Assembly: GCF_001625215.2 (NCBI RefSeq)
Contig: NC_030385.2
Location: 41,813,598-41,877,597 of the forward strand
DNA: 64,000 bases
Source: Daucus carota subsp. sativus
Lineage: Eukaryota; Streptophyta; Magnoliopsida; Apiales; Apiaceae
Reading direction: 5' to 3'
Shown here: positions 1 through 64,000 of the stretch, one piece after another
Layout of the letters: each line of letters opens with the position of its first letter
How positions within the stretch are numbered: the stretch's first letter is position 1
Translations under genes and position numbers: made by a program
Notes under the pieces: model-generated
The model's database searches: none
The model's input: only the letters and a program-made list of their open reading frames with translations
What the model was told of the DNA's origin: nothing

Positions 1-300
1 AAATTATAGTTTTGTGTATTAAAAATAATAATATTAAATATAATAAATATATTATATTAAATATAATAAAAATATTATATTAAATATAATTATTTATTTA
101 TATTAAATATATGTGGGGCGGGGCGGGGAATCCCCGCGGGGATTCAACAAATACCATACTTGCCCCATATTTTGGCGGGGCAGAAAATCATTCCCCGTCA
201 CTGCCCCATTCCCCATATTAGCGGGGCGGATCTGCCCCATTCGGAGCGGGTTAGGGCGGGTTCCCCATTTTCCCCACCCCATTTTTAACCCTATGCAACA
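1..300. repeat. AT-rich tract followed by GC-rich low-complexity repeat
   Basis: The first 110 bases are almost pure A/T with repeated TTAAATATAATA units. They change abruptly at about 113 into a G/C-rich stretch built from GGGGCGGGGA / TCCCCGCCCC-like words up to about 290. This resembles dispersed GC-rich repeat sequence of plant genomes. No gene is supported; an open frame here is only a by-product of the composition. Confidence 0.6.
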
Positions 301-367
301 GTCATTAAAATCACAAAAGCATGAGAAATTAGTGATCTAAAGCAAAGTGGATTAAAATGATTGTGAG

Positions 368-542
368 CAGGGGTGGATCTAGACGCACAGGGGAAACGTA
401 TCCCCCTAATAATTTTTTGACAATTTTACACCATTCTAAATCTTACAAAATTATAGAAGTTCGCCAGAAAATTTGAATATATATAAGTGTTTTTCGAAAA
501 TTTGTCTGGTACCCGAAGAAACCAATCCTAGATCCGCCCTTG
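368..542. mobile_element. hAT-type MITE, 175 bp, with 8-bp target duplication
   Basis: The element begins CAGGGGTGGATCTAGA and ends CCTAGATCCGCCCTTG, so the ends are imperfect inverted repeats of the CAGGGGCGGA type common in plant hAT elements. It is flanked by ATTGTGAG (360-367) and ACTGTGAG (543-550), an 8-bp duplication with one mismatch, the length expected for hAT. It is non-autonomous and has no coding capacity. Confidence 0.72.
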
Positions 543-1271
543 ACTGTGAGAGTGAGGAGTTACATCATACATGCTGATATTTGACTGATCTTTTATGTTC
601 TGGACATAACATGTTGCCCATGAATCCGATATTGTCTTGGGATTTACATGATTCTTTTGCTGAGAATGCAGAGAGGAAGGAATATAGTGTAAATTCATGA
701 AGGCAAACAAGAATACAGAGTTTGAATGAAGATTGAAGGGCTAAATGGAATATGCAAGATTCTTGGAAGTGGGGTCCTTGAAAGAAAACATGAGTGGTGA
801 GAATGAGCTTTCAACTAAAAGCAACCAATGCTAGAGTGAGTGGTAGGGCTAGGATATTTTGACTTGTATACCACATGTTAATCAACTCTATTCTTGATAT
901 TTTGTATGAAAATATACAACATTGTTTTTCCAGATTACTAGGCAGCTATTTCTGATATTCTGAAAGTAAAGGACATTCACAGTGACCGCGATTGGATAGC
1001 CCAAGTGGTGCGTTTATACTCTGTTATCACATATCCAGATTCGACTCTCGCTCACCCAAAGAAATTATTAGAGCAGTCCTTAAAAAAACTCCAGTAAATT
1101 CACTTGCAAATTACAAGGGAAAAAAAAGTGGACTTCAAGAGTCGAGACTTGTTTTTAAATAAATGAAAACACAATATACGACATACCTGCAACAGATTTT
1201 TGTTGCAGGGAAAAACACTACCTGATCCTGGAACCAGATAATGAAAATATGAAGTGAAACAACTGAGACAA
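543..1271. other. Spacer downstream of the CRINKLY4-related gene
   Basis: This is non-coding sequence. At about 990-1065 a segment has an A-box-like TAGCCCAAGTGG and a B-box-like ATTCGACTC spaced as in a tRNA gene, but no cloverleaf can be folded. It could be the head of an old tRNA-derived SINE. Nothing else is recognisable. Confidence 0.4.
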
Positions 1272-3515
1272 TCACAATGTCAGACCAATCTTTACAATCT
1301 GATCCAGCCAAAGAACAATATCACTTATGCCAGCGCGTTCGTTTGGATTTTCCTTCAGAGCCAGCTCTGCAACGTCTGCAAGTTTCAGCAATGGTTCCAC
1401 ATTTCTTGGCAAGGCTGTGTTTCTGTCGAAAATGGCAGCTGCCCTGCCCCGTCTTATTAGAGGCAAAGCCCAGTCGACGATGGCTGGAGGTTCAAATTCA
1501 CATTCGTAAGCCTTTCTGCCACTCAAAATCTCCAGAAGAACAATCCCAAAATTATAAACATCATTTTCTGTACTTCCAGTTGAATCCGTGTCATTAACAC
1601 TCAAAAGTCCGAAGTCAGAAACTCTTGCATCCCAGTTAGAGTCCAAGAGAATATTTGAGGCCTTCAAATTATGATGAACAATAGGAGGAGAAGCTACTTT
1701 GTGAAGGTATTCGAGCCCTTCTGCAGCTTGTAATGATATCTTCAACCGCAGATTCCAGTCGAGAGGAGAGAGTTCCCCGTGGAGATGATCATGAAGTGTC
1801 CCGTGTGGCATGAGCTCGTATACCAGTAACCTCTCCCCCATATCCGAGCAATAGCCCAGCAAGTTCACAATATGATTATGTCGGATATTGCAGAGAATGT
1901 CTAGTTCTGCTTCAAATTCCCGGCCATTAGTACGGATTATAGTGGCAGCATTAGCCCTTTTGACAGCCACTTGAGTACCATCAGCAAGTGTGGCTTTGTA
2001 CACAAATCCATAGCTTCCGCGTCCAAGCTCATTAAACTCCTTGAAACCATTTGTAGCGTCTTTTAATTCTGAGAGACGGAACACCTGTGCAGTTCCAATT
2101 GTAGCTGTTGCAGAAATGGATAGTTCATGGTCAAGGCTGGGCTCAGCCTCCACAGACTGCTTGCGGAAGCAGGAGAAGCACTGTGATTTATCCTTGTCCT
2201 CATTAGAACTTGCAAAAAATAGAGGAATAACACAGCAGCCTGTGACAACTAAAACCAAAAGTATTACACAAGATCCAACGATAATCACTAACATCTTGAT
2301 GTTCCGCTCTTTAGGTAGGTTCTTGGATGAAGAGTGAACCCCGCAGACATCCCAGCAAGACTCGCTCTGGCAGAGAGAACACGCGCTGCATATTCTGTCC
2401 ACATTCTTACTACATTGGCTAGATGGGAAAAATCCTTTTGAGCAATTTGACCCACAAGGCAAGCAGATCTTCAAGTCTGGCTGAACACATACACTAGCCA
2501 ATTCCGCTTCATTAAGAATACTAACATTGAATGAGAACTTACCATCACCACAAGAACTTGCAGAACAAATCCCCGGACTACATAACTGCAATGGGGGACT
2601 GTAATTTGGGGGAGACTGCCCTTGAACATCCCAACAATCAAGAACTAAATCCGCTTCCCTAACCCCACAACTCGTGGATTCAGACGAAGCAATTGCAGTA
2701 AAGCCATAATCTTTTGGGATTGCAGAAGACTTAATGCTCCCCCAACATTCAATCCCATGATCATCCTCTCGAATTCCGCAGAAATGATGGGCACCAGCTG
2801 ATAAGGCCACAAAACTAATGCCTCCAGGGAAATCACCAAATTCCCTGGAATCTCCCCAGCATAACAACTCACCAGATTTACTAGAAATCCCACAAACAGA
2901 ACCCCTCCCAGAAGCTAAAATCTTCACACTCCCTGAAACCCCCAATTTACCCGATTTCGGACCCCAGCAGACAACCCCTCCATCCTTAAGCACACCACAG
3001 CTAAACCCATCCCCAGAAACAATATCCCTAAAAACAGACTCCCCCACATAAGGCTCAAAAAATGAAGCATTATACACAAGAACATTATTTAAAAACTCCC
3101 AACAATCCACATTTCCATACTCAACATCACCATAATAAGACCCCCTAATAGCACAGACATGATTCTTGCCAGCAGCTATTTTCAAATAAGTACTAGACTT
3201 AAAACCAGGTTGAACAAGAAATGTACCAGGACTAGACAATGTCCAACAATAAGGCTCCGAACGATTCGCAGTGATGCCGCACAGAAACTCCTCTCCACCA
3301 GAAAGAGCCACCATAGCTGGCAAAGTACTAACATATGCCAAAGAAGAAGAAGATGATTTGTTATTGTTCTTCTCCCAGCAAATAATCTCTTGCTTACCAC
3401 CTGCATCAATGGCACAGAAGAAACCATTCTCACCAAATGCAGCTGCAATGGGGCCTAATGAGCCATACCCAAATGCAGATATGGCCAGTGATGACAGCAG
3501 AATGAGCAACAACAT
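1272..3515 (-). CDS. CRINKLY4-related receptor-like pseudokinase (CCR1/CRR1-2 type)
   Basis: An intronless gene for a 747-residue membrane receptor. Residues 1-17 are a hydrophobic signal peptide. Residues about 20-300 form the crinkly/RCC1-like repeats, each with a C-x-W or C-W-G core. Residues about 310-395 are the cysteine-rich TNFR-like part. Residues about 406-434 are the membrane segment, and the kinase-like domain covers about 485-747. The glycine loop (498-508) and the ATP lysine (VAVK, K519) are present. The catalytic HRD is HHN (614-616), so the proton-acceptor aspartate is missing. After DFG (635-637) only about 14 residues separate it from DVYNFG (652-657), so the activation segment and the APE region are deleted. 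In Arabidopsis, CRR1 and CRR2 of this family also have a deletion in this kinase region and lack kinase activity, while ACR4 phosphorylates CRR2. By analogy this is a non-catalytic partner of CRINKLY4-type kinases in epidermal signalling. The start is the first ATG and gives the signal peptide directly. Confidence 0.93.
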   Translation of the reverse strand: MLLLILLSSLAISAFGYGSLGPIAAAFGENGFFCAIDAGGKQEIICWEKNNNKSSSSSLAYVSTLPAMVALSGGEEFLCGITANRSEPYCWTLSSPGTFLVQPGFKSSTYLKIAAGKNHVCAIRGSYYGDVEYGNVDCWEFLNNVLVYNASFFEPYVGESVFRDIVSGDGFSCGVLKDGGVVCWGPKSGKLGVSGSVKILASGRGSVCGISSKSGELLCWGDSREFGDFPGGISFVALSAGAHHFCGIREDDHGIECWGSIKSSAIPKDYGFTAIASSESTSCGVREADLVLDCWDVQGQSPPNYSPPLQLCSPGICSASSCGDGKFSFNVSILNEAELASVCVQPDLKICLPCGSNCSKGFFPSSQCSKNVDRICSACSLCQSESCWDVCGVHSSSKNLPKERNIKMLVIIVGSCVILLVLVVTGCCVIPLFFASSNEDKDKSQCFSCFRKQSVEAEPSLDHELSISATATIGTAQVFRLSELKDATNGFKEFNELGRGSYGFVYKATLADGTQVAVKRANAATIIRTNGREFEAELDILCNIRHNHIVNLLGYCSDMGERLLVYELMPHGTLHDHLHGELSPLDWNLRLKISLQAAEGLEYLHKVASPPIVHHNLKASNILLDSNWDARVSDFGLLSVNDTDSTGSTENDVYNFGIVLLEILSGRKAYECEFEPPAIVDWALPLIRRGRAAAIFDRNTALPRNVEPLLKLADVAELALKENPNERAGISDIVLWLDQIVKIGLTL

Positions 3516-6458
3516 TATGTGATTTTGGTTTTGAAATGCTATGAAACTCTTAGTATCATGGAGTTGCAGGGGAAAGTCAGTTTCGAGTTGGATTGCAAGA
3601 ATAAATATATATAGTGGCCTACGGCCAAGTTTGGAAAATATGGTCTCAAATATTTTTTCAAGATTAATCGAGAAGGTACCGATTTTTCGAGATCAGCCGA
3701 TGATGGAAACAGTTGAAGTAAAAGAAAGGGAAGAATCTGAACAAGTGGAATTGACTTGATAATATAGAAATGGATACATGCAAACTAAAAAAATATTCTG
3801 AATCTGAGACCAAACTAAGGATCGATCTGTCATGCATGTGTATAGCGGATCAAAGTATTAAATACAATGTATGTACATAAGTACTTATTGACTTGTATTT
3901 ACAGTCAAATTTTTGCCCCTTTTTTCACTCTTGCTTATATGCAGCATCTATATTCTTTCAGCTCTTGCGTTTCTTAGGTGCTTGCAGACTATTTTATAAA
4001 AATGGCGCTTCATGCAAAGTTTGACATAACTATAAACTGGTCTCTCAATCTTGTAGAAATCGGAAATTAAACGAGTGACTTATCGATTTATAATTTATTT
4101 GAGATTTATCATATATTTCTTTGATTAAAATAATTTTTAAAATTAATCAGAGATTTTCAAATAAATAAGAATCTTTAAAACACCGCTCCGATATATATAT
4201 CCTATCTCTCTAAGTTTTTTATGAATTTCAAATTATTTTTCTGAGGATATTTTTATAATTTTAAGATGATGTGAATAAATTTTAAGAAGAGCACGTCTCC
4301 CAGAGCAAACCGCCAACTCAAGTCAACACCAACCGGAGATGAAACAACGATCATGCAGATCAGTTGAAACTTAGGACGCCAGATGATGAAAAAATAATAA
4401 ATGACGATTGTTTAAGCATCGGCATAATGATTAATTTGAACGATTTAGCAATAATTAAATTAGTTGAAATAATTGTGACTAGATGCTGGGAATTTAAAAT
4501 TATAGAATGGTGGATACTCATGTATGAGCAAAGAGAATAATACGGAGGAAACAGGGTGTAGGAGGGGGAGATAACATCAGGCTAATGTTTTCTTAATATT
4601 GTCTTTTTGTCTCCTGCGCCATCTCAAGATCATGGAATTAACATCACAATATTTTAGCTGATTCTGTTCGGTGTCTTTCAAAGATCGTTTCTTCTCTTTC
4701 CGATTTTTTTGGTATAATTTAGCATTGATTGATTTCACACTAATATTGATTAATAATGAGTTCAATATTAGAGAAAAATAGTATATATAGAAAATCATAA
4801 AGCAAAATAAGGAAAAAAAAGAATAAATAAATAAGAGAGAGGTTAAGAAACATGATCGCTCCGGATCAGAACCCGCAGTACGTATGGGCGTCCATTAATA
4901 TTACTTAACATGACTTGTGGTGATAAATTGAGAATTTAAAAAAATTGTTTAAATTTTTTTGACTTATTAATAATTTATAAATTATTAAAAATATAATAAT
5001 AATAATAATAATAATAATAACCTATGACTTATGATTTTTTTATTAATTTAAAAATATTAAGTCACTAAAAAAAATATCTGAAATTAATTTCTTTTCTAAA
5101 AGTTAAAAACAACTTTACACCCTTTTAAAATTGCACCGAGAGGCTCTGAGGAAATGAAGCAAGAACTCATTGTTCCGGAAACCAGATATCAAACTAGACT
5201 TCTAAATATTCCAAATGGGATTCTATTTAAATAATCATTCAAGTGTGTATAAAATGAGTCAAGTGCTTTTAAGGTGAATCAAGTTGAGAAGCGAACATGT
5301 TAAGGTGAATCAAGTTGACTACAGAGGTGTTTAATAGTAGAAGTACTAAAAAAAGATACACCCTGTACTTTTTGTGCCCGCAAAACTCAGTCTAATTCCA
5401 ATATATTTCAAGATTTGTCTCTCTTTTATTCCTCCGTATTTTGTGTGTGTTTAATTTAACTCGGTAGATCATCATGTGGCTTCAGGTATATAAGATTTAA
5501 GATCATGAAATATGAGATCGCCTCTTCTCGATATATAGTTTGAGATTAAAAGCTTAAAACACGGTCTGAGTTTGCTTAGAAAAGCCATTTTCAATATCTA
5601 CCGAAGTTTTTTCGGTAATCCACCAAAATTCAGGTACGTGACACGACATGAAAGTAATTGCTTCTCCAATATACACATTCGATGTGCGGAAAAATGAAGG
5701 AAAAAAATTTGTGAGGCATAGGCCATCATCAGCATGTTAAAGAAACCAAAATCTAACTTGGAATACAAAATGTACAATGTGCCTAATCACCTCCAGGTAC
5801 ACAAAGTACAGATTAGGAATAATATAAACAAGTTGTATAACGAAATCAAAGACAGTGAACTAATTAAATTAGTTTCTCCAGACTCTACAGCTGTGAACTT
5901 AATGAACAGACTAGTACGGTAAGGCCAGTACGGGGTTTGACAATACGGAAAAGTTGACGTACGACTCTACTGATTAGATCTAATGTGCAGCACTAATTTG
6001 CCGTTAAGTTATTAAACTATAACCCCATTGGCTTAGTTGCAGCAAATTAAGAACTGCAAGTGCCCAAAAAAATAATTATTTGACGAGGTTATTCGTTGTC
6101 AGGTTCTCTTGCATAGTAAGAACTCAACCCCAATTAGAAAATGTGCATCTAACAAAAAAGACTAATAACACCATATAATAAGACTTATAGCAGCAAAATA
6201 GATTCGTCAAAAACAGCAGTGACCCAAACTTAAAATCGTTTTAAGCAAGGTCTTTTTTTACAAGCATTTTACATTGATAATTATAGCATAACATAGACAA
6301 ACAACATATTCAGAGACTAAAAGCTGATCAAAATAAAGATTTAGAGTGGTGGTTCTGGCTAACAAGTACCAGATGACCATTACCACAGGAAACAGAAGTG
6401 AAACCACTACAAATTTCGGAAAACAGATATATACTTGATGTTATATATGAACTGCAGA
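3516..6458. other. Intergenic region with AT-rich and simple repeats
   Basis: Nothing coding is convincing in this 2.9-kb spacer between two minus-strand genes. It holds the promoter side of the CRINKLY4-related gene (3516-about 4000) and AT-rich sequence. It also has an AAT trinucleotide run at about 4996-5023 inside a stretch resembling a decayed MITE, and a small direct repeat (AAGGTGAATCAAGTTGA) near 5271 and 5304. Short open frames here have no recognisable features. Confidence 0.5.
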
Positions 6459-9400
6459 TCATCTGTCCCATTCCAAATTCTTAACTCGGGGATCCACCAT
6501 CGGTGCATTAGCTATGCTTTTAGGGGGCTGATTGATGTATCGGTCCCAGCCCATAATGTGAGGTAAAGCAAACTGCAACAGCATGTAATTACTTGATGAG
6601 AATACAGAGATAATATAGCAGACACTTGCATGTAGAAACCGGTAAAGAGAACCTGCTTTAAAAGGACTAAAAACACAGACATGCATGTTCCAAAGATACT
6701 CGTATTGGAGGAGATGCGTACGCAACCTTATTTCCAGATGATAATAGGTAGTGGAGCCACTAAAAGCCTAGGGGTATGTCTGGAGACTCTAATTTGTTTT
6801 GGAATAAATGTCTTATATGTATCGCAGCATGCAAAACTTCTAGTAACCAAGCTGGTTTAAAAAGTTATTTAAGGTTCAATTCCATATGAAAGAGTGTGGG
6901 TTAAAAGAGCCCACTTCTACTTTTTCTTATCACCCTGCCTGTATTCAAATTCCTCTTCAGATCCTTGATTTTTTTTTTTAAAACATATGATTTTGAGTAC
7001 CCTGCAAAAAATTTCTCCACAACCATTGACGATATACAAGGAAACTAGAGGATGCTTGACAAAATAGAACCTCAAATTCATGGTACATCGAGGCACTAAA
7101 TTAGGAAAAGAACAAAGCAATCTCACAACAAGATAAACCTAAATTAGAATAAATCTTCTAGAGGATGCTTTTGTTGAAGTAATATATCTACATAAGTTGG
7201 TAAGTTTGCTAGTTGGAGAGTGTTAAGAAGAGCATGACAAAAAACAAGATGTTTGATGAAGTTGGTTTATGTCAAGGTAAAATTAAACAAGAGATAAAAA
7301 TTTGTTCACAACTGCTATTACAATTTTCAGGAACTTCCCCAAAGTCAAGACTGTACCAAATTTAGTAAAACCAAGTTTGGGAACAATAATGAAGAAATCT
7401 ATGTCTATATCAAAGAATTAGGTCCTACAAACAAATAAGCAAGAAACAAAAGATTTGAAGGCAAAATCGACTGGTTTTATAATAGAAAAATGGCCACATG
7501 CCAAAGAGCTCTTCTAGACTATTCTAAGTGGTATGAGCTTGGAAAATATTGATATTTACTATATCCAAGGATAACCTTATAGTAAATGAGGATGATGCAT
7601 GGATGATATCCTTGTTTAATATACGACATAAACAGAAATAATAAATGTGTCTGTAAGTTGTTACGTATGATAAAAGTTTTGTCCGGCTCAACACTAAGGC
7701 CAACTAAGCGGTCGCTTAGGGCCCCCAACCCTAAAATGGACCTCAAAATTTTATAAAATCATATATATTTAGATAATAATAATTAAATTTTTGTTTGTAA
7801 ATATGAAAAAAAAACAAAATATCTAAAACGAATATGAGTTATTGTACTTTAAAAAAAATAATATATATAACATGAAATATTAATAAATATAAATAAGATT
7901 AACTTAAAAATGAGAATTAAATGAATCAAATGATTTTAATTTTTTTAGTCATATGTGTATTAAGTACTTACTAAATATAATAAAATTTTATTATCTAAAT
8001 ATATAATATTTATTTTTCATAAGCTTTACATTATTATAAAATTATATTATTTCTATTTTTTTTGTTATAATACTTTTTTAATGTTTAATTAATTTAAATG
8101 TTACATTAATGTACAAATAAACCTAATAATAAATAAAAAGAACAACATATAAAATGGTATATAAATTTTGTGTAAAATATAAAGATAATTAATTATTATT
8201 TTATCATAAATAATTTTTGTGTATAATTATTTTATAATAATCTAAAATATATACTATTTTAAATAAAAAATATTTTTTATATATAGAGAAGGCTCATGTT
8301 CAAGTCTGCTTAATTAGAGCCTCATGTTCAAGTCTGTTTAGGGCCTCAAATTTAATTGAGCCGGCCCTGGATAAAACCCATACGTAAACAAAACTAAAAT
8401 CTAATATAAAACAAAACAAATAGACAACTTAATCATTTAAACCAGACTATTCTCTCACCTTAACATGTACAAAGCTGCAATCTATTCCAAATGAATAAGT
8501 AGCAGTCCATTGAACCTATTATACATTCAGTTTAAAAGTAATTATTAATTTCTGCTACTTAAATTTAAAAATTTACCATGAACAAATATCACAAATGGAG
8601 AAGCATAGCTACTTACATCTTACTGAGGTTTTAGCTACCAGATATTTCCTCAAAAGATGTTACTATATCCTTTTTCCAGACAAACAAGAGACACTAATGG
8701 TTCACAGGCTCTACTATGACAAACATAAAACATAAAACAAGTACCGACAAATCACAACCAAGAATAAGTGCATAAAAGAAAGGTTGATATATATCATACA
8801 CTGAAAGCTGTACGCATCACTGCAAATTCAGCTTTAGTAACAGGCACTGTAACTCGCTCGCTGATTTTCTGGACATTGTTCACAACACCTGCAACGAATA
8901 TTCATAGATTGAGAATATAATTAGCAGTTGCTTTATAAGGCTATATCTCTTGTGATGATGATTGGATATTGAAACTTCTGTTATCTTGTACTTCACCCAA
9001 GTATATTAAGCTATACAACATGTAGCAACTACTGCAACAACATAAATCCCAATTAAATTACACTGAATATTGATTTGATGTTAAAAGTATATAATAGGTT
9101 ACGATGTTACATGATCATACAATTACAAAAGGTTAGGTAATGTCATAACCAAATCGTTCTTCAAAAAAAATAATATGGCACTGTAAAAAAGATCTGGAAT
9201 TTACATAGAGTGCCCGTTTGGGTGAACTGGAAATAATCACTTATGGCTTATAGTGACTTAATGAGATAAGTGCGCAGCTCAAATTGTCTGATTGGGTAAT
9301 TTTATATTATAGTTGACTTATGAGTTATTAAAAATATAATAATAAAAATAAATTTAATAGATAATTTATTCAAGTGATGATATTAACTTTTATTAGAAAA

Positions 9401-12400
9401 TTGATAAAGATAAAATAAATTGTTCATAAAAGTACATCCTACCAACTTTTGACTTTAAGTCAGTTTCTGGATTATTTTAATTTCAACTTAGTTGTTGACT
9501 TATTACACAAATAGCCCTTCAGCTTAAAATCGAAAATGGCTTTCGGCCCGCCCAGGCAAACAGGCTCATAGTTTGTATAGTTTCAGATTTAAGCAGGTAC
9601 AGATACAGAATCGACTATTCAGACTTACTCAAAGATATGAAATAACCACTACCATCTGCATGCGGTTTTACTTGTAATGTCTTCCTCACTTGGCCAGCAT
9701 TGCTGTAATATTAAAAGTTATATAAAATCCATATCAAGCGAATAATATTTTTGGAACGGCAAATAAGAAAAGTGATAAAAGTAAGAGGATACAAAATATC
9801 AATACAGGAGGATTTGGAATAAGAAATTTAAGAAATATAAAACGGGAAACATCTGAACTCGTTTGAAACACCACAGAAAACTTACCAAGAAAAGTAATGA
9901 AAACCAAATCCCAAGAATAAAAAACAACTAAGCGGGGATTACATAATCTCTGAAAAAGTAACTTGCAAGAAGAAGATAGTACAAATATAACTTTCTAAAC
10001 AAATCCTAACTTTATAAGAGGTATTTCCAGATGTATTAATTAACTTAACTGTTAGGATTTAAATAGGCTAATAGTGACAAGTGAGGATTATTATAGTAGG
10101 AATAAGATGGTACAGTATATTTAGTTTGGAGGTAACCAGGTCATTTCACAGAAGTTGGAAGCTGGAATCTACAAATACTAGTACCGAATGTACTTTTTCT
10201 GTATGCTGAATGTTATCCGAAAAACTAAGTAGCTTTCCACCAATTTGTTTCTCTCTAGATTCTTGCTGCTTTCTCACTCTAAAAACTATCTTTTTCTGCA
10301 AGAATTTTTTTATCTCTCCCTAAAATCTGTTTTATCTCCAAGTCTCTGCCATAATTCTCTGTAATCTCTCTCTTCTACCTGTAATCTGCAATTTACTACT
10401 TAGTTTGCATTTGCATTCTCGATCACTTGCAGAACACACCAAAATACATCTATAGAATTCACTGAAAACTTTGTAGCTTCTGACAAACTAGAAAAAAATT
10501 TATGTCAAGTCTTTTCGTCTTTTACATAAAATTTATCCTAATAATGAACCTAAATTAATTCTTACGACTTATTTTAACTTGAGTCCAGCAGACATCAACT
10601 CAAAGCCAAAGCATTTCAATTGTTAACAAAATAAATGAACATACGATACTAGAAAATAGAAGAAGCATAATAACTAAAGAAAAGTAAACATCCAGTTTAT
10701 CACAGATGTACCTTGTCTTCATTGAAGGATCATGAAAAAACTCACAAGCTTCGTCAGGACCCAAACTTATCAGTGACCCGATCTCCGTGGGTGATAAAGC
10801 AAAGAGCTATAAGCCTTATACACAGTCAGTTAAGTAAATTTAATATAAAAAAATACAGGTATAAAGGAATTAAATAAATATTAACAAATGAAAATGTTCT
10901 GTACAAGGAGCAAAACTTCGTCCCCGAAAAAGTAGGGAAGCAATAGATGACATGTAAAACTATTATCCCCCTTCTACAATCTTTCTTATAGTTGGTGTAA
11001 AATAACAATTACCTCAATGAATACACATCTAAATTTTTATGTATGAACACAGCACACTACCTTAAAAATACACCAACGCATTTAAATAATACACTTTACA
11101 AATTGCATATTTCAACTCGGCCCCTCTTTTCTAAGCCCCTTTCTCAGCTCAAAAAGGGGAATGGATGTGATGCATAGCACATATCATTGGGTTTTATTAA
11201 CAAGTTTGAGAGAAAAGGGGAAGTGGCAGCAGTCCTTGTTCAAGGGATTGCGACATTCGCTCAAGGACTAATGACCAAAAGTTTCTGTAACTTCACCATT
11301 CTTTGAGGCTTCATTCACTCGCTCAAGGGGCTTCAGAGTTGCATCCTTTCCTGGGGCTAGAGCGGGTTACTTTTGGCTCAAACTTGTTTCCTGTTTATGC
11401 TCAAAACCCCGACTCAAGTGGTCATTTATTTGGTACCTCAATGGCCCTTTTATATTAGGGGGTTTCAGAGATCCATAAGAGCTACTATTGGATTTTGATA
11501 GTAAAAGTTGTTTCTCCCTTTATTAGGTATTTTGAATCAATTAACCTTACTTGTTTATATTATGGTATTGTTTATAATCAACATACTTTGGGTCCGGGTC
11601 CCTGGCAAGTGATTGTTGCAGGTTTGCAGCAAACTATCCGCTGTCTTTTATTGCGGAAAGACATTAACACTAGGTTTATTATGTGCATGCAGTGAGACCA
11701 TTACCCACATTTTATATGCTTATTTCCAGGTATGACTGGTAGTCCACAAGTTATAAGACTGATATATGGTATTCTGCAGAATTAACAGATAATGGACATT
11801 AATTTTCCTTTTTTCCATCTTTTGGTACGTCCGTTGGTATCCTTCCACTTCCTACTTAATCACCCATAAACTCAAGATTCAAACTTCAAAGTACTTTTAC
11901 TAAATAATATTATTCTAATACTCATGTATCACACCAGAATCATATTGACAGCACCTACAAATGAACTCAACACCAAGATGTACCTGCTTTTTTTCCCAAT
12001 CGTATTTGCGTTCCCCAATAGCGGGGGAAAATGACAACATGATAGTACCTTGACGTTCAACTTTGAGACTTCCAGACTGTAAGAACAAGAAAAATCAACA
12101 ATTAAATTTTGTACAGTATAAGAAATGAAAAGAGATGGCGTAATCTATATATATACACAGATAACGTGAATCAATTCGATATGCAAATTTTACAGATGAA
12201 CACAAAACTGAGAACTAGAATCAACCTTTCACTATTAAAAAAACAAAGAAGAAAGAGAGAAGCAAAACTAATGGTAGAGATGAAGATAGGAAGTCATATG
12301 ATATATTCTTGTTGACCACAAAAAAGGGTTTAAATCTCTTTCTTTAGGGACAAAGGGAGCATGTTACAAAGGTCTCCATCCATTCCCCACAATGTCCTCA

Positions 12401-15400
12401 ATCTGAATGATCCTTGTCAGCTCTACCAATAACACAAATTGGAATGAACCAATTTCATCAATTGTAACCACTTCACCATTTAATTAACACAAAAAACTGA
12501 TATGTTTATTTAGAAGTATTATAAGCCTCTGCATATATATAATTTTGCACTCATTTTATTATTTTATCCTATATGATCCTTCGATAAATTCCCAAGCGAC
12601 TATTTTTGTCACTATGTACATTATTTTGAGCTGAAAATAAATTTGTTGTTCGAAAAAATGATCAAAATCTCCGGTCAATGGGATAATATAAGGACAAAAC
12701 ATGGTATGAATTAAAGCAAACTGGCCAAATTGAGGCATATTAACCCAAACAAACAAACATAGCTAATAAATTTTTAAAATTCCACTCGTTGACACTGACT
12801 TTTGTATGAATTGGTAATAACTCAATCGCTTATATTTTATGCTTTCACAAATATGGCACATTATATTAATAGTAATTTTTTGCATAAAAGGATTGTTTCG
12901 CTATATTAATAAAGGGTTTATGCAACCACACATCAAAATTCTGCACAACACTTTCTACTTCACACTTTGACAACCATAATAATGAGAAAATAGCAAATCC
13001 AATAATAAACTTTGGGGGTGTTTGGATGGTAGGTGAGAATGTGAATCAAGAATAAGAATGAGGGGTATGAGTAGCGCTGGCAATATTAGACCCGAGCCGA
13101 CAACCAGACACAAATTATTATAGAACATATAAACTTTTTTTATTTCATATGTTCTTAATTATACTTAAAATTAAAGACAGTTTGGTCAATTTGACCGTTA
13201 AAAGTCGAGACGGACCAAATAAAAAGGGAAGGCGGGAGTACCAACAAACTCAAAAGAGCATTTTAAAAACATATATTATTTTATATTTTTTTGAAACTTT
13301 ATTCCATAATAAAAAATTTCAATCCTATATTATATTCAAAATATTATCAAACCATATAATAGAACCTATAATTTTTTATAATTTCATATGTTAGTAATTA
13401 TAATTAAGATTAATTAGTTGGAAAAAAAATCAATGATAGAATTTTCAATGTCCTTTTAAAATAATTTTCTTTGATTTTAAAATAACTGAAGAAGAATTTA
13501 TACATATTATTTATTTTTAAATCATACTCTCTCCGTCCCAAAGAAAATGACCCTTTGATTTTTCACGCATTTCAAATTTTTTTGTTTTGTCAAAAAATAT
13601 GGATCATATATTTTTACACAAAACAAAAAAGTTTGAAAAATATTATTTATAAGTACCCCTACCGAACACATTGAAATGCGTGAAAAAGTCAAACTGTCAT
13701 CCTTTTTGGGACGGAGGGAGTATAAAATAAGAAATATATGTCAAATTTTAATTTTCTAATATATTCAAAAATTTGGGTCGCGCTCAAGAGAGAACCAGTC
13801 CTTAAAATGGAATCATGAAACCACTAAAATTCTGCTGCAGAACCCTAAATTTTAAATAGATTTTTAGGATCCAAATACATTTTTTTTCTTTTTTTTCATC
13901 GTTGTATGTGTTCCAAAATAATTTTAAAATAAATAGATATTGACATTTTTTGCATGTGAAGTTCTGCTGCAGAACCCTGACTAATACTAGAAATAAGGTA
14001 AGGATTCTATGGGTTCTCTCTCTAATGGTTCGCCCTTGAACATGACTCGCACAAAATTAATACATATCTATCAAAATATCCCGAGAATCTTAATGATATT
14101 AATATAAGCAAGTGGTGGACCATTAGTAAAAGTACAGATAACTGCATGTAATTAACATTGATTTGCTAGTTGAAAAATAGCCCCGGGCCCAGGGATAATA
14201 CTGTAATCTCTATACAGTTGACTCTTGAAATAATTAATATGCAATTATTGTAATCTTTAATTCTTATACAACAAATTTTATATTCCAAGTCGCTGTTTGG
14301 TGTAAATATTTATTACCGAGGTCTTTGCCATCCCTATAAATACCAGCTCACTAAGAAAAGACTTTCACATCGCTCTTGCATACAGATATAGTGAGGGAAG
14401 AGAATATGGTAAGGCCAAAGAAAGACCGATGGACTCCAGATGAAGACATCGTGTTGGTATCTTACGTTCAGGAGCATGGTGCAAGCAACTGGAGCCTTGT
14501 CCCTAGAAATGCTGGTATATGTGTACAATTCTTTTAAGTAATTTATATGTCATGCTTTATATTTATCTGGTTATATATTAGTTTTATACAAATTTTTGCA
14601 TGATTTGTATGATTTAACAGGATTGAATAGGAGTGGAAAGAGTTGTAGATTCAGATGGATGAATCATCTTCGTCCTGGCATTAACAGAGGAAAATTTACT
14701 CATCATGAAGAGCAAATAATTATCCATTATCATGCTCTGCTTGGCAACCGGTATCGCCACTAGACAGCTCGTTTCTATTGTTCTTTTAAACCAACAATCA
14801 AAAGAAGAAACTAATGATCTATGTGTTTTTAATATAAAATCTGAAAATCGCTAATTAAAATAGTAAATAAGATCTTAGAAAGATTTTAAAAAGATGTAAT
14901 TACTTATAAAATATTATTGTATATAATATTAATTACGGATTTTGATTTCAATGTTTTTGTTTATTTACATGTATGTTCCATTTTAATGAAATTGAAAATG
15001 CTAAATTAATTCGGTTGCATATGCAGATGGGCAGATATAGCTGCACACCTGACTGGTAGAACTGACAATGGTGTTAAAAACTACTGGCATACCCATCTTA
15101 AGAAGAAGCTGGATATAGTTAATGGTCATGTTGATGAACCAATAGGGAATCCAGTTGCTGCGCCTGCTCTTGTTTATCAGGTTCCTCCTGTTCCGGCTCC
15201 TGCTCTTGTTTATCGGCTTCCTCCTGTTCCGGCTCCTAGTTTTGCACCAGGACGTGAGGGTTTTGACTACCCTTCCATTGCTCGGGCTCCTAGTTTTGGA
15301 CCAGGACGTGAGGGTTTTGCGTACCTGCCCATTGCTCTGGCTCCTAGTTTTGCACCGGGACGTGTGGTTTTTGCCTACCCACCCAACATCTTTATTTCTG

Positions 15401-18400
15401 CGGGTCATGAGTCATGATCAGATCTCTTTCGGCCCATATTAAATTACTCATCATTTGGTCTGTGAATTTGGGTCCTAGTTGCTCGGTCATTTGCTAAGCT
15501 TACTTTCTTTCAGTTCGAAGTTCTAGTTTCGAGTTTGTTGGTGGTTGTGTGGATATTTTTAAAAAAAAATTATTAGCATTGGATTTTCTATTATTTTTTT
15601 ATCAATGTAATGAACTAAACATTGAAGTGGTGTTCTTGTTTATGATGGATTTATGGTGTTTTATTATTGAGAATATTAATTAATTTGTAAAACCATCAAA
15701 ACAAATCAAAATTTTTGTTTTGTTAAAACCAACATGGCATGTTGTGCTTAAATTGGTTATGAAATTAACTTCAACAAGCTCATTTCACCAAAAAAAGAGA
15801 AAGAGAAAGAGAAAAGAGAACTGCAACAAGTTCACATTAAACTGTCATTAATGAGCTCGACTCGTTAAAAATTTCTCAAATTTGTTCATACTTGAGTTTG
15901 GAAGGAGTCAGAAATCTTTTCTTAATTCCTCTCATTAATAGATCACATGTAAGAAACGCTCACAATAACTTACACAATTTTTTTAAGAGATTACTTACAA
16001 AGATTATGTTTCATCTACATAACTGAAGACGAAAATTAGAGTGGAAAACAAAAATATTAAATAAATAACTTGTTAACCTATATTATATATCTGTAATTTT
16101 TTTACCAACAGATAACTTATGAATATGATCCGAACAAACAGTTTCGGCAAACAGAGATAATCGTTTTAACTTTTAAGAAATATTATTTTTTCTTAAATCA
16201 TACTCGCTCCGTCCCAAAAAGTATGACCCTACGACTTTTTCACGCATTTCAATGTCTTCAGAGAGGTACTTGTAAATATTATTTTTCAAATTTTTTTTGT
16301 TTTGTCTAAAAATATGGTTCTTAAATTTTTATACAAAACAAAAGTTTGAAAAATATTATTGATAAGTACCCCTACCAAACACATTGAAATGCATGAAAAA
16401 GACTAACGGTCATCCTTTTTAGGACGGAGGGAGTATAAAATAAGAAATATATATATATCAAATTTTATTTTTCTAATATATTCATAAAATTAATACATAT
16501 CTATCAAAAATATCCCGAAAATCTTAATAATATTGATATGAGTAAGTGGTGGACCATTAGTAATAGTACAGATAAATGCATGTAATTAACATTGATTTGC
16601 TAGTTAAAAAAATATCCTCGGGGCCAGGGATAATAATCCATATACAGTTGACTATTGTAAAAATTAATATGCAATTATTGTAATCTTTAATTCTTACACA
16701 ACAGATTTTGTATTCTAAGTCGGTGTTTGGTGTAAATATTTATTACCGAGGCCTTCGCCATCCCTATAAATACCAGCTCGCTAAGAAAAGACTTTTACAT
16801 CTCTCTTGAATACGGATACAGTGAGGGAAAAGAATATGGCAAGGCCACCTAAAAGCCGATGGACTCTAGATGAAGACATCATGTTGGTGTCTTACGTTCA
16901 GGAGCATGGTGCAAGCAACTGGAGCCTTGTCCCTGGAAATGCTGGTATATGTGTACAATTCTTTTAAGTAATTTATATGTCATGCTTTATATTTATCTGG
17001 TTATATATTAGTTTTATACAAATTTTTGCATGATTTGTATGATTTAACAGGATTGAATAGGAGTGGAAAGAGTTGTAGATTCAGATGGATGAATCATCTT
17101 CGTCCTGGCATTAACAGAGGAAAATTTACTCATCATGAAGAGCAAATAATTATCCACTATCAGGCTCTGCTTGGCAACCGGTATCGCCGCTGGACAGCTC
17201 TTTTCTACAGTTCCTTTAAACCAACAATCAAAAGAAGAAACTACTAATCTATGTGTTTTAAATATAAAATCTGAAAAATCGCTAATTAAAATATTAAATA
17301 AGATCTTAGAAAGTTTTTTAAAGATGTAATTACTTCTAAATATTATTATATATAATAATAATTACAAATTGTGGTTTCAACGTTTTTCTTTGTTTAAATG
17401 TATGTTCCATTTTAATGAAATTGAAAATGCTAAATTAATTCGGTTGCATATGCAGATGGGCAAATATAGCTGCACACTTGACTGGTAGAACTGACAATGG
17501 TGTTAAAAACTACTGGCATACCCATCTAAAGAAGAAGCTGGATATAGTTAATGGTCATGTGTATGAACCAATAGGGAATCCAGTTGCTGCGCCTGCTCTT
17601 GTTTATCAGGTTCTTCCTGTTCCGGCTCCTGCTCTTGTTTATCGGGTTCCTCCTGTTCCGGCTTCTAGTTTTGCACCAGGACGTGAGGGTTTTGACTACC
17701 CTTCCATTGCTCGGGCTCCTAGTTTTGGACCAGGACGTGAGGGTTTTGCGTACCTGCCCATTGCTCTGGCTCCTAGTTTTGCACCAGGACGTGTGGTTTT
17801 TGCCTACCCACCCGACATCTTTATTTCTGCGGGTCATGAGTCATGATCAGATCTCTTTCGGCCCATATTAAATTACTCATCATTTGGTCTGTGAAATTGG
17901 GTCCTAGTTGCTCGGTCATTTGCTAAGCTTACTTTCTTTCAGTTCGAAGTTCTAGTTTCGAGTTTGTTGGTGGTTGTGTGGATATTTTTTTAAAAAAATT
18001 ATTAGCGTTGGATTTTCTATTATTTTTTTTATCAATGTAATGAACTAAACATTGAAGTGGTGTTCTTGTTTATGATGGATTTATGGTGTTTTATTATTGA
18101 GAATATTAATTAATTTGTAAAACCATCAAAACAAATCAAAATTTTTGTTTTGTTAAAACCAACATGGCATGTTGTGCTTAAATTGGTTATGAAATTAACT
18201 TCAACAAGCTCATTTCACCAAAAAAAGAGAAAGAGAAAAGAGAACTGCAACAAGTTCACATTAAACTGTCATTAATGAGCTCGACTCGTTAAAAATTTCT
18301 CAAATTTGTTCATACTTGAGTTTGGAAGGAGTCAGAAATCTTTTCTTAATTCCTCTCATTAATAGATCACATGTAAGAAACGCTCACAATAACTTACACA

Positions 18401-21400
18401 ATTTTTTTAAGAGATTACTTACAAAGATTATGTTTCATCTACATAACTGAAGACGAAAATTAGAGTGGAAAACAAAAATATTAAATAAATAACTTGTTAA
18501 CCTATATTATATATCTGTAATTTTTTTACCAACAGATAACTTATAAATATGATCCGAACAAACAGTTTCGGCAAACAGAGTTAATCGTTTTAACTTTTAA
18601 GAAATATTATTTTTTTTCTTAAATCATACTCCCTCCGTCCCAAAAAGAATGACCCTACGACTTTTTCACGCATTTCAATGTGTTCGGAGAGGTACTTGTA
18701 AATATTATTTTTCAAATTTTTTTTGTTTTGTCTAAAAAAATGGTTCTTAAATTTTTATACAAAGCAAAAGTTTGAAAAATATTATTGATAAGTACCCCTA
18801 CCAAACACATTGAAATGCATGAAAAAGACTAACGGTCATCCTTTTTAGGACGGAGGGAGTATAAAATAAGAAATATATATCAAATTTTATTTTTCTAATA
18901 TATTTATAAAATTAATACATATCTATCAAAAATATCCCGAAAATCTTAATGATATTGATATGAGTAAGTGGTGGACCATTAGTAATAGTACTGATAAATG
19001 CATGTAATTAACATTGATTTGCTAGTTAAAAAAATATCCTCGGGCCCAGGGATAATAATCCATATACAGTTGACTATTGTAAAAATTAATATGCAATTAT
19101 TGTAATCTTTAATTCTTACACAACAGATTTTGTATTCTAAGTCGGTGTTTGGTGTAAATATTTATTACTGAGGCCTTCGCCATCCCTATAAATACCAGCT
19201 CGCTAAGAAAAGACTTTTACATCTCTCTTGAATACGGATACAGTGAGGGAAAAGAATATGGCAAGGCTACCTAAAAGCCGATGGACTCCAGATGAAGACA
19301 TCATGTTGGTGTCTTACATTCAGGAGCATGGTGCAAGCAACTGGAGCCTTGTCCCTGGAAATGCTGGTATATGTGTACAATTCTTTTAATTAATTTATAT
19401 GTCATACTTTATGTTTATCTGGTTATATATCAGTTTTATACAAATTTTTGTATGATTTAACAGGATTGAACAGGAGTGGAAAGAGCTGTAGATTCAGATG
19501 GATGAATCATCTTCGTCCTGGCATTAACAGAGGAAAATTTACTCATCATGAAGAGCAAATAATTATCCATTATCAGGCTCTGCTTGGCAACCGGTATCGC
19601 CGCTGGACAGCTCTTTTCTACAGTTCCTTTAAACCAACAATCAAAAGAAGAAACTACTAATCTATGTGTTTTAAATATAAAATCTGAAAATCGCTAATTA
19701 AAATATTAAATAAGATCTTAGAAAGTTTTTTAAAAGATGTAATTACTTTTAAAATATTATTATATATAATAATAATTACAAATTGTGGTTTCAACGTTTT
19801 TCTTTGTTTAAATGTATGTTCCATTTTAATGAAATTGAAAATGATAAATTAATTTGGTTGCATATGCAGATGGGCAGATATAGCTGCACACCTGCCTGGT
19901 AGAACTGACAATGGTGTTAAAAACTACTGGCATACCCATCTTAAGAAGAAGCTGGATATAGTTAATGGTCATGTTGATGAAGCAATGGGAGATCCGATTG
20001 CTGCTCCTGTTTATCAGGTTTCTCCTATCATGGTTACTGTTCCGGCTCCTAATTTTGCACCAGGATGTGAGGGTTTTGACTACCCTTCTATTGCTCGGGC
20101 TCCTAGTTTTGCTCCGGCTCCTAATGCATGTACCAGGACGTGAGGGTTTTGCCTACCCGCCCAACATCTTTATTCCTTCGAGTCATGAGTAATGATCAGA
20201 TCTGTTTCGCCCCATATTAAATTACTCATCATTTTGATCTGTTAATTTGGGTCCTAGTTGCTTGGTCATGTGCTAAGCTTACTTTCTTTCAGTTTGAAGT
20301 TCTAGTTTTAGGTTTTTGTTGGTGGTTGTGTGGATTTTTTTTGAAATTTTTATTAGCGTGGATTTCCTATTATTTTTTTATCAATGTAATGAACTAAACA
20401 TTGAAGTGGTGCTTTTATTTATGATGGATTTATGGTGTTTTATTATTGAAAAATATTAATTAATTTGTAAAGTATCGAAACAAATCAAAATTATTGTTTT
20501 GTTAAAACCAACATGGCATGTTGTGCTTAAATTGGTTATGAAATTAACTTCTAACAAGTTCATTTCACCAAAAAAAGAGAAAGAGAAAAGAGAACTGCAA
20601 CAAGTTCACATTAAACCGTCATTAATGAGCTCGACTCGGTTAAAAATTTCTCAAATTCAAGTTCATACTTGAGTTTGAAAGGAGTCAGAAATCTTTTCTT
20701 AACTCCTCTCATTAAAAATTACTTGTAAGAAACACTCACAATAACTCACACAATTTTTTTAAGAGTTTACTTACAAAAATATGTTTCATCTACATAATTG
20801 AAAATGAAAATACGAGTGGAAATAAATATAATACATATATTAACTTGTCAGACTATGTTATATATATATTATTTTTTTTACCAGCAAATAACTTACAAAT
20901 TTGATCAGAACAAATAGTTTCAACAACCCAGAGTTAATCGGTTTAAGTAATATAAATAACCAAGCACAAAAAGAGCAAAAACATACTTCTAATTTACTGA
21001 ATTGCGGGAGCCTAGGAGAAGCAGAGAGTGCAGCTTTCCCTTTGTAAATGTTATAATCCGCAAACACTACGCCCGAGGCTTTCCCTGTATGCACCAAAAA
21101 CAAGCACAACACAGTCAAAAACGCAAAAACGAGACACCGAAAATTAAACTACTCGAAAAAAATAGAGTCCTAACCATCAGTAGACAAACTCTGCGTAGCG
21201 GTAGAGATGTAAGCCTTGGACATAAACCCCTGCTCCTTGAAACTTTTCGCAGCACTTCCCCTGAACAAAAACATTCAAGTTCATACACATTTTTACGCAC
21301 ACAGTAACACAATTGAAACTGAAGACGTGCTCTGAGCTCTATGTTGTATTTTAGTGTGTGTTGTAAACGGTGTAAGAAGAGTGAGATTATATATAGAATT

Positions 21401-21482
21401 ACGAAATAAAAAGAGAGAGGATGTGTAATTACCGAGCAATTTGGTGTAGAAATGGTTGGGCACGTCGGAGAATCGCCGCCAT
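6459..21482 (-). CDS. WHY2: WHIRLY2-type single-stranded DNA-binding protein (eight exons)
   Basis: Exons on the minus strand: 21433-21482, 21175-21260, 20987-21084, 11984-12076, 10712-10806, 9629-9702, 8800-8888 and 6459-6572. All have GT-AG borders and join in frame to 232 residues, close to Arabidopsis WHY2 (about 238). The N-terminus ([17 protein letters not shown]) is rich in Arg and Ala and lacks acidic residues, like a mitochondrial presequence. The hallmark KGKAAL ssDNA-binding motif is at residues 60-65. It is followed by conserved Whirly blocks such as [22 protein letters not shown] and [12 protein letters not shown]. Whirly proteins bind single-stranded DNA as tetramers; the WHY2 branch protects mitochondrial DNA from error-prone repair. 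The gene is unusually long because intron 3 (12077-20986) contains a MYB gene cluster on the other strand. A Helitron ends about 180 bp upstream of the start codon, so little native promoter remains next to the gene. Confidence 0.95.
7677..8369. mobile_element. Non-autonomous hAT-like element in WHY2 intron 7
   Basis: The right end reads GAGCCGGCCCTG, the complement of a CAGGGCCGGCTC terminus typical of hAT elements, and the left end carries the decayed match GTCCGGCTCAAC. Flanks GATAAAAG (7669-7676) and GATAAAAC (8370-8377) form an 8-bp duplication with one mismatch. The interior is AT-rich and non-coding. It lies in the intron between exons 7 and 8 of the WHIRLY2 gene. Confidence 0.65.
9209..9571. 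mobile_element. Candidate MITE in WHY2 intron 6
   Basis: The left edge reads GTGCCCGTTTGGGTGAACTGG, and the right edge reads as its imperfect inverted form (CGCCCAGGCAAACAGGC). Inside are the words ACTTATGGCTTATAGTGACTT and AATTTTATATTATAGTTGACTT, common in a plant MITE class that ends in a GCCCGTTTGG word. Target duplications are not clear. The spacer near 4912-5100 looks like a decayed relative. Confidence 0.45.
13527..13720. mobile_element. Stowaway-type MITE, copy in repeat unit A
   Basis: The inverted ends CTCTCTCCGTCCC and GGGACGGAGGGAG are flanked by TA on both sides, as in Stowaway/Tc1-mariner MITEs. The interior is partly self-complementary (TTTTTCACGCATTT with AAATGCGTGAAAAA). It sits at the same relative place in all three MYB repeat units, so it predates the duplications. 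This copy is about 35 bp shorter than the other two. Confidence 0.85.
13771..14052. mobile_element. Small insertion found only upstream of MYB copy A
   Basis: Comparison with the equivalent positions upstream of copies B and C shows about 280 extra bases here. The ends are imperfect inverted repeats (GGTCGCGCTCAAGAGAGAACCA against GAGTCATGTTCAAGGGCGAACCA on the other strand). A TTCTGCTGCAGAACCCT word occurs twice inside. It is most likely a non-autonomous DNA element. Its exact borders and target duplication are not clear. Confidence 0.55.
14335..14342 (+). promoter_or_regulatory. TATA box of MYB copy A
   Basis: TATAAATA lies in a CCATCCCTATAAATACCAGCTC context conserved at all three copies and sits 64 bases upstream of the start codon, which fits a short leader. 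Confidence 0.75.
14406..15417 (+). CDS. R2R3-MYB transcription factor, copy A (subgroup 1-like)
   Basis: Exons 14406-14514, 14621-14750 and 15027-15417 encode 209 residues. R2 has tryptophans at 9, 29 and 49, and R3 has F62, W81 and W100, the usual plant R2R3 pattern. Words such as [16 protein letters not shown] and [18 protein letters not shown] point to the MYB30/MYB60/MYB96 group, as do the two intron positions. The N-terminus is about ten residues shorter than family members because the usual CCDK-x-G-KKGP stretch before R2 is missing. The tail is unusual: [13 protein letters not shown] and APSF-x-PGREGF-x-YP repeats rich in Pro, Ala and Phe. Sequence-specific DNA binding is expected; targets are unknown. 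The gene lies antisense inside WHY2 intron 3. A TAG at 14761 falls in intron 2 and is not a premature stop. Confidence 0.87.
16203..16433. mobile_element. Stowaway-type MITE, copy in repeat unit B
   Basis: TA-flanked element with ends CTCGCTCCGTCCC and GGACGGAGGGAG, nearly identical over its length to the copy at 18629-18859. It marks the 5' part of repeat unit B as C-like. Confidence 0.85.
16765..16772 (+). promoter_or_regulatory. TATA box of MYB copy B
   Basis: TATAAATA in the same conserved context as at copies A and C, 64 bases before the start codon. Confidence 0.75.
16836..17846 (+). CDS. R2R3-MYB transcription factor, copy B (hybrid of C and A)
   Basis: Exons 16836-16944, 17051-17180 and 17456-17846 have the same lengths as in copy A and encode 209 residues. 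The MYB repeats are intact. Exon 1 begins [10 protein letters not shown], like copy C ([10 protein letters not shown]) and unlike copy A ([10 protein letters not shown]). The end of exon 2 and most of intron 2 also match C, whereas the tail in exon 3, including the VPAPALVYR and APSF-x-PGREGF repeats, and the 3' flank match A. A donor at CCG/gtatcg must be used to join LLGNR to [11 protein letters not shown]. An unspliced read-through of the second exon would end at TTCTACAGTTCC...TAC-TAA and lacks half of R3. Function as for copy A. Confidence 0.87.
18629..18859. mobile_element. Stowaway-type MITE, copy in repeat unit C
   Basis: TA-flanked element with ends CTCCCTCCGTCC and GGACGGAGGGAG at the same relative place as in units A and B. 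Confidence 0.85.
19187..19194 (+). promoter_or_regulatory. TATA box of MYB copy C
   Basis: TATAAATA in the conserved CCATCCCTATAAATACCAGCTC context, 64 bases before the start codon. Confidence 0.75.
19258..20143 (+). CDS. R2R3-MYB transcription factor, copy C (shorter tail)
   Basis: Exons 19258-19366, 19464-19593 and 19870-20143 encode 170 residues. The R2 and R3 domains are intact and nearly identical to the other copies; LPGRTDNG replaces LTGRTDNG. The tail differs. It lacks part of the VPAPALVYR repeats and gains [17 protein letters not shown] small indel in the word AATGCATGTACCAGGACGTGA then shifts the frame, so the protein ends with APNACTRT about 40 residues early. The old reading frame ([10 protein letters not shown]) continues in another phase after the stop. 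The DNA-binding domain should work; loss of the tail may change regulatory activity. Confidence 0.84.
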
Positions 21483-21663
21483 GTTTTTAGGGTTTTACCG
21501 CCTCTCAGGGGTTTTGAGGTGCAATACTCCTTTTCGGGGAACACGATTAGAAGCGGTAGTTTAATCAAATCAACAAAATTTTAATTTAGAGAAAAATAGT
21601 CTTCCGGACACTTATTTTCTTAATAATTTTTTATAGACAGGTACTTTAAGAAAAATATAATTA

Positions 21664-21692
21664 CTAGTATTTGTGCCCGCTCCGCAAGGGCA
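21664..21692 (-). other. Helitron 3' terminus (hairpin plus CTAG)
   Basis: On the minus strand TGCCC (21692-21688) pairs with GGGCA (21678-21674) around a nine-base loop. Six bases then lead to CTAG at 21667-21664, followed by host T. This fits the rule that Helitron 3' ends carry a short hairpin about ten bases before CTRR. Confidence 0.85.
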
Positions 21693-22164
21693 AGTAAAAT
21701 GTTTCTTAAAAAATATGTTTATATAAATTTAATGTGATCTAAATAAATGTAGGAAAAACGCTTTTGTGTATATATTTTAATGTGATATTTGTTGATTTAT
21801 GTAAACCTCTACTTGAAATTAAATTATGTAAAAGGTACTGGTAGATTAATGTTCTAATTTCATAAAAAATTGTTTGTGAGTTAATATTTTTTTTTAAATT
21901 TCCCAATATATTCGACTGTGGCTACAGGAATTTAGAATATTTCTGCACTTCCGCCCTACATAGTAAGGGGCCAGAGAATAATTACCGCATAAAGTAGCAT
22001 TGGGCAGTGTTATTGATTAAAGTCAATGAGTTAATGCTCTTTAAACCTCACCTAAATTGAATCATAACCCCCATTTGTGAGCTCTATCTCTATCATCTTC
22101 TCTCCCAATTTCTTGTTTGCATGCAGGTAGAAGTTCAAAACAATATAATTTTTTGTATGCTGTA

Positions 22165-23753
22165 ATGGAGTGCTCTGGGGTTATTGTGGAGAAATTCATG
22201 AAATTTCTTACTGCTGATGACACTAAGAAGGATGAGATGGTGAGGTTCTTACTCCTATGTTTTTTGCATGTGCTGATTTTTATAGTTTCGTCGGTTTGAT
22301 ATGTCTTTGTTATGATTTGTCTTTTTTTAACAGAAAGTTTCTACTGAGATTCTGAGGAAATATGGCTCAAGGATTCAACCATCTTTCTTTTTAAAATTTC
22401 GTAATGGATATGAAAAAACCGTTGTCTTTAACGAAGAGACGGGAACTTTTTATGGGCTTTTTTCAATATTCTACGATTTCAATTTGGAAGGGGGTGAGAT
22501 GCTGCTTTTTGAGTTCAATGGGTCTCGTGATTTCAATGTTTTTGTAATAGGGAAAGACCTAAGAGAAATTGAATATCCTAATATAGTTCACTACATGCAG
22601 AAGAAGCGACCACGAGTGGGTATGAGTCTCTTTTCAATTTTCATTTTGTTAGTTTGATATCCTAATGGGTCCTGCATTTTCGTTGTTAGTTTGATTTCTT
22701 AATTTTGGGTATGTGTTATTTTATTTCTGTCAGTCTCTGTGCGCAATGGCGGTCTGAAATTTGTTCACATTGTGAGGGATGAGGATCCCTTGTTTGATGA
22801 GTGTGTAAGTATTCATTGTTCCTGTTGTTCTCCTTATGGAAATGAGTCCTGTTTTTTAAATTTAAGAAAGCAGTGTCCTATTTCTTTTCGTAAATTACAC
22901 ATGATTTAATAGTTGTTATTTTAGTACTCGAAATGTTTCATGAATTGTAGGAGCCTCCTTATTCTTTTAAGAAAGCACTCCCCATGCTCCCTGGATATCA
23001 AAGTTTCATCTTCAGTAATGGGAAGAAGATAGTTGGTGGATATAATCATGGAAGAGAAAAATTTCACAGCCTAAGGAAGTTTTGCGCCATTGTAGGCCTT
23101 GAGAATTTCAGGGAATTTAACGTGGTTTTGTTCAGTTATGAGGAGAATGGTGTGAGCACTGTATCTGTCTTTGATGACCTCTTTGTGGAGTTTATTTTTC
23201 CTGGAACACCAGTGTCAATGGGTATAACTTTATTAATTTTTTGTTGTTGTCAGTTTGTATAATTTATGAATTTTGACATTACATAAACCGTGTTGTATTT
23301 GTGACGTAGGGCTGAACTCAGAGAATATTAATGTACATCATCGTATTGAGATCAATGTGCAAGCTTGTCACATGTACAAATACAGTTACGGAGTGATACT
23401 TACCGAACTCTTTGGTTTGTATTTTTCTATTTCCTACTGTCTTTGCAAAATAGAATTATGCAATATGACATGAGTTGCATTGTGTTTTCATATAGGATGT
23501 ATCGACTCAATATGCTGCTGTTACAAATGTTTGGAGCAAGAAAGATTACATAAGTGTTTATTCAGGGGATAGGGCGTGGAAGCTGCAGGTTAGGACACGG
23601 CCTGGCAACTTAAAGCGTACGACGATTATGGATGGGTGGATCCAGTTTAGAGATGACATGGGTTTGCAAGCCGGTGATGTTATTGTCCTAGAGTGTACTC
23701 TAGCTTCTTTCCATCATTTCTCTGTTGGTGTGTTGAAGAATGAGGTTGCCTAG
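22165..23753 (+). CDS. Multi-B3-domain (REM-like) protein carried within the Helitron
   Basis: Proposed exons are 22165-22239, 22334-22619, 22734-22804, 22951-23221, 23310-23392 and 23496-23753, for 347 residues. Three B3-like segments are visible. The first is VEKFMKFL to VFVIGKDL. The second, in exon 4, has the LRKFCAIVGL and VVLFSYEE blocks. The third, in the last exon, has DRAWKLQVRTRP and the diagnostic DGWIQFRDDMGLQAGDVIVLE. B3 domains are plant-specific DNA-binding folds, and REM proteins often carry several. Exon 5 is the weak point. The donor at 23393 keeps frame but drops VILTELF, which looks like normal B3 sequence; the longer donor after TTTG shifts the frame. So either the short splice is used or the third domain has a one-base lesion. 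It faces the RPA-like genes and lies 500 bp inside the Helitron 3' end. Confidence 0.76.
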
Positions 23754-24148
23754 CTGAATATCATGTATTAACTACTTTCATCCTTTAAAACCTGTGTTTA
23801 AACTAATTGGTTATGTTTAATGTAGACTATCAAATATGGATTCTGTCTAACTTCTGATTGCTTGAGACAGAGTTATATATTTTTAAAATTTATAGGCTAC
23901 CATATGGAAATATAATATATCTGCCTGTTACATAGATTACTGGAATACTGATAATAGATTAGAGGTACAATCGACTGAGATGACAAAATGAACATGTTTC
24001 ACATTTTAAAGTACTTGGGGAACATATAGATAGGAAGGGTAACATAGAACCATCGTGTCGTTGAATGCAGGTCCCTTAAAGTTGTGAGATGTTGTCGAGA
24101 TGAATGCTTGTTCCAGAACTCTGTTAAGGCAGAAGTGAAAATTAGTGG
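23754..24148. other. Spacer between the convergent B3 and RPA-like genes
   Basis: About 400 bases without a gene. It presumably holds the 3' untranslated ends of both convergent units. No repeat or conserved signal was recognised. Confidence 0.4.
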
Positions 24149-26108
24149 TTAGTTTATTGTAACTGTTAGAGTTTTTAGACATTGGAGTTTTACCTGTGCT
24201 TGTGAAATTTCTGTTGCTTGCTGGACTGTGAATTTCCTTTCCTTCATTTTAGGAACCATGTACGATCCTTGGTATATGTCATTGCCAATATACATCTCCT
24301 CCTTTTCTTTAATATTAAATTCCCTTATTTCAAGCTTGATAGTGTAGATTCCCTTTTCCATTGTCTTGAAAGTAGCTGGAAACTTACCCTTCTCCTGTGT
24401 AGGAACAAAATAAATGTTGGTAATATGTTTTGTTTGAATGATGTTTGAAGGTTTAAACTGATATGTACCTCCTCCTCCATTTCAAGAACAGTCTTGCCAA
24501 ATAGTTTTCGAATAGGTCGATCCATCAATAAAATATTGATCTCCCCGGTTTCATCCTTGGCAACGATGATGATAGCAAACCTAACAGATTTAGTGTTAGT
24601 AACTAATACTTATGTGTCTAAAAGTCATAGTAATACCTACTTCTTATCTGGGTATGGTACAATCCTGTTGTTGCATTTGCTGCATCTGTAAGTACTCTCA
24701 ACTTGATCGATTTGCTTGTAGCATGTGGTACATTGTGAATAGTACCAAGGGTTTGATTCTTGAACTGCGGTTATCTGAACTTGACAGATTACCTCTTCCT
24801 GTGGGAGAAAGTGCACATTATTTAGTATTTGATATGAGTGCACATTATTAGATGTGTATATTAACACTATCTGCACCTCAATATAATCTTCGCCTAATGT
24901 CTTGATTTGTTGTATAGTTTTCAGCTCCGGTTCTTTTTTGGTTTGTACTATGCTTCTGTGCTCTATCTTGAACTCTGGTTGAGTACTCCTGCAAAAGATA
25001 AGAGGTTATTTAAATTTTGTATGAATGACTACATGAAATCTATAATCAGAGAATTGTAGTGACTATGCCTTACATTTTGCGTAACTGTGCAACAATGTGG
25101 TGGTTGTAGTTGATGTAGTAAGCCGTTGGTGAGAAGTTGCACATATCATATTCATCTTTTATATAGCATAAAACCAAAAGAAAAGCAGGATGAACACAGG
25201 GGTGTTAGTGAAACATGTTTATTTTAAAGACAGTGGGCATACCCTGGAAAATACCAACTTTCCCCGCAGCGATAATAACAATCAAAGGTTCTTCATATTT
25301 GGAGGAAGATATGTCAGACTGAAAGCACTCGGCCAAATTGTTCCAGAGGGTGATATTTAAGTAATTTCTGCAACATAACACATATGTAATTTTTTTTACA
25401 TGTAATGTAAAACATCTTGTTTTCAGAAGTTACCTCCCATCAGCTATCGTCATTCTTATCTGGTATTTATCGACTCCTTGTTTAGTGTGAACCAACTTTA
25501 GATCCTCTCTTCTAGTGACAACTCCCACAACATCTGGATATATTAACATGTAATTAGTTCTGCAATAACTAATAGCATAAGTGGTGTGTATGTTTAAATA
25601 CCAGCCAAATATTTAGTCTGGTTTGCGAAGCTCTTAATGTCACCCAGATCGCAGAACTCAAAACAATTTTTTGCTATGAAATAATCATTGTCGCCAAGCT
25701 CTTTTGCTCTTGTTTGGTTTGTAAACTGGATTTGTCTATCAGTCGTAACACATCTCCATTTGTCCGTCTCGGTGTAGTTCTTCACCTGAAAATTTGAGAT
25801 TGCATACATCTTGCCGAGAATAAACACTTTCTGCAGCTTCTCCATAAGAAAAAGTGGTACAAAAGCTTCCATCCTAACATTCTAAGTGTGAAAAGATAAA
25901 AACTTAGTAGTGTCAAGTGTTTGAAACATAAATATAAAAATTTCTTGTGGTTGAAGTGTACCTTTGCATCGAGTAGCAGCAAATTGTAACCTTTATAAGG
26001 TTGTCCAGTTATAGTTACTCCCCTCCACTCTCGAATAATTCGGACCTTCACCTTCCAGTCCGTTCTTCCTGAATGAACATTATTTAGATATTCGTAGTTG
26101 TTTGACAT
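24149..26108 (-). CDS. RPA70-like single-stranded DNA-binding protein, Helitron copy B
   Basis: A multi-exon gene. The first exon starts MSNNYEYLNN at 26108 and ends in LLLLDAK. Later exons give an OB-fold with MYAISNFQVKNY (near 25800), a second with DVVGVVTRREDLKLVHTKQG (about 25530) and NYLNITLWNN, and then a zinc-ribbon OB-fold with CTTC and CSKC pairs (24637-24800). The last exons carry DRPIRKLFGKTV and a C-terminal OB strand region ending near SQAQ. This is the order of the DNA-binding domains of replication protein A large subunit. Plant Helitrons often carry such genes, thought to coat the ssDNA intermediate. The paralogue at 26501-28697 lies 5' of it on the same strand. The exact 3' end (stop at 24149 without a further intron) is uncertain. 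Confidence 0.83.
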
Positions 26109-26500
26109 TGCTTCCTGAATAATTCGAAGCTTTAGTCGAAGCTTAGTTTTGTGAGATGATATTGCTTAGTGTTTCTACAGTACTTCGTTTACTTAGGTCT
26201 GATTTGTATTAATAGGCAGTGAAGCTTTATTTTGATATGATAGGGAACCATATCATTTAATGGTTGCTATTAACTTCTGAAGCTGTTCGTACGAATTTAG
26301 TTGGACAGATTGAATTTAAAAGCTTCCCATGCTGCAAATACCAACTGGTTCACTGGTACTAACATTGTGTACTCTTCAAAAATAGTTTAGAATACAAACG
26401 ATTGTCAACATAGCTATAACAAAAGAGTACAATAGAATGAAAACCAAAATAACGCATGCTGCAGCAACCATAAATAAGGACCATCTACCAGGTGCACATG
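26109..26500. other. Spacer between the two RPA-like genes
   Basis: About 390 bases that should contain the promoter of the copy-B gene and the 3' end of the copy-A gene. No other element was recognised. Confidence 0.4.
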
Positions 26501-28697
26501 TCAAGCCTGCAAATAAAACAAAAAATCAGTATATTGTTATTTGTATCATAATGGCGATTTACATGACATTTATATGAAGAACTTACAATTTTGGTCTTGA
26601 CATTCTTCAGCTTTGGTTCAGGACTTTTCTCTGGTAAATCACACGGAACAACATCAATTTTTTTCCTTGCTCTACTTTTGTTCGTTGACTCTCCAGTGGC
26701 AGGACTCGTATTGTTCAATGTAGTCCTCGACTGAAAATAATTTCCAATGTGAGCATGTGTTATCTGGAATAATCAATTTGCATGGTTAACTTACATTTGA
26801 AATTTCAGTTTGTTTTATCAGGACAGAGTTTGTTTCTGGTGGATCATCATTGGCTGATATCTCCTCATCCGCAGATACTTTTACAGCTGTGTACACATTT
26901 GAACCTCCCACCACATTCTCCTTTGTGACATGAAGGGTGAAATTATAAGTTCTCTTCTCAAACTGGAGCAGTATGGGTGGGAATTTATCACCGTCACCAA
27001 CCTGGTTTTTAAAATGAGCAGAGTGCTTTATCAAGATTCACCACTATGGTCAATTATATACATATAAAACATAGCGTGAATTTTACCTGTGTTTCATCAG
27101 CAAGAATATCGTAAACCGTTTTGCCAATGAAACGAGTCAGCTCGTCATCAGTGAAGAGGATGGGGACGGTACCAGTGTGGTCAGCGCATAACATACAAAA
27201 CTCATACCTGCATATCATACATTCAGTATTAAATAAATGTGGTAACATTTAGAGGTATGTCCTGTTGTATTTATGTTCATACTTGCGGTCAGGATAAGGC
27301 TTAAATTTACCACACTTCATACATTTGAATCGTTTCTCCACCAGCTGCAGGTCTTGATCACACGGTACACAATAATTACTATACCAACCCATACTCTTAT
27401 CAATTTTCTTCACATGTAGTTTGGCAATGACTCTTTTCTGTTCGCAGAAAGGTAAACATATTAGTAGTAATGAAATTGTATTAATCTGGTAAACTATTGA
27501 TCTATAAATTGACCTCTATGTATTCGTCCTTCAGACTAAGGAGCTCTTTGACATTAAATTTCGGAACCTCGTCCTCAGCTTCTTCTATGAAATCAATTTG
27601 ATAGAAAGTTGATTCCGCAAGACTGCAACATGATCATTCAAATTACACAAAGCCTTATGAATTCATAACAACTGATAATATAAAATTTCTAACCTTGTAC
27701 GGATTCTTTTCACACAATGGTGATTGTTGTTGAGGTAGAATCGTGTTGCGGGGTAATTAGCTAAACTAACCTCGTCTACAAACAGGAATAATATTGTTAC
27801 TGGAAAAGTAAAAAATGTATAAACACAATGGTGAAAACGTTAGTCTCTAAAGTAACTACCATTCCATTCGCTAATCTTTCCACTTGCTATTATGATTATG
27901 ACAGGCTCCTCTTTTTTCTGTTCAAATGCTTCGAGAAGAGTATCCCCAAAAGCATTAAAGAAAGTAACATTAAGATAAGACTTTCCATCTGTGACAGTGA
28001 ACTTGACAATCGACCCATTGATGCCATCTTTTGTGTACTCAATCTTTGTGGGCTTTGCATCAACAACACCTACCACATCTACCAAATAAATAAAAGAAGA
28101 TTACTTTTTTTTTCCATAATTAATTTAAGTGGATATGTGACACTTTGCATACTAATGTAACTGTCCAAAAACTCACCAATAAGGAAGCGATTGTCCTTTT
28201 TCAAAGCGTAAACATCATCCAAACAATACAGATCAAAACTGAGCGGCTGAATTTTCAAACAGGTGTCTACAACTTTAGAGCAAAGAGTATCGGTGTTGAA
28301 GTAAATATGTTTCCCACTCCTAACTGCTCTATAGGTTTCATCCCCTTTGTAGAACTTCACAGAGAAATTAGATATTTCATAAAGTGCTCCTTCCTCCAAG
28401 TCTTTCTTAAATTTATCAGTTAGGGTAGCAGCGATGAAAGCATGGATCCTATGATTCTACATAACAGTAAAATTTTAACAATTATTTTGGCATTTAAAAA
28501 GTACTGACGCAGTTTTTAATGTCTAAAATAGGTTTAAGCTAACTTACTTCATCATCGATAAATACAACATTGAGACCTCTGAATTCTTTGGTTTGCTTAT
28601 TAATTCCTTGCCATATAGCTTGAGCGCGTACAGAAATGGTCCAGTCATATCGTGAATCGTTCAGGGCAGACAAACTGGAGTGCTCTATGAAAGACAT
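26501..28697 (-). CDS. RPA70-like single-stranded DNA-binding protein, Helitron copy A
   Basis: Exons read on the minus strand include 28548-28697, 28177-28456, 27860-28078, 27694-27775 and 27514-27622, followed by zinc-ribbon and C-terminal exons down to about 26501. Junctions checked by phase join without breaks from the MSFIEHSSLS start. OB-fold A has LYEISNFSVKFYK. OB-fold B has DVVGVVDAKPTK and YLNVTFFNAFG. OB-fold C has a zinc ribbon with CVPC and CMKC pairs followed by LFTDDELTRFIGKTV. The tail is rich in Lys, Ser and Pro (SPEPKLKNVKTK), and a six-base last exon giving Ala-stop is inferred. It is only distantly similar in sequence to copy B, so the two are old paralogues rather than a recent duplication. 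Expected role: ssDNA binding during rolling-circle transposition. Confidence 0.83.
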
Positions 28698-29573
28698 GTC
28701 TATCAGTGTGCAGCGTGAATTAAATCCTGAAAGATTGACATCAAAATCGTGTTCAGTTTATGAAGAGGTTATGTAGATCTGTTATATATGAAGCAATAAA
28801 GACAGTCGTACCTTGTATGGGAAGCTTGAAGATTTGGTGGTTGAAGCTGGAATGGAGAGTATTAAAGCTCCTGTCAGATCTATGCTATGAAGACCACACA
28901 AACTGTTGATAAGGGGACATCTTATCTGCTAGCCACTTTTGGCATTATTTTTTAAAAGAAAGGCTAGTTTCAATGTCTAAACACTACTTTGGAAGCTAAC
29001 ACTGCTTTTGACAAAACTGTGCTCTTCTTTTCTTCATTTATATTTATATAGTATATGATAACACAGCCACATTAATTGTATTTATTAATTATTGGACTTA
29101 AAAATAAGGGCGCCAAAAAAAACACAAATGTTCAAATTTTGGTGTACAAAAGCCTGTATTATCTTAGAGTATTTTAAGTTCCTATTTTAGATTTATTACA
29201 CACCTCTCAAATAGTGATCATGACTTGAATAGAAGTGAATTTTAAGTCCACACGAATCGTGTTCATGCTCATGTCACGGTATTGAATGGGCAGACCCCTT
29301 ATGGCAAATAATTTAACCACAAAAAATTACATATGCAGACCATGAACAAAACATCTGTACTGGTAATTTTAGATGACAAAAGGGTACCATTTAAGGTCCA
29401 TTACTTCATTTACACTCTGAATTCAATATAGGATAATTCAATATAACAGAGTCACAAAAATTAAACAATGCAAGACTCTGTTTTCAAGTTTCACTTGCAA
29501 AGTACCAAAAGTGTACCATGTCCTTTTAGGTTGTGGAACATACAAAAAACCAAAAGGATGAATGCAAGACAAC
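28698..29573. other. Helitron spacer between the Rep/helicase 3' end and the RPA-like gene
   Basis: About 875 AT-rich bases that should contain the promoter of the upstream RPA-like gene (TATATTTATATAGTATATG near 29040). A short 5' leader exon near 28700-28730 is possible. No further gene is seen. Confidence 0.4.
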
Positions 29574-32206
29574 CTAAGGACATGGCAAATTGTAAAATAC
29601 TTCTTTATAGACTACATTTGCAGTTATATTAGTAGTCAGACCCATTTGAGATTCAACAAAAATCCGAAGGCCTTCAGGAGATGTGACGCGGCTGATAGCA
29701 ACATACAATTGGCCATGGCTGAACACTGGTTTTGGCAGATATAATCCAACTTTCTCTAGGGACTGCCCTTGTGATTTATTGATTGTCATTGCATAGCAGA
29801 TTTGCAAAGGCATCTGTTTCCTCATCAGCTTGTACGGCAACTTCGAATCTGTTGGAAAAAGTTCCATTCGAGGGATAAAGTGTCTAGTGCCAAGAAAACT
29901 CCCGGAGATTACTTCACATTGAACACATTGAGGAAGTAACTTCGTGACCATCATCCGTGTTCCATTGCATAAACCAAGCGTTTGATTAAGATTGCGCATG
30001 AGCATAACGACAACACCAACTTTCAGTTTCAGTTCATGGCTAGGCAAACCAGGGACATTTAAGGAGTTCAAAAATTCGGGAGGAAAACTATTATTAAGCT
30101 CAGTCTCTGTACCAGGATAGTCTTCTGCATTATCAACACTATAATATGATTGTGATTCACCGGGAATTCTATCCACAATCAAAGCATTGACATGAGCCAC
30201 TGTGTTGTTTGTGGGAGTTAGAATTGCTCGTTCGCTCAAGTACTTGGGATCATTATAGTGTTCTGCAAAATCAGAAAATGTGGTATCAATCATATCGGCA
30301 ATACAGTTCTCATTACCTATATTGCAGAATTCAGATGGGATTTCAATATCATCATCAAACTCTCCATTCGATGCTTTCTGAATCTTCCCGTCTCCTATAT
30401 CAAGAACCCACTGGGCAAACTTTTTCATGCGCTCAACTTCACCTTCGTTGCTTCCTCTATTAATACGCATGTTTTTGACCAAGGTATGGAGACTAACATT
30501 ACTCCAAAGTTTTGATCGACTGATTCCAGCAGCAACAACCTCACTGCGGTTAGATCCGGGTATGACCGGTAGAATTTGTCGAAAATCACCACCAAGGACA
30601 ATGTTAATTCCACCAAAAGGCAAGTGAAAGCGCCTAGGCTCAACAGACTTCATGATATCACGCAGAGAACGATCAAGACACTCGAACGCAAATCGGTGTT
30701 GCATTGGCGCTTCGTCCCAAATGATGAGGCTGGTACGATGCAGCAACTGTGCAATATCTGACTGCTGAGCTATGTTGCATGTAGAACAATCATCCAACAT
30801 AATAGGAATCTTAAATCTGGAGTGCGCTGTTCTGCCACCTGGCAGCAGAGTTGCAGCAATACCGGACGAAGCAACAGGAAGAACTATCAAGCTCTCGGAG
30901 CGCAACTTTGATATCAAGGTCTTCCATAAATAAGTCTTCCCACAGCCTCCACTTCCGTAAACAAAAAAAAAACCACCATCAGTCTTCTGTAGTGAATCCA
31001 TTATTGCGTTGTACACCTGCAATTGTTCTTCATTCATTTCAGAAATTAGAGACTTGTGCTCCTCTGCCATCAGATCAAGATTGTAAGATGTCTCCTCAAT
31101 GATTAGATTATTCAGACCACAGTCTAAATAATTTCTAGGCGGCTGAGGCATGTCATTGAAATCGTTCAATGACTTCCCTATAGACTTGGGTAGCTTGTGA
31201 ATTTCTGAAAAGAGAACACAGAGTAATATTACTAAACTAATTGAGGACAGTTAAATTTTAAACAATACATATAACGAAAAGATATAATTTGAACATTGGA
31301 GCACAAAGATATTACCTGCAAGGGCAAAGTACTCTATTTGTTTCTCATTCAACACCAAATTGGGATTCCCACTGACTTTTCTTCTAATTAAAACAATATC
31401 ATCAGTCATGTGCACAGAATGGTCATTCCATAATTTCTTCAAATCAGTGACACGACAATTCACCATGATGTGTACAAAAAGTTCACGGATTTGGGGAGCT
31501 AATCCACAACTTGAACACTGCTGCAGGACTTGGTGCCATTCATTATCATCGTCAAGGAGTCCATACTCTTTACAGGCCTCCTGAAATGTTTGACACAGCT
31601 TGCCATTTACAGTCCGCAAGTCTTTAAACGAAGTAGGACCTCGGACCTTAGTCAGCAGCAAACGCAGGTACCACAACTCACCAGAACTGTGATTAGTGTA
31701 GAATAGTCTCCCAATTTGTACACCTCGCTTTCTCACATTCCAAACTGTATCAAGTTCATTCCACACATAATGTCTAGGGATCTCGTCGTATGTTAATTTC
31801 CTAGCTTCCGGATCAGTAGCATTCAGTGCAAAAAAAGCTTCCAACTGACTGCTTTTTTTTCTCTCCCTTGCAATCACCTTTGGTAATGGATCACTATCTT
31901 TGAATGTGCAACTTCTTTCCCCTGGTAAATGAAATGACAGACGCTGAACAGAGTGTGTACGATAGTGTATGTTAAAACCAAATATGCGATAGGCTGCCTC
32001 ACATGCACATATATATCTACCATCAAAATATTGGTTAATCTCATCTACAGGAGAGTCTTTACTGGACTCGGCAGTATCCTTTTTTCGGCTCTTTATCTCA
32101 ACTGTAGCTCGATCATGACCTTTGAGACAGTACTTGAAGATGTATTTGATACTACGTGTATGACAACATATCTCAACATTTATATGACATTGAAATTTCA
32201 CCAGTA
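29574..32206 (-). pseudogene. Helitron Rep/helicase, 3' half (tyrosine motif and PIF1-type helicase)
   Basis: Two exons, 31316-32206 and 29574-31204, joined in frame through an AG/GT pair (LA-G to EIHKLP). The first begins right at the LTR border and contains SIKYIFKYCLKG, the tyrosine pair (Y-x3-Y) of the Rep nuclease. It continues with the conserved middle region (RYICACEAAYRIFGF, LPGERSCTFKDSDPL). The second is a PIF1-type SF1 helicase with Walker A GSGGCGKT, Walker B IIWDEAPM, VLGGDFRQILPVI, and the C-terminal MTINKSQGQS and YVAISRV motifs. The helicase motifs look intact, but the nested LTR separates this half from the HUH motifs, so no full-length protein can be made unless the LTR is spliced out. 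It is called a pseudogene for that reason. Confidence 0.92.
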
Positions 32207-35200
32207 TGTGACAGCCCGAGAATCCGGGGGCCTGGATTCTGACGTCACCACATAAAACCCATTTTTAAACACTTTCGAAAACCTGTAAATTTTTTTTTTT
32301 ATTTTTTTTTTTCAAAAGATAATAAAATCAGAGAATTTAAAACCCGAAAACATTTAATAAAAGATTTGAAAGACGTTAAATAAAAGATTTAAAAGAGAAC
32401 ATCTTTACCCCCAAAACAACAGGATCGCTTCCAGGTTACAGTATTGAAATTAGAATCTACCACTATTATTACACAACATCTCTTACCAAATCAGATCATC
32501 TTCGATAAGAAGAATCACTGTCAACTATTCCAGCTATGACTTACACTTGAATCTCCCTCGCACAGCTCTAGCTTGCACCAACCTCATCAACTTTCCTGAA
32601 CACTCCTCGACCACTGGATCCTCAACTCTGTCTCCTCGCCTAGCATTAGCCTTACTCACCATCTCAATCAATCATCTCATCTTTAAGCCTTTCTGAAATG
32701 GTTAGAAAGGAATAGCAAGGGTGAGCAACAATGCTCAGCAAGTAATAATAAACAATGATAGTTCTGAAATGATATAATAGAAGTTCACGAGTTCAAGATA
32801 TAAAAGGATTCAACCTGAGTTCACGAGTTTAGGTATTGTATAAGAAAATCACAATACCTTGCAGCAATTGAATACTGAGGAATTCAATCTTTCCAAAAGA
32901 ATTATTGAATTGGACTATCACATTTTAATTAAAACCAAGGTTAGGCAGCTGATCAGTTCCGCACTAACCCCGAGCAGGCCCCGCCATGCTCTATCACTGG
33001 ATCCAAGGCACTCATTGGCCTAACATGACCACGAATCTGGTCCACAGGTTTATATAAAAACAATAATCCAATTCTCTAATTCAATTCAAGAAGCCAATGT
33101 AAATTAACAGAACATCATCATAAATATCATCAACAACAGAATAATTCCAATTCAAACTTTGATAATAATCTATTCATAAATCATGATCCATCATTTCATA
33201 AATCACAGTTCAGGAAATCCTCAACTATTCAGTATCCTCCATTATCGGCTAAGCAACTGAATTTAGCCTGCTAAACCAGCATGACAATGGCGGGTTGAAT
33301 AATCAAGAAGATCCCAATTCATTCAAAGCTCTAACTATCACTGAGCAACACATGCTTCAATGACAATCTGAACTTCGAATTAATTTGTAAAAACGGAAAT
33401 TCTTTAGAAACTTGAAGATTAGAAAGAATGGGTCAAAATACTCGCACTTTCGAACATTGAAAAGAAAGGTATGAATACTTGAAACATATACCAAAGGAAT
33501 GGATCAGAATATTTGCAATATATCCAAGAGAAAGGTTTAGGATACTTGCAACACATCAAAAGAATGAATCAGAATATTTGCAATATATCCAAAAGCAGGG
33601 TGCAGGATACTTGCCTTAAACCTGACTCCAGTCTCATAGCTCAACCTCATCTTTCCACTTTCACAATCTATGCATCTCGTAATCTCTAGATCATCTCTAG
33701 CTATACTCTATTCGCCACATCGCTTCGCTTACTCGATTCATCCCTTATTCGCTTTGCAATACCATTCCGACTTTCTGACGTCTTCGAGCATACACGTCTC
33801 GTCCAAATCCTTTACGAGAATAAGATAATACTATAGTCACTAAACAATATATCGCATATACATATCACGTATATCGATACCCACTTATATACCCCTTTAC
33901 CTATCAAATATCACTTAACACATAATCATGCTTTGACTCTACCATATAATCATATCATTCTCCACATAGCATATTATCAATTAAATATAATATAAATCTT
34001 ATCGAAAATCCGACATCGTCTCGTCTATTTATTAGACTATCCACCTGTTATCCTATTTTGTCCAACAACCAATCAACCAATTCCAATTCCTATAATCCAT
34101 ATGTCCTTATCCAATATTAATCAAATCATGACACTATGTCATATAAGTCATTTATCACGTATATAATATCAGGAATAGCCATATATATCACGTAGTCATC
34201 AATTAATAACAATCCACTAACATATAATCACGTTAGGCACATTTAACAACAATTATTCACATTCTCGACTCCATCATATTATTATGTCATATTAAAATAG
34301 ACTTTATAAGCTTTCATCTCTCTTTCGTTTCACTCGATTCCGACTTACGAATCAAAAGTTATGACCACAACCGTTTTCTGACTCCGCTCTCAACATATAA
34401 TACCTTACACTGATAGCAGACAACACATTACACATTAAGTCTCCCATCCCAATTGATTTCAAATCAATTCCTGGGTTTAAAATGATTTTTCGGGAATTTT
34501 CTGGAATTTTTAAACATTTTTCGGAATTAAAATCGATAAAAGAATCACTTTTCGGATAAATAATCAAGTTCCAAATACTTGAAATTGGACTTGAAATCAT
34601 TCATAAACAATAATAGAGCCTTGAAAATAATTTAGAAAAATATTTCAAAGCTCGAAACTATTTTTGGGATTTTTAAATCAAAAAGGAATAATTAAATCCA
34701 AATAAATAATCAATTAAAATCAATTAATAATTAATCAAATTAATTAACCAATTAATAATTCAATTAATTGATCAATTAAAATAATTAATTACTAATTAAA
34801 TTAATTAACTAAATAATTTAGATTTATTTTTGAATAAAGAAATAATTAAAACAATTTTCAAAATTAAAAAGAATAACTAAAAGCAATTTTTTTGAAAATT
34901 AAAATACAAAAGGTTTAAATTGTAAAGTTTTCAAAACTTTTGACAGAGGTCAAAAGTGTAAACTGATGAAACTTTGAGGGATGTTTTGTAACAACGGAAA
35001 CCCCAGTATGACTACTTCATCATCTTCACAACTAGGGGGACCTAATCGCAATTTTCGCAGCGGCACCCCCCCAATCGCCGTTGATTCGCCGGAAACGGCG
35101 CTACAGCGCTTCAACACGCACCAAAACCTCCAGATCACAAGATTTTACTGCCAGGAATCTAATCATAGCCTCATAATCCACAACCGATCATCACACATCC

Positions 35201-36746
35201 CGGAAAAGCTTGAAGAACAGCCGCCGGCGACGCTGCGTTTCCAGAACCCGGCGGCTTTTCTTCGATTCCAACACCCTATCTGATGCTACCAACAGATTTT
35301 ACACCTCAAAATACACATGCTAGTACCTTCCAATCATACCCCGAACTACCAGATTACAAACCCCCAATTTCCAATTAAAAATATCCAAGAACACTCAAGA
35401 ACATTCAAGAACACAACTAAATAATCAAACCCACTTTTCTAGGTGTTATGGAACTCAAAAATCAACATATAATATACCAAAACGACGAGAAAAACACGTT
35501 CTACAACATAGAAGCATCAAAACAATCAAACAACCAAGTTTGCAAAAATTCACTATTTAAATCTTAATAATTCGAATCTTAAAGCTTCAATTACTCCCTA
35601 CCTGTGAATCTCAGGTTGTTTTTGATGATTGATTAGAGTTCTACTCTTCGATATCTTCGATTTGACTATTCGCACGCTTGATTCTGACTCCAATAATGCC
35701 TTCAAATCTTCGTTTGATTATGAAGAACACGAAGAACACCGCTCGGTTTCTCTCGGTATTCGTGAAAAGAAACTGGTGAAATGATTTACGGTTGAAAATC
35801 AGCTATAGAAAAGTCTATTTATATTTACAAATAATTGGTACCCCTTTGGATCGTTTATGACATGAAAATACGTATTTAATAGCTTTATATTAATAAAGCA
35901 GGGTCCAATCGGTACTGGTTTTCGAGATAATCATCAAAACGGGGCTTTTTAATCAGTCATTAGTATGCGGGTCCCATTTGCAATTATTACAAGATAAGAA
36001 TTAATATAATAATCAAAATATCTAGTTTCACGCTTATCGAGACAAACTGGATAATTATCAACAATTAAAATACCCGAAAAACTCCGCCGGACCGACTCCG
36101 GGGAAAACCGTACTCCGGATCGAAAAAGTCAAAACACGAAAAGTGTCCGAAATATTCAAATTAGGCTAAAGGTCAGTTTTGTTGAAACTTCCGGGAAGAA
36201 AATTTGCTACCTCGTTACGAGTGAACGGTTTTACGGAAGTCAAATAATTAATAAATACATATAAATATACGCCATTAAATCCGTAAACCGATTATAAAAT
36301 CATCTAACATTCCATAAATCGATATAAAAATATCCAAATAAACTATATTTTCTCCTGAGCATAAAGAAATTGAAATCTCGCGAATATAAACACATACGAG
36401 CATTCAGCTCAATAAACTAGATAACACAAAATTCACAAAAAAATATATAATAATCACATAATAATCATAAATCACCATAAATAATTAAACGAGCAATACC
36501 ACAAGTAACACTTAGTCACATCCCACATATATTCACATAATATTCATACAGAATTTTCAAAACAATATATGAAAATCAGTTTTAAAAATATAATCATTTA
36601 TCAATAACACAATAACCCGGGGTTTTAAATATAAAACTTTGAAAACTCATTAAACTGGAATAAAATATTAAATCTTATTCCCTTCTTTAAAGAAAAATCA
36701 CTTTTAATACTAATAAAAATATTTTCTAAAAATCCGGGTCATTACA
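32207..36746 (-). mobile_element. Long LTR (about 4.54 kb, probably solo) inserted in the Helitron Rep gene
   Basis: On the minus strand it starts TGTAATGACCCGGATTTTTA and ends CTCGGGCTGTCACA, so it has the TG...CA termini of LTR elements. AGTA repeats on both sides (32203-32206 and 36747-36750), a 4-bp target duplication. A TATAAATA box (35816-35823, minus) and a splice-donor-like CACAGGTAGG downstream fit LTR promoter structure. There is no gag, protease or polymerase sequence and no second copy of the ends. The simplest reading is a solo LTR left by recombination. The size and TGTAATGACCCG end suggest a Ty3/gypsy chromovirus such as the Del/Tekay group, but that is inference. Open frames inside (e.g. 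34981-35283) are not supported. Confidence 0.75.
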
Positions 36747-39700
36747 AGTAAGTCGCGGTTATACGGAACAACCCACTTATTGTCCAAATGATGTTCTTTT
36801 CCAGCTGTAGCCTTGGTAAAATCTTTCTTCCGACGTCTATAAATTGGAAATCCAGATTCATCAAATGTTGTGGTGGCGGCATATCTATTTCAACACAATT
36901 TTTAAATCATCAATACAATGTGGAACGGAAGAAAATGCACTAATACTTAATATTGATACTCTTCAGTTTCACTAAATACACATATACATTAGTCAAAATG
37001 TTGCAGTAACCAAATATGTAACATTGTAGTCCTGTAAAATGATTATGCAGCAAGTAAAGGATTAAAATATGTATGAGGTGCAATCAGGTCTTGCTGTTTC
37101 AACAACTATAAAACTGCAACCTCATGATAATATATTAAAAAAACTCTAAACCATTCCGTATTATAAACTGGTAACTAAAAAGGCATGCAATTAAAGTCTA
37201 AATATATTAAACTTGTAACTATAAAACCTATAATTCAAGTATGGAGATAGGAGATTACAAAGGTCCTGAGGCCAATTTATATGTTGCCCCCCCTGACTAT
37301 AAGCCGTCCTGCTTCTCTTGCAGGTTGCAATTTATCACCAAAATTTTAATCTATCACAATAGTCATTTTCATGTTTTCAATTTGTCTGAATTTCAGACCA
37401 ACCCCTTACATTATTAATAAGTTTAAAATTAATATATAGCCATCAAAAGCATCCTACAATATTTTTATGATAATAAATTGGTATTTTAAAATCATGATTA
37501 TATTGTGAAATGGAAGAAATGCATTAAAATAAAAAACTTACTTTTTGGGATAGTGTCTTATACACTTGTAGTCTTTCATGCATGGTGATTTTGGATTTTC
37601 AGATCCACAGGGACCATGAATCATGAATGACTGGACAGCAGCAAAACCGGCTGGATCTGCAATGGGATCAGGAACCTCTGCACATACAAACTTGTCTACA
37701 TTTGCTTGAAGGTATTTCTTCGAATCAGAACTTAACCATATTAACATATGGACATGAGGGAGTCCTCGTTTTTGAAACTCAACTACATACATCACTGCAT
37801 AGATTAAAGAAAATCCCAAAAAATTAAAACAATGACATTGAAAATTAGCACATAACAGAACAGCTGCTTACTTATGTTTAATACGGAAATTACCTCCGAT
37901 ACATTTGCCAAAAAACTCTTTGTTCTTTATCTCATCAACTAATTGGTCGAGTTTTAATTTAAAAACTCGGGCAATAATATCGGGTGAATTCTGAGGAAGA
38001 CAATGGGGCAGCAACTTCATCATCTCATTTATCTCGTCCCAAAGAGGATTGGTTGTCATTGTCAAGAAAATGTCTGGATGTCCGATGTAGCGACAAACAG
38101 CAAGGGCATCCTGAAAGTTCTGCTGCATATACCTTCTCGAACCAACGAAACCAGCTGGAAGTATGATACCTTTCCCAACACGGGATGCATCTGTATTGCC
38201 ACTACGTAAAGAATCACAGAGCTGTGAATAAAGGTCAGACCGCAGAGTGGTCTGATGAGTACGTATATACCATAATCGAGCCTGTTCAATGGTAGAGAAG
38301 GCATCCACTATATACTGCTGAAATAAACGGCCGCCTAAATGCGGAGTCATGCCTAAGAAAGAGGTGAGGAACTTGCAGTCAAAGAATGATATACCTTGGT
38401 TCACAAATCAACTAAATGTATACATTGGAAAACTGAAAACTACAAACTGTAAAATGAAGAAGTAAAAGGGTAATATACCTTGGTTCATGCGCACCTGAAG
38501 CTTATACGCGTAGTACTCCTTCTGCGTAATTAGAACCCTTTTCCTTTTTTTCTTATTTTCTCCTGTACCATATGCCAAATGTATGTGAAAACCATCATCA
38601 CCGTGGGGAAATAAAAGGGGATATTGAAGCGCCATAATCTTTGGATGAATGTCACTTATCCTTTCCAGACCCTCTTTTTTGGAATGAATAACAATGTCCC
38701 GATACTGAGAATTATTATCTTGGTCACCGGCCATGATTCCAGCAACATCATCTGCAGGCATTACATGGTTCTCCCTCCCACTTTCAGCTCTAGATATTTT
38801 CAGCGTGATTTCAAAATCAGAAACTTTATCCTGCTCAAATCTATCACGATGTGATCTGAATTGCTTTACCAACTCATTGGTTTCATCAAGCATTTTCATT
38901 AATCCATCAACAATGGCAGCATCAACTTCACGACCATCCCTCACATTAATCCATTTCATTCTATTGGAGACTTCATTGCTGGTGTCGTAAATATATAACT
39001 GGCAAAACTTGGGGTCATCACCATCATTAGGAATAAGGGAACCAAAGAGATGATGGTTCTGTCCGTTCAATCTGTATATGTATGGAGCTCCACCACAATT
39101 TATCGAGTGGTCCATCCTACCACCAGTCGAAGTGAAAGAGAACAATGCGTTATATATTCGTATACCGTCTTTAAATTTTGGACCAATCTTCTTGTCATTA
39201 TACAACTGCCACAGGTATGAAGGAGTAGGCTTTTCCTTTGGAAGCCGTATTTCACCATTAGCACAACATAATGAAAACAGTGGCATTCCCTTTGTCACAT
39301 TTTTGTTCGTACGTTCCTCCTTCCACATTATTGCATCACATTTAGTACACTTGACATTAGGTGGACCCAGGCTCGCATAATCAGAAGGAACTACAAAAAA
39401 GATATTGATTACACGTACAGAAACATAAAATTACAGAGCAAGCCAAACTGATTATGCAGATTAAGCAGAAAGAAAACTACACACCTTTAGCTTTATTTGC
39501 CATTCTTTCTTTGCACCAGGGATCTTCATCATTAAGAAACTCTGCATTCAGGTTGTCATATGGTTCCTTCTGTCATCAATATTTTAAAATAAAGGAACAT
39601 AACTGCACAAATGTTTAGGCAAGAAGGGGTCTAACCATCATGTTCATACAAATCTGAAGAATGATCCACGTTGACATTCACTCGCGAGAACTCTGTAATT

Positions 39701-41694
39701 ATTTACAACAACGTATCCATTTAATAAAGAAAACATACAATGGAGAACTTATAAAGTTTGTCCATGTACATACCAGCATCCTCCAGACAATGATCATTAT
39801 GTGTAGTATCCTTTCCCATGTCAAAATTCAAAGCTTGAGGAATGCTTTCAAAAGACTTCTTCTTCTTACAATCCTTCTCGACAGTGGTTGATGATCCAGG
39901 GGGTGAAGAAACTTAGAAGGGAAAATAATACATAATTATATAGAATTCAGAGTTATGGTGATGGACACAAATATGTGGGAAGACATTAACTTACAAACAG
40001 AACACAAAGTAGATTTTGGTGTTTTCTCAGCAAAGCTTTCAGAAATTAAGGTCTTCAGTCTAGTATTTCTAACACCTGAAAGTAGAAAGATAAGGAAGCT
40101 GGCAAGTACAGGAAACTTTACAGGAGAACATGCATCATAAAATATAATATACTGACAAATATGACAACCTATATTATTAGACGCCGAAGGTGCGATAAAC
40201 TTCCGCTTGCAACCATCCAAGGTACGTGATTCTTTTAACTGTGGACTATGATAAGTCTTCTTCACCTCAGCCGGTTTACCTTTGTTTGCAGTATACAAAG
40301 CTTGCTGCTGAATCGATATATTTTTTCCCAATGTCTCATTTAATGGATTTAATGGATGACCTATTGCAGATAATATGTTTGTCAAGTCTAAATATATTTA
40401 ACTTTATTTCAGATAAACAATAAAACAGAGATATATATTCTAATACCATTCAAAACCGACAAAGGTTTACGCTTAAGAAAAGCTTTAGGTTCCCTTTTCG
40501 AAAATGGCGTGTCAAAAACATCTTCCTTCCGAGACATCGCTTGATTTTGATGCTGAGGACTAATATTCTCTTTCTCCGACAAAACAGCTTCATGACAAAC
40601 ATTTAAAAGTCAACAGCGGAAGTAAAAAAAAATTATAAATGCAATGTATGATTGTAAAAAAAAAATACATACATATGGAGCTGAGAGAAGGTCGATTTGC
40701 GACTTCTGAACATCCATAAGGCTTCATCATCGAAGTTCCGTAATTAACTGTCAAAAAAAACTATTGTAGCACTTATCCAAAGTGTGAATGTGAATGTAAA
40801 TGCAGAAGACGGAGAAAAGAGTAAAATGACTCACAAACATCAAATAAAACAGGAGTTTTGTTTTTTGAAGAAATGAGCTCCGCAGGAGCTTTCCTTTTCT
40901 TCAAATGCAGGTCTGTTACTTCATCTAAAAGGCAGAAAATTAATAAGAAAAACCACAGACATTGATAAAGCCATACAAATAGACATTAACACTCACAAAC
41001 ATTATGACATTGGGGTAGTGAAGCTGAAGTTTTGTTCAAATCATCATTGCAAATTTGGACACCCTCTGTACCACAAATACAATGAAATAGCATTAACAAT
41101 TAAATATACATTTTTTTCATGATTCCATAAATAAAAAAAGCAGCGCAACTAAACTATTACCTACAGCGGGAGAGGGAGAAATGTCATGGGAGTTTTGTCG
41201 TATCTTCATCATCGATAAATCATAATTAACTAAATATACACATAAAAAAACAGTGAAGCAAAGTAAGAGTGTGGACAACATATACAAAAATAAAGGTAAA
41301 TAAAAACTCAATACATTAAATAAAAGCAGACAGAATAAATAACTCCACCTACCAACATGAACAACAATAAAACGAATTAAAATACTTTAAAATAAATGAA
41401 ACAAATCTATTACAGGAATATTAATTACAAACACAAAAACTTACAGACATTGAAGAGTGTAGACCCGGGGTCCTTAAATTTGTCTAAAAAACGGTTGTCG
41501 AAACCCATACGTGCTCCTTCCAGATAAGCATCTCTCACCTAAATGAATGAAAATGAATGTATGTCAATAAATATGTCCACACGTGTATGAATGAATGAAT
41601 GGCAGTTAATATGTCCACCCCTGAATTAATTATGAACTGTTGCTGAATCAGTTAAAGCAAAAGAAGGCAAGCAATTAACCTGGTTATTCTCCAT
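36747..41694 (-). pseudogene. Helitron Rep/helicase, 5' half (N-terminal region and HUH nuclease motif)
   Basis: The gene begins with a five-codon exon MENNQ (41680-41694), joined to VRDAYLEGARMGFDNRFLDKF near 41540. Several short Lys/Ser-rich exons follow (41190-39500). Then come a long exon with a CTKC zinc-like pair (CTKCDAIMWKEE) and LQYPLLFPHGDDG (about 38470-39390), and an exon at 37868-38395 with the Rep motif DIFLTMTTNP. The exon at about 37542-37797 has VVEFQKRGLPHVHMLIWL, whose HVH is the metal-binding HUH motif. The last exon (36751-36884) ends YNRDLL at the LTR border, where reading resumes at 32206 with VKFQCHIN. These are the standard parts of a plant RepHel, which nicks and unwinds DNA in rolling-circle transposition. 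No break other than the LTR was noticed, though the small N-terminal exons were not all resolved. Confidence 0.88.
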
Positions 41695-42010
41695 CAATAT
41701 CGCGAAAACGGAAAGAAGAGAGTTGCTCAGTGGAAAGCGGATGCGTGACGGATTACAAAACCACGGAGCAAAGCTGCGCTCCACCGATATGGAGGAGCTA
41801 ATTTTAATTTTAATTAACCTAATCCCAATGTCGAGCAGGAGTTTTGAAGAGATGACTTTGGTCTGAACTGGTTTGAATTAGGAGATTTTGGGGGATTAGG
41901 AGGAAGTAAGTAAGTGGTGAGGAAGAAGCCACGTGGCCAGTGGCCGTATAAACGTAATAACAGAAAATGTAGAGGGACAAAGTCGACTTTTCGCAGGGAA
42001 AAAGGCAGTA

Positions 42011-42030
42011 GGATTTATAAAGTAGAGAGA
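42011..42030 (-). other. Helitron 5' terminus
   Basis: The minus-strand start is TCTCTCTACTTTATAAATCC, preceded by host A at 42031. TC followed by TCTACT/ATA-rich sequence is the usual plant Helitron 5' end. Confidence 0.82.
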
Positions 42031-42878
42031 TATTGATTATTTTAAAAAATTTATTTCTGAATAGAAATTTAAATATTATATTTTCATCGAGGAACTCTTT
42101 TTTAAAAAACTTATATAATTATCTTTTATAAGAGTTTTAAAATATGTATCAAATTATTTTTACTTGGCGCATATAGTTCCCCGGAAGTAACATATATTTT
42201 ATCCGTGTCCGGTGTAAAAACTAATTATTCAGCTACCGAAAAAATTATGAAGTAATCATATTAATATTAGATGTTCTATTTTTCCGGGGGGGGGGGGGGG
42301 GGGGGACTATACTAGGACCATAAATTCAATTTTAAAATATTAATTTTATAATAAAATATTAATTTATCGAATATGTTGAATCCTATTTCACATGAAAAGC
42401 TGAGTTTATAAATTGTTCAATTTTATATTTGTCCTTAAATTTCGTGTGTATTTCATATATTTACTCAAAATCAATTTGTCTGGTCTCTGAAGTCCAGATC
42501 TTTAAAATACTGATCGGTTGATAGTTGATTGTATACCCTACTCTGCATCTATCTTAGAAAACTTGGCATCCAAGCCTTTTTTGCTCTTGTGATTTGTTCT
42601 ATGTTATTTTAAAGCTCACACCAGCTCTTAGCAAGAACTAGTTCGATGCAACCACCTCAGGTTCCCATTTTTGCAGTTTCTCTATTATAGTTATACAAGG
42701 GCTTGTCGCGGCAAAAGCTGAAAAGCATTACTAAAATTACCAACACAGCAGCAACAATAAATTGGTTTTAGACAATTAAGCTACTGTAACTTCAAACTTG
42801 TAATCCACACTCATAAGATATAGGTACACATTAGATATACAAGTTCAGTTTTTCTCATCAGGTACATGATAATAATGT
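42031..42878. other. Spacer downstream of LHCA1 with a 20-G homopolymer
   Basis: Mostly AT-rich with no gene. Positions 42286-42305 are an uninterrupted run of 20 G. The right part near 42879 holds the 3' untranslated region of LHCA1. Confidence 0.55.
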
Positions 42879-44108
42879 TTACAGTCCTCTAGGGATGACG
42901 ATGTCTCCGATGTTGTTGTGCCATGGGTCAGCCAAGTGAGTTGCCAAGTTCTCCAGTGGTCCTGTCCCGGGGTAAGCAGATTGTTGAACGCAGAATCCCA
43001 CGAATGCCAGCATAGCCAGACGGCCTAAAAGCAAACACAAGTGATCAATACATTAGCATTGGTCTTAACAACTAGTTTCAGCTTGAAATTGATTAATGAG
43101 AAATGAAATTACCATTTTTGACTTCCTTGAGCTTCATCTCCTCGAACTTCTTAGGGTCCTTGGAGTAGCCTAGGGGATCAAAAGCGCCACCAGGGTACTT
43201 CTTCTTTTCGATGTCCTTCTCCATGCTTCGTTGGTGCTCAACAAAGGCGATAGCAAGGAACTCAATTGCCAAAATGGTGGGAAGGGTACCCCATGGGACT
43301 GGATTGCCCAAGTAAGTTGCTTGTCCTCCGGGAATGGCAGCCCATTCTTGAGCTTGTACCCAGTTTCCCAAGCCCAATGCCTCAGGCACCAGAATTCCTG
43401 GCTGAAATACCAATTAAGTTAGTAATTATCCCTATTTGTTATTTAAAAGTTTTTAATCTTTGCAATGCAATTTAGATGCATGTAATATGAAATAAACTTA
43501 CAACAGCAAGCATAGCCCATCTGCAGTGGTAGAGCTCAGACTCCTTAAATCTCTCAAAATTTTCCGGGACTGTTGCAAGTCCTAGTGGATCAAATCCGAA
43601 ATCTCTGTAAACCAGAGAAATTCGCATTAATTTAATACTTAGGTAGCTATATCAGCTACAAACACTAACTATATATCTGATCATTAATTTTTTTCTGCTG
43701 CAACATATCTCCCCTCTTTACAGGTTTTTATTATATAGGGTCAAGGTCCACAGCTAGCGTTGGCTATGACCAACTTACTTCCTATGTTAAGTTATCAAAA
43801 ATAAGGTCAAGGTCAACAGCTAATGTTAGTTATGACCAACACTTACTACGCATGTTAAGTTATCAACTCTCGTAAAACATTAAAATCTTGCAGCAAAAAA
43901 AAGTAACGTACCCGGGTGTTGATCCGTCGAGGTGAGCAGGCCGGGGCTGGCCGGGCATCCACTCAGCAGACATAGAGAACTTGGAAGATGCACCATTAGC
44001 ACTAACCATAGACATTGGCAATGCAGCTGCAAATTTAGACTTGGAAGAAGAAAGAACTGAAGGGTAAACAGCGGCCACGCCGCAGCTCATCAGAGACTGA
44101 GCCGCCAT
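42879..44108 (-). CDS. LHCA1: Photosystem I light-harvesting chlorophyll a/b-binding protein Lhca1
   Basis: Exons 43912-44108, 43502-43604, 43113-43401 and 42879-43024 join in frame to 244 residues (Arabidopsis Lhca1 has 241). The start [17 protein letters not shown] and the following Ser/Lys-rich stretch form the chloroplast transit peptide. The mature protein has [22 protein letters not shown] and helix B with [14 protein letters not shown] (chlorophyll-binding Glu and Arg). These are followed by the Lhca1-specific loop [22 protein letters not shown], the middle helix with [18 protein letters not shown], and the third helix with [16 protein letters not shown]. It binds chlorophylls a and b and carotenoids in the PSI antenna belt as a heterodimer with Lhca4. 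A light-regulated promoter is expected upstream, but no TATA box could be named with confidence. The gene looks intact. Confidence 0.97.
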
Positions 44109-44982
44109 AGTTACTACAAAAGATTGTGAACTGAGAAAAATTGAGAGTTTGAGAGAAATAAGTGAGAATGATGAGTAGAATGGCTGGGAGTACAAGTATA
44201 TGCAAGAGGAGTGGGATATATGTAAAATCCTAATGTTGAATGTTATTGGCTAGAGATGATTGTATGTGAGTTGTGATTGGTCCATGTGGAAACTGCTGGA
44301 TATCGATCTGGAATATCTAGGGGATGTGTGGCCCTCAAATTTGTTCCACTTTTTTGTGGTGATGGTTCACTTGGAGCACACAAGTTCTCTTTTTTGTGGA
44401 CTGCTTTATTTCTTGCTTCAACTTCCTTTTATATATTACTCCCGACTGTCATGCAAATTTTACAGCAGGGTAAGCTTATCTTGTTTGGGTTAAAAATAAT
44501 CAATTATTAGTAATATGTTTATCGAAAAAACGGAAACAAAAAATGAGTCGGTTTTCGTTTTTTCATTTAATGACACCATAATATATAAAAAATTCAGGAT
44601 TAAATCATTTAATAATTATTCGACTTAAAATATATCTTGACGCACGAATATTTTACTCCCTCTTATTCTTTTTACTTTGCCCGTTTCATATGTCGTCACT
44701 GTTCATGACACGAGACAAATTACTTATTTATGTCTAATCTATAAGACTAAATATAGTGATGAGTGATCTTATTGGATTCGTAATTATAAGTACTTTAATA
44801 CGGTGAAATTTATTTATTCAATACTAATACGAAATTAAAGATATTAATAATGTGTTGGCAAACGTGACAAAAGCAAACGAGAAAAGTATTTAGGGACGGA
44901 AGAAGCAGTGATTTTCGAACCGAGGAAAGAATGATAACATGATGAAACACGGACAGGTATTAAGCATCAGTACTTACATATG

Positions 44983-45551
44983 GGGGTGGCAATCGTTTTG
45001 TTTCGTATACTTTCGTTTCGTTTCGTGTACTCGAAAGTAAAATCCGTATCCGCCCGTTATTAATTTCGTGTACCTAATTTGAAACCCATATCTGATCTGA
45101 ATCGTTTCGTGTATATTTGGTGTACTTTTCGTGTATATTATATATAAAAATATTAATATATTTTTTAATCAAAAAATGGATTTAATATATATTTTTCTTT
45201 ATAAATTTATTAAATATAAATGATATATTTATACTTGTATACAATTCTCTATAAATTTGTTAATGTATACAATATATATCCACACATACATATAAATATA
45301 TACTTTTTACTTAATTATATATTTAATATATCATAACATATATATATATAATAAATATTATCTATAAATATTTCGCGTACTTTCGTGTATTTCGTGTACC
45401 CCAAATGAAAACCTATATCCGACACGAAATCTATCGTGTAATTTCATGTTCGTGTACTTTCGTGTTCCGTGTATCGAAAATCAAAACCAATATCCATTTT
45501 TTTGTGTCGTTTCGTTTCGTGTTAGCGTGTCACGTGTCAAATTGCCGGGCC
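44983..45551. mobile_element. TTTCGTGTAC-rich element with 12-bp flanking duplication
   Basis: The element starts GGGGTGGCAATCG and ends ATTGCCGGGCC, imperfect inverted repeats, and is flanked by TACTTACATATG on both sides (44971-44982 and 45552-45563). Its ends are built from repeats of TTTCGTGTAC and CGAAA-type words around an AT-rich centre. A diverged copy lies at about 59022-59560. The class is uncertain: the ends resemble a DNA element, but the 12-bp duplication is long. Confidence 0.65.
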
Positions 45552-46968
45552 TACTTACATATGAACACCACAGTTTTTATGTAAAATCTAAATAAAATTT
45601 CAATAATAGCCTAAAGATTCAAGTTTGGGTTGATTATGGTGTAATTTTTTTAAAAAGAATTAAATCTCTGTTCAAATTTCAGTCGATTTAGATCTTTTAA
45701 TAATTAAATATTAATTTTCCCTTTTTGTATATTTAGTTAATTAATTTATTATATGTTAATATAACTACTAAATAGTTATAAATTATATTTAATATTTTTT
45801 ACTTATTTATATAGTTATATATTTAAATAATTATGAAATATAATAAAATTGAATACTCTTGAAATTTATTTAATTCAAGTTAACAATAAATTAAATATAA
45901 AATAAAGACTACACTTGATATACGTGGGAACAATTTATTAATTCAGAGTAGTATAGAATATTTGTGAACAATATATTCTCGGTTGTACACAACTGAAATT
46001 GGCTTTTTCCTATGGTCACATTTTTCACCTCTATCTTCCGTAACTATGTACTTATGTTTTTTCACATATAATATTATTCTTAATACAGCTGATTTCAAAT
46101 TATAAAATAAATTATATATTCAAAATTCTTATTAAAAAAATACATGAAATAGACATCTGAATAATATAAATCGAAGTTAAAGTGATTGTTATGTATTTAA
46201 ATTAAATTCATAACCAAAATTTAATAATTTATATTTCACTCAATTTTTTTTATTTTTTTTTAACGTAGGAACCCGCAGCCGCTACCCTTCGGGTGCGCAC
46301 TGGGTAAACCCACGAGCTCACGCAATAGCCTACAAACTACGATATTTCACTCAATTTGACTTTGATTTATATGATTTAAAAGTCTGTTTCATGTATTTTT
46401 TTACAATATTGTCAGATATTCAATTTATTTTATAATCTGAAATTAGTTCTACCGAATTTTACATGACATGGGGGTGTTATACGTGGAAAACCATAAGTAT
46501 AGAATTACAGAGATCGAACTAAAAAATGTGATGATGTGATTCGGAAAAGCCAATTTCAGGAATGTATCACAGAGAATATCTTTTTTTATTTATTTTGGTC
46601 ACTTAAGTAAAATGTTAAATTTTCCTTTGTTTTCTTTGTTTGAATGTAATATTACTCTAATTTAAATTTATTAAGATTTATATTAATATGAAATCTTATA
46701 ATATCTCATTAAAAAATACTGTGGAAACTCTTTAAATTAATACTCAGTAAATTAATCGAGTTTGCGTAAGTTTTGAGTTATATCGGATTTTAACATCGCA
46801 ATGAGTTTCAGAAGAATCAGAACAGTGTTGCTCCGTTTGAGTTAGCTTAAAAGAAGTGAATTCTTGCTTATAGTAAAGAGGTGGAGTAGAAGTGAGAAGT
46901 AAATAAATTAATAAAGTGTTTGGAAAAGAAGCAGAAACTATGAGAGAAGCTAGCATTCCCAGTTTTTT

Positions 46969-47015
46969 AAAAGTACTTCTACTTCTTTACACAAACGGGT
47001 TAAGAAAAACAGAAA
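46969..47015. repeat. 47-bp direct repeat, left copy
   Basis: Identical to 47880-47926. The pair brackets the 864-bp GTTGCAA-rich segment. The repeated sequence looks like part of an older MITE that was interrupted or partly duplicated. Confidence 0.85.
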
Positions 47016-47590
47016 AAAGTAGGGATCTTTTTAAAAATACCCATCTGTAAAATTATTTTTTTAAAAATACTACCATCTTTTTCATTGTTTTTAAAAATAC
47101 CTTTTCATAAAATTTTTTTTCAAAAATACGATTTGCAACCTTTGCAACCTCATTTGCAACCTTGGGCGGCGCAGCCGTAAAAGTTGCAAATGAGGTTGCA
47201 AAAGTTGCAAATAAAAATGGAAATGAGGTTGCAAAAGTTGCAAATGAGGTTGCAAAAGTTGCAAATAAAAATGGAAAGTTGCAACAGTTGCAACTGCAAT
47301 TACAACTAGTTCAACTGAAAACTGTAAGTTGCAAAAGTTGCAAATGAGGTTGCAAAAGTTGCAAATGAGGTTGCAAAAGTTGCAAATGAGGTTGCAAATG
47401 AAGTTGCAACTGAAAACTGTAAGTAACAACAGATGTATGGTGTGCCCCTGGCGGGGCCATTAGATTACAATAGAATCAACTGAATGCAACCATATGCAAC
47501 TGAATACAATCATATGCAACCATATATGCAATTACAAATCCTGATTTCAAGTTCCAGTTTTCAAATGTCGTTTTCGACCTCATTTTCGGA

Positions 47591-47630
<40 letters not shown>

Positions 47631-47879
47631 TCCGAAAATGAGGTCGAAAACGACATTTGAAAACTGGAACTTGAAATCAGGAATTCGGTTGCATATGAAG
47701 TTGCAAAAGAGGTTGCAACACGGCTGGCGCCGCCTGGAGTTGCAGATGAGGTTGCAAAAGTTGCAAACAGTATTTTTGAAAAAAAGATTTTATGAAAAGG
47801 TATTTTTAAAAAGAATTCTGGAAGGTAGTATTTTTGAAAACAATAAAAGAAAAGGTAGGTAGTTTTGTAGATTTCCCAA
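47016..47879. mobile_element. Palindromic GTTGCAA-rich insertion (candidate Mutator-like element)
   Basis: The two ends are long imperfect inverted repeats. Both start with TTTTTAAAAATACC / TTTTCATAAAATTTTTTTCAAAAATAC blocks and continue into GTTTGCAACTTTTGCAACCTCAT-type words and a GGCGGCG(C)AGCCGT word. The middle has a tandem array of GTTGCAAA(AG/TGAG) units (about 47180-47405) and the perfect palindrome at 47539-47682. Long inverted ends suggest a non-autonomous Mutator-like element, but the flanking repeat is 47 bp rather than 9. Confidence 0.6.
47539..47682. repeat. Perfect 144-bp palindrome centred on an AT run
   Basis: The left arm from TCCTGATTTCAAGTTCC to GGAATCG is matched base for base by the right arm, with (AT)n between them. 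No mismatch was found on reading both arms. Transcribed RNA would form a long hairpin, and the DNA could extrude as a cruciform. Confidence 0.92.
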
Positions 47880-47926
47880 AAAAGTACTTCTACTTCTTTA
47901 CACAAACGGGTTAAGAAAAACAGAAA
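47880..47926. repeat. 47-bp direct repeat, right copy
   Basis: Identical to 46969-47015; it continues into ACCAAAACCAGCTTCCAGCTTCC, probably the original continuation of the older element. Confidence 0.85.
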
Positions 47927-48129
47927 CCAAAACCAGCTTCCAGCTTCCGCTTCTCTCAACCGAACAGACCCTGTATTTTGAGGACAAAAGAACTGGTTTT
48001 ACGTTTATCTATTTCTCTTGCATACCAATCTCGTGATAGGTGTCCAAAACCAAAAGAAAAGAGAAAACGTCTCCGTATATTTTAAAATTAAAACAAGAAT
48101 TTCCGAAAGAATAAAAATAATAAACGTCT

Positions 48130-51100
48130 CCGTATATTTCCAATACTTCTCCCCTCTCTACAATCTAAACAACGTATTTCCGTGTTGTTTATACATTGTT
48201 CTTCATAATTTGCTCGGATCGATTCATCTGCTCCTATCGCTTCAGGTACAATTTATACCCACTTTTATCTCTATATCTCCGATCAATCATTCACCGATCA
48301 CATGTATTTCTCACTATTAATTCAATCGGTTTGACTTGGTTCTGTTATTGTATTTAACCGTCTCTTTTATTGGATCGTGCCGTGTTTTTATTCACTTTTT
48401 GTATGTTGATTTGTTTATATGCGTTGATTCAGTTGGTGATTCGAGTAATTTGTTTTGCTTGTGGTGGCGTGATTTGTGAGAGATTTGCAGATTTTTATTC
48501 AAGAGATTGATAATTTTCGAGTTATATATTTTGGTGTGATGATCGTTTTTAGTGTTTAATTGTTCCTATGAGGTCTGTATAATAGTTTGCAGGTACGATA
48601 AACGGAGAATTATGTCAGGTTTAATAGCGTCGTGCCTGTATCTCTAGGTTTTTATCGACTACATGCTATAAGTAAATATATGAGTTACGAATTTAGGCGG
48701 TAGGTGAGGACATGGATCTTTCGAATACAAATGATGTCCTAAAAAACATTGATGTTCACAGTATAGAGTCAATAGTCGGTACATTGTGGTTCATGGCCTT
48801 CTGGGCGTACTTACACAAAGTTAACAGCGTGGGAAGCTAGCAGCCTAGCATGAGACTTTGCTCGGTGCATGGTGGTGTTTATGCACCTTTTGCCTCAGCT
48901 TGCCATTTATGCTAGCTACAAACGAACCACGCTTCTAGGGTTATGAACCCGAGTAAGATTAACAAAAATGTGCTTTCCTGCATACTAGTTGTGAAACAAA
49001 AATTAGCTGGTCTGTGAGTTGATCAAAGTACCCCCTTGAAAGTGAAAAAGCTGATGGTGCCTCTGTTCTGGATAAGATATGTCAAGCCTCGATTACAAGC
49101 AACCAATGATTGTCACTTGGTCCATGAGGAGTGAGGATCGCTGTAGATTTTTTTGTGAAAACCGCTACAATAAAGATATGTCAAGCCTCACAAATCTTCC
49201 GGGACATTTAGTTCTAAATTTTCCAAATCCACATATGAAAGTACCGACAGGATGTAATCCTTAGCTAAAACATAATGGTTCCCATTATCCCACTATAAGC
49301 ATATACACCCGACTCACCCACCTTCTTGGATCAAAAGGGTCAAAAGGGATGCCAATTTTCACAGAAGATCAACGTATGACGTTATTCTCGAAGCAGTATT
49401 GAACTGAACTAAAGCCTCTGCATTTGTTCTCTCTATTTTTACGGTTGTGACAAATAAAATCCCATATTTCAAAGTAATAGATACATCTTCAACTGATTTC
49501 TGTATCTTAAGAGCTATAATTTTTTCATTGTTGTTTAAGGCTCCTCATGTCCTAGGTTTTCTAAAAGTATATCCATCTATAATGGACAATTACATTATAT
49601 TATTGACCAGACTGTGCTTATGAGAAACATGCACTATGTCTGAACTCTTCGCCAAACATGTCATGTGCGATCTTGTGAATGGAGCCATGAGCAAATTTTG
49701 GTGCATTTGCACAAATCCTATTATTTATCACCTCATATATGATGGTTATGTTGTCTTGATATCTTGCCCCTCAAACTTTTTTAAAGTGGCTTCTCTGATT
49801 TCTCACAGCTAATTGATCTGCACTTGCAAAACACACAGTAAGGTTATGGCAGTAAGGTCATGGCGTGGTCTTTCTGTTTTCAAGAGTGTACAACATACAT
49901 TTGTGTTTCTCGTGTTAAGTTTTCCTTAAATCGCATCAATATTCTCTGAATTATGATATATCTTACAATGGTCACGCCTTCTCTCAGTATGGTCATAACT
50001 CGGGTCATGGGGTATAATGTTAATTCTGTACTTCTATGTTTATATTTCAGATGTTGAATAAAGTTAAGGTTCTTCACTAAATTACTACCTATGTCTATTT
50101 CATGCAAAATTTTCAGTCTATTCCCTTTTTTTGACAAGTACAGAAGTCGGTAGAACTTAAAATGTGAAAGTATTTTTCGTAAAAGGTAAAACTCTTCATC
50201 CAAGATTGAACTGATGGGCCTTGATTTATATGTTGCCTGATTGGGCCAGAAGAAAAATTAACATGTGGAATGATCTGCACCAGTTGCTCATAGTCTCATA
50301 CTCTCTTGTGTAATGAAGTATTCCTCTATATTATGTGGCATCACCCTCACTATAATAACAATGTATAATATAAGATTGCAGATATGTTGACAATTGCAAA
50401 ATGATATACAAGTGATCCAAAAATATCTATGTATTGATAGATAACTGCAATATGTTATACAATTTTCACTAAATTAGTTATCTGATCTGTTTAAAAGCAA
50501 ATTATTTCCTCCCCAGGAAACCAAACTAAGTTTTGCCATCCCTGGTTTTACCAAGGGCATCAGAATTCAGATCACAAAGGTTCATCGTTGTTCAATGTCA
50601 ATACTTGCAGAATGTGCTTATAGCTATATTATTATAGTACACAACATAACTCTTTTAAGTTGGAAGAAAGAGTGCATAGCTTTTAAAAATGTTTGAACCT
50701 TTTGATGCATCAAGATAAATCAATCTATGAAGTTATATATGTTTATGTGTGCATAGATTAGTATATGTATTGGATCATAGAGGCTAGAGCTGTAAATGGT
50801 CATAATAAATCTATCGAGTTTATTAAGTTGCTTTTATGTAAAATAATAGAACATTTTGATATCTCATAAATTTTAGCATTGAAATCTTCCCATCTATTTT
50901 CTTCCACACACACACAAACACAAATACATACAGATATATATTCTGAAAATCAAGACAGTTTTTTTACAACTACAGATTTTAAAAAACGGGATGTTCTTTG
51001 ATTCTTAGATTATCATATATCTTACAGTTATATTGCTAATAGTATCTTAACACAGAGATTATGGCTGGTCTTGTTGGTCTTGTCTTGATGAGTGATTAGA

Positions 51101-54100
51101 TAAATTTCAATATTAGTTCAGGCAGCATATCTTTAGGTGTTATGAAAGGAATTCACGCGGAAGTTGCACCAAAGCTCTCTCATTTTTCGGACATGAATAT
51201 TATAAACTATTTACACGATGGCGGATTCTTCATTCCTACACCTTTTATTCAGCAGCATAGTGCGGTTTCAATGATGTTACCCTGTAACCTCTGGAGTTAA
51301 CAGTGTGATCATTCTCCCCCTTCCGGGCTTTATTCGTAAGTAGGATGGCCGGTTTAGTTTGTGCTGGTTCAAGAATGCTTGTGGTATCTCTTTATTTTCT
51401 TACCACCGGTTATTCTAGTAGAATGTGCGAAAGATCAACCAGCTGCAGATTTGCTCGAACATGTGAGTATTAATTGCAATAAAATTTTTATGTCCTGTCT
51501 TTAAGTGTTATTCCAGTGCATCAATCTTTCCTGCATCTCTTGTTTATTATTTTTTCTTTATTTTTAATTGAGTTTCGATCTTGCTAATATACTTAATTTT
51601 TTTGTTTTAATTTAAGAGTAAAATATAAAGTGGTGGCCAAACGTTATCCATATTTATATTTTAGTGGCCGGAATTTCAAATTTACAATAGAGTGGCTAGA
51701 CATTGGTTTTATGTTTCAAAGAAATGGCTAAAGGCCACTTTTCTGAGGAAAAAAAACTAATCTTTTTTCGCAAAACAGTGGCCCTTAGCCACCTTTTTGA
51801 TGAATTAAAACAATATCTGGCCATCTTTTTACAAATTTGAAATTCTGGCCACTAAAATTTAAAAATGGATAAAGTTCAGCCACCAATCTGCACTTTACTC
51901 TGTTAGTTTATACTTGATCTTTTCATAATTACTGTGGGTTTCATCCCACCCAAGTAGATTTCCACCAATGATTAAGCCTTTTCACTTCATACTGTGTATG
52001 TGAATTCCACAGATCTGATCTGATTTATCTCACCCCTTTTTTTAAAATCCATTTCTCACCATCTTAATCTTGTCAGCTAAACACGCACTCTCTCTCTATT
52101 TTAAAGTAAATCTTTTAGTCCTTTTAAAAAAAAAAATTATACACACTCGCACACCCATTCATCTTTTCTTTGACAATATTCGAACCCACCTCCGTTAAGG
52201 ATTGGACCAAGAGGTCATTGGTCTTTTCTTTTCTTTGGTGTAGGTATATTGTGATCTTCTGCCCCCCCCCCCCTCCCTTCTTTTTTTTTTTTGAGGTAGG
52301 TAAAATGTGATTTTAACAGTCGGGAGTAGAGGGGCACATATAAATTCAGTTTTGTGGTTTTTTAGAAAATCCAGTTTATTGAAACTTGTAGGAGCTTTGT
52401 GTAATAGATTCTGCTTAAACATTTGTTCTTCTTATCAATCACAATCATGAGCTCTTTTGCATTGCAGGGCCTTTGTTTTGATGGGGAACAGGAGGTTATT
52501 CCAATCTGATTCAGTATTCCTATCAGAATCATATAAATGAACAACTGCTGTCATCAATTTATATGGCGGGAATCTAAATCTAGTGATTTATTACAGATCC
52601 AATTTTTTGATTTGGCGAATTACCAAAAGACTGGTACACTTGGAATCTGAGTGATGACATGCCTACTCCTAAATCTGAGATCATATATGACGCGTTTAGG
52701 ATGTGACAGTATCACTTGCTGAGGGCTAGTATTATCCTAGGGGCATTATGTATCGGTGTATATTATCAGAAATGTCATTCTGGTGAGTAACGAATTATGA
52801 AAAGTACCATGTAATGTTACTGGTATTCATCTTTCAGCTTAAAGAAAGGCCTCTGACGAGTCTCGTACTGACTGAGATAAAATGATGTAGAACCTACACT
52901 CCGACATTCAATTTCTGTAAGAGATTGCAAAGTGTTACAAAATCCTGGAATTTGAGGTTTTCGTTCACTTTGTTATTATTGGGTTATAAAGAAATAGCTG
53001 AGTTTCTTTTTAGTCCTATAAAAAACAGCTGCAGTTGGCCTGAATTTATAGATTGCCTTTTCCTGCACTGAATATATCATTGGTAGCACTCCCCAAAATC
53101 ACTACTCCATCTCTAGTCAGGCGAATGATTTGAGGACTTATTTGCTGTCCAACCATTGGCTAGAAGTTACATGACATTGTTAGTTGGATGGTGATGAAGA
53201 ATGGAATTAAAATAGGATGATGAGTTATACTATTGACCAATAGCTACTTTCATGATTGGAGTGAGTGAATTATTCAGTATAAGGTGAAGTGAAGTATAAG
53301 TGAATAAATGAAGCATGTATTGTCAAATATTTCTCTATGGCTGAAGAAGTTGCCAAAGAGGCAAAGCACAATCAAGAAAGATTTGATAACAAGCTTATGA
53401 ACTAGGGTTTCCTTGCTGACTATTTCCTTTGTATGCAAGCTGTACGAGGTCAACTGGCTTTTATGCGAATTTTATGTATTTAGTATATCCCTTCTGCTTT
53501 CAAGCATAATTCAGGATAAAGCTTCCTTTATATGTACAATGATGCTTCATGTTTGCTGTGGATTTGCATCAAAAGTCCTTGAGATCAAGAAGTTTCTACA
53601 AAAAAAACTCTAGGATCAATAATTTGAAGTGTTTGATAATATTTCTGGCACTGTAATTATCTGGTCATCCAAAAGACAAGCTGATAATGTATTAATTGTA
53701 TGAACTCTGTAATTTGTAAATACTGTTAATGTCTATGTAATATACAGCACAAAATATGTATGTTTAGTTCGAATTGTATAGTGTCGGAGTCTTGATAAGA
53801 TACCTATATTCTCCTTTTCATATGGCGTAGTTCATGCTATTTGTTGCCAGTGGGTATGCCATCGATTGTCTTAGGCCATCCTTTCGTAGCCTTGTTGGCT
53901 AGCATCAAATTTTTTGACAATTGATTTGTTTAAGTTCTAGATCCTTGCAATTTTATATTTTGTCATGTAAAGTAGACTCCTAGCAGACATTCTCTTTATG
54001 TATAGTTCCATCCTTACATTAATTTTTTGTAAAATTTCTGCTCCACACTTGGTCATTCGGAGTTCTCCCTCCCTTATCACTGTTAAATCACTTTGTTTTA

Positions 54101-55080
54101 TCACCTTTATTTGTCAGAACTGCATCAATTAAGGTGCCTCATTAATGGTGCTCTCACAGCCATTAGGAAAGACACATCACTATGTTATTTATCATGCACA
54201 GTTGCACACATGTTCCTTTTAACTTTCATACTTATGTTCGCACACACAAGTATCATCCTTTATGTTTGCCGTTTCTTTAATTAATTTGTTTCCTAGGGAG
54301 TATTATTTTTTATGCAGTGCAGGAAATTAACATAGGTTGCAGTTATTGCAAGGAGATACAGGGATACCTTCCTATATGGTGTTTGTGTAGTTTAAGGTTC
54401 AGGTGTAGCCAATTAGCGTAAGATCGCTTTTGATCTGAAACAAATAGAGACCTGGGTATTCACCTTTTACTGGTTTTCAGTCAACGTTAAAAATATCATC
54501 AGTGTGGAGGTCAGAACTAGTGAGTAGAAGATGATTTGTTTTGAGCATTGCTGATTGCTGCAAACTGTATGTCTTTTGAATATATACATATCAGGTATGC
54601 TGCTCACCTCTATAAGTAGTAAACGTATCTTGCAAAAAAAAAGAAGCAGCAGCTATCTATATATAATTGGATTGATCTTGAGTAGATTATAGTGATTTGA
54701 TTTGCATACATTAATGGATATCTGAGGAACAACATGGTTAATGAGGATGTATTGGCTAGAAATTTATAGTATAGGCAACATGCATTGTAAGTAGCTATTT
54801 TATATATCTCAATTAGCAGGTCGTTGAAATGTTTGGATCAATCTCTTCTGCTAACTCAATACATGTGCAAAGGAAACTGTTGGACTGTTTTTAGAGGATT
54901 CAACCGTATTAATATATCATCTGTAATGAAGTTGTCATATATGCTATATGTAAACATGCTCGTATATGTAGTTTGTGCTTTTTTGACCGAATGTACTCAT
55001 GCACTAATTCGTCTGCAGGTTGGTTTGAGTATATTACGATTGCAATTGATTGAAGTGATCTTGAAGTCTTGAACTATATT
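48130..55080 (+). other. Probable 5' leader exons and long leader introns of the RING-H2 gene
   Basis: A pyrimidine-rich, promoter-proximal stretch with TTCTCCCCTCTCTACAATC near 48150 leads to a donor-like TTCAG/GTACAATT at about 48245. An acceptor-like GTCTGCAG/GTTGG at 55018 sits just before the coding start. Further GTTTGCAG/GTACG signals occur at about 48593. I infer a leader exon, a roughly 6.8-kb intron and a second leader exon. Apart from a MITE at 51615-51901 and runs of C at about 52262, no gene is supported here; the many short open frames have no family features. Confidence 0.45.
51615..51901. mobile_element. Foldback MITE, 287 bp
   Basis: Almost the whole element is one imperfect inverted repeat: AGAGTAAAATATAAAGTGGTGGCC and GTTATCCAT at the left are matched by the complement of ATGGATAAAGTTCAGCCACCAA and CACTTTACTCT at the right. 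It repeats the word GTGGCC/GGCCAC. No coding sequence. The superfamily is not clear. Confidence 0.7.
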
Positions 55081-58000
55081 ATGGGCCATAGACACTTCCC
55101 CAACTTGTCGAATATGTCGGGGTTCAATCAAGGTCATGATAACAATCATCAATCACACCAATTCTACCATCCAACAGGTATTATATTGCTTTTACTTGTT
55201 CTATTTGATATTTTATCAGATAAGTTAACAGTTAACACTGCTAGTTGCAAAATTGCAATCACATGAATATGGTTTTCTCATATAGCAGATTGAAGAAGAA
55301 TTTTGTTTCTTTCCTGTTAGCAGAATAAAGATAAAGATTAGAATTATATAAGGACAAAAGGAGGATGAAAAAATTTGTTATATTAAAAGAATTTTGTTTC
55401 TTTCCTGTTAGCAGAATAAAGAAAAATTAGAATCTATAATGATGATTTGTGCACAATGAGTTTTTGGTATTTTTAAAAAGAATGGCCTTCCTATATGTGT
55501 AGCAGCATGGTTTAATTTTGGCTAGTGGTAGTACATAATAATGCTGCAGTTGATTTTTAAAGGTGTTGAAAATGAGCATACATTTTTTTCCTGGATATTA
55601 TTCATCATCTTGCCTCAATTTTGTTACTGTATCTTCCTTGTTTTTGTCAGAAGTGCTTGCCGTTCCAGAAAATGGGTCATTTGTTTCACCATTGATTAAT
55701 TTATCTAGAGGTGGAGTACGCTCTGATCATCAATATAATCCAGAATACAGACAACATGAGTATGCTACCCAAAGCTTTTACAGGGAAGAACACGGTTTAC
55801 AACCACCGTTTTCAGGGGATTCTTATTATTCTTATTCCGACTTGGCAGCTGGTGGAAACTTGTCTATGAATCCAAACCTAGACATGAATTCTTCTCAAAT
55901 GAATTATAACTATTACAATGGACAAAGTACACATGATTCTGAGGGGGCTGTACCATATCCTTTAAGAGGAGGTGAAAGGGGGTCCTATAAAAGGAAATGC
56001 CCGGCGGAGCCAACATTTTATGGTCCATTTGAAAGAGGAAGTGCAAGCAGATCATCATATGGTGCGGGAAGTTCTTCTAGCTCTTCGCAGCTTCAGGTTG
56101 AAAAGCCAAATTTTGATTATCAAGGCATCTCTTCAGGCCCCATTGGCTTGCCTCACCATAGAGGAAGTGGCCTTCCATTTTCTCATGAAGATTCATTAAG
56201 AAATGTGAGAAGCCGATCTAGGCTTGACGTTCATCCCATGGCTGTGAGAGCGCATTTCTCAAGTCACCCTTCTCAACATTACCATTCAGCAACCTTTCAA
56301 ACATATCCTCCTGGCAGGGCGAATCTTGCCAGTTCAAATGCTGATCAGGCAAGACAAGAGTGGAATCGCATACCTATTTCTTCTGTTGCTGCTTTTACTC
56401 CTGGAAGGGGCTCAATTGCTGGTTAGTTTCAGCATTGATGTTTCATCATTCATACAATATTGAGCTTTATTGTTTTTCTAAAAAATAATTGATTTGCAGG
56501 TCATAGTGGCGTAAGCCCCACGGCGGATCAGTATATTGTTGGAGGAAGTACATCCAATGTCACTGGTGGTCATCATAATTACACTTCAAGTGGACATCCT
56601 GTTTCATCTTCACATTATTTTAATGGCACCTCTGCGCAGGTTGCAAGGGGAAGTGGTACCGTTCAATCTAGGAGTAGTATATCTGCATACAGGAATGGCC
56701 TCAGCTTCTCAAGTGCAAGGCATGAAGCTGTCGGTTCAGCTGTGAATTCTTATGTAGGAAGTTCAGCTTCTACATATACGGGGTCATTATTGACCAGTGG
56801 AGTACATAACAATTACAGGAATGTAAGGTCTAGCTTAGCTCTTGAGAGGGTTCAACCTATTCCTGGTCTTGTGGATACCCAACATAGAATTGGTGCCGAG
56901 GTGTGTAGTAATATGTTTTCTTCTACAACTATGTTAATAGTAAAGAGCTGGTTCTGTTATATTTCTGTTTTGTTGTTGAAGTTTATTGAGGACTTTGCGA
57001 CTGTCACAGTGTTTGGCCACACCTCTGTATATGCAGATCAGTGAATATTAATTTGTTTCAGTTTATATATTAACCATTTTTCTCCATTTTCACAAGATGA
57101 ATTAGTCTGAACTTATGGCATTGTTCTTTACCTGAATCTAGTATAGTCAGAGTAAACCTTAATAGCTTGTTAGGAGTTATCTCATAGAATTTTTTTGGAG
57201 TAAATACTGGAACAGGAGAATGGAACTTCTGTAGTATAAGATTTTATGATTTTTTTTTAAAAATCCTTCAAGCAGATATGCCCTCTTGGTTTGGATATGG
57301 TTTTTCATTTTCCGAACATATATTTTGATCATGTCAATTATTTTTGTATCAGAATGTAGCCAATATTTGCCATGTCACTTGTTAATTACATAGTTTTGTA
57401 AACATGGCTCATTCAGTGTGTGCTTTTTCTAGTTATAACCCGGGGTAATGAATGGATGTATTAGTCATTGTTTCATTCTTCTTATGGCCTCTGTGTTTAT
57501 ATAATTTTTCCTCATATTTTGAAGTAAAATAAAAGCTGTAACAGCTATGTGGTCTTTTGCTCTGGCCCTGTCAAGTCTCTAGTTTTTGTGATCTCTCTTT
57601 TCCAGTGAAAGCAAATTCTATTATGTTTACTGAGAATGCAGTTTAATCGGTGTCCCTTTTTTTTTATCAACGTTTATTCTAATGTTCTATGGCCCTCCAG
57701 GTTTCCATGATCTATAGTGCTTCCAGAAGTTCATATGATCAGTATAGAGACATGAGGCTAGATGTTGACAACATGAGCTATGAGGTGGGGATGTCAAAAC
57801 TGATATTATTGTTCATTAGTTTCTTCTTCTCATTGGTACTGAAATTTAGTGATTTTGGGCAGGAACTTCTTGCTCTGGAGGAAACAATCGGAAATGTCAG
57901 CACTGGCTTGTCTGAAGATATGATCATAAAGTGTTTATCAGGAAAGATGTACACTTCTGGAGATCAATATTGTGTGGAAGGATCTTGTGCCATCTGCCTT

Positions 58001-60171
58001 GTAAGAACCTTGCGTATATGCACTCTCTCCCCTACAAATAGAGTATTTTGCATAATTCTAATCCAACGGAAAATTGGTGTTTACTTGATGGAATGTTAAG
58101 ATTATTTTTGAAACATGCAATTGCTTCTCTAGGCACCGGTGGTTCTTTAAATTATGTCCTGGTCTTAAGCTTAATCTGGTTTCTTATGTGCACTAGTAAT
58201 GCAGAAAGTATTAGTAAAGTGATCTGAAAATAATTTTTTTGGATTTCTATAGCTAACTAAAATTAGAGGTTGTAAAATATAGATTCAAGTCTATATTTTC
58301 TTTTATGAATTACAATCTTGTGATTCTGTTTGTATGTTTTAAAGTCCTTTGCCTTAAATCCCATCAATTTTGTAAATGCATAATAAACTTGAATATATTG
58401 ACCTTTTCTTTCTTTCCTGGCTGCCCCCAGGGGACAAAGTAAAATCTTGTTGTCTCATTTACAATTTTGTTTTACTAGTGGACTCTGTGGGATTTCAATT
58501 GACGATGTTATGACCATTGCAAGAGAATAAGAAAAGATTAGATTTGTGGGATAATTCTTTGCTTTCTTCTGAAGAGACAAGAGAGAGACTAACACATATC
58601 TCTTTCAGGGATGGTTTATAGTAGGATTGAACCTATTGTTTCTGTATTTAACCGATTGTCCCGTCATCGGTAAATTTTGTTAACAAATATATGCAAATTA
58701 TATTAGTTGAAATGGTCACAACCTAGTTAAGTATTTGAGAAGTACGACATCGTGGGAGTGAGTGATACTGTGAATCGGAAAGTAGCTAGATGTAAAGTGA
58801 AAAAAAAAAATGATATGGCTAGTAAATTAGAATATGTTCACATCTGCAAAAAGAATGTTAATCCCACCTTGTAATACTGGGTGGGATTAGGGAGTTGGCA
58901 CTCCTCCCTAGTAAGCATTTTCTAGTTCCGAAAATGATCTCAGTGTAGTATTTGATGACTATGTTGCCCCGACTCTTTACCTGAGCTCACGTACCCATGT
59001 TGTAGACCGGACATTACGACATGTGGGGGTATGGACTAGACCTATTAATCGTGATGTTGTGTACTTTCGTGTTTTGTGTATGTTGGTGTTTCGTGTACTT
59101 GAAGGTGAAACCCATATCCAACCTGTTTCGATTCGTGTATCAAATCCCAAAACCATATCTGTTTCGAATCATGTCGTGTACTTTTTGTGTACATTTATTA
59201 TAAATGTCATAATAAAATTTAATTAAAATATACTTTAAAATACATTTTGTATGTATTATTTTATGAATTATATATTAAATCTTTATATTTGCATATAATT
59301 GTGTACAAATTTGTACTTGTATATATATACATAATAAATATGTGAATATATATTTTTTACATGAAAGTATACTTATTTATTTTAAAATATATTTATATCA
59401 TGTACATTCGTGTATATAAAATGAAAACCCATATCCGACACTAAATTCACCGTGTACTTTCGTGTTCGTGTATCAAAAATTGAAACTCAAACACTAACTT
59501 TTCGTTTCATATTCGTGTAGTGTTTTCGTGCCGTGTACCAAATTGCTAGGTATAGTATGGGCAGACACTCTATCATAGGAAATAAACACACACACACACA
59601 TGTGTTTCAAACCATAGCGAGTGTGATACTTGGACACTATACCAGTGGTTCCAATCCTCGTTAGCAAATACAATCATACAAATTTACTTTACTAGTATGC
59701 GTTAGCACAATCTCCCTGTGACTGCAGCTACGTCATAATTTTTCCATAATGGCCTATATGGGAAAGTCGATTTTGTTTAAAATTCATGATTTGATGAAAT
59801 GACATGTTTAAATAAATAAAAGAATTTGAATTTGGATTTCATTTGCAATCCAAAAACATTCAAATACTAATATAAACTTGTGAATTTGAAATGACAACTC
59901 AAATCATGTCATTTGAAATGAATTACATGCTCCCAAACACAATCTAATTTGTGATTTTGTTAATTATCAAAACAGTTGTCTTGAATCTTTATCGAGTTCT
60001 GACTTTATGCATCTTGTTTGCTACTAAACTTGACAGGAAGAGTACAAAAGTGATGATGGGATTGGGACTTTGAAGCACTGTGGGCACAATTACCATGTTG
60101 ATTGTATTACTAAGTGGTTATTGGTGAAGAATGTCTGCCCCATCTGCAAGGCCGCTGCGTTTACTAATTAG
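55081..60171 (+). CDS. RING-H2 E3 ubiquitin ligase (MBR/HIP1-like)
   Basis: Exons 55081-55177, 55651-56421, 56500-56900, 57701-57784, 57863-58000 and 60037-60171 join in frame to 541 residues. The N-terminal 420 residues are low-complexity, rich in Ser, Gly, Tyr and His, with no fold recognised. A conserved block LLALEETIGNVSTGLSEDMIIKCL precedes the C-terminal RING-H2. Its ligands run C-x2-C (CAIC) ... C-x-H-x3-H-x2-C (CGHNYHVDC) ... C-x2-C (CPIC), ending KAAAFTN. This layout matches the plant MBR1/MBR2 and HIP1/RHG1A group, which pass ubiquitin from E2 enzymes to target proteins; the target here is unknown. A 2-kb intron (58001-60036) separates the first two zinc ligands from the other six. 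The start is the first ATG after a clear acceptor and gives MGHRHFPNLSN. Confidence 0.9.
59022..59560. repeat. Diverged copy of the TTTCGTGTAC-rich element, in a RING-gene intron
   Basis: The same word pattern and order as at 44983-45551: TGTACTTTCGTGT at the left, an AT-rich core, then CATATCCGACAC, CCGTGTACTTTCGTGTTCGTGTATC and CCAAATTGC at the right, in the same orientation. Flanking duplications are no longer visible, so this copy is older. Confidence 0.65.
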
Positions 60172-60844
60172 TGATGGGTTCTGATCAACTTAAATTCCAA
60201 AATTTTAGTTTATCTCTGTATAAATATATAGCGTGGCAAAAGTCTGTGTGTTTAGTTGCAAACTTGCAATATAGATGAATGTACTACATTGTGTTTCACT
60301 TGTATAAATTTATTACAATCGCTAGTCTTTATTACAATCGCTAGTCTTACTTTTGACTATCGGGTAAAGTTGTATGGGCTTTTACGTGTAAATACGACGT
60401 CTAAGTTACTCTTTAGGAAAATACTTCCTATACAAAATTGGGTACAAAATATTTTATAAAAAAATATGTATCGAGTTATGATAGGAATGAGTTTCTTGTA
60501 TACGAAACATCCAATTTGAATAACTCGAAACAATGGAGGTCAATGTTAGTCTAAATATATTGCTCAAGTAGATTCCGAGAGTTATTTTGGGCCGAGGTGA
60601 TGATATATGAAATATTTCATACATATGTATTAATATATGAATTTAATTATTTTAACTTTCTTTTTCAATTTTGTTTTCTTAAAACTGTATTGCAAATTAT
60701 GTGACTGTTTGACTAAAAATACATGAAATTGTGTTGTTTTCTGAAATAAGTCCTTACTTTTGTGCTAAATAACAGGTATAAAACATTTCTTAACATTTAT
60801 ATCTAAAATAATTGTAGACGTTCGTCACTGAGTGTACCACACCA
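60172..60844. other. Spacer between the convergent RING and receptor kinase genes
   Basis: It should contain the 3' untranslated regions of both genes. A 19-base word (TTATTACAATCGCTAGTCT) is repeated directly at about 60310 and 60328. Nothing coding is seen. Confidence 0.45.
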
Positions 60845-63325
60845 CTATCTTGGCAAGTCTGTGGTGATGCTCAAGTGGTTTGATGAAGACAACGTCGAGC
60901 TGCTGCATAAATGTTTGCCCAAGCCCACACCAAATTTTCTCTCCATGAAAAAACCAGGTTGCTTAGGGTGAGGTAGTTTCATTTTAGAGCTCAACATTAG
61001 CACCACCTGCGACATAACTGGCCTCTCTATCGGATCTTCTTGAACGCACAATAATCCTATTTGAACAACTCGAAACACTTCGTACTGGTTGCTTGTTTCC
61101 AATATCACCTCATCAACTAGTCCCATAAGCGCGTCTTCTTTGTATTTCATCCATGCCTGTAGGTTTCGTTAGTAACGTTGAAATATAAGATTAGCCAAAC
61201 GGGGACATAGTTTTGTAAACTTACATGTCCGATAAGGTTTAAGCTGTGATCAGGATGACTAAACAGTCTGTTTTTTGTTCCTGTCACTATCTCTATGAGT
61301 AAAACACCGAAACTATAAACATCAGATTTAATCGAGAATAGCCCGTCAATAGCATACTCAGGAGACATGTAACCACTGCATAAGATATAAAATTATCATT
61401 TCTTAAGCAAAAAAAATAGCGAGGATTTTAGAGCCGTTCAAATTCTTACTATGTCCCAACGACCCTTGATGTGTTTGCTCCGGTTATGCTTCCTTCGAAA
61501 CTTCTGGCAAGGCCAAAGTCTGAAATTTTCGGATTCATCTCGTGATCAAGTAATATATTGCTGGCTTTGAGATCTCTATGAATAACCCGTAGTTTTGAAT
61601 CCTGATGAAGGTAAAGAAGTCCTTTAGCAATGCCTACTATTATGTCATATCGTTTTGGCCAGTCCATTTTCGCCTTTTCTTCGCCTGAAAATATTTTCTC
61701 GCCTTAATATAAACTTCGTTTACATCAGTAGAATTGTGTGGTAAATCGAATAGAAAGATAGAGAAGTACCGAAGATGAAGAAATCTAAGCTTTTGTGAGG
61801 CATGTACTCATAGATCAGAATTCTTTCCCCGTTTTCGACGCAGCAGCCAAGAAGTGCCACAAGATTTCTGTGCTGGAGTTTTGCTATGCACGAAACTTCG
61901 TTCTTAAATTCCTCCAATCCCTGTCCTGAATTCTTCGAAAGCCTCTTCACAGCTATCTCTTGTCCGTTATCCAACAATCCCTGAGGACAATTACGACGAT
62001 GATTCCATCATTTCACCAGAAATAGGTTCATTCATACAGTTTCCATGTATCGAATATTTTTTAGTGTAATCACCTTGTAGACAGGTCCGAAGCCGCCCTC
62101 TCCAAGCTTATTGTTGTCGGAGAATGTATATGTCGCCTTTTCAATAATCTCAAAGCTGATCAGTGGCAAGTCCAACTCCTCGTGCTCAATCTTGGTTAGG
62201 GCAACACTTTCTGAAATGAATTTCAACTTTTCTGCAAGATAAGAGTATAATTAAAATACAAGTTTCGTATTTTGAATTTTGGTTTCGCCTTTTTAAAGTA
62301 ATGTTCATTGAAATGGCTACCTCTAGTCTTCAGCTTTCTCTTCTTTAGTATGAACACGGATACTGCAGCAAGCAGTACAAATAGTACTGCAGAAACCGCG
62401 ATGATCCATATTTGCCTCTCTTCTCTGGTTCCCCGTGTTGCCTCTGAACAGCCAGATTGTTTAGAGAAAAAATCGGAGAAAGAAAAGGAAACAATAAACT
62501 GTGATTCACTGTTAGCAGTAAAATTTAAAGACCTTTGATTTGCAGAGTATCCGTTACCTAATTCAGATGCCGCCATTCTTATGTAGATATCTTGCCCATC
62601 TTCAGTGTAGCCTCTGATATCAATCAGGCCATTAAACCATAAGAAGCATCCACTTCCGCCTTTTCTGATATCAGCCTTCGCGTATGCTGTACATGAGCAG
62701 TTCTTTAAGCACAACTTCTGGCATTCCTCAAGGCTCATTTTCATGGTATACCATGAATATCTTGTGTCAGGCAACTTCACGCCTGAGTGTTTCACAAAAC
62801 CTTCTCCAGTCACACAAGCTAATGACTTTTTGCGGACACAACCATTAGACCAGTCCAGTGTCTTCCACTTGTCTGGGAACCGAGGAGCAAATCCTCTTAA
62901 ACACTCACATCTCGGTGAATTGTTAATGTTACAGATACCATTCGTGCCACACAAACCATAACGATCACAATCACTGACCTGTAGAGTGACCAAAACCATC
63001 CAATTTTCATTCTGAGCATTCCACAACAAAACGTTGGAGACTCCATTAGGATGCAGCAAAAACCTCACAATGGCAGAAGTACTTTTATTCACGAGATCAA
63101 ACTTATAATACCTCTCCTTGTCATTGAACACAAAGTTGTCTGTATAAATTCCATTTGGATAGTTATTAGGATTCCCACTGAACTGACAACCAACCCATGG
63201 TCCAGTCCTGGACCAAACCACTGAACCTCGCCACAGAAGTAACTGCGGATAACCAGCATGATCAAGCCGGTTAGTATAACTACCTGCAGATGGATCTTCA
63301 AGACTTTTCCATGATGTGAAGTACC
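60845..63325 (-). pseudogene. S-domain receptor-like kinase, 5' part cut off by an LTR insertion
   Basis: Seven exons on the minus strand: up to 63325-62558, 62321-62443, 62074-62231, 61770-61980, 61450-61684, 61225-61376 and 60845-61156, the usual exon plan of G-type lectin S-receptor kinases. The first visible exon starts inside the S-domain (YFTSWKSLEDPSAG). It continues through the EGF-like part (CGTNGICNINNSPRCECLRGF) and the PAN domain (CLKNCSCTAYAKADIRKGGSGC). Then come a membrane segment (IWIIAVSAVLFVLLAAVSV) and a kinase with [15 protein letters not shown]-type lysine ([10 protein letters not shown]), [22 protein letters not shown] and SPEYAIDG, all canonical. The signal peptide, bulb-lectin domain and S-domain start are not in the window; an LTR begins exactly at the break. 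As it stands the gene cannot make a normal receptor, although the kinase half is open. Confidence 0.9.
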
Positions 63326-64000
63326 TGTTGATATGGAATAACCCGGGTCCTGCTTCCTATGGACCCAGGCCCCTTCGTGGACCATGATCCTCATATAACA
63401 CAGCATCTCAGGACCTGCTTGAGTACATCACCCGAGATAGGATCTGGACCCGGACACCTCTCAACCACACCCCTCGACCGGGGTCCAAACATGTACCTGC
63501 CGACATCTACTGCACGGAGCACAGACTGACACGATAAAGACAAGCACAACGGTCAACTACTGGCGATAGAGACAAGCCAGGGAACATTCCAAAATACTAC
63601 TCCTACGCTGACACCTGGACACGTGTAGGGGATCAAACCCCTACACGTGTAGGACCAGGATCCAGGTAATCACCCTTAAACCCTAATCTTTGGCCTATAA
63701 ATAGACCAAGGATCAGGAGCTTAGGGGTGGACTTAACTCTCTCTTTACACTCATTTTACACACACTTACACTCAGCATATATTAAAACACTCTCAGCCAC
63801 CAGCCACCAACAACCACCACACATACACCTTCACCCACCACATATAGATAACACACTTTCTCTAATCTTTATCCTTCCAAAACCTGCTCTTACTCTCACG
63901 CCGGAGGCGCCGCGGGGTCAAAACCCCCCTCCGGTGTTGTTTTGTAGGAGCCCTTCCAGCAGCTACACCGCAGAACCGTCATCCACGACGGAGGAAGGAC
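63326..64000 (+). mobile_element. 5' part of an LTR retrotransposon running off the window
   Basis: It starts TGTTGATATGG right where the receptor kinase reading frame breaks and then differs in composition (GC-rich, CCCGGGTCC and GGACC words). A TATAAATA box is at 63696-63703, about 370 bases in, followed by CT-rich leader sequence, as in an LTR U3-R region. An inverted repeat CCTACACGTGTAGG occurs twice near 63622-63652 with G-box cores (CACGTG). If GTACC (63321-63325) is the target site, the other copy lies beyond the window. No coding sequence is reached. Confidence 0.78.

Follow-up and report, generated by a model that had tools for sequence, protein, structure and literature searches.

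The window, that is, the whole 64,000-nucleotide stretch of the carrot (Daucus carota subsp. sativus) genome analyzed here, contains a whole Helitron, probably of the RPA type, on the minus strand (21664..42030; 20,367 bp, counting a 4.5-kb later insert), whose bounds are given by ends conserved in copies. The 5' end, TCTCTCTAC, begins at 42030 (A|TC) on the same strand, as judged by comparison of ends among copies, and its 3' terminus CTAG (21664..21667, minus) was placed by an end scan and copy comparison. The end scan also located a subterminal hairpin with arms TGCCC and GGGCA at 21674..21692 (minus). Between these ends, the minus strand encodes RepHel, with a Helitron_like_N (Rep) portion (37868..38407; PF14214, E 2.2e-41) and a PIF1-type helicase portion (29574..31250; PF05970, E 2e-87), and two RPA-like genes whose limits are approximate. 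RPA-like gene 1 (24149..26165, minus) was recognized from open reading frames, from Pfam matches below the cut-off (Rep_fac-A_C, E 0.003; DUF223, E 0.079) and from a block conserved at other loci. RPA-like gene 2 (26485..28900, minus) has a DUF223 match, also below the Pfam cut-off (E 4.5e-4), and recurs at other loci; its comparison with solved structures gave no useful match. The element thus has the features by which Helitrons are recognized: a 5' TC, a 3' CTRR with a subterminal hairpin, and Rep plus a PIF1-type helicase. A two-copy tandem repeat of a 38-base unit, the copies being 79% alike, lies close to where the RepHel gene begins (41552-41627).

Queries with the 3' and 5' ends found 20 and 39 matches in the genome, respectively, and we inspected 17 of the former (those reaching the terminus) and 16 of the latter. 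CTAG closes 16 of the 17 inspected 3' ends and ATAG the remaining one, and all 17 are directly followed by T. The TCTCTCTA start is present in every one of the 16 inspected 5' ends, 14 of which are directly preceded by A. The window Helitron itself is flanked by A and T, which fits A/T insertion without target duplication. Flanks of the 3' ends mostly differ between copies, the exceptions being the pairs L050/L052 and L041/L045, which look like duplicated regions. The YYAG-plus-hairpin site at 21664 is the sole one in the whole element by a one-strand scan, the chance rate of such a site being about 0.004 per 500 bp (500 shuffles); the end scan set to longer stems overlooked even the true 3' end.

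The RepHel gene of the window copy is interrupted by a solo-LTR-like insert of 4.5 kb (32207..36746, no strand assigned; TGTGACAGCC...GGGTCATTACA), which has AGTA at both sides and is not element sequence. A sibling of the element on contig C2 lacks this insert, because its helicase and Rep portions are 1.2 kb apart, versus 5.7 kb in the window. Several features of the surrounding DNA were also recorded. Tandem repeats of MYB-like exons occupy 15010-20143 (plus), with Pfam Myb matches in three stretches scanned, and a Whirly-2-like gene lies at 20858-21490 (minus; StWhy2, E 1.6e-7, one exon). The start codon of the latter is, by eye, about 180 bp from the Helitron 3' end, and its promoter region borders that of a B3 gene described below. 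Beside the Helitron 5' end there is a chlorophyll a/b-binding protein gene (42890-44110, minus; PF00504, E 2.3e-14, one exon), and 47100-47880 is an AT-rich region in which 'gttgcaaa' units recur and a long palindrome encloses a TA run (by eye).

Just inside the Helitron 3' end, on the plus strand and in convergent orientation with RepHel and the RPA genes, lies a B3 gene (22165-23753). The sequence-only reading had placed it between the RPA-like genes and the 3' hairpin, opposite in strand to the genes of the element, and this was confirmed, the hairpin being at 21674-21692 and the PIF1, Rep and RPA coding regions all on the minus strand. Our model of the gene, checked against two copies, has six exons and encodes 347 amino acids with no internal stop. 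Exon 1 (22165..22239) is followed by exon 2 (22334..22619), which encodes a first B3-like segment, exon 3 (22734..22804), exon 4 (22951..23221), which encodes a middle segment, exon 5 (23310..23392), and exon 6 (23496..23753), which encodes a C-terminal B3 domain and includes the stop codon. The exon 5 donor is unlike that of the copies: the full-length copies on C2 and C5 have GTG|GT and the window GTG|AT, with an in-frame GT three bases upstream. A distant copy, L090, has its donor at the same place as the C2 and C5 copies, and the other splice sites of the window gene agree with those two copies. The B3 gene of the window looks damaged and may be non-working in its present form; with a split RepHel and an altered splice donor, this Helitron copy is probably not autonomous.

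The window protein matches Pfam B3 (PF02362) with an E value of 2.7e-8 and 34.1 bits (curated cut-off 30.1). Three B3-like segments had been proposed for this gene from its sequence, and they turned out to be unequally founded. The third (exon 6) is well founded, as all 12 aligned family members have a Pfam B3 match (E up to 1), and exon 6 of the window alone gives E 6.4e-6 and 26.5 bits. The first (exon 2) is fairly founded, with a match in 6 of 12 members at the same threshold, the window's own segment not being among them. The middle one (exon 4) is weak, since none of 13 members has a Pfam B3 match (E up to 1), and it is B3-like solely through its likeness to the first: comparison of profiles with hhalign gave a probability of 84.7% for middle versus first, 0.1% for middle versus third and 27% for first versus third. 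These alignments leave out L013 and L030 (stop codons), L014 and L034 for exon 2; L030 (stop) and L029 (partial) for exon 6; and L011, L030 and L032 (broken or partial) for exon 4. Among solved structures, the nearest to the exon 6 profile is VRN1 (4i1k), a weak match (E 0.048); profiles of exons 2 and 4 found nothing useful there, and the whole protein only chance matches.

To examine whether the B3 gene belongs to the element, we compared copies that have the same ends. The C2 sibling (C2:21240305-21255828; 15,524 bp, 96–97% identical) has both ends and a full-length B3 gene, 97% identical to that of the window and carrying a 1-bp deletion. This sibling seems to have landed within the 5' end of a different Helitron, to judge from G000:C2:21240219-21240305 and from its own 5' flank. 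A third copy (L011), on C5 like the window, has a full-length B3 gene of 79% identity with a 2-bp deletion and an altered end. Six shorter copies have the same 3' end and keep the first part of the gene at 78–82% identity, namely the first two exons, which are often broken. In these short relatives (C8:21.58 Mb, C8:21.65 Mb, C8:5.98 Mb, C1:1.57 Mb, C3:13.09 Mb and C2:36.09 Mb), likeness stops at roughly one common point within intron 2. The 20 matches of the 3' end query cover each of the loci found with the B3 gene DNA. Hence the gene is not single-copy, as there are full-length copies at 97% (C2) and 79% (C5) and six partial ones. Nor does any Helitron end separate the B3 gene from the RPA genes, according to the one-strand scan of the window element; the same scan over 762–1,500 bases upstream of diverged copies found no end, with one poor match at L027. 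The B3 gene of the window and the sibling lies inside the element ends, is co-mobile with the element and is convergent on the 3' side of its other genes. The sequence-only reading would have separated the gene from the Helitron if it were single-copy and syntenic in related species lacking the Helitron, or if an end lay between it and the RPA genes; neither was observed.

A second family tells a similar story. Five L090-like B3 genes (the query included), situated on C2, C6 and C7, are 99–100% identical over 1,501 bp, and a sixth copy is 97% identical. The spacing from helicase to B3 gene, measured where a helicase was scored (five of the six copies), is 6,307–6,348 bp in all five, that is, in four of the copies at 99–100% and in the one at 97%. 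Near-identical copies at a kept helicase spacing indicate that the B3 gene has moved recently together with the element.

We then analyzed the relationship between the B3 family and Helitron genes throughout one genome (441 Mb, 11 contigs). B3-family clusters were obtained by joining protein searches with the window gene (117 of 459 candidates scored) and with a distant member (127 of 472); Helitron genes came from searches covering 78 of 337, 150 of 344 and 150 of 385 candidates, together with 14 of 51 matches of a further search. Four exon matches belonging to the window and sibling copies did not enter the cluster counts, at the cost of no cluster. At least 108 B3-family clusters were identified, 65 of which have a Helitron gene within 15 kb, none being found for the other 43. 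With respect to the nearest such gene among the 108 clusters listed, 58 cases are downstream convergent, 6 upstream convergent and 1 upstream same-strand. Random placement, which leaves family descent unmodelled, gave a mean of 0.42 and a maximum of 3 downstream-convergent cases (1000 trials). As a control, 91 other PF02362 clusters showed 4 downstream convergent, 1 upstream convergent and 3 upstream same-strand cases, and none of any kind for 83. All these counts refer to clusters and not to independent events, several loci being recent duplicates or pieces of one element.

Viewed from the helicase side, a convergent B3 gene lies within 15 kb on the 3' side in at least 34 of 89 clusters, and in 3 a B3 gene is arranged otherwise. 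At 55 of the 89, no B3 gene of the window family is seen within this distance among the matches listed, although some B3 genes may have been missed; thus, B3 is not needed by all helicase clusters. An RPA-like exon match lies 3' of 68 of the 89 helicase clusters within 12 kb, and 31 of these 68 have B3 (both among the matches listed). Among the matches listed, 17 of the 34 B3-bearing helicases are accompanied by a pair of B3 clusters in range, and in 9 of these 17 (e.g., C6:28.51 Mb, C8:16.71 Mb, C7:41.30 Mb and C5:28.41 Mb) one B3 lies at 0.7–1.7 kb and another at 9.7–13.8 kb. No Helitron gene was found within 30 kb of L026, and the nearest helicases to L027 and L029 are 22 and 21 kb away, respectively. 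As a sign of co-divergence, the comparison of B3 with helicase identities is equivocal: rho was 0.48 (P = 0.03) over 20 pairs and 0.28 (P = 0.26) over 18 pairs.

Purifying selection has kept the B3 gene over a long divergence. The six-exon structure is retained, exon by exon, in the diverged loci L018-L031, and L090 has introns 2–5 at matching places, with 34–48% identity per exon. The window gene and the C5 copy share 87.4% identity in their exons and 68.0% in their introns. Computed from exons 2, 4 and 6, or from just two of these for some pairs, dN/dS is 0.146 for the window versus the C5 copy (dS 0.53), 0.17 for the sibling versus the C5 copy (dS 0.53), 0.207 for L026-L034 (dS 0.32), 0.197 for L027-L031 (dS 0.94) and 0.099 for L022-L029 (dS 0.07). 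The window versus the sibling gives 0.95 (dS 0.02), which is neutral, with no visible constraint since their last copying. For the remaining pairs, dS exceeds 1.3 or is missing, and they carry little information.

Phylogenetic analysis of the last B3 domain placed 12 family members in one group (support 96/96), which excluded the 12 further B3 domains sampled from the genome. Ten of the family members have a Helitron gene within 15 kb (none was found for L026 and L035); the domains outside the group comprised 4 from a single tandem cluster, presumed to be host REM genes, and 8 others. The donor gene is not nameable from this tree, because the host REM sample is small (4 domains from one cluster).

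Several known systems can be compared with the carrot element. RPA-type Helitrons have been described from maize (ZmhelB), Ipomoea (Hel-It1), Arabidopsis and rice; according to the available portions of these sources, they encode RepHel with Rep and a PIF1-type helicase, have co-oriented RPA1-like DNA-binding domains following the helicase, end in CTAG with a palindrome and make no target duplication (PMC3288121, PMC9033089). The carrot element has the same RepHel and CTAG end with a palindrome, and putative RPA-like genes 3' of the helicase. However, RepHel and RPA are what the known elements encode in the portions available, other genes in them being captured fragments (PMC6431247, PMC3288121, PMC9033089), whereas the carrot element keeps a complete multi-exon B3 gene in convergent orientation, and two B3 clusters accompany 17 of 34 helicases among the matches listed. 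The sequence-only reading knew of no Helitron family with such content, and among the papers listed from the open-licence literature of PubMed Central we found none that describes a B3 or REM gene in a Helitron; such elements may be present, uncommented, among the consensus entries of Repbase. PMC2688026 and PMC10949715 contain none of the words Helitron, transposon and transposable.

The B3 gene resembles the REM family (VRN1, VDD, VAL, REM12 and REM13) in having several B3-like segments, of which the C-terminal one is best kept. It differs from this family in being transposon-borne, in a middle segment that has no Pfam B3 match, and in forming its own tree group relative to 4 domains from a single tandem cluster, presumed to be host REM genes. 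In Arabidopsis, VDD, VAL, REM12 and REM13 recognize set sequences and recruit Pol IV, and in the models presented in the available part of this source the N-terminal B3 domains pair and the C-terminal ones bind DNA (PMC12270911). The segment conservation of the Helitron B3 gene fits this layout, which is a likeness and not a test.

The combined evidence indicates that the description as a captured host gene was too weak, and that, in its behaviour, the B3 gene resembles an accessory gene that belongs to the element. Because it is spread over many diverged Helitrons in a near-fixed arrangement and under purifying selection, it is very probably a standing, selected gene of the element rather than a recently captured fragment, in line with the standing cargo that had been suggested from the sequence. 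Its near-fixed placement and orientation, together with selection, suggest that the element uses the gene and did not pick it up by accident. Taking all observations together, a long-standing accessory B3 gene of an RPA-type Helitron lineage, which may act mainly on the element, is probably the correct explanation.

VANC proteins of VANDAL transposons belong to another transposon class and another protein family than the Helitron B3 gene, and their targets often form tandem repeats. In contrast, tandem motifs at the Helitron ends are limited to the two-copy 38-base repeat at 41552-41627. VANC is a sequence-specific anti-silencing protein encoded by the transposable element itself, as set out in the available part of PMC5735166, and we propose by analogy that the B3 protein may likewise be a plant transposon protein that acts on the transposon's own sequence. 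Self-directed regulation of the element is therefore put forward tentatively as its main role. The gene would encode a nuclear, B3/REM-type DNA-binding protein, in which the C-terminal B3 domain would bind DNA and the N-terminal segments may pair or bind partners. The target of the protein would most likely be the sequence of the element, where binding to non-coding stretches at the termini or promoters could set transcription or silencing.

We considered other explanations for the association. One is that a single Helitron recently took a host REM gene, which is a passenger in a small family only. Helitrons are known for capture according to the available part of PMC6431247, and the three nearest copies of the gene are damaged, with no constraint visible between window and sibling. 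On the other hand, the same source terms full-length capture of host genes exceptionally rare (PMC6431247), and the same arrangement, with a common exon structure and purifying selection, is seen in tens of diverged loci. The dN/dS values and the counts of cluster arrangements largely rule out a recent capture, which we regard as very improbable. The association might also be merely apparent if Helitrons tend to land beside host REM genes, as B3 genes are numerous in the genome. Such a bias is hardly credible given that side and orientation are near-fixed (58 of 65, among the clusters listed), that the ends enclose the gene, that a spacing of 6,307–6,348 bp is kept in five copies on different contigs, and that the 91 other B3 clusters give just 4 downstream-convergent cases; for the window family it is ruled out by the sibling, in which the same ends enclose the gene.

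Other alternatives concern what the protein does. Other plant transposons use an additional protein that binds DNA, e.g., TNPA of En/Spm and MURB of MuDR, and the B3 gene adjoins the 3' end, so the protein might aid transposition directly by binding subterminal DNA and loading or guiding RepHel and RPA. This is rather unlikely, as the same genome has helicase loci with no B3 detected and no bound site is known; a protein that helps RepHel and RPA to find or handle the ends would be less likely than one that sets transcription or silencing. It is also doubtful, and somewhat more so, that the gene acts chiefly on host genes, favouring or manipulating the host, and not on the element. B3/REM proteins are host transcription regulators, and the B3 promoter of the window element, as read by eye, faces the promoter of the Whirly-2-like host gene. 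Nevertheless, conservation over many unlinked Helitrons most simply reflects the element's own use, and no host target is known.

Returning to an accessory gene that acts mainly on its own element, a more speculative extension is that the REM-type protein is an element-owned targeting factor in the host REM-Pol IV silencing system. Bound to the sequence of its element, it might repel host REM/Pol IV complexes, an anti-silencing action like that of VANC for VANDALs, or it might limit how many copies the element makes; some of the REM genes of plants would then have arisen in conflict with, or from, Helitrons. We regard this as a long shot. Helitrons are known for shuffling gene fragments. The accessory gene would represent a second kind of cargo beyond such fragments: a complete, spliced, host-type gene that is selected in many Helitrons. 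Since the young families contain copies that are 99–100% identical, binding, expression and mobility are directly testable. With such a gene, Helitrons would gain a protein of the transcription-factor type whose host relatives steer small-RNA-guided silencing, and some of the genes counted as REM in plant genomes may be transposon genes.
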